Shown here: in pieces, positions 1-40,961 of the stretch | Layout of the letters: each line of letters opens with the position of its first letter | Position numbering within the stretch: position 1 is the stretch's first letter | Virus record (IMG/VR): IMGVR_UViG_3300025896_000054 | Location: 1 to 40,961 of that record | Direction: 5' to 3' (one strand) | DNA from: a virus | DNA length: 40,961 bases | Translations under genes and position numbers: made by a program | Notes under the pieces: generated by a model | Seen by the model: only the letters and a program-made list of their open reading frames with translations | The model's database searches: none | Told to the model about the DNA's origin: nothing

Positions 1-1
1 A

Positions 2-208
2 ACCCCATTCAACTTCTACGGCTTCACGGTCATTGCCGAGGCAACGATTGCAACGATTGTTGCGCCGACTGCCGGAAGTCCTGACGGGACCGCCTACGAC
101 GGCGACGAGGCAGGGATTGCCGGGGATGCGCTGCCGACTGGCTACTATCCCGTCCGTGGATCTTCCATCACACTCACCTCCGGTAAAGTCATCCTTTGGA
201 AAGAGTGA
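2..208 (+). CDS. Small virion-type hypothetical protein, 5' end outside window
   Basis: This is the C-terminal 68 codons of a protein whose complete homologue lies at 40200-40460 (86 aa). The visible part has the residues TPFNFYGF near its start and ends GKVILWKE. Gly, Thr and Ser are frequent and hydrophobic residues alternate, which suggests a small all-beta protein. It lies between the ejection-protein gene of the upstream copy and a holin-like gene, so a minor virion or tail-tip role is possible. I do not recognise the family. The differences from the right-hand copy are largely silent, so the gene is under selection. Confidence 0.7.
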   Translation, partial: TPFNFYGFTVIAEATIATIVAPTAGSPDGTAYDGDEAGIAGDALPTGYYPVRGSSITLTSGKVILWKE

Positions 209-211
209 ACT

Positions 212-505
212 ATGACGCTGGAAACCGCTGCCATCGCTGCGTTGAGTGCCGTCACTGGCGCTCTGTGCTTCATGTTCAAACTACTCTGGAAGCGCTCGCA
301 GGATTGCGAGGAATGGAGAAACGAGAAAGAGCCGCTCATCAACCAAATGGCGCAAGAACTCGGCATTCATTCCGGCATCACGCGCATGGTCAATACCTGC
401 CACGTCAAGGGATGCCCATATGCGGGCACCCTGACGGGCACCCTGACAGCGGAAACTTTTTCGATTCAGTCAGCCGCACACAACAAGGACCACCACCACC
501 AATGA
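212..505 (+). CDS. Holin-like small membrane protein
   Basis: A 97-residue protein with one hydrophobic segment at residues 5-24 (AAIAALSAVTGALCFMFKLL), followed directly by basic residues and then a charged helical region around residues 33-50. The C-terminus ends in HHH. One N-terminal membrane span with a charged cytoplasmic tail fits small phage holins or antiholins. It starts 3 bases after the preceding stop and overlaps the next gene by 4 bases (ATGA), so the two lysis candidates are translated together. Holin function is inferred from size, topology and neighbours, not from a recognised family signature. A close copy lies at 40464-40760. Confidence 0.6.
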   Translation: MTLETAAIAALSAVTGALCFMFKLLWKRSQDCEEWRNEKEPLINQMAQELGIHSGITRMVNTCHVKGCPYAGTLTGTLTAETFSIQSAAHNKDHHHQ

Positions 506-903
506 AAAGCATGCTCATCCCTCTCATCGCCAGCCGCAACGGTTGGGCATTCCGCCAAGTCCTGAAAGCCATCACGGTCGCTTGTGCGTCCGTGACTGCT
601 TGGCTCACGTCGAGCGGAGTCGATGCCAGTACGTCAACGGCTATTGTTGCGGGCATCGGCGCGGCTCTTTCGTGGGGCGCTGAGCTTGGCCTGTCGAAAC
701 TCGCGTCAAGAATCGCGGTCCCGTGTCTGGCGCTTCTCTTGTGCTCATGCAGCACGACACCAAGCGGAGAGAAAACATTCATCGGCATCACTTCGGCGGG
801 TTGGTTGAACGTCGGTAAAACTGCTGCCGTCGCTGCCGTTCCTGTCGCACTGGACGAGCGCGAAAAGACAGCCGCAAAGAATCCCGTCGCGGTCAACCCA
901 TGA
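502..903 (+). CDS. Putative holin with C-terminal lipoprotein-like tail
   Basis: A 133-residue protein. The first ATG at 502 is chosen because it overlaps the preceding stop and follows the same leader as the right-hand copy. Residues 16-36 and 44-62 are hydrophobic and holin-like. Residues 71-83 (IAVPCLALLLCSC) then look like a lipoprotein signal with a lipobox cysteine at 81 or 83, followed by a polar tail (STTPSGEKTF) typical of small phage lipoproteins. No internal ATG, GTG or TTG sits well for a separate lipoprotein. It is therefore either a holin-lipoprotein fusion or an overlapping lysis pair with a hidden start. An outer-spanin-like role is a guess. Confidence 0.55.
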   Translation: MKSMLIPLIASRNGWAFRQVLKAITVACASVTAWLTSSGVDASTSTAIVAGIGAALSWGAELGLSKLASRIAVPCLALLLCSCSTTPSGEKTFIGITSAGWLNVGKTAAVAAVPVALDEREKTAAKNPVAVNP

Positions 904-1049
904 AGCTCGCTCTCGGCAATTCTCTGGCAACGCAGCGCATCGGCGGTGACACCACGCCCGGTGGCGCTGCTGATGTGTGGGCGCTGGAGGATAATTTGTT
1001 TGGCTGGCTTCTTGAAGACGGTAGTTCCTTTTGGTTAATCGAAACTTAA
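900..1049 (+). CDS. Small hypothetical protein (49 aa)
   Basis: The start overlaps the preceding stop by 4 bases (ATGA). The product begins MKLALGNSLATQRIGG and ends DGSSFWLIET, with a middle rich in Trp and acidic residues (VWALEDNLFGWLLEDG). It has no membrane span. Its place directly before the tail-fibre-like gene suggests a tail-associated accessory. The family is not recognised. Support comes from the overlap, the tight spacing and sensible composition. Confidence 0.6.
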   Translation: MKLALGNSLATQRIGGDTTPGGAADVWALEDNLFGWLLEDGSSFWLIET

Positions 1050-1061
1050 CGACTCACTTGT

Positions 1062-1877
1062 ATGGCAGACACTAAAGCATCAGCATTTTCTGGTATTGGA
1101 ACGTGGACCGCATTGGCGGATGGCGACCTGTTTCCCTTTGTGGACATCTCAGGAACGGGAGCCGCGAAGAACTCGGTGGCGACCTACCTGGAGATTAAAA
1201 CGGCGATCTCCACGGTACTGCTCCCTAAAGCTGGCGGCACGATGACCGGGCAACTCATCAACTCCACCAACGGCGCAGCGTCCACACCATCGCTACTACT
1301 CTCGGGCACGCCGTTCTCGGGCGGCACGGGCACGACGACGAAGCCGTTGGTGAATATCGAGACAGCCGGGGCGACAAGCACGGGCTGGAGCACGAGCGGC
1401 ACGATGCTAGGCGTGAATGCCCCGAGCGGCTCCGAAGGTAACGCCATCGACTTGCAGATCAACGGCAGTTCTATCGTTTCCGTCCCGGCGAATACAGGTC
1501 AGATGTTTTTTAATGCATTCGACTCCCCGCATGCTGGGGCTGGTGTTTACATTGGAGCCGGAGGAACTGAGAATCTTCACCTCACGTCAAACCAAGGACT
1601 CAACCTTAGTAGGAACCTAGTTGTTGGGTGGGTAGATGCATTCAACACATTTTCAACGCCTACTGTCGGACTCATCTGGGGAGCTAGTGAAGTAGTGAAG
1701 TTATTCAATCCAAACACAGCAGCCGGGGCGGCGTTCCAAATGGTTGAGATGACTGCTCCATCGGCAGCGCCAGCCAACAGCGGACGCATTTTCCTGCAAG
1801 ACAACGGCGCTGGCAAAACCCAACTCATGGTCATCTTCGCCTCGGGAGCTGCCCAGCAAATCGCCATCGAACCATAA
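1062..1877 (+). CDS. Tail fibre/tail spike-like protein
   Basis: A 271-residue protein rich in Gly, Ser, Thr and Ala. Near residues 55-65 it has the phage tail-fibre segment LPKAGGTMTGQLI, the 'KAGGTMTG' motif that recurs in fibre shafts. The C-terminus (about residues 230-271) has SAAPANSGRIFLQDNGAGK and then a QLMVIFASGAAQ-type strand, a common tip module of phage fibre or structural proteins. No enzymatic motif and no chaperone domain is visible. It probably forms a trimeric host-contact fibre. It lies after the lysis genes and before small accessory genes. At 271 residues it is short for a complete fibre, so it may be a distal or adaptor piece. Confidence 0.7.
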   Translation: MADTKASAFSGIGTWTALADGDLFPFVDISGTGAAKNSVATYLEIKTAISTVLLPKAGGTMTGQLINSTNGAASTPSLLLSGTPFSGGTGTTTKPLVNIETAGATSTGWSTSGTMLGVNAPSGSEGNAIDLQINGSSIVSVPANTGQMFFNAFDSPHAGAGVYIGAGGTENLHLTSNQGLNLSRNLVVGWVDAFNTFSTPTVGLIWGASEVVKLFNPNTAAGAAFQMVEMTAPSAAPANSGRIFLQDNGAGKTQLMVIFASGAAQQIAIEP

Positions 1878-1881
1878 CACC

Positions 1882-2151
1882 ATGAAAATCACCCTCACAC
1901 TTCCAGACACCGCCCTACCAGCGTGGAACCGCCGCCTAGACCAGTTCAACACAGGTTCCGGTCAACCACCCATCACGCTCACCGAGTTCTTCCAGCGCAC
2001 TGCCATCGACGAGCCAACCCCTGCACTCGTCGCCGCGTATCAAGTCGCTCGCCGTGAAGCACTGATCCCCGTCGCCGACGAGATTCTCGCCGCTCCGGGG
2101 GAGAAGCAGCAAGCAGCCATCGACGCCGCACTCACCGTTGTCCGCGACTGA
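1882..2151 (+). CDS. Hypothetical protein (89 aa), fibre-associated position
   Basis: The product begins MKITLTLPDTALPAWNRRLD and has a helical C-terminal half (residues 45-85) rich in Ala and Glu. The start lies 4 bases after the tail-fibre stop, with a minimal 'aacacc' leader. The N-terminal strand-rich stretch and C-terminal helices resemble small proteins that follow fibre genes, which may act in fibre assembly. No conserved motif is recognised, so the role is inferred from position only. Confidence 0.65.
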   Translation: MKITLTLPDTALPAWNRRLDQFNTGSGQPPITLTEFFQRTAIDEPTPALVAAYQVARREALIPVADEILAAPGEKQQAAIDAALTVVRD

Positions 2152-2157
2152 TCTCTC

Positions 2158-2352
2158 ATGAACGACGCCCGAAAGAACGAACTCCGCGCCCTGATCGACG
2201 CTTATGCTGACTGCATTGCGCGGTCACAGCAAATCCCCGCTGCCTGCGTCAAGGTGGAGATCGACAAGCGCATCTCGGAAATCCCTGCCCCGGCGGAACA
2301 AGCGGGAGCCGCTGCCGTAATCACTTCGCCGCAAACCTCTCCCGCCACCTGA
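2158..2352 (+). CDS. Small hypothetical protein (64 aa)
   Basis: It begins MNDARKNELRALIDAYADCI, a likely amphipathic helix, and ends in a low-complexity Ala/Pro/Thr tail. It starts 6 bases after the preceding stop. Its 3' end overlaps the convergent minus-strand gene at 2321 by 32 bases, so one of the two may be longer in annotation than in life. Function is unknown. It appears to be the last gene of the rightward lysis/fibre group. Confidence 0.55.
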   Translation: MNDARKNELRALIDAYADCIARSQQIPAACVKVEIDKRISEIPAPAEQAGAAAVITSPQTSPAT

Positions 2353-2527
2353 TAAGGAACGCGGTCGTTGAGCCTCCGTCGCCATCGTTGAGGCGGCACT
2401 TGCACTTGTCACCCTGGGCGCACTCGATGAACAGGCATCCCGGCTCGTAGTCGAGCGCTGGCCGCTGACCGTATCGGCATTCCGTCGAGGCGTTGAAACG
2501 GTTTCTGATTTTCTCATAGTCGGTCAT
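2321..2527 (-). CDS. Small cysteine-containing hypothetical protein (68 aa)
   Basis: It starts MTDYEKIRNRFNASTECRYG and has four cysteines, three of them clustered around residues 31-44 (PGCLFIECAQGDKCKCR), which would suit metal binding. It is the last gene of the leftward cluster, and its start overlaps the upstream gene by 4 bases (ATGA at 2524-2527). Its 3' end converges on the gene at 2158-2352. Small Cys-rich proteins of this kind are common in phage early regions. The specific role is unknown. Confidence 0.65.
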   Translation of the reverse strand: MTDYEKIRNRFNASTECRYGQRPALDYEPGCLFIECAQGDKCKCRLNDGDGGSTTAFLIRWRERFAAK

Positions 2528-2952
2528 GCCTTCGCCTCCCGTGCTGCGCTCCAGATGATGCGAGCAATAGCCTTATTACCGATGGCCTGCTCTGTCCACC
2601 ACGCCTCGAACGGGTCAGGCTTCGGCGGGGGCGCGATGAAGTGCGTCGCGTCAACCTTCTCCTGTGGGTTGCCATGCCAAGACATCTCGCCATCCCCATC
2701 CCAATAGACATACTCCCGCTCATCATCTGGCAACTCGGCAATCGGTCGCCACGTCGGCACGTCTGCGGCTGGTTGATCGGCCAGCACGGCGTCACGGACA
2801 GCACGGGCGAAGGCTTCGCGGGCTGGCTTGTCGGCATCCCAGAATATCGCGGGTTCGGAAATCGTGATACAGTTTGATTCTTGCTGAGTTTTTTGCAGTT
2901 CGCTAAAGGCGGCATCGACTCCGAGTTTGGTGAGTTCTTCAATCGTTTTCAT
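2524..2952 (-). CDS. Phage hypothetical protein, DUF551-like pattern
   Basis: A 142-residue protein with the segment PTWRPIAELPDDEREYVYWD around residues 66-85 and THFIAPPPKPDPFEAWW around residues 102-118. The W-x-P-I...LP...V-Y-W-DG...H-F/W pattern followed by a proline-rich stretch is seen in a widespread family of small phage proteins (DUF551-like) with no known function. It overlaps the upstream HTH gene by 14 bases and the downstream gene by 4, so the three are translated as one unit. Confidence 0.7.
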   Translation of the reverse strand: MKTIEELTKLGVDAAFSELQKTQQESNCITISEPAIFWDADKPAREAFARAVRDAVLADQPAADVPTWRPIAELPDDEREYVYWDGDGEMSWHGNPQEKVDATHFIAPPPKPDPFEAWWTEQAIGNKAIARIIWSAAREAKA

Positions 2953-3292
2953 GTGGTGTGTTTGGTGTTTGGTTGGCTTTTTCTACTGCATGCATACACC
3001 TCCGGCAGTGCTTCAGGCCCGTTGATTCGTGCCAGGGCATGCCATCGGTGACTTTAGCCGAGCACGCCGCTTTGCCGTTGGTGACAAAGTGGGCGCACTC
3101 AAAGAATAGCGACTGCATCCAGTGTCCGGCAGGGGGTGCAATCTCAGGCGCAATAGGGGGTGCGTGGCGATTCCATCCGCTTCGCCTCCGCCAGCTTCTG
3201 ACCGTGTTACGGCTGAGCTTCAGCAAGCGAGCGATTCGCTTGTATCCCTTGCCGTCCTCGTAGAGTTGGCGGGCTAGATCGCGGGCGGTCAT
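2939..3292 (-). CDS. HTH protein with C-terminal cysteine cluster
   Basis: Residues 1-38 form a homeodomain-like/resolvase-type helix-turn-helix: LYEDGKGYKRIARLLKLSRN, then TVRSWRRR as the recognition helix. The C-terminal half has Cys and His residues (FECAHF at about 69-74, CSAKV, then HCRRC near 94-98) that probably bind zinc. It may be a transcription regulator or a DNA-binding accessory of the leftward cluster. The HTH closely resembles the C-terminal HTH of the HNH endonuclease at 35765-36286. The start at 3292 sits in an ATGA overlap with a 22-codon reading frame upstream. Confidence 0.7.
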   Translation of the reverse strand: MTARDLARQLYEDGKGYKRIARLLKLSRNTVRSWRRRSGWNRHAPPIAPEIAPPAGHWMQSLFFECAHFVTNGKAACSAKVTDGMPWHESTGLKHCRRCMHAVEKANQTPNTPHEND

Positions 3293-3357
3293 GGCTTCAG
3301 GGAGGGTTTCAAGTGGCCACTCGGCGATGATGCCCTCAAGGGCTTCTCTGGCGTCAT
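3289..3357 (-). CDS. Possible 22-aa coupling ORF
   Basis: On the minus strand an ATG at 3357 overlaps the stop of the upstream gene (ATGA). The frame runs 22 codons (MTPEKPLRASSPSGHLKPSL, then KP) to a stop at 3289 that overlaps the ATG of the HTH gene, again as ATGA. The peptide itself has no recognisable feature. Its value may be to carry ribosomes across the gap between two genes. It could also be chance. Confidence 0.3.
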   Translation of the reverse strand: MTPEKPLRASSPSGHLKPSLKP

Positions 3358-3581
3358 GGCTTCAGTAATGGTTGGAGTTTGGCGAGGGCTGCTTGCCCGG
3401 TTCTGAATGCTTGCGATTGCAACGTGTGGTCCGTGCTCATACCACTGCCAGCTTTCGGCCACGCTCTGAGTGCATCAGCGGCATCCTTTATCGCCGCCTC
3501 GATCCGGTCGATGGCGTCCCATTGCTTCTCATCGGCGTTGTGCGCTTCGAGGAATGCGCGGAGTATGGAAAGGTCGTTCAT
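3354..3581 (-). CDS. Small hypothetical protein (75 aa)
   Basis: It begins MNDLSILRAFLEAHNADEKQ and is helical throughout, ending AALAKLQPLLKP. The neighbouring upstream gene ends in nearly the same way (ASLAKLQPFLP), so the two share a C-terminal helix by duplication or common ancestry. The start overlaps the upstream stop by 4 bases (3578-3581). No function is recognised. The composition and coupling support a real gene in the leftward early cluster. Confidence 0.6.
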   Translation of the reverse strand: MNDLSILRAFLEAHNADEKQWDAIDRIEAAIKDAADALRAWPKAGSGMSTDHTLQSQAFRTGQAALAKLQPLLKP

Positions 3582-3997
3582 GGGAGGAATGGCTGGAGTT
3601 TGGCGAGTGACGCGCTTGCCTGCTGCGCATAGACGCTAAACACGCTTGGCGGATGCGGGTCAGAATCGCAGCGCAACAGGTCGCGCTCTTCACATTCCCC
3701 GATGTGCTCGACAAGATCGCTCAAAGATCGGTCGGCCCCCTTGATCGCCGTGCGCATGGCTTCGAGTTGCTTTTCGTGCCGCTCTTGAAGAGAAGCCATG
3801 CGCACGGCGAGACTGTTGTTTATGTGTGAGCATCTCTCAGCCCCTTTGTTCGCGGCTGTCAGTTCGCGACGGGTAGTTTTGAGTTTCTCCCGTGCCTCGT
3901 CGCGCTCGCGAAAGAGCTGAATGATAACATCCATCAAATCAGACTGACTGATAAGAGTTATCGTCTCCGGTGTTGGTAGTTCGTTTGTGGTACTCAT
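3578..3997 (-). CDS. Coiled-coil hypothetical protein
   Basis: With the ATG at 3997 the product is 139 residues, beginning MSTTNELPTPETITLISQSD. An upstream ATG at 4015 would add six residues (MLLCGP); I prefer 3997 because the added residues look out of place, and neither site has a clear Shine-Dalgarno sequence. Residues of about 25-90 are strongly charged and heptad-like (RERDEAREKLKTTRREL), predicting a coiled coil. The C-terminus shares ASLAKLQPFLP with the next gene. It is the first gene of the leftward cluster, next to the divergent control region. Confidence 0.6.
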   Translation of the reverse strand: MSTTNELPTPETITLISQSDLMDVIIQLFRERDEAREKLKTTRRELTAANKGAERCSHINNSLAVRMASLQERHEKQLEAMRTAIKGADRSLSDLVEHIGECEERDLLRCDSDPHPPSVFSVYAQQASASLAKLQPFLP

Positions 3998-4015
3998 AGG
4001 CCCGCACAGTAGCAC

Positions 4016-4085
4016 GGAAATAAAAAACGCAAAAAATAAAATAATATTTTGACGAATGCAAATTCACCGCGAGGATTGGTGACCC
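4016..4085. promoter_or_regulatory. Divergent AT-rich control region
   Basis: This short AT-rich stretch (A-tracts at 4021-4048) separates the leftward cluster from the rightward early operon, in a genome that is otherwise G+C-rich. Leftward, TTGCAT and TATTTT lie 17 bases apart on the minus strand, a weak sigma70-like pair. Rightward, TTGACG at 4049-4054 is a possible -35, but no good -10 follows. A GAGGA site at 4071-4075 sits 10 bases before the ATG of the ribbon-helix-helix gene. Binding of that protein here is a natural guess but is not shown. Confidence 0.5.
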
Positions 4086-4229
4086 ATGAAAAAATACGTT
4101 GGAACATACCTAACCGAGGAGGCGCATAAATCGCTGCGCATCCATGCAGCCAAGGAGGGCGAAAGCGTGTCTTCGCTTTTGAAGCGTCTCGTCCTTAACT
4201 TCCTCGCCAGAAAGGAGAAAGCGAAATGA
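4086..4229 (+). CDS. Ribbon-helix-helix DNA-binding regulator
   Basis: A 47-residue protein with the Arc/CopG layout: an N-terminal strand (KKYVGTYLTEEAHKSL), a helix (RIHAAKEGES) and a second helix (SSLLKRLVLNFLARKE). The pattern 'Y-x-x-L-x-x-x-x-H-x-x-L-x-x-x-A...G-x-S-x-S-x-L-x-x-x-L' is typical of ribbon-helix-helix repressors that dimerise and insert a beta ribbon into the major groove. It is the first gene after the divergent region and overlaps the next gene by 4 bases (ATGA). That suits an early autoregulator controlling one or both flanking operons. Confidence 0.7.
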   Translation: MKKYVGTYLTEEAHKSLRIHAAKEGESVSSLLKRLVLNFLARKEKAK

Positions 4230-4684
4230 ACCTCGATGACGATTACTTCGAGCCTGCGCCACTGAAGCCCATGTGCGAAGACTGCGGCGAAGTGCCGGTA
4301 GATACGCGCGGCGACTCCTGCCAAGGCTGCATTGAACTGCACCGCGAACTCGAAGCGGATGACGTTTGGCCCGTCTATCTGGCCTCGCTCAAATACGGCG
4401 CGAAGGAAATCGACGCCTTTGACGACAAGCTCGCAGGCTGGAAATACATTGGCGCGACTATCGCCCATGAACGCACAAGCAAATGCGTCGCCATCGCCAG
4501 CGCGAACGATCTTATGTTTATCGCTCCTGGGCATCGCGGGCATTTGGTTTTCAGCCACAATGAGGGCGTGCCGTCGATCACGATTCTTGCCGGTGAAAAG
4601 CAATATCCTGAATGGGTCGCATGCTTCACGGCCCACACGCCCCACGAGGTCATTCTCGCCGCCTGCAACGCAGTTATTCACTAA
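4226..4684 (+). CDS. Zinc-ribbon hypothetical protein
   Basis: A 152-residue protein with an N-terminal zinc ribbon, CEDCGEVPVDTRGDSCQGC at residues 17-35 (two CxxC pairs). The rest is a mixed alpha/beta domain (for example DLMFIAPGHRGHLVF near 95-109) with no motif I recognise. It is coupled to the ribbon-helix-helix gene. It is probably a small DNA/RNA-binding or protein-binding early factor. Confidence 0.65.
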   Translation: MNLDDDYFEPAPLKPMCEDCGEVPVDTRGDSCQGCIELHRELEADDVWPVYLASLKYGAKEIDAFDDKLAGWKYIGATIAHERTSKCVAIASANDLMFIAPGHRGHLVFSHNEGVPSITILAGEKQYPEWVACFTAHTPHEVILAACNAVIH

Positions 4685-4688
4685 TCCC

Positions 4689-4910
4689 ATGAACCTACGC
4701 ACCGACACCTCGCCGCAATACATCGACCTCAAGCGGCACTTGCCCGACTTGAAGGCATCACTCACGCCGCCCGACGAGCGCAAATTCGAGCCGCTCGCCA
4801 CGGAGAGGTTCAGCGACGACACGAGCTACCCTGGCGAGGGCCTTTTCTTTCTCGCTGTCGCGGCCTTTGTGACGTGGGTCGCAATCATCGCCTACTTTCT
4901 CCAAGCCTGA
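4689..4910 (+). CDS. Small C-terminally anchored membrane protein
   Basis: A 73-residue protein beginning MNLRTDTSPQYIDLKRHLPD, with a polar N-terminal half and one hydrophobic span at about residues 52-71 (FFLAVAAFVTWVAIIAYFL) near the end. The ATG at 4689 lies 4 bases after the preceding stop. Tail-anchored small membrane proteins are frequent in phage early operons, where some act in superinfection exclusion or inhibit host envelope functions. No specific family is recognised here. Confidence 0.6.
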   Translation: MNLRTDTSPQYIDLKRHLPDLKASLTPPDERKFEPLATERFSDDTSYPGEGLFFLAVAAFVTWVAIIAYFLQA

Positions 4911-4935
4911 TACCAGTCCTGACATCCACCACCCT

Positions 4936-5193
4936 ATGAAGAAAAAACCCGCTATTACCAAGCCTGTCGCTGCTTCGGCTTGCTCTTGCTGGAGTGACCG
5001 CAACAAAACCCTGTCAAAGGAATATGGACTCAGAATCAGCGACGCATGCGAAATGCTAACGATGAGCAACCTTAACCTCGGTCACACATACTGCCTGCCT
5101 CTGCAAAGAGCAGACGGGGCCAAGATCAAACGTGCTGACCCCAAAACGATCACAATCTCGCATTGCCCATTTTGCGGGGCGAAACTTGCCTGA
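4936..5193 (+). CDS. Zinc-finger-like hypothetical protein (85 aa)
   Basis: It begins with a basic stretch (MKKKPAITKPVAAS) followed by CSCW, and ends with ISHCPFCGAKLA, a classic C-terminal CPxCG zinc half-site. Together these could bind one zinc ion. The central part has no recognised motif. The gene follows a G-poor leader beginning right after the previous stop (tgataccagtcctgacatcc) with no Shine-Dalgarno sequence. Confidence 0.65.
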   Translation: MKKKPAITKPVAASACSCWSDRNKTLSKEYGLRISDACEMLTMSNLNLGHTYCLPLQRADGAKIKRADPKTITISHCPFCGAKLA

Positions 5194-5223
5194 TACCATT
5201 AACCACCAGCCCAACAACCACCA

Positions 5224-6207
5224 ATGAGCACCCAACTTGCCACCAAGACGAACGACCTCCGCTCGATCATCACGAGCGACAAAATGAAGCAGCAGTTTGC
5301 CGCTGCGCTTCCTCATCATCTCACGCCAGATCGGTTTTGCCGCATCGCGCTCACCGCTCTGACTCGCACGCCAAAGCTGGCCGACTGCACGCAGGAATCG
5401 CTTATGCGGTGTCTCCTCGACCTTTCGGCATACGGCATCGAGCCGGACGGCAGGCGGGCGCATCTCATCCCCTATGGGAATCAATGCACGCTGATTCTCG
5501 ACTGGAAGGGCTTGGCTGAATTGGCGATGCGTTCCGGCATCATCGCCAAGCTGCACGCCGACATTGTGTGCGAGAACGATGTTTTTGAATACAACATGGG
5601 CGAGGTCGTGCAGCACAAGATTGATTTCCGCTCGCCTCGTGGTGCCATGTATGCGGCCTACGCGATGGCGGTCACTAAAGACGGCCCGGTGTTCGTTGCG
5701 GTTCTCAACAAGGACGAAATCGACGGCATTCGTAAGCGCTCCAAGTCTGGCAACTCTGGACCGTGGCAGACCGATTATAACGAGATGGCGAAGAAAACCG
5801 CCTTTCGTCGTCTCGCGAAGTGGCTTCCGCTCTCGGCTGAGTTTCGCGATGCCGTGGACAAAGACGACGACCTGCAAGTTGAGCGCGATGTCACGCCGAA
5901 AGCAGCACGCGCAACGCCGCTCGATCCCTTCAAGTCGCTGCCTGAGCCTGCCGAAGAGTCCGCGCCAGTGGTCGAAGTCGAGGACGCAGCGCCCGAAGAT
6001 CCTGAGATTGAGATTCTGACCGACATGCTGACACTCATCGCTGACGCCACGGACGCGGAAACGCTCACCAGCTACGCGCATCAATCGAACAACAGCTTCA
6101 CCAGCGCAGCGAACACGAAACTGTGCAAGCGTGCCATCGCCGACAAGGCCAAGTTGCTCGGACTCAAGTGGGTGGGAACTTCGGAAGAAGGAGGGTTTCA
6201 AGCATGA
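5224..6207 (+). CDS. recT: RecT-family single-strand annealing protein
   Basis: A 327-residue protein. Residues of about 25-215 match the RecT/Redbeta-like core: FCRIALTALTRTPKLADC, ESLMRCLLDLSAYGIEPDG, then HLIPYGNQCTLILDWKGLAE and the late GPWQTDYNEMAKKTAFRRL. RecT proteins anneal complementary single strands during phage recombination and replication. The C-terminal 100 residues are acidic and variable. It forms an operon with a ParB-like gene and a YqaJ-type exonuclease, the usual partner that resects ends for RecT. The next gene overlaps by 4 bases. Confidence 0.92.
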   Translation: MSTQLATKTNDLRSIITSDKMKQQFAAALPHHLTPDRFCRIALTALTRTPKLADCTQESLMRCLLDLSAYGIEPDGRRAHLIPYGNQCTLILDWKGLAELAMRSGIIAKLHADIVCENDVFEYNMGEVVQHKIDFRSPRGAMYAAYAMAVTKDGPVFVAVLNKDEIDGIRKRSKSGNSGPWQTDYNEMAKKTAFRRLAKWLPLSAEFRDAVDKDDDLQVERDVTPKAARATPLDPFKSLPEPAEESAPVVEVEDAAPEDPEIEILTDMLTLIADATDAETLTSYAHQSNNSFTSAANTKLCKRAIADKAKLLGLKWVGTSEEGGFQA

Positions 6208-7010
6208 AAACAAGCATCGAACAAATCTCCCCAGAATTGGCAGTTCAATACCTGCTGAGCAATACGAACAACCGCCCTCTGCGTAAAACCCATGTGGCTT
6301 GGTTGGCGGATCAAATGAAAAACCAGCAATGGAAGCTCACGCATCAAGGTATTTGCTTCACTCAAGACGGCGCATTGAGCGACGGTCAGCACCGACTTGA
6401 GGCGATTATAGCCAGCGGAATGACCGTCCCTATGATGGTCACGCGTGGGGCTGAAACTGGCAATTTTGAAGCCTATGACTTGGGAATCGGGAGGACGGCG
6501 GCAGACATCACGCAAATGCCCAAGAAGAAGGTGGAAATACTGAACACTCTTGCGCTCGTTGATAAAAACCTATTCATGGCGGGGCGTTTTATTCCGGCTG
6601 ACATTGTGCGATTCAATGGCTTCTTTGGAGTGTTGATTGACCGGCTTTTCAAATATGCCGGAACCTCAAAAAAAGGCACTAGCAAGGCCACCGTTCGCTC
6701 TGCCGCAGTGCTTTGCATGGCCGAAGGCAATGAGTACGCTCTGGAGCAGTATAGGTGCCTGACACTATTGGACTTTTCAGGCATGAGTAGCGCTGTCCAG
6801 TCGCTGGCCCGGCAACTCCTTGGCACCCCAAGCAAGGGGAGCAACTTGCAGCGCGAACAGGAATTTGTTCGCGCCCTGCATGCCTTCAACCCAGATAACA
6901 AAGCCATTACCCGGCTCCAAATTAGCGACCCAACCGCTCACCTAAAAAGCGCACAGCAGCGCATTCATGCAATTGTCACCCTCGCAGCACGAAAGGAGAC
7001 CGAAGCATGA
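6204..7010 (+). CDS. ParB-like domain protein
   Basis: A 268-residue protein. The start at 6204 is supported by an AGGAGG-type site about ten bases upstream and a 4-base overlap with recT. The motif GALSDGQHRLEAIIASG near residues 53-69 is the ParB/Sulfiredoxin signature (DGxHR) that in ParB binds or hydrolyses a nucleotide. An upstream helical stretch (LRKTHVAWLADQMKNQQW) also fits this fold. The C-terminal 170 residues are helical with no recognised motif. Phage ParB-like proteins include nucleases, modification factors and anti-defence proteins. Its place between RecT and the exonuclease suggests a role on DNA. Confidence 0.75.
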   Translation: MKTSIEQISPELAVQYLLSNTNNRPLRKTHVAWLADQMKNQQWKLTHQGICFTQDGALSDGQHRLEAIIASGMTVPMMVTRGAETGNFEAYDLGIGRTAADITQMPKKKVEILNTLALVDKNLFMAGRFIPADIVRFNGFFGVLIDRLFKYAGTSKKGTSKATVRSAAVLCMAEGNEYALEQYRCLTLLDFSGMSSAVQSLARQLLGTPSKGSNLQREQEFVRALHAFNPDNKAITRLQISDPTAHLKSAQQRIHAIVTLAARKETEA

Positions 7011-7657
7011 AAATCCACAAAGGCTTTCTCCAAGGCTCCGAACAATGGTTTGAACTTCGGCGCGGTCGCGTGACGGCTTCAAACTTCGACAGGATCATGA
7101 CGGCGGTTCAATGCAAGTATTCAGCGCAGGCTGAAGGCTATCAGCGCGACTTGTTAGTCGAGAGTTTTTGCCCCGATTATGCCAAGTTCCTCGGCAACAA
7201 ATGGACAGAGCGCGGAACCGAGATGGAACCCGAGGCCCGCGCGGCATTCGAGGTCCACACGGGACTTGCAACTGAGCAGGTGGCATTCGTCACAACAGAG
7301 CGCTGGCAGCATGTCGTCGGCTGCTCTCCTGATTCACTCATCCCGGCTGGCGGATCATCCTATGCGTCCGGCCTTGAAATCAAATGCCCGTCTCCATTCA
7401 CTCATGCGGAGTACATCGAGAAAGGAATGCTGCCTGACGCCTACAAGATGCAGTGCCACGGCGGCATGATTGTCACGGGCTTGGATACTTGGCATTTCTT
7501 CTCCTATTTCCCTGGCCTTCAGCCATTCCACATCATTGTCAGGCGCGACGACTTCACCGCGAAACTGACAGACGCTCTCGACCGCTTCGTGATCGAATAC
7601 GGGGCCTATCGCGAGAAGATGACGCCGAAACTTCAACTCCAACCAACCGCGCAATGA
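7007..7657 (+). CDS. YqaJ-type phage recombination exonuclease
   Basis: A 216-residue protein of the lambda-exonuclease-like PD-(D/E)XK family. Visible motifs are GSEQWFELRRGRVTAS at residues 10-25, GTEMEPEARAAFE at 70-82, GCSPDSL with catalytic-type D109, and GLEIKCPSP with E124-x-K126. The enzyme resects double-strand ends 5' to 3' to load the RecT annealing protein. It overlaps the ParB-like gene and the following Lar-like gene by 4 bases each. Length and motif spacing are normal for the family. Confidence 0.9.
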   Translation: MKIHKGFLQGSEQWFELRRGRVTASNFDRIMTAVQCKYSAQAEGYQRDLLVESFCPDYAKFLGNKWTERGTEMEPEARAAFEVHTGLATEQVAFVTTERWQHVVGCSPDSLIPAGGSSYASGLEIKCPSPFTHAEYIEKGMLPDAYKMQCHGGMIVTGLDTWHFFSYFPGLQPFHIIVRRDDFTAKLTDALDRFVIEYGAYREKMTPKLQLQPTAQ

Positions 7658-8061
7658 ACACCAAAGAACAAGCATCACAACTCCGCCTGGCAACGCTAAA
7701 AAGTCCAAGTGATATGGCCGAAGAAACTGATCCTCAAAACACAACAGGCCAGCCCCTGGGGTTGGCAGCAGAGCCGGGTTCGGCGTCCCGGTTGCTGTGG
7801 AATGACGCCGCCGTGCCAACCAACGCCGCTCGAATCGTCGAACGAAATAACTGCCCATTCTGTGATTCTGACTGTACGGGCCTCTCACACTCAGATGGTT
7901 ACAAAGTCATGATCTGCCTGAACTGCGGGGCCAAAGGGCCGTATCTGATCGACAAGACTGGCGACTGGAACCGCGACGACTTCCGCGCAATCGCAATGTG
8001 GAATCAACGCGGGGGATGGCCTTCGCCGAACAGTGATTATCCAGAACAAGTTTCCGTATGA
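7654..8061 (+). CDS. Lar-like zinc protein (restriction alleviation family)
   Basis: A 135-residue protein. The C-terminal half has the Lar pattern: NNCPFCDSDC, then MICLNCGAKGPYL, then AIAMWNQRGGW. That is two CxxC pairs followed by a W-N-x-R end, as in Lar family proteins. Rac prophage Lar modulates type I restriction. The N-terminal 65 residues are low complexity and contain TGQPLGLAAEPGSASRL, which closely resembles a segment of the gene at 15085. Function beyond zinc binding is inferred from the family. Confidence 0.75.
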   Translation: MNTKEQASQLRLATLKSPSDMAEETDPQNTTGQPLGLAAEPGSASRLLWNDAAVPTNAARIVERNNCPFCDSDCTGLSHSDGYKVMICLNCGAKGPYLIDKTGDWNRDDFRAIAMWNQRGGWPSPNSDYPEQVSV

Positions 8062-8324
8062 GTGCCGACATCACACTTTTCGGATGGGACCAGCCCATGA
8101 AGCCAACGAAGGCCAAACGCGGCCAGCCAAAGGGCAACGCAGCGCCAATTGGCAGCGGTCCTGCGGGCGAGACGTGCGGAACGTGCGCGCATGCTTATTG
8201 CGTCGAATATGCCAAGCGGTATCACAAGTGCCGATTGGTCAAAGCTACAGGAGGACCGGGGACGGACATTCGGCTCAAGTGGGCAGCGTGCAGCAGGTTC
8301 GAGAAGAGAAAGGGGGAAGCGTGA
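8058..8324 (+). CDS. Cysteine-cluster hypothetical protein (88 aa)
   Basis: It begins MSADITLFGWDQPMKPTKAK. Residues 39-78 hold the cysteine cluster GETCGTCAHAYCVEYAKRYH, then KCRLV, then WAACSRFEKR. The same GETCGxCxH...CxL...DIRLKWxAC-x-R-F-E arrangement occurs in small phage proteins near recombination genes, and it probably binds zinc. It overlaps the neighbours on both sides by 4 bases (ATGA before, GTGA after), so it is translated with the RuvC-like resolvase. Confidence 0.7.
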   Translation: MSADITLFGWDQPMKPTKAKRGQPKGNAAPIGSGPAGETCGTCAHAYCVEYAKRYHKCRLVKATGGPGTDIRLKWAACSRFEKRKGEA

Positions 8325-8779
8325 AAATCTTTGCCATCGACCCCGGCCCTACTGAGTCGGCCTTTGTTATCTGGGACGGCTCTACGATCCTCGACAAGGG
8401 CAAGGTGCCAAGCGAACGCCTTTTGCCACTGCTCGGCATCCACGAGCGCGATTGCCGCGTTGTCTGCGAAATGATTGCCTGTTACGGCATGGCAGTTGGG
8501 GCGGAGGTGTTTGAGACGTGCGTATGGATTGGCCGCTATCTCGAAAAACTCCAAGGCAACATGGACCGCATGAAGCGTCTCGAATGCAAAATGCACCTTT
8601 GCCATTCCGCGAGGGCGAATGATTCGAATATCCGCCAAGCTCTGATCGACCGCTTTGGAGCGCCGGGCAAGAAATCCGCCCCCGGCCTGACCTTTGGACT
8701 ATCCGGCGATATGTGGGCGGCGTTTGCCGTCGCTGTCACGGCCTACGACAAACTTTCCATCACGGCCATTGCGTCGTGA
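8321..8779 (+). CDS. RuvC-like Holliday junction resolvase
   Basis: A 152-residue protein with a GTG start inside the preceding stop (GTGA) and an AGGGGGAAG site just upstream. It has the RNase H-fold layout of RuvC: KIFAIDPGPTESAFVIWDG with D7, VVCEMIACYG with E50, and a C-terminal SGDMWAAFAVAV with D130. These acidic residues would hold two metal ions for strand cleavage. Phage RuvC-like enzymes resolve branched recombination and replication intermediates before packaging. It closes the recombination operon. Confidence 0.82.
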   Translation: MKIFAIDPGPTESAFVIWDGSTILDKGKVPSERLLPLLGIHERDCRVVCEMIACYGMAVGAEVFETCVWIGRYLEKLQGNMDRMKRLECKMHLCHSARANDSNIRQALIDRFGAPGKKSAPGLTFGLSGDMWAAFAVAVTAYDKLSITAIAS

Positions 8780-8806
8780 TACCACAACACAGCACAACCT
8801 AACACC

Positions 8807-9097
8807 ATGCCAAAATACTTCCCGAAGGGCTTCACCCATCTGGATCGCCTCAGCGACTTGCTCGCCATCACCGCTGACTGGACGCAGACCAACCGCCGCC
8901 GCTGCCATCTGATCCGCAAGGACGTGAAGAGTCATCTGAATGAAAAAGAGAAGGAAGAGCTCCAGCGCCTCGAAACACTCGCGGATGCGCGGATCGCCCT
9001 GATGGACCTCCAGCATCCTATGGGGCCGGATGAGATCACGCTGACAGTGGAACGCCTGAAACGAGAAGGAAAATGGCAGGAAACACCTCGCTCATGA
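8807..9097 (+). CDS. Hypothetical protein (96 aa)
   Basis: It begins MPKYFPKGFTHLDRLSDLLA and is mostly charged helix, including KSHLNEKEKEELQRLETLAD. The leader (tgataccacaacacagcaca) is G-poor with no Shine-Dalgarno site, matching several other genes here. No family is recognised. The following gene overlaps it. Confidence 0.6.
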   Translation: MPKYFPKGFTHLDRLSDLLAITADWTQTNRRRCHLIRKDVKSHLNEKEKEELQRLETLADARIALMDLQHPMGPDEITLTVERLKREGKWQETPRS

Positions 9098-9399
9098 CGC
9101 ACATTTACGAACTCGTTGACGCCACAAGCGAGGGAGAATATTACCCGCTAGGCTTGTTCCTCGACCTGCAAGACGCAATACTTGCTGGCTCACTGTTTCA
9201 TCCCGGCAAGTGGGATAACGTAATGGATGACTTTGGAGTCTCTGAGATTCGCCAGCGTGCGCTCGGAGTAAGTCAGAATGAATACAAGGTTCTTTGGCGC
9301 TCCGAGTGGACGCCATCAACAAACGAATGGGACACAGATTGGACAGCAACAACACAAACCGGAACAGAATCAAAGCCTCTGCCTATGAGCAGGGCATAA
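9094..9399 (+). CDS. Hypothetical protein (about 101 aa)
   Basis: It begins MTHIYELVDATSEGEYYPLG. I chose the ATG at 9094 because it makes the usual ATGA overlap with the preceding stop. An in-frame ATG at 9073 has a better AGAAGGA ribosome site and would add seven residues, so the start is uncertain. The protein is acidic and rich in Trp (for example WRSEWTPSTNEWDTDW). No family is recognised. Confidence 0.6.
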   Translation: MTHIYELVDATSEGEYYPLGLFLDLQDAILAGSLFHPGKWDNVMDDFGVSEIRQRALGVSQNEYKVLWRSEWTPSTNEWDTDWTATTQTGTESKPLPMSRA

Positions 9400-9411
9400 C
9401 CAAACAAACTC

Positions 9412-9744
9412 ATGGCATCACCAACTCACAAAGTAGTCGCAACCACCGGAACGTACAAAGATCGCGACGGAAACGAAAAGAAGCGTTACACGCAATGCGG
9501 TATTGCGTTCACTGACGATCAAGGCCGCATCTCGATCAAGCTCGACGCAGTTCCGGTAACTCCTGAATGGAGCGGATGGCTTTCACTTTTCCCGATGGAT
9601 GACGATAGGCAGGAAGCGCGTCAACAGCCTCGGCAAGAGCGTCCAGCTACTCGGCCAACAACTCGCCGCGCGCCTCCTCCTGGCACGATCCAGTATCCCA
9701 AATCTGAAGCGGGCGACATGGGTAATGAAGACATCCCATGGTAG
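9412..9744 (+). CDS. SSB-like protein with acidic C-terminal tip
   Basis: A 110-residue protein in three parts. Residues 1-65 are strand-rich (KVVATTGTYKDRDGNEKKRY, later GRISIKLDAVPVTPEW), compatible with a small OB-like domain. Residues 66-95 form a Gln/Arg/Pro-rich linker. The end is GNEDIPW, which resembles the DDDIPF tip by which bacterial SSB recruits partner proteins. Position among recombination and replication genes supports a single-strand-DNA-binding role. The core fold is not proven from sequence. Confidence 0.5.
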   Translation: MASPTHKVVATTGTYKDRDGNEKKRYTQCGIAFTDDQGRISIKLDAVPVTPEWSGWLSLFPMDDDRQEARQQPRQERPATRPTTRRAPPPGTIQYPKSEAGDMGNEDIPW

Positions 9745-9767
9745 CCAACCACCAACCAAACGACGAA

Positions 9768-9941
9768 ATGAAAACCTCGGAAGATATCAACGCGCTGCGT
9801 GACGCTATTGCGGCATCAAATGATTTACTCATACGCCTACTCCCATTTATGGAGGATATAGAGGGAGACGCAGCATATAAGCCGGGCGCCGTGTCGAAAC
9901 TTGTGAGTGAGTTGAAGCGCATTGTAAAGAGCAAGCCATGA
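9768..9941 (+). CDS. Small hypothetical protein (57 aa)
   Basis: It begins MKTSEDINALRDAIAASNDL and is helical. The ATG at 9768 is preferred because the stretch before it (ccaaccaccaaccaaacgac) has the G-poor leader composition seen before many genes here. An in-frame ATG at 9738, overlapping the preceding stop, would add ten residues. It overlaps the next gene by 4 bases. No family is recognised. Confidence 0.5.
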   Translation: MKTSEDINALRDAIAASNDLLIRLLPFMEDIEGDAAYKPGAVSKLVSELKRIVKSKP

Positions 9942-10231
9942 AAACCATTCCACCAACATCCTTCACGGTCGAGTTGCGACGCCGTAAGCTCTGGGTCAGA
10001 GGACTCGGACAAGCAGCAGTGCGAGACCTTATGACGATCATCGCCGAGCCTGCGCCGCTTTTGACGCGCTCATGGGCAGAGCGCTCGCTTGCCCCATCGA
10101 ATCTGGAGCACACGGGCAAGCTCGTGAACGCCGGATTCGTCCAACTCGACCGCGACGCCGGACTATTCCGCTCGACGGATGCGGGCCGGACGTGGATCGA
10201 GAAACTCAAAACGGCAAACATCATCCAATGA
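9938..10231 (+). CDS. Winged-helix-like hypothetical protein
   Basis: A 97-residue protein beginning MKTIPPTSFTVELRRRKLWV. Residues of about 45-90 have the pattern LEHTGKLVNAGFVQLDRD, then LFRSTDAGRTWIEKL. It resembles the wing region of small winged-helix (MarR-like) domains, where a 'GF/V...T..G' wing follows a recognition helix. DNA binding is therefore possible but not established. It is coupled by 4-base overlaps to genes on both sides. Confidence 0.55.
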   Translation: MKTIPPTSFTVELRRRKLWVRGLGQAAVRDLMTIIAEPAPLLTRSWAERSLAPSNLEHTGKLVNAGFVQLDRDAGLFRSTDAGRTWIEKLKTANIIQ

Positions 10232-10701
10232 AAACCAATACCACCACCATTCCGCAAATCACCTTTTACGTCGCCTGTGACGACAACCTCAAATCCACCG
10301 TGCGCAAAGCGTGTGCCATTTGGTCAGACGTGCTTTCCGGCTACGTCACGCTTCAACCGTGGGAAATGGGGCGCATTGTGAATATCACGGTCAAGATCGG
10401 CGACGGCGTGCAGACCATTGCTCACCCTGACCGCGTTGCGCACTGCAAGAGCGTTGCGCCTGACCTGTGGGCAATTCGTCTTGAGCGCGGTATCAAGTGG
10501 GCTGTAACGCCCTGGCAGCGCTTCTGGGGCCTTGGCGAAGATGCTCTTGCGGCTGTCGTGCATGAACTCGGCCACGTCTTCGACCTGCCGCATGCTTCAG
10601 ATCCCATCTGGGTCATGCACCCTGATATTGGCGGAAACGGCAAACTTTCCGAAAGCGAGAAGGCGTCATATCGAAACTTTTTCATTCAGAAGGTTCTATA
10701 G
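10228..10701 (+). CDS. Metzincin-like zinc metalloprotease
   Basis: A 157-residue protein with the zinc site VVHELGHVFDLPHASD: H112, E113, H116 and H122 in the metzincin order HExxHxxxxxH. It is followed by a Met-turn candidate WVMHPD with M130. The sixth residue of the motif is Asp rather than the usual Gly. There is no signal peptide, so it should act inside the cell or in the virion. Its place directly before the replication initiator, rather than near lysis genes, suggests a target among host or phage proteins early in infection. The target is unknown. Confidence 0.75.
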   Translation: MKTNTTTIPQITFYVACDDNLKSTVRKACAIWSDVLSGYVTLQPWEMGRIVNITVKIGDGVQTIAHPDRVAHCKSVAPDLWAIRLERGIKWAVTPWQRFWGLGEDALAAVVHELGHVFDLPHASDPIWVMHPDIGGNGKLSESEKASYRNFFIQKVL

Positions 10702-10773
10702 CCCGCCAGAAATCATTTTGCCCTAGCTCAGCTTTGCGCTAGAGAATCAACGCCGAGTCGAAACCGGTAAAGC

Positions 10774-10884
10774 ATGAATCCAAAACCACATCGCCCCATC
10801 ATATCACCGCGCCAGCAATGGCCTCGCTGTCTCATGTCAGCGTTTCGAGCGGTGGTAGGTGGGGCGGCCTTTTGTCATGAGTGA
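10774..10884 (+). CDS. Possible 36-aa ORF in the pre-initiator gap
   Basis: This is the only open frame of note in the 175-base gap between the protease and the initiator genes. It encodes MNPKPHRPIISPRQQWPRCL and ends AAFCHE, overlapping the start of the initiator by 8 bases in another frame. There is no clear ribosome site. The gap also holds a short palindrome, CTAGC at 10733-10737 and GCTAG ten bases later, which could be an operator or part of an origin. Evidence for translation is weak. Confidence 0.2.
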   Translation: MNPKPHRPIISPRQQWPRCLMSAFRAVVGGAAFCHE

Positions 10885-11599
10885 CGCAAAAAACAGCGGT
10901 AGGCTTCCCGCCTTCCAGTTCTACCCTGCCGACTGGCGCAAAGATCCCGGCGTACAATCGCTCGATTTCGAGACCAGGGGAATTTGGTGGGAAATCATCT
11001 GCCTGCTTCATGAGTCTGACGAGCGCGGCGTCCTGTTGTTGAATGGTCAACCGATGCCAGAACCGGCGCTTTGTCGCCTTCTCGGTTTGGATAACCAAAA
11101 ACTAACCACCGCGTTAACCACCCTCCTAACCTATGGCGTAGCAAAGCGCAGGGAATCGGATGGCGCGATCTACTCAAAGCGCATGGTTGCCGACGAAAGA
11201 CTGCGCCAAATCCGCAAAGAAGCCGGTTCCAAGGGTGGAAACCCGCTTTTGGTTAAGCAAAACGTAACCACCCCGGTTAAGCAAAAATCAACCCCTTCAT
11301 CTTCATCTTCATCTTCATCTTCATCTTCAATAAAAGAAGAGCTAGCGCTCCCGTTCGCCTCTCCTGAATTTTCAGAATCGTGGAACAAGTGGATCAAATA
11401 CCGGAAGGAGATCAAGAAGCCGATCACGCCAACCATGGCAGAGTCACAACTCAAGAACCTTGCCGCCATGGGTGAGAGGAGAGCAATCGCCATGATCGAG
11501 AACACAATCATCAAGGGTTGGCAAGGACTCCGCGAAGAGTCGGAACAATCCTTTTTTGGAAGCGCACCGAAGAAGCCCAAACACCCATCATGCCTGTAA
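10877..11599 (+). CDS. Replication initiation / helicase-loader protein
   Basis: A 240-residue protein from the ATG at 10877. Residues 8-100 have the DUF1376-like or winged-helix initiator pattern PAFQFYPADWRKDPGVQSLD, then ETRGIWWEIICLLHESDERG. A linker of 11 consecutive serines (about residues 141-151) leads to a C-terminal domain (SWNKWIKYRKEIKKPITPTM, then NLAAMGERRAIAMIENTI) like the DnaD-type tails that contact DnaB. It probably binds the phage origin and loads the helicase encoded next, which overlaps it by 10 bases. Confidence 0.75.
   Translation: MSDAKNSGRLPAFQFYPADWRKDPGVQSLDFETRGIWWEIICLLHESDERGVLLLNGQPMPEPALCRLLGLDNQKLTTALTTLLTYGVAKRRESDGAIYSKRMVADERLRQIRKEAGSKGGNPLLVKQNVTTPVKQKSTPSSSSSSSSSSSIKEELALPFASPEFSESWNKWIKYRKEIKKPITPTMAESQLKNLAAMGERRAIAMIENTIIKGWQGLREESEQSFFGSAPKKPKHPSCL
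11296..11329 (+). repeat. Hexamer microsatellite (TTCATC) encoding poly-Ser
   Basis: Five full TTCATC units plus a partial sixth encode 11 serines, alternating TCA and TCT codons, in the linker of the replication initiator. Loss or gain of a 6-base unit would change the linker by two residues without shifting frame. Confidence 0.95.
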
Positions 11600-12912
11600 A
11601 ACCTCCATCGGCAGAAGAACTGCTCGCCAGCCTCAACCAGCCAATGCCGTTCAGTGCCGAGGCTGAAAGCGGCGTCCTCTCCTGCTTCATTCACGACTCG
11701 GCACGATTAGCGGCTTGCCTGCACTCCTCGCCACCGTCACTTTTCTACTCGGAGGCGAATCAAATCATCTTTTGCGCGATGGTGGACGAAATCACGGCAG
11801 GCAGGCCGATTGATCCCGTTTCTCTCACGCATCGCCTACGCAACGGCGGCAACCTCGATAAAGTTGGTGGTCCTTCGGCAATCTCGGAGCTTCACGGCAT
11901 GATGATCATTCCGGCCCTGTTCTCGCACTACATGGGCATTCTGCGCGAGCTTTACAGTCAGCGGAAGCACATCGAGGCGCACGCCAGATCCTTGACGTTC
12001 CTGTTCCAAGCTCGGGACGGTGAGGTTGCGGCGACGCTGGACACGATCAAGGGCGTGTTGGAAGAGGCCGGGAAGATGCCGGGGCAACTCCTCAAGAGCG
12101 TGTCTTTGCGCGAGGCCATGGACCCGCTTCTTGCCGAAATCGAGCAGCGAGCGGCAAACCCTGGGAGACTGCCGGGTATTCGCACGGGATTCCCGACTAT
12201 CGACCGCAACACGGGGGGCATGATGCCGGGGCAAGTTTGGGTTTTCGCTGGTGAGCCTGGGGACGGCAAGAGCACGATTATTCAAAACTGCGCCGAGTCT
12301 GCGGCCGAGGATGGGAACAAGGTCCGGTGGTATCCGCTCGAAATGCCGCACAACGAGCAATCTTTGCGGCTGCTGGCGTCTCACTCCCGAGTCGATAACG
12401 GGAGCATTTACCGTGGAGACCTGACGCCGGGGCAAATGATGGCGGTCTCCGCTTCCTGCGCGAAGATCAAGCGGGCTTCTCAAATCGAGTTGGTCGATGT
12501 GGAGGATGCCAGCGCGACAGATATCTTCGCCGACATCGAGAGAAGCGACGCTGCCGTGGTGGTGGTCGATTACCTGCAACTCATGGAGGACGGGAGCGCG
12601 CGGAAGTCGGACACACGGGAGGGCGTTCTTGCCTCCATATCGCGCCGTCAGAAGCGTTTAGCGCGTCGGACTGGCAAAGTCATCCTGACTGCATCGCAGC
12701 TCAATGACAGTGGCAAACTGCGCGAAAGCAGGGCTATCGGGCAAGACGCCGACAAGGTGATGATGATCCGCAAGGTTGCATCTGACGATTCAGATACCGG
12801 CTTCGATGACGAGAAGCGCAATCTTTGGTGCGAGAAGAACCGAGGCGGAAAACGTCATTGGGAGCTTCCGCTTCTGTTCCTTGGCTCAATCTTTCAATTC
12901 CGCGAACCATGA
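11590..12912 (+). CDS. dnaB: DnaB-type replicative helicase
   Basis: A 440-residue protein from the ATG at 11590. The N-terminal domain starts at PFSAEAESGVLSC, as in DnaB. The RecA-like domain has Walker A GEPGDGKST at residues 221-229 and Walker B VVVVDYLQLMED at about 323-334. It ends with the typical WCEKNRGGKRHWELPLLFLG strand. The enzyme unwinds DNA 5' to 3' as a hexamer. The phage shows no DNA polymerase or primase gene in this window, so it would depend on the host replisome. The initiator just upstream is the likely loader. Confidence 0.9.
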   Translation: MPVKPPSAEELLASLNQPMPFSAEAESGVLSCFIHDSARLAACLHSSPPSLFYSEANQIIFCAMVDEITAGRPIDPVSLTHRLRNGGNLDKVGGPSAISELHGMMIIPALFSHYMGILRELYSQRKHIEAHARSLTFLFQARDGEVAATLDTIKGVLEEAGKMPGQLLKSVSLREAMDPLLAEIEQRAANPGRLPGIRTGFPTIDRNTGGMMPGQVWVFAGEPGDGKSTIIQNCAESAAEDGNKVRWYPLEMPHNEQSLRLLASHSRVDNGSIYRGDLTPGQMMAVSASCAKIKRASQIELVDVEDASATDIFADIERSDAAVVVVDYLQLMEDGSARKSDTREGVLASISRRQKRLARRTGKVILTASQLNDSGKLRESRAIGQDADKVMMIRKVASDDSDTGFDDEKRNLWCEKNRGGKRHWELPLLFLGSIFQFREP

Positions 12913-13031
12913 CCACCATCCCAAATCCGCCAACAAGCCGACAAATCGGACGCAAACTAGCAAAACTAATTGCCACGATGCGCAAACTTCAACGAGCACG
13001 GGGCTGGACGCTACGCAAACGGCCCGACTAA
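12909..13031 (+). CDS. Small basic protein (40 aa)
   Basis: It begins MTTIPNPPTSRQIGRKLAKL and ends RGWTLRKRPD, with 11 Lys/Arg in 40 residues. The start overlaps the helicase stop by 4 bases (ATGA). A small, very basic peptide co-translated with a helicase could bind nucleic acid, but no family is recognised. Confidence 0.5.
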   Translation: MTTIPNPPTSRQIGRKLAKLIATMRKLQRARGWTLRKRPD

Positions 13032-13053
13032 CCACAATCAACCCACACTTACC

Positions 13054-13368
13054 ATGCCACATACACCGGAGCTAAAAACCAATGAAGTCCAGACCGCTGA
13101 GGCGGTTGATCCTGCCGCGATTTGTTCGCCCTTGGACGATGATCGAAGCGATGAAGCCGACTACTGCCTAGAGGCCTATGAGGAAGCGTCCAGACATCTC
13201 GAAATGCTCGCTGAAGACTTGGAGGCCGGACTGGAAACGAACTGTCTGCTGCGAGTCGCGGGGACGATACGGAAGGTAGGAAGACTCGCCTACGGACCAG
13301 ACCTCTGCCACGACCCTGATGCGCAGAGGGCGAACGACAAAAATCAGACACCGCCGCCGATGGCGTAG
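13054..13368 (+). CDS. Acidic hypothetical protein (104 aa)
   Basis: It begins MPHTPELKTNEVQTAEAVDP and is strongly acidic (DDDRSDEADYCLEAYEEASR), with a helical middle and a polar tail. The ATG at 13054 follows a G-poor leader (aatcaacccacacttacc). It is followed by a likely intrinsic terminator and so appears to be the last gene of the replication operon. No family is recognised. Confidence 0.55.
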   Translation: MPHTPELKTNEVQTAEAVDPAAICSPLDDDRSDEADYCLEAYEEASRHLEMLAEDLEAGLETNCLLRVAGTIRKVGRLAYGPDLCHDPDAQRANDKNQTPPPMA

Positions 13369-13377
13369 CAAACACGA

Positions 13378-13408
13378 CAGATGACCATCGGCGGTTGTCT
13401 GCATTTTT
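13378..13408 (+). terminator. Intrinsic terminator after the replication operon
   Basis: A 9-base-pair stem pairs 13378-13386 with 13393-13401 (two G-U pairs) around a 6-base loop, followed two bases later by a run of five T at 13404-13408. It lies just 10 bases after the preceding stop, the expected place for an end-of-operon terminator. Confidence 0.5.
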
Positions 13409-13423
13409 CTTGTTCTCCTTCGT

Positions 13424-13777
13424 ATGAAAACGCTCAATCACAGACTCAAAAAGCACGACATCGGCCTCATTGATTCACAATCTGGCAAAGTGTTGAAGAC
13501 ACAGAAAGCCGTCGATGTGTCCGATGAACTCACCCTAGACGCGGACTCGGAACCGCTGTGGCTCTACTACACTACGGCAGAGCGCGGTGAGATCGTGCAA
13601 CTGCGGCAAGGCTGCGCATCAGTCCACTACTTCACGGAATGGATGCACCGCGACGTGGATAGCGCACTCTCTCACTGGGCAGCGTGGACGAACTCCAGCA
13701 AAGAGAGGCTGATTGAGTTGTGTCTCAAATACTCCCCGACTCACGCCAAGAAGGAGAACCACCTAGCTCTGCCATGA
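13424..13777 (+). CDS. Hypothetical protein (117 aa)
   Basis: It begins MKTLNHRLKKHDIGLIDSQS and has a strand-rich first half (EPLWLYYTTAERGEIVQLRQ) and a helical end. It overlaps the PP-loop gene by 4 bases (ATGA) and may be a partner of that enzyme. No family is recognised. Confidence 0.6.
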   Translation: MKTLNHRLKKHDIGLIDSQSGKVLKTQKAVDVSDELTLDADSEPLWLYYTTAERGEIVQLRQGCASVHYFTEWMHRDVDSALSHWAAWTNSSKERLIELCLKYSPTHAKKENHLALP

Positions 13778-14649
13778 ATGCCGCGCTCTTAACTCTCGCT
13801 CCGCCCTCGACTACCTCGCGGCAGTCATTGGCAGCAGCGTCTTGTTGGCCCTTGGTGGTGTCGTTTGGTGGTGGCACAAACAGCGCCGCAATGCTCATCG
13901 AAATGGCGCGGCGAAAGGTCCGCCCTGATCTGATTATGTTCGCGGACACGGGCGGCGAACTGCCGGAAACCCTCCGCTTCGTCGCTGACTTTTCGGAATG
14001 GCTGCAAGCTCACGCCATGCCTCCAGTCGTCACAGTGCGCGAGGAACGCCAAACGCTAGAGCAAGAGGTGCTAGCCGCTAACACGCTGCCGTCTCTGGCT
14101 TTTGGTTTTCGCTCGTGTTCGGACAAATACAAGGTCAGGCCTCAAGAGCGATACCTGAAACGATGGCAACCCGCGCTAGATGCCTGGGCGACTGGCGGCA
14201 AAGTGGTGAAGCTCATCGGCTACGACGCCGGAGAATCGCACCGAGTAAAAAACCACGATGACAAGCGCTTCATGGTAGCCTATCCGCTCGTAGAGTGGGG
14301 CTGGCGTCGTCGTGAATGCGTGGCGACTGTGGAAGCCACTGGATTCCGGCCCGCTAAGTCTGCCTGCTGGTTCTGTCCAGCATCCAAACGCGGCGAAGTG
14401 CTGTCACTCGCCAAAACGCACCCGGATCTGTTCGCCCGCGCTGTAGAGATGGAACGCAACGCCACCACGGCAACGACGGCGATTGGCCTGGGGCGCAACT
14501 GGCGCTGGTCCGACCTTGTGAAAGCCGATGCACAGCAAATGAAGCTGTTCGATGATCTTCCCGATCCGGTGCCATGCGGCTGCTATGACGGCAGCGCGTC
14601 CGATGATTGGGCCAACGCCACGCTCTCCCATGAGGAGGGCGAGAAATAA
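13774..14649 (+). CDS. PP-loop ATP pyrophosphatase, PAPS-reductase-like
   Basis: A 291-residue protein with the PP-loop VVSFGGGTNSAAML at residues 28-41, a variant of SGGxDS. Further on are CSDKYKVRPQERYL (C115), GYDAGESHR at 149-157 and CWFCPASKRGE with C198 and C201. The family adenylates a substrate and is used for sulfur transfer or reduction; phage and DndC-like members act on nucleic acids or other small substrates. The single CxxC plus C115 could bind a metal or cluster. A sulfate-assimilation role is unlikely for a phage. Confidence 0.75.
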   Translation: MNAALLTLAPPSTTSRQSLAAASCWPLVVSFGGGTNSAAMLIEMARRKVRPDLIMFADTGGELPETLRFVADFSEWLQAHAMPPVVTVREERQTLEQEVLAANTLPSLAFGFRSCSDKYKVRPQERYLKRWQPALDAWATGGKVVKLIGYDAGESHRVKNHDDKRFMVAYPLVEWGWRRRECVATVEATGFRPAKSACWFCPASKRGEVLSLAKTHPDLFARAVEMERNATTATTAIGLGRNWRWSDLVKADAQQMKLFDDLPDPVPCGCYDGSASDDWANATLSHEEGEK

Positions 14650-14654
14650 CCCCT

Positions 14655-14897
14655 ATGACACCACCGACTACATCGCCCTCCGAATTGGGAGCAGCACATG
14701 GTTCTGGCTTTGCGTCGCTCCTGCGTGAGTCCCGCGAATATGCTGGCCTGACTCAGGCCGAACTCGCGGAAAAAACAGGACTACAACCAACGGCCATTTC
14801 ACACTTTGAAACAGGGACGCGCCGCCCGTGCATTAACAACCTGCGGAAACTGTGCAAGGCGCTGCGCTGCTCCGCTGACTCACTCCTGCAACTATGA
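14655..14897 (+). CDS. XRE-family HTH regulator
   Basis: An 80-residue protein. Residues 18-75 are a Cro/CI-type helix-turn-helix: FASLLRESREYAGLTQAELA, EKTGLQPTAISHFETGTRRP, then LRKLCKALRCSADSLL. No dimerisation or protease-cleaved domain follows, so it is Cro-like rather than a full CI repressor. Its position between the PP-loop gene and the packaging genes suggests control of the late switch. Confidence 0.82.
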   Translation: MTPPTTSPSELGAAHGSGFASLLRESREYAGLTQAELAEKTGLQPTAISHFETGTRRPCINNLRKLCKALRCSADSLLQL

Positions 14898-15088
14898 AAC
14901 GACTGATCAACTGGTGGAAAAACCGCAACGATCCGCATCTAAGATTCGCGGAAGAACTGCGAATACTGGCCGATGAGGCTGCGGAAGTGAGGATGCACGT
15001 CCTCGCTGACACGCTCAACGGCATCGCGACAGAGGTGGCGCTCGGAAGTAGCCAGAACGATCAAACGCAGCAACCCCATAGGGCATGA
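14894..15088 (+). CDS. Small hypothetical protein (64 aa)
   Basis: It begins MKRLINWWKNRNDPHLRFAE and continues as one charged helix (ELRILADEAAEVRMHVLADT). It overlaps the XRE gene and the next gene by 4 bases each. The 3' end carries the left arm of an inverted repeat. No family is recognised. Confidence 0.55.
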   Translation: MKRLINWWKNRNDPHLRFAEELRILADEAAEVRMHVLADTLNGIATEVALGSSQNDQTQQPHRA

Positions 15089-15167
15089 CCACGATGGGCT
15101 CACCACTACCAGCACCCGCCGCCAAAGCGGCAGACTCTCAACCTGCGACAGGCGGCCCTATGGGGTT
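15072..15167. repeat. 13-bp inverted repeat around a start codon
   Basis: AACCCCATAGGGC at 15072-15084 lies immediately before the ATG at 15085, and its perfect reverse complement GCCCTATGGGGTT is at 15155-15167, within that gene. In mRNA the arms could pair and hide the start region. Confidence 0.6.
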
Positions 15168-15381
15168 AGCTGCCGTGCCGTGTTCTCCTTCGAGGGCCGA
15201 TAAAATGTCCGCGATGGTTTCATGGCTCATTGAATATCACGAAGGATGGTATGGGCCACGGGCACGCTGGAACAAAAAGCAGAGAGACGACTTCGACGCC
15301 AAGGCGGGCTTCCTCATGCTGTTCATCGACGGCTTCAAATTCACAAAGGAGAACACCAAGCTCGGCAACGAGCGAGCCTAA
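15085..15381 (+). CDS. Hypothetical protein (98 aa)
   Basis: The first 40 residues are low complexity and include TGGPMGLAAVPCSPSRAD, similar to a segment of the Lar-like protein at 7654. The rest is a compact helical domain (SAMVSWLIEYHEGWYGPRAR, then FLMLFIDGFKFTKEN). It overlaps the upstream gene by 4 bases and precedes the small terminase gene by 67 bases. No family is recognised. Confidence 0.6.
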   Translation: MTTMGSPLPAPAAKAADSQPATGGPMGLAAVPCSPSRADKMSAMVSWLIEYHEGWYGPRARWNKKQRDDFDAKAGFLMLFIDGFKFTKENTKLGNERA

Positions 15382-15448
15382 GCGAGTCCGTTTGCCTCAG
15401 CGCCACGGTTCGCCTTGACTTTGAGACGTTTAACCCGCTTTTCAGACC

Positions 15449-15961
15449 ATGCCAGTATTGAAGAATCCCAAGTATGAGGCTTTCGCGCAAGCTTTGGCCG
15501 AGGGCATGTCAGGTTGTGCTGCTTATAGGCAGCATGTGGCCGAGACGGGCACCAAAACAGACGCCTGTATGACAGGGGCGTCGAGGCTGCTCGCGGACGA
15601 AAAGGTTTCGCTAAGGGTCTCAGAATTGAGAAAAAGCTTCCACGAAGTGCTTGAGCAGAAACTTGGCGTTCGGCAGGAAACCATTGCCCGGTTCCTTGTG
15701 GCCTGCATGGAAACGCCTGTCGAGGAGGTCGCCGAGAACTCACCACTGGCCCAAGAGGTGAAGAGATCGCGGAAGTTCGTTGGCAAGGGTGAAGATGCCG
15801 AGGAGTGGGAGGTTGAGCAGGTGAAAACGCCCTCCAAGCTCGATGCCGCGAAGGAATTAAACAAGATGGCCGGATGGTATCAGCCCGATAAAGTCGAGCA
15901 CTCTGGCGACGAGAAGCTACTTGCAGCGCTGGCGGCAATCAAAAATGTAACGCATGGATAA
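15449..15961 (+). CDS. terS: Terminase small subunit
   Basis: A 170-residue protein with an N-terminal HTH pattern typical of terminase small subunits: KYEAFAQALAEGMSGCAAYR, then ASRLLADEKVSLRVSELR. The acidic C-terminal half ends with SKLDAAKELNKMAGWYQPDK. This 'D-A-x-K-x-L-x-x-M-x-G-W-Y' stretch recurs in the family. The protein recognises the packaging site and hands DNA to the large subunit. Location two genes upstream of the large terminase confirms the call. Confidence 0.82.
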   Translation: MPVLKNPKYEAFAQALAEGMSGCAAYRQHVAETGTKTDACMTGASRLLADEKVSLRVSELRKSFHEVLEQKLGVRQETIARFLVACMETPVEEVAENSPLAQEVKRSRKFVGKGEDAEEWEVEQVKTPSKLDAAKELNKMAGWYQPDKVEHSGDEKLLAALAAIKNVTHG

Positions 15962-15982
15962 CGCCAAAATAGGAGAAGATCA

Positions 15983-16192
15983 ATGAATAAAGACCAACTA
16001 GCCCCTTGGATGATGAAGCCCCTCGATGAATGGGCAATCGTCGGGATGAACCACTATCACATCAACGGCGAGAAGAGACTGTTCGTGGCAATGGTGAGTG
16101 GCGGCAGGTGCATCAAGGAGGAGGGGCCGGACGACAAGTATCTCTGGAATCGTCTTTGGCACCAAGCGACCCATCCAGAGAACGACGCATGA
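15983..16192 (+). CDS. Small hypothetical protein between terminase genes
   Basis: A 69-residue protein beginning MNKDQLAPWMMKPLDEWAIV, with many Trp and Met residues. An AGGAGA site 6 bases before the ATG is one of the better ribosome sites in this window. It overlaps the large terminase gene by 4 bases (ATGA at 16189-16192). No family is recognised. Its place suggests a packaging-linked accessory. Confidence 0.65.
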   Translation: MNKDQLAPWMMKPLDEWAIVGMNHYHINGEKRLFVAMVSGGRCIKEEGPDDKYLWNRLWHQATHPENDA

Positions 16193-17799
16193 GTGAAGAA
16201 CTCTTCGACCTCCTGAAAGACCGCGAGTGGCGGCTCAATAACCTCTACGTCATTCTCATCAATGGCGGGCCTGCTGCGTTCGTGCCGCGCCCTGAACAGT
16301 TGGAATACCGGCATAACCGGCACGCGCGAAACTTCATCCCGAAAGCTCGAAAGCTCGGCGTCAGCACCGAAGTCGTGCTCGAGAACGGCGACGACTGCGT
16401 TTTCAACCCGAACTTCAAAGCGGCGATCATTGACGAAACGGAACCGGCAGCGTGGGAGAAGCTCGAAATCTTCCGCTTTGCCTGGGTGAACGGCCCGAAG
16501 CATCCAGACCCGAAGATTGCGGCCCTCTGGCTGCTCATCCATAAGGCAAACGAACTCCTGACCGACAACAATGGGGAACTCGCTTGGCACAATGGATCGA
16601 GTTTTCAGGCCGGCACGTCGTTCACCGGTCGCACGCCGCAACGCCTGCACGTCTCCGAGTTCGGCCCGATCTGTGACGCATCGCTTGAGAAGGGGCGGAA
16701 GATTCGCCGCGGCTCGATCAACGCCGTCCTGCCTCAAGACATCGTCACCGTCGAGACGACCATGCGCGGCGGACGAGTTGGACCCTGTTACGAGCTTTTC
16801 AGGCTGTCCAAGGAAGCATGTGGCAAGCCTCTGTCTGTCGCTGACTGGCGGCTTCACTTCTTCCCGTGGTGGAATCACCCTGATTACCAACTCGAAGGCT
16901 TCAAGCCTACGGAGGACGTGACAGCCAAGTACTTCGCCGAACTGGCAGCGGAGGGAATCAACCTTTCGGACGCGCGCAAGGCGTGGTATGAGCGCAAGAA
17001 GCGCGAACAGGGCGAGGACATGCTTCAGGAGTTCCCGAGTACGATCGCGGAGTGCGACAAGGCCGTGGTCATGGGTGCAATCCTTCCCCAGATTGCCGCA
17101 ATTCGAGCACAAGGCCGCGTGCGCGAGTTCCCGGTTGAGGTCCATTTGCCCATGTTCGTGTCGGTGGACTGCGGCGGCGACACGCTTTCGGCGTGGCTTT
17201 CTCAGCCAGGGAGGCGCGACGTGAACCTTTTGGACTGGTCCGGCACAGACGGCGGCGGTTCTGCTGGACTGGCTGCTCAGGTGGCAAAGTGGGAGGCTGC
17301 GTACGGCCGAGTGGAGAAGATTTTCCTTCCCCACGATGCCGACTCGAAGGACAAAGGGAGCGCTAAGACCTTCAAGGCTCAACTCATCGAGAGTGGGATT
17401 GCGGCAAATCGGATCGTGGTCGTGCCTCGCATCCCGAACGTGTGGACGGGGATCGATTACATGCGGCGCCACCTGCCGAAATGCTGGTTCCATGCCCGAT
17501 GCGACAAAGAAACGGTACTGGCTGACGAGACGCTGCCTTCTGCGGTCGGAAGACTTGAGAACTACCGGCGCGCCATGAACAAGGCAACGGGAGCATTGCA
17601 AGAGCATCCACTGAAGGACGGCGTGTGCGATCACTGCGCCGATAGCCTGCGGACTCTTTTCGAGGCGGTTGAGCACGGGCTTGTTCCAACGATGCCGTGC
17701 GCGGATGCCAAGGTTCACCCGTTGGACCGTGAGGACGAGGACGATAAACCTCGCAACCGGCAGAAGGCAAAGTTTGCTTTCCAGGGGTGGAGGCGGTAG
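16189..17799 (+). CDS. terL: Terminase large subunit
   Basis: A 536-residue protein from the ATG at 16189. The ATPase part shows a non-classical Walker A, KARKLGVST at residues 52-60, and a Walker B, LHVSEFG with E157. The nuclease part shows VDCGGDT with D327 and FLPHDAD with D383, acidic residues as in RNase H-fold terminase nucleases. The enzyme cuts concatemeric DNA and pumps it into the procapsid. Length and order of motifs are normal. The following HD-domain gene begins 10 bases after its stop. Confidence 0.88.
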   Translation: MSEELFDLLKDREWRLNNLYVILINGGPAAFVPRPEQLEYRHNRHARNFIPKARKLGVSTEVVLENGDDCVFNPNFKAAIIDETEPAAWEKLEIFRFAWVNGPKHPDPKIAALWLLIHKANELLTDNNGELAWHNGSSFQAGTSFTGRTPQRLHVSEFGPICDASLEKGRKIRRGSINAVLPQDIVTVETTMRGGRVGPCYELFRLSKEACGKPLSVADWRLHFFPWWNHPDYQLEGFKPTEDVTAKYFAELAAEGINLSDARKAWYERKKREQGEDMLQEFPSTIAECDKAVVMGAILPQIAAIRAQGRVREFPVEVHLPMFVSVDCGGDTLSAWLSQPGRRDVNLLDWSGTDGGGSAGLAAQVAKWEAAYGRVEKIFLPHDADSKDKGSAKTFKAQLIESGIAANRIVVVPRIPNVWTGIDYMRRHLPKCWFHARCDKETVLADETLPSAVGRLENYRRAMNKATGALQEHPLKDGVCDHCADSLRTLFEAVEHGLVPTMPCADAKVHPLDREDEDDKPRNRQKAKFAFQGWRR

Positions 17800-17808
17800 G
17801 ATTTGGGA

Positions 17809-18228
17809 ATGAGCATCATCGAAAACGCAAAACGCATCGCGTCCCGCGCCCATTCAGGCCAGCATAGGCGGGACGGATGGATGCCCTACATAAACCATCC
17901 CGCCGCCGTAGCTGAACGGCTGGCCAACGAATCGCCCGAGGTCGTGGCGACCGCATGGCTGCATGACGTGCTGGAGGACACCGCTATGATGAGACAAGAC
18001 CTATACGATGCCGGAATACCGGCTTCGGTGGTCGAGGCCGTGCATGTGCTCACAAAAAACGACGAAACGGAATACGCCGACTATCTCTCCCGCGTGAAAG
18101 CGCACCCTATCGCCTGCAAGGTCAAGGTGGCGGACATGCTCGCCAACCTAGCGGACGCGCCCACCGAAAAGCAGATCGTGAAGTATGCTCGCGGCCTGCT
18201 CTTTCTGCATAACGCTTCGGATCAATGA
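17809..18228 (+). CDS. HD-domain protein, (p)ppGpp-hydrolase-like
   Basis: A 139-residue protein of the SpoT/MESH1 type. Visible motifs are AHSGQHRRDGWMPYINHPAA (with H30), ATAWLHDVLEDT with H52-D53, and KVKVADMLANL with D109. These are the metal ligands of the HD hydrolase that removes pyrophosphate from (p)ppGpp, with no synthetase or regulatory domain attached. A phage enzyme of this kind could silence the stringent response or an alarmone-based defence. It sits between terminase and portal, unusual for a metabolic gene, and overlaps the next gene by 4 bases. Confidence 0.78.
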   Translation: MSIIENAKRIASRAHSGQHRRDGWMPYINHPAAVAERLANESPEVVATAWLHDVLEDTAMMRQDLYDAGIPASVVEAVHVLTKNDETEYADYLSRVKAHPIACKVKVADMLANLADAPTEKQIVKYARGLLFLHNASDQ

Positions 18229-18563
18229 CACCTTTCGAGCAGGCGCTGAAGCTCTACGGCTACGAAACGACCGATTTCGAGCACGATCTTACCGCGCATA
18301 TCGTCTCCGGCTATGTCGTCTGCACGCCGGAAGCAATCGCGTTTGCTCGTCCAGTTCGCCGAGATTGGACGCCTGACCGTTTCCGCGACATCTCCGACGT
18401 GGAGCCGCTCGAATCGGCGGATTGCTGGTTCCTCTGGCTACTGTGCGGCAAATTGGAAGTGGCCGCTCGCTGGTTGCCGTGTCCTTTGCCGTGGCTGGGA
18501 TTCGCTCGACGCGGGAAGGAGGTCAAGTTTCTGGCGTGGGAGCGGTTCGCAAAAGCCGTTTGA
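18225..18563 (+). CDS. Hypothetical protein (112 aa)
   Basis: It begins MTPFEQALKLYGYETTDFEH and has a Trp-rich second half (ADCWFLWLLCGKLEVAARWL). It is coupled to the HD-domain gene by a 4-base overlap and may be its partner or a packaging accessory. No membrane span is convincing despite the hydrophobic stretch. No family is recognised. Confidence 0.6.
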   Translation: MTPFEQALKLYGYETTDFEHDLTAHIVSGYVVCTPEAIAFARPVRRDWTPDRFRDISDVEPLESADCWFLWLLCGKLEVAARWLPCPLPWLGFARRGKEVKFLAWERFAKAV

Positions 18564-18594
18564 CAATCGCCAAGTTAATCCGCCTAGACTCTCC

Positions 18595-18858
18595 ATGAGT
18601 CACCCTTACCCAAGGCACATTTACGGCGGCAACCTCTATTTTGGCGGCGGTCCAGGTCCAACCGCGCCGCCTGCGCCTGCTGCAACTCCTGCGGCTCCTG
18701 CTGCCGACACGGAAGCGGCAAAAGCAAAGACCTCGCTGCAAGCCAAGCGGCGGATTGGTGGCGTTGATGCGCTGCAAGGGGGCGTGCTCGGTGCCATGGC
18801 TCAGCAAGGCAAAGCGAAAACCCTCGGAGCTTCCGGCAGTTACACGGGCGAACCATGA
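18595..18858 (+). CDS. Ala/Pro-rich small protein before portal
   Basis: An 87-residue protein beginning MSHPYPRHIYGGNLYFGGGP. The middle is low complexity (PTAPPAPAATPAAPAADTEA) and the end is ALQGGVLGAMAQQGKAKTLG, then ASGSYTGEP. Small Ala/Gly/Pro-rich proteins with this kind of C-terminus often sit next to portal genes in podoviruses, with unknown roles. It overlaps the portal gene by 4 bases. Confidence 0.6.
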   Translation: MSHPYPRHIYGGNLYFGGGPGPTAPPAPAATPAAPAADTEAAKAKTSLQAKRRIGGVDALQGGVLGAMAQQGKAKTLGASGSYTGEP

Positions 18859-20543
18859 ACGAGCCTCCTCAAAAGCCCGCCGATTCAGGCCGCGCGCTCA
18901 AGATCGTTCAGCGATGGCAGGCGATGCAGTCTGACCGCGCGCCGTGGATGAGCACTTGGCAGGAAATCGCCGAGTTGATGGCTCCCCGATGCGCTGGCAT
19001 CTCGTCCAAGTCGGAAACGCCAGACACGACCAAAGAAGGATTACTGTTCGACACGACGGCAGGAGACGCCTTGATGACGCTCGCGGGCGGGTTGATGTCG
19101 TGGACGATGCCCGTGAATGAGCCGTGGTTCAATTTCGAGCCTGTTCGCGAAATGCGCGGCGTTGATCGCGTGAAGCGGTGGACAATGGATTGCGCCGAAC
19201 TCGGGCGCGAATACCTGTCTAACTCCAATTTCTACACCGAGTCGCATGAGGATCTTCTCGCGCACTGCGGCTTTGGGACTTCGGCGATGTACTTCGGCAT
19301 CGAGGAAGGCCGCATGCGTTTCGAGGCGCTTTCGACTGGCTCCTACTGCATCGAGGAGAATCCTTTCGGCGAGGTCGATACGCTTTACCGGGAATTTGAG
19401 TGGACGGTTGAAGATGTCGTTTCCTACTTCGGGCGTGAGAATGTCAGCGCGGAGACGGCCAAGCGTTCCGACGACGACCGCGCCAAGCATCAGAAGATCA
19501 AGATCATCCATGCCGTTTACCCGCGCCCAGCTTCGGAGCGGCCAGACAACGAACTGGCGAGGATGGCAGGATGGGGCAAAGCCTTCGCGTCCTGCTACGT
19601 CGAGGCGAATCAGAAACACCTGCTGCGTGAAAGCGGATTCGATTACTTCCCGTTCAGCGTGGGGCGCTTCCTGAAGTGGACGGCACTCGAAGGCAAGACG
19701 GCATACGGCTACGGCCCTGGGTTTGCTGCGCTGCCTGACACTCGGCAAATCAACTTCCTGCAAATGATCCTCGATTGCGAGGCGGAGAAGCGAGTGCGCC
19801 CGCCCATGATCGCTGACGAGCAGATGGAAGGTGAGTTGATCCTTTCGGCGGGTGGAATCAATTACATTCGCACCGGTATGTTTGAGCCGAAGCCCATCGC
19901 GGTCGAGGGCAATTACACAATCGGAGTTGACCGCTACAAACTCCGGCAAGAGATGATCCGTGCCAAGTTTCACGCGAATCTCTTCAACATGTTTGAGGGG
20001 CTTGACGGCATCAGGACCGCGACGGAAATCAACGAGCGCGCCGCCGAGAAGATCACGGCGATTACGCCTGCATTCTCCCGCCAGTCGAGCGAGAAGCATA
20101 CGCCCATGCTTCAAGCTATGTTCTCGATGTGGATGGAAAACGGCATGATGCCTGAGCCTCCACCAGAAGCGATTCAACCCGTCAGTGAGTTCATGGGCTT
20201 CGTTCCGGCTCCGGTCGTCACCTTCTCGTCTCGTCTCTCTCTCGCCATCCGCAACCTTCGCAACGTGCAGGCTGACCGACACATTCAGCGCATCGTGTCG
20301 ATTGCTCCACTGCGGCCCGAGGTCATGGAGGCATTCGATTGGGTGCGATGGGCGCGCGGCTCGGCAATGGACGCCGGAGTCTCAACCGATTACATCCTAC
20401 CCGAAGAAGTCGTTCAGGCAAAGCTCGCGGCTCAGGCTCAGGCGCAAGCTGCGGCTGCACAAATGCAGATGGTTGAGCAAGGCGCTAAGGCTGTCGGCGC
20501 GGTCGGTGGCATGGAAGGACTGCAAAAAATGGCTCAAGCATGA
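18855..20543 (+). CDS. Portal (head-tail connector) protein
   Basis: A 562-residue protein matching the podovirus head-to-tail connector family. The N-terminal part has RAPWMSTWQEIAELMAPRCA and DTTAGDALMTLAGGLMSWTM, then HEDLLAHCGFGTSAMYFGIE. The middle holds RQINFLQMILDCEAEKRVRP. The C-terminus is rich in Gln and Ala (AQAQAQAAAAQMQMVEQGAK). Twelve copies would form the ring through which DNA is packaged. Position after terminase and before scaffold and capsid is standard. It overlaps the next gene by 4 bases. Confidence 0.9.
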   Translation: MNEPPQKPADSGRALKIVQRWQAMQSDRAPWMSTWQEIAELMAPRCAGISSKSETPDTTKEGLLFDTTAGDALMTLAGGLMSWTMPVNEPWFNFEPVREMRGVDRVKRWTMDCAELGREYLSNSNFYTESHEDLLAHCGFGTSAMYFGIEEGRMRFEALSTGSYCIEENPFGEVDTLYREFEWTVEDVVSYFGRENVSAETAKRSDDDRAKHQKIKIIHAVYPRPASERPDNELARMAGWGKAFASCYVEANQKHLLRESGFDYFPFSVGRFLKWTALEGKTAYGYGPGFAALPDTRQINFLQMILDCEAEKRVRPPMIADEQMEGELILSAGGINYIRTGMFEPKPIAVEGNYTIGVDRYKLRQEMIRAKFHANLFNMFEGLDGIRTATEINERAAEKITAITPAFSRQSSEKHTPMLQAMFSMWMENGMMPEPPPEAIQPVSEFMGFVPAPVVTFSSRLSLAIRNLRNVQADRHIQRIVSIAPLRPEVMEAFDWVRWARGSAMDAGVSTDYILPEEVVQAKLAAQAQAQAAAAQMQMVEQGAKAVGAVGGMEGLQKMAQA

Positions 20544-20881
20544 AGGACCAAACGCCAAAACGCCCCGATTTGAACCTCGCGCAGGACTTTTCGCGTGGGA
20601 ATGAACTGCATATTTACGAGTTCAACGAGCAATCCACCCGGTTTAAGACTGCCGCCGACATCCGGCGCGCATACACTGAGGGCTTCACCTGCTTCCTGTT
20701 CAAGTTCAAGTTTCACGGGCGCAAGTTCGAGGATCGGCAAGCGCTTCCACCTGGGGCCGGATTTGATGAGACTGACGCTTTCGAGATGGGCGAGTATGCT
20801 TATGACCGCTTTTTGTCGGTAGTGGGCAAACTTGCGGAACAGGAACGCACCGGCAAGCGGGAGGTGATTCGCGATGACTGA
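20540..20881 (+). CDS. Hypothetical protein after portal (113 aa)
   Basis: It begins MKDQTPKRPDLNLAQDFSRG and includes LHIYEFNEQSTRFKTAADIR and CFLFKFKFHGRKFED. Mixed alpha/beta, no motif recognised. It is coupled to the portal by a 4-base overlap and overlaps the next gene by 8 bases, so it belongs to the head operon. Confidence 0.65.
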   Translation: MKDQTPKRPDLNLAQDFSRGNELHIYEFNEQSTRFKTAADIRRAYTEGFTCFLFKFKFHGRKFEDRQALPPGAGFDETDAFEMGEYAYDRFLSVVGKLAEQERTGKREVIRDD

Positions 20882-21158
20882 TACCGACGCAAAGCGCATG
20901 GACCGGCAAGCAGCGGTGACGGCGGCATGGGCTGAACTGGCGCTAAACAAGTCGTTCAAGGTCGTGTTTGAGGACGCACAGCTACGCTTCGGCATGCTGT
21001 CGCCCTCGTTCGTCGCGACAGATGGCTACAACACGCACGCAGCAGCCGTCCGCGACGGCCAGAAAGAAGTGCTGAGAGATTTTGCCCGCCGCCTTTGCCT
21101 GGGGCGCGAGCGATTGGAGGACGAAACGACTCCACCGAAACCAACACAGGCAGCATAA
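20874..21158 (+). CDS. Hypothetical protein, head operon (94 aa)
   Basis: It begins MTDTDAKRMDRQAAVTAAWA. The stretch FEDAQLRFGMLSPSFVATDG, with the following KEVLRDFARRLCLG, resembles short proteins found next to portal genes in related podovirus genomes, none with a known function. The polar end is PPKPTQAA. The family is not firmly recognised. Confidence 0.6.
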   Translation: MTDTDAKRMDRQAAVTAAWAELALNKSFKVVFEDAQLRFGMLSPSFVATDGYNTHAAAVRDGQKEVLRDFARRLCLGRERLEDETTPPKPTQAA

Positions 21159-21164
21159 CCAACC

Positions 21165-21758
21165 ATGAACATCACTATCAAAAGCGGCACCGTCTCGAAG
21201 GACGGCGAGGAAATCGGCCAGATCGTCGGCGACGAATGTATTTCGTTCCGCATTATTGGCCCCACGGTCAAGTCGGCAATCAACAAGGCGCACGGCTCGA
21301 AGCTGAAGCACATCGTCGCTCAAGACAACGCCCCCGGTGCTCCGTCCGGCCAGACTGAGAACACCGAGGGCGATAGCACTTCCGGTAAGCCGGGCGCAGG
21401 ATCATCAGCGCCCGTTGCGCCTGAAGTGTTGATTGAGAGCAAGCCTGTTGCAAGTGCAATCTCGGAGCCTGCCTTGTCCGGCCTGCCTCGACTCCTTGCG
21501 CTGGCTGACGCTGGCAAGATTCCGACGCCTCCTTTGCATCATCCGGCGATGGGCGACAAGGCCCCCGATTTCGTCAAGTGGTTCCAAGCGCACGCCACGC
21601 CGGACGAGGTGAATGCCAAGTATCCACCGACTCGGCGCATTCCTGCGAGCTTCGCGGACTACGAGCGCGCGGAGAAAGAGCGGCTCAATCGGAAGCTCAA
21701 TGGGGAGAAGAAGGACACGGCACCAAGCCAGGATTTCGCAGACGCAGACGAGGAATAA
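21165..21758 (+). CDS. Hypothetical head-operon protein (197 aa)
   Basis: Residues 1-50 form a strand-rich domain (MNITIKSGTVSKDGEEIGQI). Residues 50-95 are a Gly/Ser/Pro-rich linker. The C-terminal half is charged and helical (SFADYERAEKERLNRKLNGE). The layout of a small folded head and acidic tail between portal and scaffold suggests an assembly factor. The leader is G-poor (cataaccaacc) with no Shine-Dalgarno site. Confidence 0.6.
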   Translation: MNITIKSGTVSKDGEEIGQIVGDECISFRIIGPTVKSAINKAHGSKLKHIVAQDNAPGAPSGQTENTEGDSTSGKPGAGSSAPVAPEVLIESKPVASAISEPALSGLPRLLALADAGKIPTPPLHHPAMGDKAPDFVKWFQAHATPDEVNAKYPPTRRIPASFADYERAEKERLNRKLNGEKKDTAPSQDFADADEE

Positions 21759-21773
21759 ACCAACCATAACACA

Positions 21774-22064
21774 ATGAGAAAACACAACGCCAGACATCTA
21801 CTTGCAACGCTCGCAGCACTTGCCATTGCCCCGTCAGTTCAATCGAATGTGATGACGTTGCATACTGCGCCAGGAGCAAGCATCAACGCAGCACGTGCCG
21901 CTATCGCTGCTCCGTCGCGAGTTCGGCGGCAATCACCCTTGTTGCTGCGCGGCAATCTGTATCGCAGCGCGGGCCTGTTCAAGCATTGCGATATGAACCA
22001 GCGCCAACGCCGCAAGTTCAACCGGCAGCGCAACGCGGCAGGGATCAAAAAAGCCTTCGCGTAA
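21774..22064 (+). CDS. Small basic protein with possible signal sequence
   Basis: A 96-residue protein. Its N-terminus MRKHNARHLLATLAALAIAP looks like a signal peptide, with a possible cleavage after VQS near residue 24. The rest is basic (NQRQRRKFNRQRNAAGIKKA) with a single Cys-His pair (KHCD). A secreted or membrane-targeted basic protein inside a head operon is unexpected. The hydrophobic start may instead be a buried helix. No family is recognised. Confidence 0.5.
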   Translation: MRKHNARHLLATLAALAIAPSVQSNVMTLHTAPGASINAARAAIAAPSRVRRQSPLLLRGNLYRSAGLFKHCDMNQRQRRKFNRQRNAAGIKKAFA

Positions 22065-22085
22065 ATCATCAACCAACCAGATATC

Positions 22086-23051
22086 ATGTACATCAAGAAC
22101 AGATTCATTTTCGGAGAAGAGGGCGGCGACGGCGGCAGCAATGGAGGCGGGCAAACGCTTCTCGGCAGTGCGGCAGGCGCGGCGGATGGCGGTCAACAGC
22201 AACAGCAGCAAGGCGGCGACGAAGGCTCGAAGGCGTATGATTTCCGGTCGTCGCTCGGCGAGGACGGCAACTTTCGGCAAGGCTGGACAAACGACCTGCC
22301 CGACGACCTGAAGGCCGCAAACACCATCCTTGGCAAGTACCCGAATCCCGTCGAAATGGCGCGCGGACTGGTGAACGCGAACAAGCTCATTGGACAAAAG
22401 ACCACGCTCAAGGCCCCGGCTCCAGATGCCAAGCCGGAGGAGGTCGAGAAGTTCAACGCGCAGATTCGTGACGTGCTCGGCGTTCCTCAAAAGGTCGATG
22501 ACTACAAGCTCGAAAAGCCTGCCTCGATTCCCGAGGGGCTGACCTGGAACGAGGAGAAAGCAGCCGATTTCGTGAAGTTGGCGCACTCGCTGAACATCCC
22601 TCCAGCGGCTGCGAACAAAATCGCAGAGTGGCAGATGGCAAACATGGGCGACGCCGTGAAGCAGGGGCAGGCGCAAATTGACGCCTGGGTTCAAGGCCAG
22701 CAAGCCGAACTAGAAAAGGACTGGGGCGCGGACTATGACGTTAACTTGGGCAAAGCGAAACGTGCGGCACAACTCGCAGGCTTCGACCTGAACGACGGCG
22801 AACTTGCGAACAATGCGAAGTTCGTGAAGGCCATGCTGACGGTATCCAGTCTCATCAAGCCGGATGCTGTCGTTGGCGCTGACAAGACGGGCATTCCGCT
22901 CGATGGCGCGGCGCAGGCTGAAGACATCCGGCGCAATCCGTCGAATCCGTGGCATGCCGCCTATAACGGCAAAGAAGGGTCTGCGCGCCAGAAGGAAGCT
23001 CAAGCGCTGATGATGCGTCTTCAGGGCATCAAGGAGGATGCTGCGGCATGA
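22086..23051 (+). CDS. Scaffolding protein
   Basis: A 321-residue acidic protein. The N-terminus is Gly/Gln-rich (GGQQQQQQGGDEG). A helical core follows (LKAANTILGKYPNPVEMARG, LVNANKLIGQKTTLKAPAPD, then LGVPQKVDDYKLEKP) and matches the usual phage scaffold or capsid-assembly pattern with the 'G-x-P-x-x-x-x-x-Y' segment. The C-terminus is RNPSNPWHAAYNGKEGSARQ, then EAQALMMRL. It would direct coat assembly and leave before maturation. Normally the capsid gene follows at once; here a reversed cassette intervenes. Confidence 0.82.
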   Translation: MYIKNRFIFGEEGGDGGSNGGGQTLLGSAAGAADGGQQQQQQGGDEGSKAYDFRSSLGEDGNFRQGWTNDLPDDLKAANTILGKYPNPVEMARGLVNANKLIGQKTTLKAPAPDAKPEEVEKFNAQIRDVLGVPQKVDDYKLEKPASIPEGLTWNEEKAADFVKLAHSLNIPPAAANKIAEWQMANMGDAVKQGQAQIDAWVQGQQAELEKDWGADYDVNLGKAKRAAQLAGFDLNDGELANNAKFVKAMLTVSSLIKPDAVVGADKTGIPLDGAAQAEDIRRNPSNPWHAAYNGKEGSARQKEAQALMMRLQGIKEDAAA

Positions 23052-23142
23052 GCACGCGAATCGTGGCTCGGTAGGTGAATCCTGCTTTACCGCCGCACAT
23101 GGGGCAGCATTCCAAATCGAAAATAGTTGTCGGCTCAGTCAT
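23029..23142 (-). CDS. Mini zinc-ribbon protein (37 aa)
   Basis: It encodes MTEPTTIFDLECCPMCGGKA, then GFTYRATIRV and a short tail. The ECCPMCGGKAGF segment is a clear CPxCG zinc half-site like that of Lar-type proteins, but the second pair is missing. It overlaps the 3' end of the scaffold gene by 23 bases, tail to tail. It is the last gene of a minus-strand cassette. It may be a truncated Lar-like gene or a functional mini-protein that dimerises around zinc. Confidence 0.5.
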   Translation of the reverse strand: MTEPTTIFDLECCPMCGGKAGFTYRATIRVLMPQHPP

Positions 23143-23177
23143 TGGCTGGTGTGGCTTGCGGGTTCAAGGCGGGGTGA

Positions 23178-23849
23178 TTACTCAGCGTCAATTCTGCGTG
23201 TGGCTGCAATCTTAAGCAGGAGGTCGCGAAATTCCACGGGGGTGTGGATTCGTGGCGTGCTGTTGGCGCCGCCGCCGCGTGCTCCAACTTCACCCAAGCG
23301 CTTCGCTCTTTTCAGTCCCATGCGCTCGACCACGGCGGGGTCGTATTGCGCCTCGGAGTGTCCCCAATGGAGTTCCGGCAGTTCTACCCCGAAGGCATAG
23401 AGCAGCGTCGGCTTGCGGGCGTAGTGGCCATACTTGCCCTGCTCCACGCAACACGTCCAGCCGCCCAGTGTGTCGGCGGCGATCCATCCACCAGTGCGCG
23501 GCGGGACGTTAAGCCCGAAGTGAGGCCAAGCATGGCTTTGCCATGGATGTTCTAGAATACCACCGAATTTCCGCACAGCGGCGAGCGCGGCGGCAAAGCA
23601 TCCGCTATCGTCCCCTTTCTTCTTGCGGACGCCGGTTAGCTTCACTGTGAGCGGTTGACCGAACCACATTTTCCCCCAGCGCTGGCAGGGAGGATGCGCC
23701 ACAACCGGCCACGGGCCATTGTAGAGTCTCGCGTCGCGCTGTTCGGGCCACGCGTCCACGTTTGGCATGCCTGAATAACACCCATCGGACTGCACGAAAA
23801 GGGCAGCGATTGTCTGGCGATCTAGCGGAAGTTGTGATTGATGGTCCAT
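23178..23849 (-). CDS. C5-methyltransferase-like protein (minimal)
   Basis: A 223-residue protein. It has VVAHPPCQRWGKMW (PPC at 53-55, like motif IV of cytosine-C5 methyltransferases), GGILEHPWQSHAW (E100 in the place of motif VI), and QGKYGHYARKPTLLYAFG (137-154, recalling motif VIII). The SAM-binding 'FxGxG' start and a target recognition domain are not evident. It may be a catalytically reduced relative, a protein that mimics or protects DNA sites, or an enzyme of another specificity. It is transcribed against the flanking head operon. Confidence 0.6.
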   Translation of the reverse strand: MDHQSQLPLDRQTIAALFVQSDGCYSGMPNVDAWPEQRDARLYNGPWPVVAHPPCQRWGKMWFGQPLTVKLTGVRKKKGDDSGCFAAALAAVRKFGGILEHPWQSHAWPHFGLNVPPRTGGWIAADTLGGWTCCVEQGKYGHYARKPTLLYAFGVELPELHWGHSEAQYDPAVVERMGLKRAKRLGEVGARGGGANSTPRIHTPVEFRDLLLKIAATRRIDAE

Positions 23850-23893
23850 GTTGGTCGGTTAATCAGTTCGTAGCATCTCAGGCTTTGTTGTGT

Positions 23894-24208
23894 TCACCAT
23901 CCTTCCCATTCTGGCATCGTTTCTGGTTTCGGGATGGGCAGACAGAGGTCGAAGTCTTCTGGCACATCGGTGGGGAGATTGCATGAGTCCACACATGCAA
24001 GGCATGTCCAGCCTTCGGGGGTCTGCTTGAGTAGCGCGACGTGACCAGTGTATTCAACTGCCAGGGCTTTACTGAGACTGTCAATCTCCCGCTTCACATC
24101 GGCGATATGTGTTTGCATTCGCGATCTCACCCGTTCGAGTCGAGTCCGCAGAATGTGGTCTTGTTTCAGCACTTGGGCTGTTTGAAGGTGGGCTTCGTCT
24201 GTTCTCAT
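23894..24208 (-). CDS. Coiled-coil hypothetical protein, cassette gene
   Basis: A 104-residue protein beginning MRTDEAHLQTAQVLKQDHIL. Residues 1-50 are a likely coiled coil. The C-terminal half has WTCLACVDSC, a possible metal site, and an acidic Pro-rich end (MPEWEGW). It is the first gene of the minus-strand cassette between scaffold and capsid. The family is not recognised. Confidence 0.55.
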   Translation of the reverse strand: MRTDEAHLQTAQVLKQDHILRTRLERVRSRMQTHIADVKREIDSLSKALAVEYTGHVALLKQTPEGWTCLACVDSCNLPTDVPEDFDLCLPIPKPETMPEWEGW

Positions 24209-24464
24209 GGTCGTGTTTGTGGTTATCTGTCGTTCATCATCTCAGGCAAACCCCTCCCTCCTCCCCACGACAAGCGGAGAGAATGAGGGGAACCCAGCCA
24301 GGCCTTGTTTATCCTCGCGCCAGCACGGTATTTGACCGCTCCCTGCGAGTAGTTCAAGAGTTGACGCGATGAACAGCACTGGCTTTCTCACGGCCTGCAT
24401 TGTCGCGTTGCTGGCGTCTCCGCTTCGCTGTCCTGTTTGATTGACGTTGGACAAGTAACAACGC
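24209..24464. other. Non-coding stretch between cassette and terminator
   Basis: No convincing gene is seen on either strand. A promoter for the leftward cassette must lie here or nearby, but no clear pair of boxes stands out. On the plus strand a 23-codon frame at 24369-24440 encodes a hydrophobic peptide (MNSTGFLTACIVALLASPLR) ending 25 bases before a terminator hairpin. It could be a small membrane peptide, but the ribosome site is poor and chance is likely. Confidence 0.4.
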
Positions 24465-24498
24465 AAAAAAGCCGACCTCTGGCGGAAGATCGGCTTTT
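24465..24498. terminator. Bidirectional intrinsic terminator
   Basis: AAAAGCCGA at 24467-24475 pairs with TCGGCTTTT at 24490-24498 around a 14-base loop. The A-run before and T-run after mean it can work on both strands. It lies upstream of the capsid promoter candidate, separating the cassette from the capsid operon. Confidence 0.65.
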
Positions 24499-24609
24499 CG
24501 CGGTGTTCTCTGAAAAGAGTTCGCTGTTCAAGGGCGATGGTTCCCGCCAGAGAACAACCTATTTGCTGGCGCGATTCTGCCACATCCGAAAACCGGCGCA
24601 AGTTTTAAT

Positions 24610-24638
24610 TTGACATTCGCCCCGCTAATCCATCAAAT
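24610..24638 (+). promoter_or_regulatory. Candidate sigma70-type promoter for capsid operon
   Basis: A perfect -35 TTGACA (24610-24615) is followed after 17 bases by TCAAAT (24633-24638), four of six matches to the -10. It lies just after the bidirectional terminator and 145 bases before the capsid ATG, leaving a long leader in which I see no gene. A dedicated promoter makes sense because the reversed cassette cuts the head operon. Confidence 0.45.
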
Positions 24639-24782
24639 CGGCGTCAGAGTCAGAACGGCCAGCGATGGCACCCGTTCAAACCAGTAGCGGCCTTCCTATG
24701 GAGATACCCGCGAGAGGACAACAATCCCGGCAATCAGGACTCTGGATCGCCAATCTCGCAATCAACAATCTCCATTACGGCT

Positions 24783-25676
24783 ATGTCCGCACTCACCTCC
24801 TACTACGAAACCGAGTTTTCCAAGAACTGGGAACTCAAAGCTCAGCAGAAAGATTCCCGCCTCGGTATGGCGGTCACGCAAACCACCATCACCGGCAAGC
24901 GTCGCAAGTTCAACCAGCTCGACAACGGCTCGATGACTGAAGTAACGACCCGCAAGGGCGACACTCCAGACGGCGACTCGACCGGCTCCGAATACTGGAT
25001 CTACCGGCGCAAATTCGAGCGCGTTATCACCTGGGACGAAGACGACGAAATGCAGCTCGGCACCATCGCGCTTCCTGATAGCGAGGAAAATCAGTCCCTC
25101 GTCAACGCCAGCAACCGGACGAAGGACGACGTGATCATTTCGGCCTTCGACGCTACTCGCTACATCGGCGAGGACGGCACCACGACCGACGCTTTTGATA
25201 CCGCCTATCAGGTGGCAGTCGATTACGTCGCCAGTGGTTCCACGGCGAACAGCGGTATCACCGTTGCGAAGGTTCTCCAGGCGAAGAAGATCCTCGATGA
25301 AGGCGAAATTGACGACGACGACCGCTATTTCGCGATCTCGGCTCAGCAGTTGCAAGACATGCTCCTGCTTACCCAGGTTACCAGCGCGGATTACGCCAGC
25401 GTTAAGGCCCTCGTTGAAGGCAAGGCCGAACGCTTCGCAGGGTTCAACTTCATCCGCTCTGAGCGCTTGACGTTGAACAGTGGCACCGACGTTCGCACCT
25501 GCTTCGCTTGGGCCAAGTCCGGCATCAAGTTCGCGGATGGCGGTCGAAACACTCACATCGACATGCTCCCAGGCCGTCGTCACTGCAAGCAGCTTCGCGG
25601 CGTCTATCGCTGCGGCGCTGTCCGCACCGAGTCGCCCCGTGTCGTTCGCGTCTATGCGGACGAAAGCCCGTCATAA
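24783..25676 (+). CDS. Major capsid protein
   Basis: A 297-residue protein beginning MSALTSYYETEFSKNWELKA. It has DSRLGMAVTQTTITGKRRKF, then VITWDEDDEMQLGTIALPDS, and a C-terminal VYADESPS. The pattern of an early helix, strand-rich middle and 'R-Y-I-G' loop (SAFDATRYIGEDG) fits coat proteins of podoviruses with this portal family. It should be the most abundant virion protein. It follows scaffold once the inserted cassette is ignored, and is followed by a strong hairpin. The ATG at 24783 has a G-poor leader. Confidence 0.82.
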   Translation: MSALTSYYETEFSKNWELKAQQKDSRLGMAVTQTTITGKRRKFNQLDNGSMTEVTTRKGDTPDGDSTGSEYWIYRRKFERVITWDEDDEMQLGTIALPDSEENQSLVNASNRTKDDVIISAFDATRYIGEDGTTTDAFDTAYQVAVDYVASGSTANSGITVAKVLQAKKILDEGEIDDDDRYFAISAQQLQDMLLLTQVTSADYASVKALVEGKAERFAGFNFIRSERLTLNSGTDVRTCFAWAKSGIKFADGGRNTHIDMLPGRRHCKQLRGVYRCGAVRTESPRVVRVYADESPS

Positions 25677-25685
25677 TCTGAACTC

Positions 25686-25721
25686 GGCGGGAGGCGTCAA
25701 AACCTCCCGCCACTTCCTTTT
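25686..25721 (+). terminator. Hairpin terminator/attenuator after capsid gene
   Basis: GGCGGGAGG at 25686-25694 pairs perfectly with CCTCCCGCC at 25703-25711 around an 8-base loop, followed six bases later by a T-run. It lies 9 bases after the capsid stop and should partly reduce transcription into the downstream genes. Confidence 0.6.
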
Positions 25722-25754
25722 TCACTCACTCAAACAATTCATTCCTGAACCGTT

Positions 25755-26219
25755 ATGGCTTCCGTTTACACTACCTTCGCAACCGCTCAGTTGGCCGCTC
25801 TGTCCGACATGAGCCAAGCTCCAAATCAAAAACAGGCGGGCGGCAATCTGCACGTCATTCAAGTCAGCAAGACGGCATACACCGCCGCGACTGCTGACCC
25901 TCTCTATCTCGTGCGACTGCCGAAAGGCGCGCGCGTGATTCCGCAACTCTGCCAAGTCGATCACACCGATCCTGGCGATGCCTGCACGGGCACCGTCGGC
26001 TACATCTACGACGACGCGACGGGCGACGCTGACGGCTACTCCACCGGCCTTGTGCTTGGCGGCTCGGCTGGCTTCGAGAACTTCGCGACCACGTCGGGCG
26101 CGGCAGGTATCACGCCTGTCACGCTGACGGATGACGCCTGGGTCTATGTGACCTGGGGCACCGTCACAAACGGCGCGTCGCACTCGCAGACCTGGACGAT
26201 TGTTTACAGTCTCGCCTAA
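25755..26219 (+). CDS. Capsid decoration-like structural protein
   Basis: A 154-residue protein beginning MASVYTTFATAQLAALSDMS. It is strand-rich and Gly/Thr-rich (GARVIPQLCQVDHTDPGDAC, then DDAWVYVTWGTVTNGASHSQ, ending TWTIVYSLA), like small virion proteins encoded right after the capsid gene. Between capsid and tail-tube genes, and bracketed by two terminator hairpins, it is likely made in high amounts. A head-decoration role is inferred. Confidence 0.6.
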   Translation: MASVYTTFATAQLAALSDMSQAPNQKQAGGNLHVIQVSKTAYTAATADPLYLVRLPKGARVIPQLCQVDHTDPGDACTGTVGYIYDDATGDADGYSTGLVLGGSAGFENFATTSGAAGITPVTLTDDAWVYVTWGTVTNGASHSQTWTIVYSLA

Positions 26220-26255
26220 GTCCGTCAATTTGTCGCTTGGTTGGTGACATCCTCG

Positions 26256-26293
26256 CCCCGTCGTCCTTTGCTCATTGGGGCGGCGGGGTTTTT
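26256..26293 (+). terminator. Intrinsic terminator after decoration-like gene
   Basis: A 10-base-pair stem pairs 26256-26265 (CCCCGTCGTC) with 26279-26288 (GGCGGCGGGG), including two G-U pairs, followed by five T at 26289-26293. It lies 36 bases after the stop and 19 before the next ATG. Confidence 0.75.
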
Positions 26294-26311
26294 CACAATG
26301 AGATTTGAGCC

Positions 26312-27145
26312 ATGACGAAAACCGAAATCTGCAACCTTGCCCTGTCCCTCGTCTCAGCCAATACGGCGACCGACATCGACACGGATTCGACTCCTCAAGC
26401 GGAAGCAGTTCGGCGTTGGTTTGCCCCTGCTCGTGACGAGTGCCTCGCGTCACACCCCTGGAACTTCGCCATGAAGCGCGGTTTCCTGACTCTGACGTGG
26501 ACCGACTTTTCAGGCGTGGCACTGGCAGATGCGGGCGCAAGTGACGAAATTCGCGTGACTGCCACGGCTCACGGACTCTCGACTGGCGACCGAATCCACA
26601 TTCAAGACGTGGGAGGCGTTCCGGCTGCAAATGGCACTTGGCGAATCACGGTAATCGACCCTGACACCTTCGACCTCGACGGCTCGGTGTTCTCAGGAGC
26701 GCACATAAGCGGAGCAGGCGAGTGGATTCTCGCGCCTCTGCACGGCTGGGGGTATCGCCATGCCATCCCTTCCGACTGCCTGCGCGTTGTGCGCGTGAAC
26801 GGCGAGGATGGCAACGAGGAAGATTCCGCGCCCTACGCCATCGAGGCGGGTTACATCCTGTCCGACGACATCGAGCTTGAACTCACCTACGTTTACCAGC
26901 ACACGACCGTTACGACCTGGACGCAGGACTTTATCAACGCCTACGCCTTCCTTCTCGCTTCCTACATCGCTCCCGAAATCATCAAGAGCACGGAGCGCGG
27001 CGAACAGATGCGCCGACAGTTTGAAGGAATCATCGGCCCGCAGGCTCGCAGGAATGATGCGCGTGCCGGGAAGGGTCGAGTTCTCCAACCGTCCTACGAT
27101 TCCGACATGATCCGAGCGCGACGCGGCCAGATTTCCACCCGATGA
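26312..27145 (+). CDS. Tail tube protein, T7 gp11-like, with inserted domain
   Basis: A 277-residue protein. Its N-terminus MTKTEICNLALSLVSANTAT and SHPWNFAMKRGFLTL, and the later GWGYRHAIPSDCLRVVRVNG, match tail tubular protein A (adaptor that joins portal and nozzle). Between them, about residues 70-145, lies an added strand-rich domain (VTATAHGLSTGDRIHIQDVG, then PAANGTWRITVIDPDTFDLD) of a type found as an insertion in many phage tail proteins. The C-terminus is basic. It overlaps the nozzle gene by 4 bases. Confidence 0.82.
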   Translation: MTKTEICNLALSLVSANTATDIDTDSTPQAEAVRRWFAPARDECLASHPWNFAMKRGFLTLTWTDFSGVALADAGASDEIRVTATAHGLSTGDRIHIQDVGGVPAANGTWRITVIDPDTFDLDGSVFSGAHISGAGEWILAPLHGWGYRHAIPSDCLRVVRVNGEDGNEEDSAPYAIEAGYILSDDIELELTYVYQHTTVTTWTQDFINAYAFLLASYIAPEIIKSTERGEQMRRQFEGIIGPQARRNDARAGKGRVLQPSYDSDMIRARRGQISTR

Positions 27146-29868
27146 ACTCGCTTCACGTCAACTTTAACGGCGGTCTCTACTCATCCCTGATCGAGGGGCG
27201 TGTTGATTTTGAGCAGTATCGCACCGGCTGTCTCCAGCTTGAGAACTTTGTCATTCGCCCCTACGGCGGGGCATTCAAGGCACCGGGGACGCAATACCTC
27301 GGAGAAACGAAAGACTCGACCAAAAAAAGCCGCCTGTTTCCAATTCGGGTTTCACGTCTCGAAAACTACCTGCTCGAAGTCGGCGAGGGCTACATTCGCT
27401 TTTGGCGCGAGGATGAGCCGGCCTATCTCCAGATCAAAAGTGATTACTCGGTTGTCGCTCACTCGACGGCGACGACCTACTATCTCGGCGACATCGCCTC
27501 AGACAGCGGGACGAATTACCTGCGCGTCGGCAATGACGCGGCGACTGATTCGAGCTTCGCGACGGCGCTCGCGGCTGGCTACTGGCACGCGCTGACGGGA
27601 TCCATTATCGAGTGGCCGAACGATTACGACGAGGACGAGCTAAACGACATCCAATTTCAGCAGATCAACCGCCTGCTGATCCTCGTCCATCCGAATCATC
27701 CGCCGCTGCTTATCGAGTCCGTTCCGGTCGATTCGCTCTCCTCGAACTTCATCCGCAATTCAGCATGGAGCACGGCAACGACGACGGCGGTCATGTACTC
27801 GTTTCTGGTCGGCGCGGTCGATTACACTTTCCCGCCCCTCAAAGAGCATGATCTTTCGCAGGAAATAGGCTACACTGTGACGCTGGAGTTTGACCATCTG
27901 GCGTGGGAGACAACGACAGACTACGCAGTCGGCGACATCCGCACGCAAACGAGCGTCGCTTATTACTGCGAGGAGGCGCACACTTCGGGCACGTTCGCGA
28001 CCGATCTTGCGGCGAACAAATGGCGCGTCGCGACAGGCGCGGAAATCGAGTACAAGCTCACGGCCAGCAACGCTGGGATCTTCACTGGCGTTGATGTTGG
28101 TGACAGTTTCATTATCGAGCCTGCTCTCTACCAGTCCAGCGAGGAAACCTCTGCGCGCGGCGTGTCTATTGATCTTGGTAGCGTGGCGGGACTAGCCGCC
28201 TACGCCCCAACGTCAGCCATTTTCATTCAGGGCGGCTATACGATTTCGACAGCCTGGGCGGTCAACAGCGCACCGACGTGTGCGCTTCGACTCGAACAAA
28301 GTCTCGACGGCGTGACGTTTGAGGTAATCAAGGAGTGGAATATTCGCGGCTACTACCAAGGCACGATATTGTACAAGGACGAGGGGCCGCTAGAAGGGGC
28401 TTGGTACCGTCTCTCCGGATGGTGCACGATTGGACTGGGGTATACATCCGCGTTGCTTGAGGCATCAGACGCACAAGTGAAACTGCCCTTTGATGTGCTG
28501 GCGCTCACGAGTTCCACGGTTTTGAAGGTGCGTTCTGCTCTGCCGTTCCAGTCGGTCGTTCCAGTGCAAGCCCTTGGAATTGCCACGACCTCGTTTTACA
28601 CGAATGCCTTTTCCGAAGACAACGGCTATCCCGGCGCGGTCGGCCTTCACAATCTGCGCCTCTGGTTTGGCGGCACGTCGCGCGAGCCAAATCGCGTTCG
28701 CGGTTCCGTGGTGGACGACTTTTTCAACTTCGCAACCGGCGAGGGTGACAGCGATGGATTCGACATCGTGCTCAACTCGAATGAGTCAAACCTCGTCAAA
28801 TGGATTGCCAGCTTCCGGCAAGGTCTCGTCGTCGGCACGGGCGGCGAAGAGTGGACGATTCAGGGCGGTGGCGACGGCTCCGAAGTGTTGAAGCCCTCGA
28901 ACGTGCAAGCCATCCGCAGGAATCGGGCGGGAAGCTCGAATATCCAGCCGATCCAAACCCGCGATTCTCTCCTTTGGGTATCGCCAACCGGGCGGAAGGT
29001 TTTCGAGTTTGCCTATGTGTTCACGAACGACGCGTACGAAGCGCCTGACATGACGATGCGCGCGGAGTCGATCACCGAAAGCGGCATTGTGGCGACGGCC
29101 TACCAGAGCGAGCCGGACCCGATTCTGTGGGCTGTCACGGCTGACGGGCGGCTTTTGGGCTTCTCCTACAATCGGCAGAATCAAATCACCGCATGGTTTG
29201 AGCGAACGACGAACGGGCTTTTCGAGTCCATTGCCATCGTTCGCGGCGACGGGGACGCAGATCGTGTCTGGGTGGTGGTGAAGCGGACAATCAACGGCTC
29301 AACGAAACGCTACCTGGAACGGTTCTATCCGACTGCGCAAGAGTTCGATTTCAGCACGGCAACCGACTTTTGCTATCTCGACTGCGCGAAAAAGATCACG
29401 ATGGCGAGCGGAACGGCGGTTTCCGGCCTGTCTCATCTGGAAGGCGCGGCGGTTAAAGTATGGGCGGATGGCGACACGATCGAGAGTAAGACGGTTGCCA
29501 GCGGGGCAATCACGCTCTCTGCGGCGGCAACCTCGCTATTCGTCGGACTCGCCTACACTTCCACGATTCAGCCCATGCCGCTTGAGTTCGTGCTACAGGA
29601 CGGCACCGCGCAAGGCCACAAGTTCAACGCACAGCGCATGCAGGTCTTGTTTCACAAGTCGCTCGGCGGGCAATACAAGAGCACGAGCACAGGAACGGCC
29701 TACAGTCTCGAATATCCGGCAGGCACGACAGCGGCGTTTTCTGGCCGTCGCGATCAACATCTGAAACCTGATTGGGTGGATGCCGTGACCTTGACTTTCC
29801 TGCACTCCGACCCCACGCCTTTCAACATGCTCGGCTACGTCCTCAAATCTGAACTCTCGAAATCATGA
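27142..29868 (+). CDS. Tail nozzle protein, T7 gp12-like, with inserted modules
   Basis: A 908-residue protein. It begins MNSLHVNFNGGLYSSLIEGR and has LQLENFVIRPYGGAFKAPGT, the typical N-terminal signature of tail tubular protein B. Late motifs include RLWFGGTSREPNRVRGSVVD and GLVVGTGGEEWTIQGGG. Two related carbohydrate-binding-like modules are inserted: residues about 105-155 (YYLGDIASDSGTNYL) and about 252-305 (TDYAVGDIRTQTSVAYYCEE, then HTSGTFATDLAANKW). The protein forms the tail nozzle through which DNA leaves. Confidence 0.85.
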   Translation: MNSLHVNFNGGLYSSLIEGRVDFEQYRTGCLQLENFVIRPYGGAFKAPGTQYLGETKDSTKKSRLFPIRVSRLENYLLEVGEGYIRFWREDEPAYLQIKSDYSVVAHSTATTYYLGDIASDSGTNYLRVGNDAATDSSFATALAAGYWHALTGSIIEWPNDYDEDELNDIQFQQINRLLILVHPNHPPLLIESVPVDSLSSNFIRNSAWSTATTTAVMYSFLVGAVDYTFPPLKEHDLSQEIGYTVTLEFDHLAWETTTDYAVGDIRTQTSVAYYCEEAHTSGTFATDLAANKWRVATGAEIEYKLTASNAGIFTGVDVGDSFIIEPALYQSSEETSARGVSIDLGSVAGLAAYAPTSAIFIQGGYTISTAWAVNSAPTCALRLEQSLDGVTFEVIKEWNIRGYYQGTILYKDEGPLEGAWYRLSGWCTIGLGYTSALLEASDAQVKLPFDVLALTSSTVLKVRSALPFQSVVPVQALGIATTSFYTNAFSEDNGYPGAVGLHNLRLWFGGTSREPNRVRGSVVDDFFNFATGEGDSDGFDIVLNSNESNLVKWIASFRQGLVVGTGGEEWTIQGGGDGSEVLKPSNVQAIRRNRAGSSNIQPIQTRDSLLWVSPTGRKVFEFAYVFTNDAYEAPDMTMRAESITESGIVATAYQSEPDPILWAVTADGRLLGFSYNRQNQITAWFERTTNGLFESIAIVRGDGDADRVWVVVKRTINGSTKRYLERFYPTAQEFDFSTATDFCYLDCAKKITMASGTAVSGLSHLEGAAVKVWADGDTIESKTVASGAITLSAAATSLFVGLAYTSTIQPMPLEFVLQDGTAQGHKFNAQRMQVLFHKSLGGQYKSTSTGTAYSLEYPAGTTAAFSGRRDQHLKPDWVDAVTLTFLHSDPTPFNMLGYVLKSELSKS

Positions 29869-30407
29869 TTCATCTTCTAGCAGTAATGGGGTGGGATGAC
29901 GCGATTTATATCGCCGTCGCCTTGGCCGCCGCTGCGAGTAGCTATGTTAGCTATTCGGCTCAAAGCGCAGCCTCAAAGCGTGCATCGACGCAGGCGCAAC
30001 TTAACGCCAACGCGGAGGCTGCGGCAGCGGACGCGGCGGCAAAGACAGAGGCAGAGCAGCAGAACGCGCAAGCTCGGGCGAAAGTCGCCGAACAGAAGCG
30101 CTTCCGGCAGCAGCAGACGGCCGCAATCTCGGGGCAGGGAATCTTGATTACGGGCACTCCGCTCGACATCCTGGCAGATTCCGAGGTGCAGAACCAGCTA
30201 GAGCTTTCAAACCTCGCATGGTCCGGCGATGTCAATCAGCGCAACATTGCCCACCAGCGAGCTTCGGCGCTGGCGGGCGGTGCTAACGGCGCGGCTATGG
30301 CGCTCGCGAACGGGCCGAATCGGAACGCCACAATTCTTTCCGGCGCGGCGAGTGCGGCGAATGCCGGATACGGCGCATATCAGAACACGACTCGACCCGC
30401 AACATGA
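29865..30407 (+). CDS. Small internal virion protein, T7 gp14-like
   Basis: A 180-residue protein beginning MIHLLAVMGWDDAIYIAVAL, with an N-terminal hydrophobic helix. Then comes a long Ala/Gln/Glu-rich helical stretch (AQLNANAEAAAADAAAKTEA) and the motif QGILITGTPLDILADSEVQN, which recurs in gp14-like internal proteins of podoviruses. Such proteins are ejected first and form a channel in the outer membrane. It overlaps the nozzle gene by 4 bases and is followed by a set of terminators. Confidence 0.75.
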   Translation: MIHLLAVMGWDDAIYIAVALAAAASSYVSYSAQSAASKRASTQAQLNANAEAAAADAAAKTEAEQQNAQARAKVAEQKRFRQQQTAAISGQGILITGTPLDILADSEVQNQLELSNLAWSGDVNQRNIAHQRASALAGGANGAAMALANGPNRNATILSGAASAANAGYGAYQNTTRPAT

Positions 30408-30430
30408 CAAACAAACCACACACAACGAAC

Positions 30431-30540
30431 AAGCGCGCGCTGGGAAGATATATGTGGGCGCTTTTTTGCCTTCCACGTAGGAGCGCAAAAGTTCGCCCAA
30501 TGTGGGCGCTTTTTTGTTCGCCCAATGTGGGCGCTTTTTT
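30431..30540 (+). terminator. Three serial terminators with a 25-bp tandem repeat
   Basis: Hairpin 1 pairs AAGCGC (30431-30436) with GCGCTT (30458-30463) and runs into T's. Hairpins 2 and 3 are an exact tandem duplication of a 25-base unit (30491-30515 and 30516-30540), each with CGCCCA-ATG-TGGGCG and CTTTTTT. A third partial copy of the unit (GTTCGCCC) follows at 30541. All three share ATGTGGGCGCTTTTTT. They end 24 bases before the next ATG. Confidence 0.8.
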
Positions 30541-30564
30541 GTTCGCCCGCTTCTCATTCTGATT

Positions 30565-32310
30565 ATGGCCCTTGTTCCTCTCGCTCCCATCGCTCGCGCT
30601 CCAAACGTCTCAACGCAGCCGTTGGCGACCGTGCGCCTTCAGTCTGCCGGTCCTTCGCAAGGGATGCAGATGGCAGAGGCAATCGGGCAGGTGGGCGCGG
30701 TGGCCGCTAATCTCCAGTCCAAGTACGCCGAGTTGACGGATACGCGGAATCTCATCGAGGCCGAGGAGGTCATGCGCGCGAAAACGCAGGAGTTCGATAT
30801 GTGGCGCAGGGACCCGGTGAACGCCGACGAATCGCAATGGCTCCCAAAGTGGCAGGAGATGCAGAATGCGACGCAGAAACATATCGACGGCCTGAAGATC
30901 ACGGATCGAGCGCGGCTGAATTTGTCGCGCTCTTTCGGGCAATGGGCGGACAAGCAGACGATTTCCGTGCAAGGGGACGCCTTCAAGCAGGGAGTGAAGC
31001 GCACAGGTGCGGCGTTGGAGTTGCGAATCAATCAAGGCATCGAGTCGGGTGACGACGGCATTGTTGCTTCCTCCTATGACAGCGCGGCCAAGCTCGGCGT
31101 AATGCTGCCAGAAGAAGCAGAACTCGGGAAGTTTGGCGCTCTCAAGCGCGCAAAGGAAACGAGGCGCTCGAACACTTTTATGGAGATTGAGACACTCAAA
31201 AAGGATGCTGCGGCAACCTTTGAAGATGTGCGTCAAAAAGTGGTCGAGTCACCCGATCTGACCGACACGGAAAAGACCAGCATTCTTGTGGAGGCGGAAA
31301 ACCAATACGCCTTTCAGGATATGAAGAATCTCATCTACGCGAATCCAACGCACGGCCTGGAGGTTGCCAAGAATGATCTTGGTCGACGCGCTATCTCGCA
31401 AGCGCAATACAACGCCCTTGAAGTCGCCTCGCAGAATCGAATCGTTGAGTTACAGCGCGGTGAATATGCCGAGATTGTGGACAAGATGAAGGGCGGCAAG
31501 GTCAAGCCTGACGCTCTGCGGGGCATGATTCTCGATTCTGTGCGCCTGTCGGATGGACAAAAAGCAGAACTGGCGACGATCCTCGACGGCCCCACGAACG
31601 ACCCGCAAGTTTATTCGTCCCTCATGAAAGAGGCGGCAAACTTTGAGCATGACGCCGATTCTCCGCAGTACGCCATGTTTATCACCAGGATGCAGGCGAA
31701 TTTAGAGGGCACGCATTTGTCGGAAGCTCAGGCCGCCTTGAAAGAGCGAGTCGGCGCAACGGGCGATCCTTATGTACGGTCCAAGGGAGCAGTGTACTCG
31801 ACTGCTGACGATGATTTGAAAGCGGGAATGTTTGGTCCTTTGACTGGCAAGTTGTCCGATTTGAAAACGCAGTTGCCGCCGAAGATTCAAGCGCAGGTCG
31901 ACACCTTAAAGGATGCGCAAATAAAGGCCGAGGCTGAAGGACGAGCGAAACGACATCCAGACGAACCGCGACGCATCGACTTCATTGAGTCGAAAGCGCG
32001 CGAGGCTTGGTGGAACACGCAACCGGAAGAGTTGCGCGGCGCATCTTATGAGGCTTTCGAGATTGAAGATTTGGCAAAAAGCCGAGAGGCTGGCGCGCGG
32101 CAGACGGAAATCTTGCAATCGCTCGACAAGTTTAAGGCTGACAAGCCGAATGCTACGGCAATGGAGCTTCGGCAGTTCTACGATTCGCAGGTTGCCGACC
32201 TTCGCAAGAAGGCGAGTCTCCCGCCTGTAGCATCGGGCGGCTCATCCGCGATTGGAACGACGCTGCCAACCATTGACGCAATCCATTCCCGCCATGCCCC
32301 AAATCCTTGA
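30565..32310 (+). CDS. Internal/ejection protein (581 aa), gp15-like position
   Basis: From the ATG at 30565 the product begins MALVPLAPIARAPNVSTQPL. It is almost entirely helical and charged (LQSKYAELTDTRNLIEAEEV, later LDILKR-like repeats are absent). It lacks membrane spans and enzymatic motifs. Gene order (gp14-like, this gene, giant protein) matches the T7 gp14-gp15-gp16 ejection set, so it probably lines the trans-envelope channel. The upstream in-frame extension runs through the terminator repeats and is rejected. Its 3' end overlaps the giant gene by 17 bases. Confidence 0.65.
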   Translation: MALVPLAPIARAPNVSTQPLATVRLQSAGPSQGMQMAEAIGQVGAVAANLQSKYAELTDTRNLIEAEEVMRAKTQEFDMWRRDPVNADESQWLPKWQEMQNATQKHIDGLKITDRARLNLSRSFGQWADKQTISVQGDAFKQGVKRTGAALELRINQGIESGDDGIVASSYDSAAKLGVMLPEEAELGKFGALKRAKETRRSNTFMEIETLKKDAAATFEDVRQKVVESPDLTDTEKTSILVEAENQYAFQDMKNLIYANPTHGLEVAKNDLGRRAISQAQYNALEVASQNRIVELQRGEYAEIVDKMKGGKVKPDALRGMILDSVRLSDGQKAELATILDGPTNDPQVYSSLMKEAANFEHDADSPQYAMFITRMQANLEGTHLSEAQAALKERVGATGDPYVRSKGAVYSTADDDLKAGMFGPLTGKLSDLKTQLPPKIQAQVDTLKDAQIKAEAEGRAKRHPDEPRRIDFIESKAREAWWNTQPEELRGASYEAFEIEDLAKSREAGARQTEILQSLDKFKADKPNATAMELRQFYDSQVADLRKKASLPPVASGGSSAIGTTLPTIDAIHSRHAPNP

Positions 32311-35300
32311 AAGTGAAGCCATTGCTCTAGCTCAAAACATCGACTCTCTGGACGATGCGCGGAAGGCAAAATCACTCGACATCCTGAAGCGCTACCAACA
32401 GCAGCAGCGGGATCTTGGAGAACCGGAATGGCCCACGCAGGCCAAACAGCAAGCGGAGGCGGAAACCCGTTTTCGTTCGATGTTTGATTCTCCCGAGAAG
32501 GTGCCTTACGACCCCGGCCCGTACGCGAAAGATCCAAACGCTGAACGCGTCAGTTACGCAAACGCGGCATTCATTGCCAATAGATACAACGTCGAGTTCG
32601 GTGAAGCTGTGGACCGGAGGCGCTTCTATATGGATGATTACGCCGCGAAGAAGGGGCAAAAGTCTGGTCTCGATGAGATGGCATTTTACAACCTAGCCAA
32701 AGGGGAAGTGGCAGAAACCAAACTCGCGGAAGATACGCGTCTCGAAGGCGCAAAGGCTGCGCTGCGTGGAGAGGATGTTATCGGCTCGCTTCAGGCGTGG
32801 CAGGGCAAGAATCTCGATCGACTGGCAGGCTCTACCGATTTCACCAAGGGCTATCTGAAGGCCAAAGATCAAGCAGGCGATTACCTGCCGATGGCCGACG
32901 AGTTGCTGAAACTCATGGAAAGCCAGACAGGACAGAGCAACAGCGCGCGGACGTTTGACACAAAGGCCGCGTCTCGGCTCGATGAACTGGCGGTTGAACT
33001 CGCGGGAATGAAGCCGCGCGAACGCAAGCAGGTCTATGCTTCGATTGCCGCGCGCTCTGAGATGGCCGGATATGAGCAGAAGGGATTCTGGTCTCAGATG
33101 CTCGGCGAACTCGACAAGGGGCTTTTACGCATGAGTTCCACCGTTGGAACTACGGCCGGAAATGCGGCGGATGTGATGAGGAACTTTCCGGCCATGCTGG
33201 CGGAAGGGGCCACGGGAAACCGCGATTTCGGCATGAAGCCGGGCGAGGTTGCCAACACTGACGAAACTATCGCGCAACGCCAAGCACTCGGCGAAATTCA
33301 CGACGAGCTTGCTTCCATCGTCTCGGGCACGGTCGATCCCGTGCGGCCAACAATCGGCTGGCTGAATGACACGGTCGAAACCGGACTCATCAAAGGCCCT
33401 GGCGCTGTCATGCCATTCATGGCGGCGACAGCGGCGCTCGGACCGTGGGGCGGCGGCATGCTGTTCACGGCTGACTTTGCCGAACAGAATCGGCGCGATC
33501 TGCGCGCGGCCGGCATGGATAATGACCGAGCGATTCAAATCGGCACCGTCGCGGCTCCACTGCAAGCGGCTGTCGAGTCGCTGTCGAACATGCTCCAACT
33601 TGGCAAGTTCACCAAACTGCAAAGCGTGCTCGCGAATTTCACGAAACCGATTGGCGGCGGAGCAGGCTTGGCGCTTCGATACGCTCAAAATACTGGAATC
33701 TCGCTGGCGACCGAGTACACCGAGGAGCAACTTCAAGACAACTTCATCGTTCCGGCAGTTCAGGAAATCGTTGGCGCTCTTGCTGCCGACGTGCCGGAAG
33801 TCGATTGGAGTTTTTACAAGACGCGCGCGGCTGAATCGACGCCTGAATTGCTGTCTGTCTTGGCTCCTATGGCGCTCGTCTTTGGTGGCGTCATGACCGG
33901 CGCTCAAGCCAACCTCTCGCGCGAGATGACGAGCAATATCGACGCGCTGAAGGCGTTGAACTACTCGGAAGCGCAGGCAACCGAGATTGTTGCGGAAAAG
34001 ACCGAGGAAGGCAGAATTGCAAAAGCCTCGTCCATGTGGGGCGTGCGGGCTGGCGACAAGACGACTTTGGAAGAAGGCGCACGCAGTCTATCCGAGCGCA
34101 TGCGGCAGCTTTCCGGCGATGTCGTGGCGCAACAGCAGGAGCTTGAACGGCGCGGCATCCTTCCGCGCATGCTTCGCGCAACCGAGGATCAATGGCGGCT
34201 GACGTTTCAAGATGGGTCAACGGCTGCATACAACTCGCACGCGGAAGCAGACGCGGCACGCTGGACTTGGACCGAGGATCAACTCGGCAAGGTCCACGCG
34301 CTCACCCGTGAAACGCTTTCGAGCATGGAGCGCAACCTTGACGTGAAACGCGAAATCGGCGTCGAGTTTTCGCCGGATGCCCGCACGGCGCAAGATGCCG
34401 TCAACGACGGGGTAAGCGTTGAGCAGATGTCGAGGCGCGTGAAGCAAGGCGCGGCTCTTGGCGACGTTGCGCCTGACACAGCTTTTGATGACGCTCAGGC
34501 CATCGACAAGGCAACGGCTGACTCGGAGGGCTTTCTGTCGTCGCTGCGGATTCTCGGCAGTTCGCGCAATGAGTTCAAAGACGGTGTTTTGCGCACGACC
34601 ATCCGGCTTTGGGAAGGCTCGAACGTGCTGACGCTCGTAGAAGAGAAGCTCGAAGGCGATGCCAAGGCAATCATTTCCGAGCGACGCGGGCGGGACTGGA
34701 TGCTTTCGCGGCTGCGGTCCTACGAGGAGACGAGCGGCGACAAACTCTTTCGCGACGTGCCAGACGAGCAGCTCAAAGACGACGACATAATCGAGGCGTG
34801 GTCACACCTGGGGCAGAGCTACCTTGTCGGGCGCTCGACGTTTGGCGAGCCATTGCAGGCAAAGACCATGAGGCGGTTTGGTCGTCTCTTGATGCGCGCC
34901 GGGTTCACGGGCGCTATGAACTCGGAAGCGTCCTTTTTCGCCGCCGTCGCCAGTCGCGCGAAGAAGCTCGGAGAGTTGCAAAAGGCAGGTAAACTCGGCG
35001 CTGACCTGACGGCTGAACTCGAAAAGCAACTCGGCATTGACTCGCAGGTTGCGCACGATGCAGGCGCGGAGGCAGAAGCGCGCCAACTCATCGACACTTC
35101 CGGCTATTCGGAAGAGACGCCGGGGCCTAATGGTGAGACATTTTCCATATCGTCCAAAGAACTGCGCGTTAAAATCGAGGTGTCACCCGACTCAACAACC
35201 CTTGGCAATCTTGGAATTACCGAGGGGTTTCACGCCAATCATGGAGGCGAGGTTGTGCCAGATTTCGCGCCACGCGCATCTAAGCAGGGCCGTAAGGGGC

Positions 35301-38300
35301 AATACGCTGGTTTTTATCTCGGTCCGGCCATTAATGAAGTGAGCCAATACGGCCAGAATGTCTCCACGTTTCCGCTCAATCCAAATACGCCAGTTAAGGT
35401 TCTTCGCCGTCCTGGGCAGGTTGAGCGCATCACGCCGGAAATGGCGGCGGCATGGCGGGCCGAGGGGTTTAGCGTCGTGGTCGGTCCAGCGATCATTCCT
35501 AGCAAGATCGAGATTGCCACGCTTAGTGCTAACGTGTTGAATACGCCGGGGCCGAATGGCGAGACGTTTTCCACTTCCCGCGCAACTCCCGCAGACGCCT
35601 CGAACGTGGTTCAAATGCCGGACGGCGCTCGACTCGTTGGGCCTACGACGTTCTCAATCCGGGCTTTTCATGGGACTCCACACAAAGTGGATCGCTTCAG
35701 CCTCGACAAGATAGGCACGGGCGAGGGGGCGCAGGCTTACGGACACGGTTTGTATTTCGCTGAATCAAGGGGCGTTGCCAAAAGCTACCAAGATAGCCTC
35801 TCTGGCGCTTTGAGCGGGCAACCTATGATTGCGGGGGTTGTGCCAGCCTCGACCGATAAAACACTCGCGGATAGAACTTGGATGTCGGTTAAAGAGCTTT
35901 CCGAGACGCTTGTATCCGATCCCTTGAACGTAAAGAGATTTAGCCAACTCGACATCGAAAGTAGGAGTGACGTGCTCGCGGTGATGAGCCGACTTTTGCA
36001 AGATGGCGAGATTCGACAGTCTGTTATCAGACTTGTTCCCGTTGATGTGGTGAACATGCTCACTGGTCTGCAACTTCCTGCCGATAGCACCCTCCATGAT
36101 GGCTCTGTGCTCGTAAACTTGCCTTCCATCTACCCTCGTAATCCGGTACCCAGCTTTGTTCAAGCCGTGGACATACTGGCTCCGTTGGTGGCACTCTCTG
36201 GAGCAAAAAGACTTACCGGACTTGGTAGGTTTGATGTTACTCCTAAAGAAGCCCTTACCGCATTCAGAACAGGTGATGTTGCTCATATTGCTGGCAAAAT
36301 ACCCCTCCCGTCAGAGTTTGCAAGAACAAAGACAACCGGCAACCTCTACACCGTCGAACTCCTGCCGGATGAATCCGAGTTTTTGGACTGGGACAAGCCG
36401 CTGAGTGAGCAGAGCGAGAAGGTGAAGGCGGCGTTTTCGCAACTCCACAAAAGCAATAAATCAGCCTTCGACTACTACGACAAAACGCAGTCGAACAAAT
36501 TCGCTGACGGTTCCATTTATGGATCTGCTCTTTATGCTCGCCTCTCTATGCGAGACATGCCAGCGGGTAACGATGCGCAAGCGTCGAGCCTCTTGGTTTC
36601 AATGGGGGTGAAGGGCATCCGCTACCTCGACGGCGGCAGTCGCCAGCGCCGGTTCTACACTGAAAGGGTCAATGGCAAAATCCGGGTAGCAGATGATAAA
36701 AGCGGCAAATACACTGGCCCGGTTTTTGAAAACATGGACGAGGCTATCGCCTTCCGTGACGAACTAAACAGCAAGGAACCCAAGCAAACCTACAACTACG
36801 TCATCTTTGACGAGAATCTCATTCGCATCCTCGAAGAGAACGGCAAGCCTGTTGGCGAGACGTTCAGCCTCCGCTCCGGCGACTTCGCCTCACGCGCGGC
36901 GGCAATGTTCTCGCCGTTCCAGCGGTCTCCCGAGGCTCGCATGGCGATTGCCCGCGTCGCGAAAGAGCGCGCGATGAGACTCGGCGCGGAGTGGATCGAG
37001 AAGGCGGCAGTGATTCGCTCGGCATCAAGCATCAACCGCGAGGTGGCGTTTCGTGAGGCTGACGGCTTCGACCGGCGCATGACGGCATACCTCGACAGCC
37101 TGACGCCAAACGCGCGGCAGAACCTGGAATTTGAACCGGCTTCACTCGAAGACGACCCGTTGATTTCTGCCATGCTCGACTTTGGCAAGTTGATGTCTCG
37201 TTCTACCGCCATCAAGAACGGCGTGCAAAACATGGATGAGTTCGAGGGTGCTCCGTGGCTTCCTCCTGCGTGGTATTCCAAGGGTTCCGGCATCACTCCC
37301 GGCAAGATGGCAAAAGCCATGCACGAAGGCGCGGACGGAAACGGCGGACCTCTGGCGGCTGGCGACAGTGCCGCCGATTTGTGGGATGCTGTAGCCTCTC
37401 GCATTGAATCTAGCCGCAAGGACAAAGCGGCTTATCGTGAAGCCGTGCAGGCCTTCCGTGACGCCAAGAAAACGGCACGCACGGAAGCAAAGACCGAAGC
37501 GGAAGCGTGGGGCGAGCGCACGAAGAAAACGGCGGGCAGTCCAAAGGCTCAACGCGACATGCTCAAGGCTGCTCTGCGCACGCTCGATGGCATCTTGTCG
37601 GCGGCTCCTCCCGAGGTCCGCGCGCGAGTCGGCGGCTACGTCAAACTTGCCGGGCTGGCGACGGATGAGGCGATGCTTCAGGAAATCGAGCGGCGCGTTG
37701 CAAAGCTGAACGTCGAGCTTGAGAAGTGGCTCAAGAAGGAAGCGCGCGCGCAACTGGTAAAGGTGTTCAAAAAAGCCGCCCCGAAAACTGAATCAGGCGA
37801 GAAGGCGAAGGGCAAATTGACACCCGAGTTGCACGCATGGTTTTCGATGGCTGAAGACGCATCGGAGCTTTCGCCTGCCGTTGCAGACGAGCGAATTGAA
37901 GGAATCGAAAACACTCTTTCCGGCGAAATGACGAAGGCCATTAAAGAGGACTTGTCGAAATGGCTCGGCAGGGAAATCACCGACGACGCAGAAGCGCGAG
38001 ACTGGCAAGAGCAACGCCTGACCATTTTGCAAACTTTCGGCTCCGTTCTGCACGGCACAGACGCAAAGGCGGCGCGGGGATCGGCGGAAGTTACGGCGGC
38101 GCTCGATCTTGCTCGCGAGGCCTATTCGCAGGGAAGGCTTGCGCACATCGAAGAAACCGCGAAGAAGCGCGAACGTCGGGCGGCTGAGCGGCTGGACGGG
38201 ATTACCCGTGTCGGGTCTCCGTATGACGCGAGTAAGGCAAACGCTCGGCGTCGTGAACTCAACAAGATTGCCGGACTCAAGGGGCGCGCTGCGGACTACC

Positions 38301-40156
38301 TAGACACCGGACTCGACGCCAGCGGCTTCTTTCTCGACCTGCTCGGCAAAGGCGATCTTTACGAGAACGTACGTCGTGGTGTGCTTGGCGCTGATATGGC
38401 GAAGGACGACGGCATGAGAAAGCGTAAAGCGGAGTTTGCCGAGATGCTGCAAGGGGCGTTTCCTGGCAAGGGTCTTACCGCTCGCCTGCGTGGATTGTGG
38501 GAACTTCAACAGATCCAAGAGTCTGCGGCTGGCACGATGTCGCAGCTTCAAATGATGCAGTTAACGCTTTGGTGGATGGACGAGGATTCCCGCGACTGGC
38601 TCGACTCTCACGGCTACGGGCAGGATTGGCAAGGCATCGCCGAAGGACTGCTCACCACGGAAGCGCGGGCCGTTCGGTCGTGGCTCATGAAGCAGTACGC
38701 AGAACAGTATGCGCGAATCAATCCAGTCTTCCGCAGGTTGCGCGGCGTTAATCTGCCTCGCGTCGAGGTATATGGAGGCATGCGACAGGTCGAGCATTCA
38801 AAATCCGACTCATCCGTTGCTCTCGAAGAGGATATGATGCGTGGCGGCATGCAGTCCGGCTTTACAAAAACCCGTGTTTCGCGCCCATCTGGCCCGCCAA
38901 AGATGACGGACGCGCTTCAAAACTACTGGCAGAACGCGCACCAAGTAGAGCACTACATCGCATTTGCGGAGGTCTCGACTGAGTTGCGCGCCATCTTCGG
39001 GCATCGAGACTTTAGGTTGGCCGTTGAGACGAATCGCGGGCAAGACAAGGCTCGGCAGGTTTCCGACTATATCGAGAACATTGAGCAGGCTGGTACGCGG
39101 GATTCATTCGCTCACTCGGCGCAAGGTCGCCTATTTGGTCGCTACGGTCGGGCCGTTGCTGCAACCGCCCTTTTGTTCAAGCTGTCCGTCATTGCCAAGC
39201 AGGCGCCGGCCGCGATCCAGTCAGCCTTCAAAGTAGGACTCAAGGAGTACTTTGTGTCACTCGGTCGCATCATGTCTGGCAACGGGGCAATCAGCCTCGG
39301 GGAAATGTATCGCAGCGACACGGTGCAACGCCGACTTTCGGAGCATGACGCAGAAATGAATCAGGCCGCGAAAGGCTGGAACCAGCGCCATTTTGAAAAC
39401 GAGATTCTCGACAAGGCGGCAACGACTCCAGATTTGATGATGAATGCCGGATGGTATGCAATTGGCTGGACAGATGCACGATTCACGACCATTTCCGCAG
39501 CAGTGGCTTATGACGTGGCCTTCCGAGACGCTAAAGGCATGGGAATGAATGACGAGGACGCCAAGACCTACGCGGCAGACGAAAGCGCCTTGATCGTCAT
39601 GGAGACGGCGCAACCGCAAACGGCTGCAACCAAATCTCTATTCGAGAATCAGACCCCTATGGCGCTCCTGCGGTTCCTGTTCGCGTTCCAAAGCGCCAAC
39701 CGGCAGGTGTTTGGCCTGACGTGGCTCGCTTTGAAAAAGGGTGGCGTCGCGAATGCATGGGGCACGGCGGCGATCATTGCCGGGATGGCGCAGACCATCG
39801 GCGGATTGCTTCGCATGATGACGACCGACGACGAGCCGGAAGAGTTGTTTCGGCCTGAAGTCTATGCGCTCGCGATGGCAACGGCCCCCATGACTGGCAT
39901 GATGGGCCTTGGCGTTATCGTTGAGGCGATCAATGCAGGCGTTGGCGTCGAGAGCCGCATTGCCGCTTCTCCTGCGGCTATGGCCGCTTCTGCTATCAAG
40001 CAGATGGCCGAAGGCGAGGCTGACGTAAAGGATGTTGAACGCGTGATGACAATTCTTGGCCTGGCTATTGGCGGGCGGGGCGCTGCTGTTGGAGCAACCT
40101 GGAACGTGCTGAATCAGATCATGGGTCTCTACGAAAACGCCACGACATCCGACTAA
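32294..40156 (+). CDS. Giant ejection/polyvalent protein with ART-like modules
   Basis: A 2,620-residue protein from the ATG at 32294. Residues 1-940 are helical with hydrophobic stretches near 370-420. A divergent ART-like module lies near 975-1080 (EGFHANHGGEVVPDF, then GFYLGPAINEVSQYG). A clearer one spans 1124-1515: FHGTPHKVDRF, GEGAQAYGHGLYFAE, GNLYTVELLPDESEFLDWD, GVKGIRYLDGG and YNYVIFDENLIRILEENGK. Residues about 1178-1333 are antisense of an HNH gene. GETFS recurs at 942-951, 1084-1093 and 1517-1526. The rest is helical, with membrane-active-type segments near the end. The role is probably DNA ejection plus delivery of effector domains. Confidence 0.8.
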   Translation: MPQILESEAIALAQNIDSLDDARKAKSLDILKRYQQQQRDLGEPEWPTQAKQQAEAETRFRSMFDSPEKVPYDPGPYAKDPNAERVSYANAAFIANRYNVEFGEAVDRRRFYMDDYAAKKGQKSGLDEMAFYNLAKGEVAETKLAEDTRLEGAKAALRGEDVIGSLQAWQGKNLDRLAGSTDFTKGYLKAKDQAGDYLPMADELLKLMESQTGQSNSARTFDTKAASRLDELAVELAGMKPRERKQVYASIAARSEMAGYEQKGFWSQMLGELDKGLLRMSSTVGTTAGNAADVMRNFPAMLAEGATGNRDFGMKPGEVANTDETIAQRQALGEIHDELASIVSGTVDPVRPTIGWLNDTVETGLIKGPGAVMPFMAATAALGPWGGGMLFTADFAEQNRRDLRAAGMDNDRAIQIGTVAAPLQAAVESLSNMLQLGKFTKLQSVLANFTKPIGGGAGLALRYAQNTGISLATEYTEEQLQDNFIVPAVQEIVGALAADVPEVDWSFYKTRAAESTPELLSVLAPMALVFGGVMTGAQANLSREMTSNIDALKALNYSEAQATEIVAEKTEEGRIAKASSMWGVRAGDKTTLEEGARSLSERMRQLSGDVVAQQQELERRGILPRMLRATEDQWRLTFQDGSTAAYNSHAEADAARWTWTEDQLGKVHALTRETLSSMERNLDVKREIGVEFSPDARTAQDAVNDGVSVEQMSRRVKQGAALGDVAPDTAFDDAQAIDKATADSEGFLSSLRILGSSRNEFKDGVLRTTIRLWEGSNVLTLVEEKLEGDAKAIISERRGRDWMLSRLRSYEETSGDKLFRDVPDEQLKDDDIIEAWSHLGQSYLVGRSTFGEPLQAKTMRRFGRLLMRAGFTGAMNSEASFFAAVASRAKKLGELQKAGKLGADLTAELEKQLGIDSQVAHDAGAEAEARQLIDTSGYSEETPGPNGETFSISSKELRVKIEVSPDSTTLGNLGITEGFHANHGGEVVPDFAPRASKQGRKGQYAGFYLGPAINEVSQYGQNVSTFPLNPNTPVKVLRRPGQVERITPEMAAAWRAEGFSVVVGPAIIPSKIEIATLSANVLNTPGPNGETFSTSRATPADASNVVQMPDGARLVGPTTFSIRAFHGTPHKVDRFSLDKIGTGEGAQAYGHGLYFAESRGVAKSYQDSLSGALSGQPMIAGVVPASTDKTLADRTWMSVKELSETLVSDPLNVKRFSQLDIESRSDVLAVMSRLLQDGEIRQSVIRLVPVDVVNMLTGLQLPADSTLHDGSVLVNLPSIYPRNPVPSFVQAVDILAPLVALSGAKRLTGLGRFDVTPKEALTAFRTGDVAHIAGKIPLPSEFARTKTTGNLYTVELLPDESEFLDWDKPLSEQSEKVKAAFSQLHKSNKSAFDYYDKTQSNKFADGSIYGSALYARLSMRDMPAGNDAQASSLLVSMGVKGIRYLDGGSRQRRFYTERVNGKIRVADDKSGKYTGPVFENMDEAIAFRDELNSKEPKQTYNYVIFDENLIRILEENGKPVGETFSLRSGDFASRAAAMFSPFQRSPEARMAIARVAKERAMRLGAEWIEKAAVIRSASSINREVAFREADGFDRRMTAYLDSLTPNARQNLEFEPASLEDDPLISAMLDFGKLMSRSTAIKNGVQNMDEFEGAPWLPPAWYSKGSGITPGKMAKAMHEGADGNGGPLAAGDSAADLWDAVASRIESSRKDKAAYREAVQAFRDAKKTARTEAKTEAEAWGERTKKTAGSPKAQRDMLKAALRTLDGILSAAPPEVRARVGGYVKLAGLATDEAMLQEIERRVAKLNVELEKWLKKEARAQLVKVFKKAAPKTESGEKAKGKLTPELHAWFSMAEDASELSPAVADERIEGIENTLSGEMTKAIKEDLSKWLGREITDDAEARDWQEQRLTILQTFGSVLHGTDAKAARGSAEVTAALDLAREAYSQGRLAHIEETAKKRERRAAERLDGITRVGSPYDASKANARRRELNKIAGLKGRAADYLDTGLDASGFFLDLLGKGDLYENVRRGVLGADMAKDDGMRKRKAEFAEMLQGAFPGKGLTARLRGLWELQQIQESAAGTMSQLQMMQLTLWWMDEDSRDWLDSHGYGQDWQGIAEGLLTTEARAVRSWLMKQYAEQYARINPVFRRLRGVNLPRVEVYGGMRQVEHSKSDSSVALEEDMMRGGMQSGFTKTRVSRPSGPPKMTDALQNYWQNAHQVEHYIAFAEVSTELRAIFGHRDFRLAVETNRGQDKARQVSDYIENIEQAGTRDSFAHSAQGRLFGRYGRAVAATALLFKLSVIAKQAPAAIQSAFKVGLKEYFVSLGRIMSGNGAISLGEMYRSDTVQRRLSEHDAEMNQAAKGWNQRHFENEILDKAATTPDLMMNAGWYAIGWTDARFTTISAAVAYDVAFRDAKGMGMNDEDAKTYAADESALIVMETAQPQTAATKSLFENQTPMALLRFLFAFQSANRQVFGLTWLALKKGGVANAWGTAAIIAGMAQTIGGLLRMMTTDDEPEELFRPEVYALAMATAPMTGMMGLGVIVEAINAGVGVESRIAASPAAMAASAIKQMAEGEADVKDVERVMTILGLAIGGRGAAVGATWNVLNQIMGLYENATTSD
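35765..36286 (-). CDS. HNH endonuclease inside the giant gene, opposite strand
   Basis: A complete 173-residue protein. The N-terminal zinc site has C6, C9, C28 and C32 (TCSECGKGFF, then FCSRECHQRS). The HNH core has RQVYEHRAIMEG, then SEHVHHINGNKSDNRLSNLA with H79-H80, N88 and N92, and AHHREH. The C-terminal HTH is SLYVQGIGYKRLGKLFNRHP. This is the layout of free-standing homing endonucleases that nick phage genomes near their own site. It lies entirely within the coding frame of the giant protein, antisense and in codon register. Its last 20 residues probably read into older host-gene sequence. No strong ribosome site precedes its ATG. Confidence 0.85.
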   Translation of the reverse strand: MSNITCSECGKGFFRSNIKPTKSGKSFCSRECHQRSQYVHGLNKAGYRITRVDGRQVYEHRAIMEGAIGRKLQTSEHVHHINGNKSDNRLSNLAILQKSAHHREHVTPTFDVELAKSLYVQGIGYKRLGKLFNRHPSSIRECFIGRGWHNPRNHRLPAQSAREAILVAFGNAP

Positions 40157-40199
40157 AAACCACCTTGACAGCTCAACCCCTAATCCCTCCAAATTCACC

Positions 40200-40460
40200 A
40201 TGAACCGAGAACAGGCTTCCAAAGGCTACAAGGCCGTCACGACGACCGACGCAACCCCATTCAACTTCTTTGGCTTCACGGTCATTTCCGAGGCGACGAT
40301 TGCAACGCTTGTTGCGCCGACTGCTGGAAGTCCTGACGGGACAGCCTACGACGGCGACGAGGCCGGAATTGCCGGGGATGCGCTGCCGACCGGCTACTAT
40401 CCCGTTCGTGGATCTTCGATCACTCTCACCTCCGGCAAAGTCATCCTTTGGAAAGAGTGA
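40200..40460 (+). CDS. Small virion-type hypothetical protein (86 aa)
   Basis: The complete homologue of the partial gene at the left edge. It begins MNREQASKGYKAVTTTDATP and ends SSITLTSGKVILWKE, and is probably an all-beta small protein. It starts 43 bases after the giant gene, with a G-poor leader (ctaatccctccaaattcacc). Its place between ejection and lysis genes suggests a minor virion part. The family is not recognised. Confidence 0.7.
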   Translation: MNREQASKGYKAVTTTDATPFNFFGFTVISEATIATLVAPTAGSPDGTAYDGDEAGIAGDALPTGYYPVRGSSITLTSGKVILWKE

Positions 40461-40463
40461 ACT

Positions 40464-40760
40464 ATGACGCTGGAAACCGCCGCCATCGCTGCGTTGAGTG
40501 CCGTCACTGGCGCTTTGTGCTTCATGTTCAAACTACTCTGGAAGCGTTCGCAGGATTGCGAGGAATGGCGAGACGAGAAAGAGCCGCTCATCAACCAAAT
40601 GGCGCAAGAGCTTGGCATTCATTCCGGCATCACGCGCATGGTCAATACCTGCCACGTCAAGGGATGCCCATATGCGGGCACCCTGACGGGCACCCTGACG
40701 GCGGAAACTTTTTCGATTCAGAAATCAACCGCACACAACAAGGACCACCACCACCCATGA
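40464..40760 (+). CDS. Holin-like small membrane protein, second copy
   Basis: A 98-residue homologue of the gene at 212-505, with the same membrane segment at residues 5-24 and the same DHHH end. It differs by an extra residue near position 86 (IQKSTAHN versus IQSAAHN) and an Arg-for-Asn-type change in the charged region (EEWRDEKE versus EEWRNEKE). It overlaps the next gene by 4 bases. The holin role is inferred from topology and context. Confidence 0.6.
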   Translation: MTLETAAIAALSAVTGALCFMFKLLWKRSQDCEEWRDEKEPLINQMAQELGIHSGITRMVNTCHVKGCPYAGTLTGTLTAETFSIQKSTAHNKDHHHP

Positions 40761-40961
40761 AAAGCATGCTCCTCCCTCTCATCGCCAGCCGCAACGGTTG
40801 GGCATTCCGTCAAGTTCTGAAAGCCATCACGGTTGCTTGTGCGTCCGTGACTGCTTGGCTCACGTCGAGCGGAGTCGATGCCAGTACGTCAACGGCTATT
40901 GTTGCGGGCATCGGCGCGGCTCTTTCGTGGGGCGCTGAGCTTGGCCTGTCGAAACTCGCGT
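40757..40961 (+). CDS. Holin/lipoprotein gene, second copy, cut by window end
   Basis: The first 68 codons of the homologue of the gene at 502-903, beginning MKSMLLPLIASRNGWAFRQV. Both holin-like hydrophobic segments are present. The lipobox part lies beyond the window. At the protein level only one residue in the visible part differs from the left copy (Leu for Ile at position 6). Confidence 0.6.
   Translation, partial: MKSMLLPLIASRNGWAFRQVLKAITVACASVTAWLTSSGVDASTSTAIVAGIGAALSWGAELGLSKLA

Follow-up and report, generated by a model that had tools for sequence, protein, structure and literature searches.

Here we analysed a window of 40,961 nt that is an entire IMG/VR virus record, and we conclude with high confidence that it represents one circularly mapping phage of ~40,255 nt, which a short-read de Bruijn assembler wrote out as a lasso with a strain-variant tail in front. 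The near-duplicate ends of the record almost certainly reflect a commonplace artefact of assembly rather than a true duplication of the genome. On the best reading of the data, the phage is podovirus-like with one circular map of ~40.26 kb, and the sample contained at least two strains that lie ~5% apart over the 579 nt before their sequences merge. Four lines of evidence support the lasso: an exact 127-nt recurrence, a graph reconstruction of the window, the circular map of related phages, and the single copy of the repeated block in these relatives. The parts of the window under this reading are as follows.

1-579, no strand: probable lasso tail, variant A (40253-40834 as it would occur in a second strain), which joins the circle at 580; it carries 28 substitutions and a 3-nt indel and forms a 706-nt unitig with the 127-mer
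580-706, no strand: shared 127-mer, first occurrence, where the tail enters the circle; longest repeated suffix, with two in-edges and one out-edge
580-40834, no strand: one full turn of the genome on a circular map, 40,255 nt by computed circle length; in relatives the gene order is unbroken over the join
40253-40834, no strand: variant B of the tail region, belonging to the assembled circle, as delimited by BLASTN and script comparison
40835-40961, no strand: shared 127-mer, second occurrence, and contig end; identical to 580-706, equal in length to the largest k of JGI metaSPAdes assemblies and in keeping with the metaSPAdes end-overlap rule

Two diverged copies at the contig ends

A BLASTN comparison of the window with itself aligned positions 1-706 with positions 40253-40961 at 678 of 709 columns, with 3 gap columns (E value of 0.0), which is far above chance; the only other self-match was a 31-nt partial match (35117/35543). 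Since the window is the complete 40,961-nt contig, both copies lie at contig ends. The preliminary description had reported that the first 706 bases recur some 40,252 bases later with about 30 differences, mostly silent, and a script comparison of the two copies bears this out, with 28 substitutions and one 3-nt indel. The indel falls after base 469, where the second copy has the additional bases, and it keeps the reading frame. All differences are confined to positions 18 to 579, giving a divergence of 4.8% (28/579) across the variable part, and there are none in positions 580 to 706. Most of the differences are synonymous: in the three reading frames of the repeat, dN/dS by the NG86 method was 0.020/0.240, 0.013/0.116, and 0.007/0.058. 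This synonymous excess agrees with the earlier proposal that both copies evolved under selection, and the codon pattern indicates that they are two related variants under purifying selection.

Three genes lie in the repeated block.

40200-40460, + strand: 86-aa gene, from the open reading frame list and translations; single-copy homologues in relatives
40464-40760, + strand: 98-aa gene, with its other variant at 212-505, from the open reading frame list, translations, and relatives
502-903, + strand: 133-aa gene across the join, from the translation; seven relatives have one intact copy

The 86-aa gene is complete at the right end only; its left copy is cut by the contig start and is open from base 2 to a stop at 208. 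The other variant of the 133-aa gene starts near position 40757 and runs off the contig end. Both contig ends thus fall within phage genes.

The contig ends exactly 127 nt past the last difference

The longest contig suffix that is found elsewhere in the window is exactly 127 nt (40835-40961, identical to 580-706), and the run of identity is immediately preceded by a mismatch at position 579. Given the divergence measured in the variable part, the copies would close with exactly 127 identical nt by chance with a probability of about 9e-5. At the contig start, the longest repeated prefix is 17 nt; that end is without a k-mer signature. JGI metagenomes are assembled by metaSPAdes with the setting -k 33,55,77,99,127, the largest k being 127 (PMC7171226, PMC10434106), and contigs that metaSPAdes breaks at repeats have common end sequences of length maxK (PMC10914622). 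Judging from the 127-nt length, the present record was probably assembled with k = 127. Taken together, the 127-nt recurrence and a maxK of 127 place the contig end at the point where the two copies cease to be distinguishable at this k.

We therefore propose the following path. A 579-nt piece of a strain A (positions 1-579) would merge into the circle of a strain B at the 127-mer 580-706; the assembly path would then round the circle, cross the tail region as strain B carries it (40253-40834), and halt on meeting the same 127-mer again at 40835-40961. We combined the strain-variant tail with the circle 580-40834 (40,255 nt) in a de Bruijn graph with k = 127. This graph branched at a single vertex (580-706), which two edges entered and one left, and its one tip lay at base 1. 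Joining the two unitigs, of 706 and 40,382 nt, gave the window letter for letter. A lasso is thus sufficient to produce the window, while the original graph may have differed. It accounts for all features save the exact start of the tail at base 1, which is likely the edge of strain A's coverage. The tail itself, we infer, comes from a co-occurring strain. An exact IMG/VR search with a 48-mer from the shared part returned no other contig, so that the second strain was not found independently there.

Relatives have a circular map with the block in single copy

IMG/VR searches with the capsid gene and the block genes yielded 18 loci, and the synteny evidence comes from the seven loci found with the 133-aa gene. 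In eight relatives (G002, G004, G005, G006, G009, G010, G011, and G012), the detectable block genes are single-copy and internal to the contig, and they immediately follow a homologue of the giant gene at 32252-40156. In G009 and G010 the gene series goes on into homologues of 4226-4684 and 7007-7657, crossing the window's join. A circular map is directly apparent in two relatives. G011 (IMGVR_UViG_3300043391_000311) has an identical 127 nt at both ends, giving a circle of 37,584 nt. G007, which is 99.97 to 99.996% identical to G002 and hence of the same species, spans the two ends of G002 and places them 30 nt apart, giving a closed circle of ~38,045 nt. The block lies at 7.8 to 8.8 kb of 38 kb in G002 and at ~27 kb of 37.7 kb in G011, and the window's break point falls well within the contig in both. 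A circular map is thus seen in G011 and G002, and a single copy of the repeated block in all eight relatives. A search for relatives via the C-terminal part of the giant protein gave none that could be confirmed.

Two further sequences are sister- or same-species sequences of the window, with the block outside their coverage: another IMG/VR record (L003), 99.88% identical over 6 kb, and a contig assigned to a metagenome-assembled genome of a WHONDRS sample (L044), 89 to 97% identical over the longer matched pieces. They show that near-identical and moderately diverged strains exist, and a strain ~5% apart in the same sample is therefore unsurprising.

Two side observations were made on these loci. 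The phage group has two gene orders: the 86-aa gene precedes the 98-aa and 133-aa genes in the window, G004, G005, G009, and G010 and follows the 133-aa gene in G002, G006, G011, and G012. In G008 (IMGVR_UViG_3300027730_000053), the first 126 nt recur exactly 2,144 nt downstream (positions 1-154 versus 2145-2298, 98.7% over 154 nt), making it another contig that ends inside a repeat of about k length.

Gene content of the phage

The window encodes a portal protein (PF12236), a major capsid protein (PF19821), tail proteins, a DnaB-like helicase, RecT, YqaJ, a small terminase subunit, and a Holliday-junction-resolvase-like protein. The portal and tail proteins resemble those of podoviruses. For the major capsid protein, the best of the listed phage matches are HTVC010P-like Pelagibacter phages (~33 to 35% amino acid identity over 96 to 99% of the length), and for the portal, other phages such as BPP-1 come closest (~28 to 29%); in these capsid and portal comparisons, no close relative was seen among named phages. 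The record has no match to a tyrosine integrase (PF00589) or a serine recombinase/resolvase (PF00239). When 84,980 bacterial and archaeal genomes were searched with the capsid protein, there was a sole match, the 23.6-kb contig L044, whose stored stretch is phage-matching over most of its length with no host flank seen.

Several other features were noted. The giant gene (32252-40156) encodes 2,634 aa with a weak, sub-threshold match to the ADP-ribosyltransferase domain of polyvalent proteins (PF18760); in relatives, some of its stretches are 70 to 80% identical and others are absent or diverged. A phosphoadenosine phosphosulfate reductase-like gene at 13720-14649 (PF01507, phrog_424) belongs to a type of auxiliary metabolic gene known from phages. 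Upstream of the major capsid gene, the stretch at 24233-24430 is poor in open reading frames and is 93% identical in L013 and 97% identical in L044, whereas the neighbouring capsid gene of L013 is just ~75% identical. An Rfam search of the window gave no match, the predicted RNA folding of this stretch was not better than that of shuffles (z of -0.95), and an exact 30-mer from it occurs in two IMG/VR contigs only.

Alternative explanations

The preliminary description had read the contig as a genome-length duplication that joins two related genomes, either as tandem prophages, as a concatemer of co-infecting variants, or as an assembly chimera. Of these, the assembly chimera stands and the two joined molecules are unsupported. 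It is conceivable that one DNA molecule carried two variants head to tail (for a concatemer, a heteroconcatemer) and that the assembler halted where they became indistinguishable. The contig does contain two diverged versions separated by one genome length, co-infecting phages could in principle recombine given the RecT, YqaJ, and Holliday-junction-resolvase-like genes, and copies identical over 127 nt would merge in a k = 127 graph even on one molecule, so that the sequence by itself is indecisive. However, nothing of a second genome is visible in the contig. A second copy that stops at an assembly break had been named beforehand as evidence against a joined molecule, and this is what we found: the copy ends at the de Bruijn merge point, exactly one 127-mer past the last difference, and close relatives have a circular map with a single copy of the block. 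Tandem prophages in particular were rejected, as the record matches no integrase or resolvase and the sole capsid match among the cellular genomes is a phage-like contig with no host flank seen. We consider a joined molecule of either kind very improbable.

Some podoviruses carry direct terminal repeats, and with podovirus-like portal and tail proteins, the window could in principle be a linear genome that ends in long imperfect repeats, at least 706 nt in length, which have diverged from each other. To our knowledge, terminal repeats in known phages arise by copying or cutting one sequence and remain identical, whereas the copies here share a prefix of only 17 nt and have 28 differences in their first 579 nt. 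A natural terminal repeat was also rejected on the position of the block, which is internal and not terminal in the maps of G002 and G011, and the exact length of 127 would be a coincidence. This explanation thus seems no more probable than a joined molecule. Least probable of all is an exact terminal overlap in which one copy carries sequencing errors, so that the ends would be the usual overlap of a circular contig. Because errors ignore codons, the codon pattern refutes this: the synonymous bias is strong (dS of ~0.06 to 0.24 versus dN of 0.007 to 0.020) and the indel is in frame.

Relation to known assembly patterns and significance

The lasso resembles two known patterns. As in circular metaSPAdes contigs with a k-length end overlap, termed 'self_circular' by COBRA (PMC10914622), the ends of the window recur over k = 127, and the cause would be the same, namely a walk that comes back to a k-mer it has passed before; G011 shows this pattern in plain form. 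Unlike in such contigs, the recurring k-mer of the window lies 579 nt inside the contig with a strain-variant tail in front, and since the tail precedes the k-mer, an exact end-to-end match fails to recognise the contig as circular. As in contig breaks caused by within-population variation (PMC10914622), two strains would yield parallel paths that merge at a common k-mer, but in the window the two paths are placed in series and so resemble a duplication. Of known phages, the podovirus-like Pelagibacter phage HTVC010P and its relatives have a capsid protein that is alike over nearly its full length and yet has only about a third of its residues in common.

Taken at face value, the contig looks like a duplicated or chimeric genome, whereas under the lasso reading it represents a complete, circularly mapping genome of ~40,255 nt that would be filed as linear by a test for exactly matching ends. 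The importance of this is mainly one of curation. If 'linear' contigs were screened for a k-length suffix that reappears close to the opposite end, further complete genomes of this type would be uncovered, and the tail of the present lasso is a small, direct sample of the strain variation within one population.

Follow-up and report, generated by a model that had tools for sequence, protein, structure and literature searches.

Metzincins have mostly been studied as secreted enzymes that are restrained by prodomains or inhibitors. The locus described here raises the question of what a protease of this type would do when a phage encodes it next to its replication genes and appears to keep it inside the bacterial cell. 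The DNA that we analysed (the window) is a virus contig of 40,961 bases whose portal bears a distant resemblance (28%) to the portal of Bordetella phage BPP-1. The initial annotation, made from the sequence, had pointed out that an open reading frame at 10228-10701 encodes a signal-less protein of 157 residues with HELGHVFDLPH and a downstream Met, beside an initiator and a helicase. We confirmed this description, with Asp at the position of the motif Gly. The features that the text refers to are as follows.

5224-6207, same direction as the metzincin gene, upstream: RecT
7007-7657, same direction as the metzincin gene, upstream: YqaJ exonuclease
9938..10231, + strand: 97-aa upstream gene that bounds a variable slot on the left; 5 of 13 relative loci have a homologue
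10228..10701, + strand: metzincin (matrixin-type) ORF, 157 aa, without signal peptide or prodomain; fold model and 21-member family
10561..10593, + strand: zinc-binding motif HELGHVFDLPH, residues 112-122, on model helix 106-117 and the loop after it
10615..10617, + strand: Met130, Met-turn candidate (WVMHP); Met in 21 of 21 aligned rows, loop modelled at low confidence (pLDDT 54-63)
10877..11599, + strand: replication initiator of the O-like type, closing the variable slot on the right; match to phrog_678 'replication initiation O-like' (E 3.9e-13)
11593..12912, + strand: DnaB-type replicative helicase; PF03796 (DnaB_C), E 2e-38; 57 relative loci
22086..23051, + strand: scaffold-like gene, 73% identical to the homologue in the phage contig L086, which the metzincin gene follows in L086
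24783..25676, + strand: major head protein, 81% identical to that of L086, where the gene matches phrog_3437 'major head protein' (E 1.2e-57) and forms the right border of the metzincin slot

The ATG of the metzincin gene overlaps the stop codon of the 97-aa gene (ATGA, 10228-10231), and the gene lies just upstream of the initiator and then the helicase. Promoter-like sites were fewer than expected (1 found versus 3.9), terminator-like sites were in slight excess (17 versus 12.6), and an Rfam search gave no match. The DnaB matches among annotated phages were all below 60% identity. The two ends of the record (1-706 and 40253-40961) form an imperfect direct repeat of 709 bases that is 95.6% identical and is not an exact terminal repeat.

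Fold and family of the 157-residue protein

When we shuffled the residues of all 363 six-frame ORFs of at least 60 aa in 2000 sets, HExxHxxxxxH arose in 197 sets, and the motif followed by a Met 5-25 residues downstream arose in 31. Because shuffled ORFs reproduce the motif and the Met at this rate, the motif by itself is weak evidence, and the metzincin identity of the protein is decided by homology and fold.

AlphaFold2 gave a pLDDT of 80.5 with 11 sequences, and a pLDDT of 82.9 and a pTM of 0.81 with 21 family members, the model having a full matrixin (MMP) fold. Its elements (E11-17, H19-35, E40-44, E53-58, E71-77, E80-86, H106-117 and H142-156) follow the order of a minimal metzincin, with an N-terminal sheet, helix A, the active-site helix and a C-terminal helix. 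VIA-align of the model returned a Z score of 14.8 to MMP-11 (rmsd 3.3, 141 of the 157 residues aligned) and of 14.4 to karilysin; since the two scores differ by less than 1, we treat them as tied for the best structural match. In a Foldseek search with the first model, MMPs headed the list (MMP-13, E 2.4e-7) and snapalysin stood at rank 43. The initial annotation had allowed for a fold in which the residues of the zinc site do not come together; the matrixin fold was predicted instead. A 7-member profile of the family matched MMP-12 in the PDB with E 8.7e-8. Against Pfam M10 (PF00413), the window protein scored 20.7 bits, under the cut-off of 24, and all 10 homologues tested scored above that cut-off (27.2-41.9); P0001 and P0002 scored 30.2 and 48.3 bits, respectively. 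Because of the fold and the active-site residues, we assign the product of the ORF to the zinc endopeptidases, as a predicted single-domain enzyme with the matrixin fold.

The family has in common with the matrixins (PF00413; the catalytic domains of MMP-11, MMP-12 and karilysin) the fold, HExxHxxxxxH with the Met, and profile similarity. It differs from them in having neither signal peptide nor prodomain and in that the motif Gly is not conserved. MMPs have structural zinc and calcium sites. These sites do not appear to be kept in the phage family, because there is no invariant His or Asp apart from H112, H116 and H122 across the 21 aligned rows. Two other zincin families were considered and rejected. 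The archaemetzincins (M54; NF033823) likewise have no signal peptide and show local motif similarity (HELGHVFGL), but the window protein scored 19.5 bits against the NF033823 cut-off of 145, the Cys-rich Met region (HC....C.MHFSN) is absent, and there is no Cys near M130. The phage 'SprT-like' protease gp38 of Gordonia phage Elinal is an HExxH zincin with a weak local match (E 0.7); it reads THELAHALTPGHNH, with a different spacing, and belongs to another family.

The best viral fold match was UniProt A0A6J5P205 from an uncultured Caudovirales phage (162 aa, E 3.3e-14, TM 0.78, 34% identity), which very probably belongs to the same family. It is called 'Peptidase M10 metallopeptidase domain-containing protein', an automatic name only, and since the protein carries this name, the family was already in the databases without a function. 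Our search of the open-access PMC literature found no paper on a signal-less phage metzincin and none on A0A6J5P205; M10-like metagenomic ORFans are listed in PMC4508852. Listeria Mtz, compared here by its published description, is also a phage-associated metzincin encoded by an accessory gene, with HExxHxxGxxH/D and a Met-turn. Unlike the product of the window gene, it is Sec-secreted, paired with the TIMP-like lipoprotein Tim and encoded downstream of holin-lysin. According to PMC8235301, the source for all these points, catalytically active Mtz cleaves Tim and raises lysis sensitivity, and the E136A mutation abolishes the cleavage. Phage-associated metzincins were thus already known from the secreted Listeria Mtz and from the UniProt phage 'peptidase M10' relative; what is apparently new is a branch of matrixin-fold metzincins in phages that is signal-less, prodomain-less, position-hopping and apparently intracellular.

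Relatives and conservation of the zinc site

A single-protein scan of viral contigs with the window metzincin returned no relative, and the family was found via helicase relatives. A scan of viral contigs with the portal returned no relative either, though portals of 73% identity exist among the relative loci; since the scan missed such portals, absence in it is weak evidence. Profile scanning of viral contigs yielded 18 loci; each of two earlier scans had yielded 12. After duplicate removal, the alignment held 21 distinct proteins including that of the window; the identical or overlapping copies L061-L072, L075, L078, L079, L087 and L100 and the distant matches L080-L083 were left out. All 26 matched records have one metzincin copy each, and G043 also has a very weak match of 21 residues.

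Among annotated phage records there was no convincing relative, the searches giving either no match or weak ones. The strongest of these extends over 34 residues of a record labelled 'Matrixin' (E 1e-3), which has grpE, dnaK and purK as neighbours and appears to be bacterial. The 17 genome matches cover 22-73 residues of the query, and 11 of them are archaemetzincin-like by eye. The statement of the initial annotation that cytoplasmic metzincins are uncommon has to be given up on this point, as signal-less ones are not rare.

H112, E113, G115, H116, H122 and M130 are kept in all 21 distinct aligned proteins, the window protein included. Homologues lacking the third His had been named as evidence that would count against a metzincin site; the third His is present in every row, displaced in three of them. 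L102 and L103 have an insertion ahead of it (L102:7926-8426 and L103:6378-6875, with the active-site spacing variant HEFGHVFLDD.DHWH), and in L074 it is shifted by one residue (L074:5001-5420, a natural spacing variant, HEIGHALGIIEH). The assignment of the third ligand in these three proteins is unsure. The position of the canonical metzincin Gly (HExxHxxGxxH) is more variable, with Gly in 8 rows, Asp in 6 (including the window), Ala in 4, Gln in 1, and the position within the insertion in 2. Small HExxH proteins of another kind, not metzincin-like, also occur in some of the helicase- or metzincin-related phages (L097:5150-5419, L020:396-701, L033:4762-5040 and L055:4016-4324), with motifs such as HEIIHHLAPD, HEFLHYRHPH and HEFLHE.

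Purifying selection acts on the metzincin relatives: for the 18 pairs, drawn from 15 of the 21 rows, whose nucleotide identity is 62% or more, dN/dS always lay between 0.115 and 0.463. This range describes the relatives and not the window gene, which has no close pair. In the tree, the window protein forms one clade with those of L086, L088 and L089 (bootstrap 97, SH-aLRT 97), and its exact place inside the clade is unsure because its branch is long (1.09).

Genome position of the gene

Neighbourhoods were read from called ORFs that were annotated in part with PHROGs and Pfam. The four members of the window clade occupy four settings (replication, head, tail and helicase/endolysin), and no adjacent gene family is common to all four. 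The L086 metzincin gene (L086:7980-8465) starts 3 bases after the scaffold-like gene and lies ahead of the major head protein gene, that of L088 sits among tail genes upstream of the tape-measure gene, and that of L089 lies between an SNF2 helicase gene and a CHAP endolysin gene on the opposite strand. The metzincin genes of L091-L096 have a phrog_3704 gene, DNA methylases or SNF2-type helicases nearby, genes that look early-type by context. Four distinct shorter members (L073, L074, L076 and L077) each follow a tail-fibre-like gene, as do those of L102 and L103. An amidase gene in L073/L060 and a CHAP/PG-binding endolysin gene in L074 lie within about 1.2 kb downstream of the metzincin gene, and in L098 an endolysin-like gene precedes the metzincin gene by about 2.5 kb. 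The metzincin genes of L097, L098, L099 and L101 were not placed in any module. The initial annotation had reasoned from the replication operon towards early action. This reasoning fails, since relatives are found near replication/DNA-modification, head, tail and tail-fibre/endolysin genes, and with modules so varied the adjoining genes give no indication of early action.

The clearest evidence on position comes from comparing the window with the L086 phage, which separates the gene from its backbone. The portals and the scaffold-like genes of the two phages are 73% identical, the major head proteins 81%, the three genes following the head protein 73-79%, and the exonucleases 73%, while the metzincins are only 45% identical and lie in different modules. 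The head slot that holds the metzincin gene in L086 has different, reverse-strand genes in the window. These genes, at 23178-23849 (-) and 23894-24208 (-) in the scaffold-capsid gap, have no Pfam family; the gap in L086 contains other genes besides the metzincin gene. At the window's own slot, five relatives keep the 97-aa gene on the left and the helicase on the right and carry other cargo between them without a metzincin, namely an SNF2-type helicase and a methylase in L002, L008 and L009 (by eye, apparently one arrangement), a DUF262-like gene in L003 (by eye) and small ORFs in L004. The metzincin gene was present in 2 of 27 helicase-related records. Because of the position in L086, the swapped cargo in the slot and the presence in 2 of 27 records, the metzincin gene is an accessory cargo gene that is gained and lost and not a part of the replication machinery. 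It occurs in only some relatives, at non-equivalent sites and with a divergence unlike that of the backbone, as a mobile 'moron' does, and its location in the replication operon is incidental.

Compartment, proposed action and alternatives

Metzincins are commonly secreted or externally bound (PMC8235301). The window protein shows no evident signal peptide and no evident membrane-spanning segment; its most hydrophobic segment of 19 residues averages 0.78 on the Kyte-Doolittle scale, and a hydrophobic N-terminus is absent in all 21 rows. The first strand of the catalytic domain begins at residue 11, so that a prodomain with a cysteine switch is absent. The window metzincin therefore probably acts inside the bacterial cell, and the model and the sequence support the initial view of an intracellular protein with a metzincin site in a metzincin fold. 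Because signal peptide and prodomain are both missing, action in the cytosol, immediately upon synthesis, would be expected. Folded in the cytosol of the host, the protein would bind zinc through H112, H116 and H122, E113 would activate water, and the enzyme, having no prodomain, would be active as soon as it is synthesised. It may then benefit the phage by cutting one or a few host proteins, whether a regulator, part of a defence system or a barrier that rival phages use.

Cargo genes that come and go mostly act on the host or on competitors. For this reason proteins of the host or of rival phages are the most probable targets of the putative cytosolic endopeptidase, an assignment to which we give about an even chance. 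The joint reading, in which the predicted matrixin-fold endopeptidase is mobile cargo and also cleaves a host protein, seems to us about evenly balanced between right and wrong. The enzyme may cleave a regulator or a defence protein of the host, as the initial annotation had suggested, and early action on a host regulator is a guess. PADLOC assigned no family to any of the 10 members tested, with a library that covers defence systems and not counter-defence. We also propose, tentatively and with more doubt than confidence, that this roaming branch of prodomain-free intracellular matrixins serves phages as interchangeable host-takeover or counter-defence proteases that fit into early modules as readily as into late ones. 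A family without both usual restraints, apparently intracellular and carried as single-gene cargo, would provide a small repertoire of MMP-fold proteases that need no activation, and the question it raises is which bacterial protein is worth cutting for different phages.

The main rival is an accessory lysis enzyme that is made late, escapes from the cytosol by way of holin lesions, as an endolysin without a signal peptide does, and cleaves proteins of the envelope; it is the main rival because copies of the gene adjoin endolysin genes and because of the Listeria precedent. Several relatives lie near endolysin genes, a location that suits a role in lysis or at the envelope at least equally well. 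The shorter members L073, L074, L076 and L077 follow tail-fibre-like genes, with the endolysin (L074) or amidase (L073/L060) gene downstream, the L089 gene adjoins the CHAP endolysin gene on the other strand, and L098 has its endolysin-like gene upstream; in Listeria prophages, mtz-tim lies downstream of holin-lysin and secreted Mtz sensitises the cells to lysis (PMC8235301). However, judged by context, early-type genes surround the window copy and six further distinct members (L091-L096), there is no signal peptide, and we found no TIMP-like or lipoprotein partner and no neighbour family common to the window clade. We consider a lysis role unlikely on balance. The gene might also be decaying, or its product might be a zincin scaffold that has lost catalysis. 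In favour of this, 11 of the 21 rows have Asp, Ala or Gln in place of the metzincin Gly, and an insertion interrupts the motif in two rows. But every row keeps all zinc ligands, the Glu of catalysis and the Met, and none of the 18 pairs reaches a dN/dS of 0.5, which makes this reading very improbable.

Alternatively, the enzyme might process proteins of the phage itself, such as those of the head or the window's polyvalent protein of 2634 aa. The L086 metzincin gene does lie between scaffold-like and major head genes, and zincin-like domains in polyvalent proteins have been proposed to process these proteins (PMC5512222). Yet the window and L086 have the head module in common and the metzincin gene at different positions, and the giant polyvalent protein occurs in 3 of 13 records with a metzincin versus 7 of 14 without, so that no obligate pairing is seen; processing of the polyvalent protein is unsupported by co-occurrence in these 27 records, many of which may be fragments. 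Processing of phage proteins is, in our judgement, improbable. We judge in much the same way a metzincin that is packaged in the virion, injected and active at entry: some copies do lie among head, tail or tail-fibre genes, but their position is inconstant and no structural gene is linked to the metzincin family-wide. The preferred reading is thus the cytosolic endopeptidase directed at a host or rival-phage protein.

The polyvalent ORF itself (32252-40156, +) contains, antisense within its ART domain, a 173-aa ORF that is HNH-like by eye (35765-36286, -) and has no PDB match. The sense frame stays open across the insert, and the alignment with homologues of the polyvalent protein, which lack the insert, breaks off near residue 1187 and picks up again near 1339-1362. 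Two of the metzincin-bearing contigs carry DUF1501 and PSCyt2/PSD1 (DUF1549/DUF1553) genes (L098:2287-3585, and L101:8831-10594 and 10800-12041, the second L101 gene being assigned by similarity to L098). We take such genes to be typical of Planctomycetota and Verrucomicrobiota, and they are a possible hint at the host.
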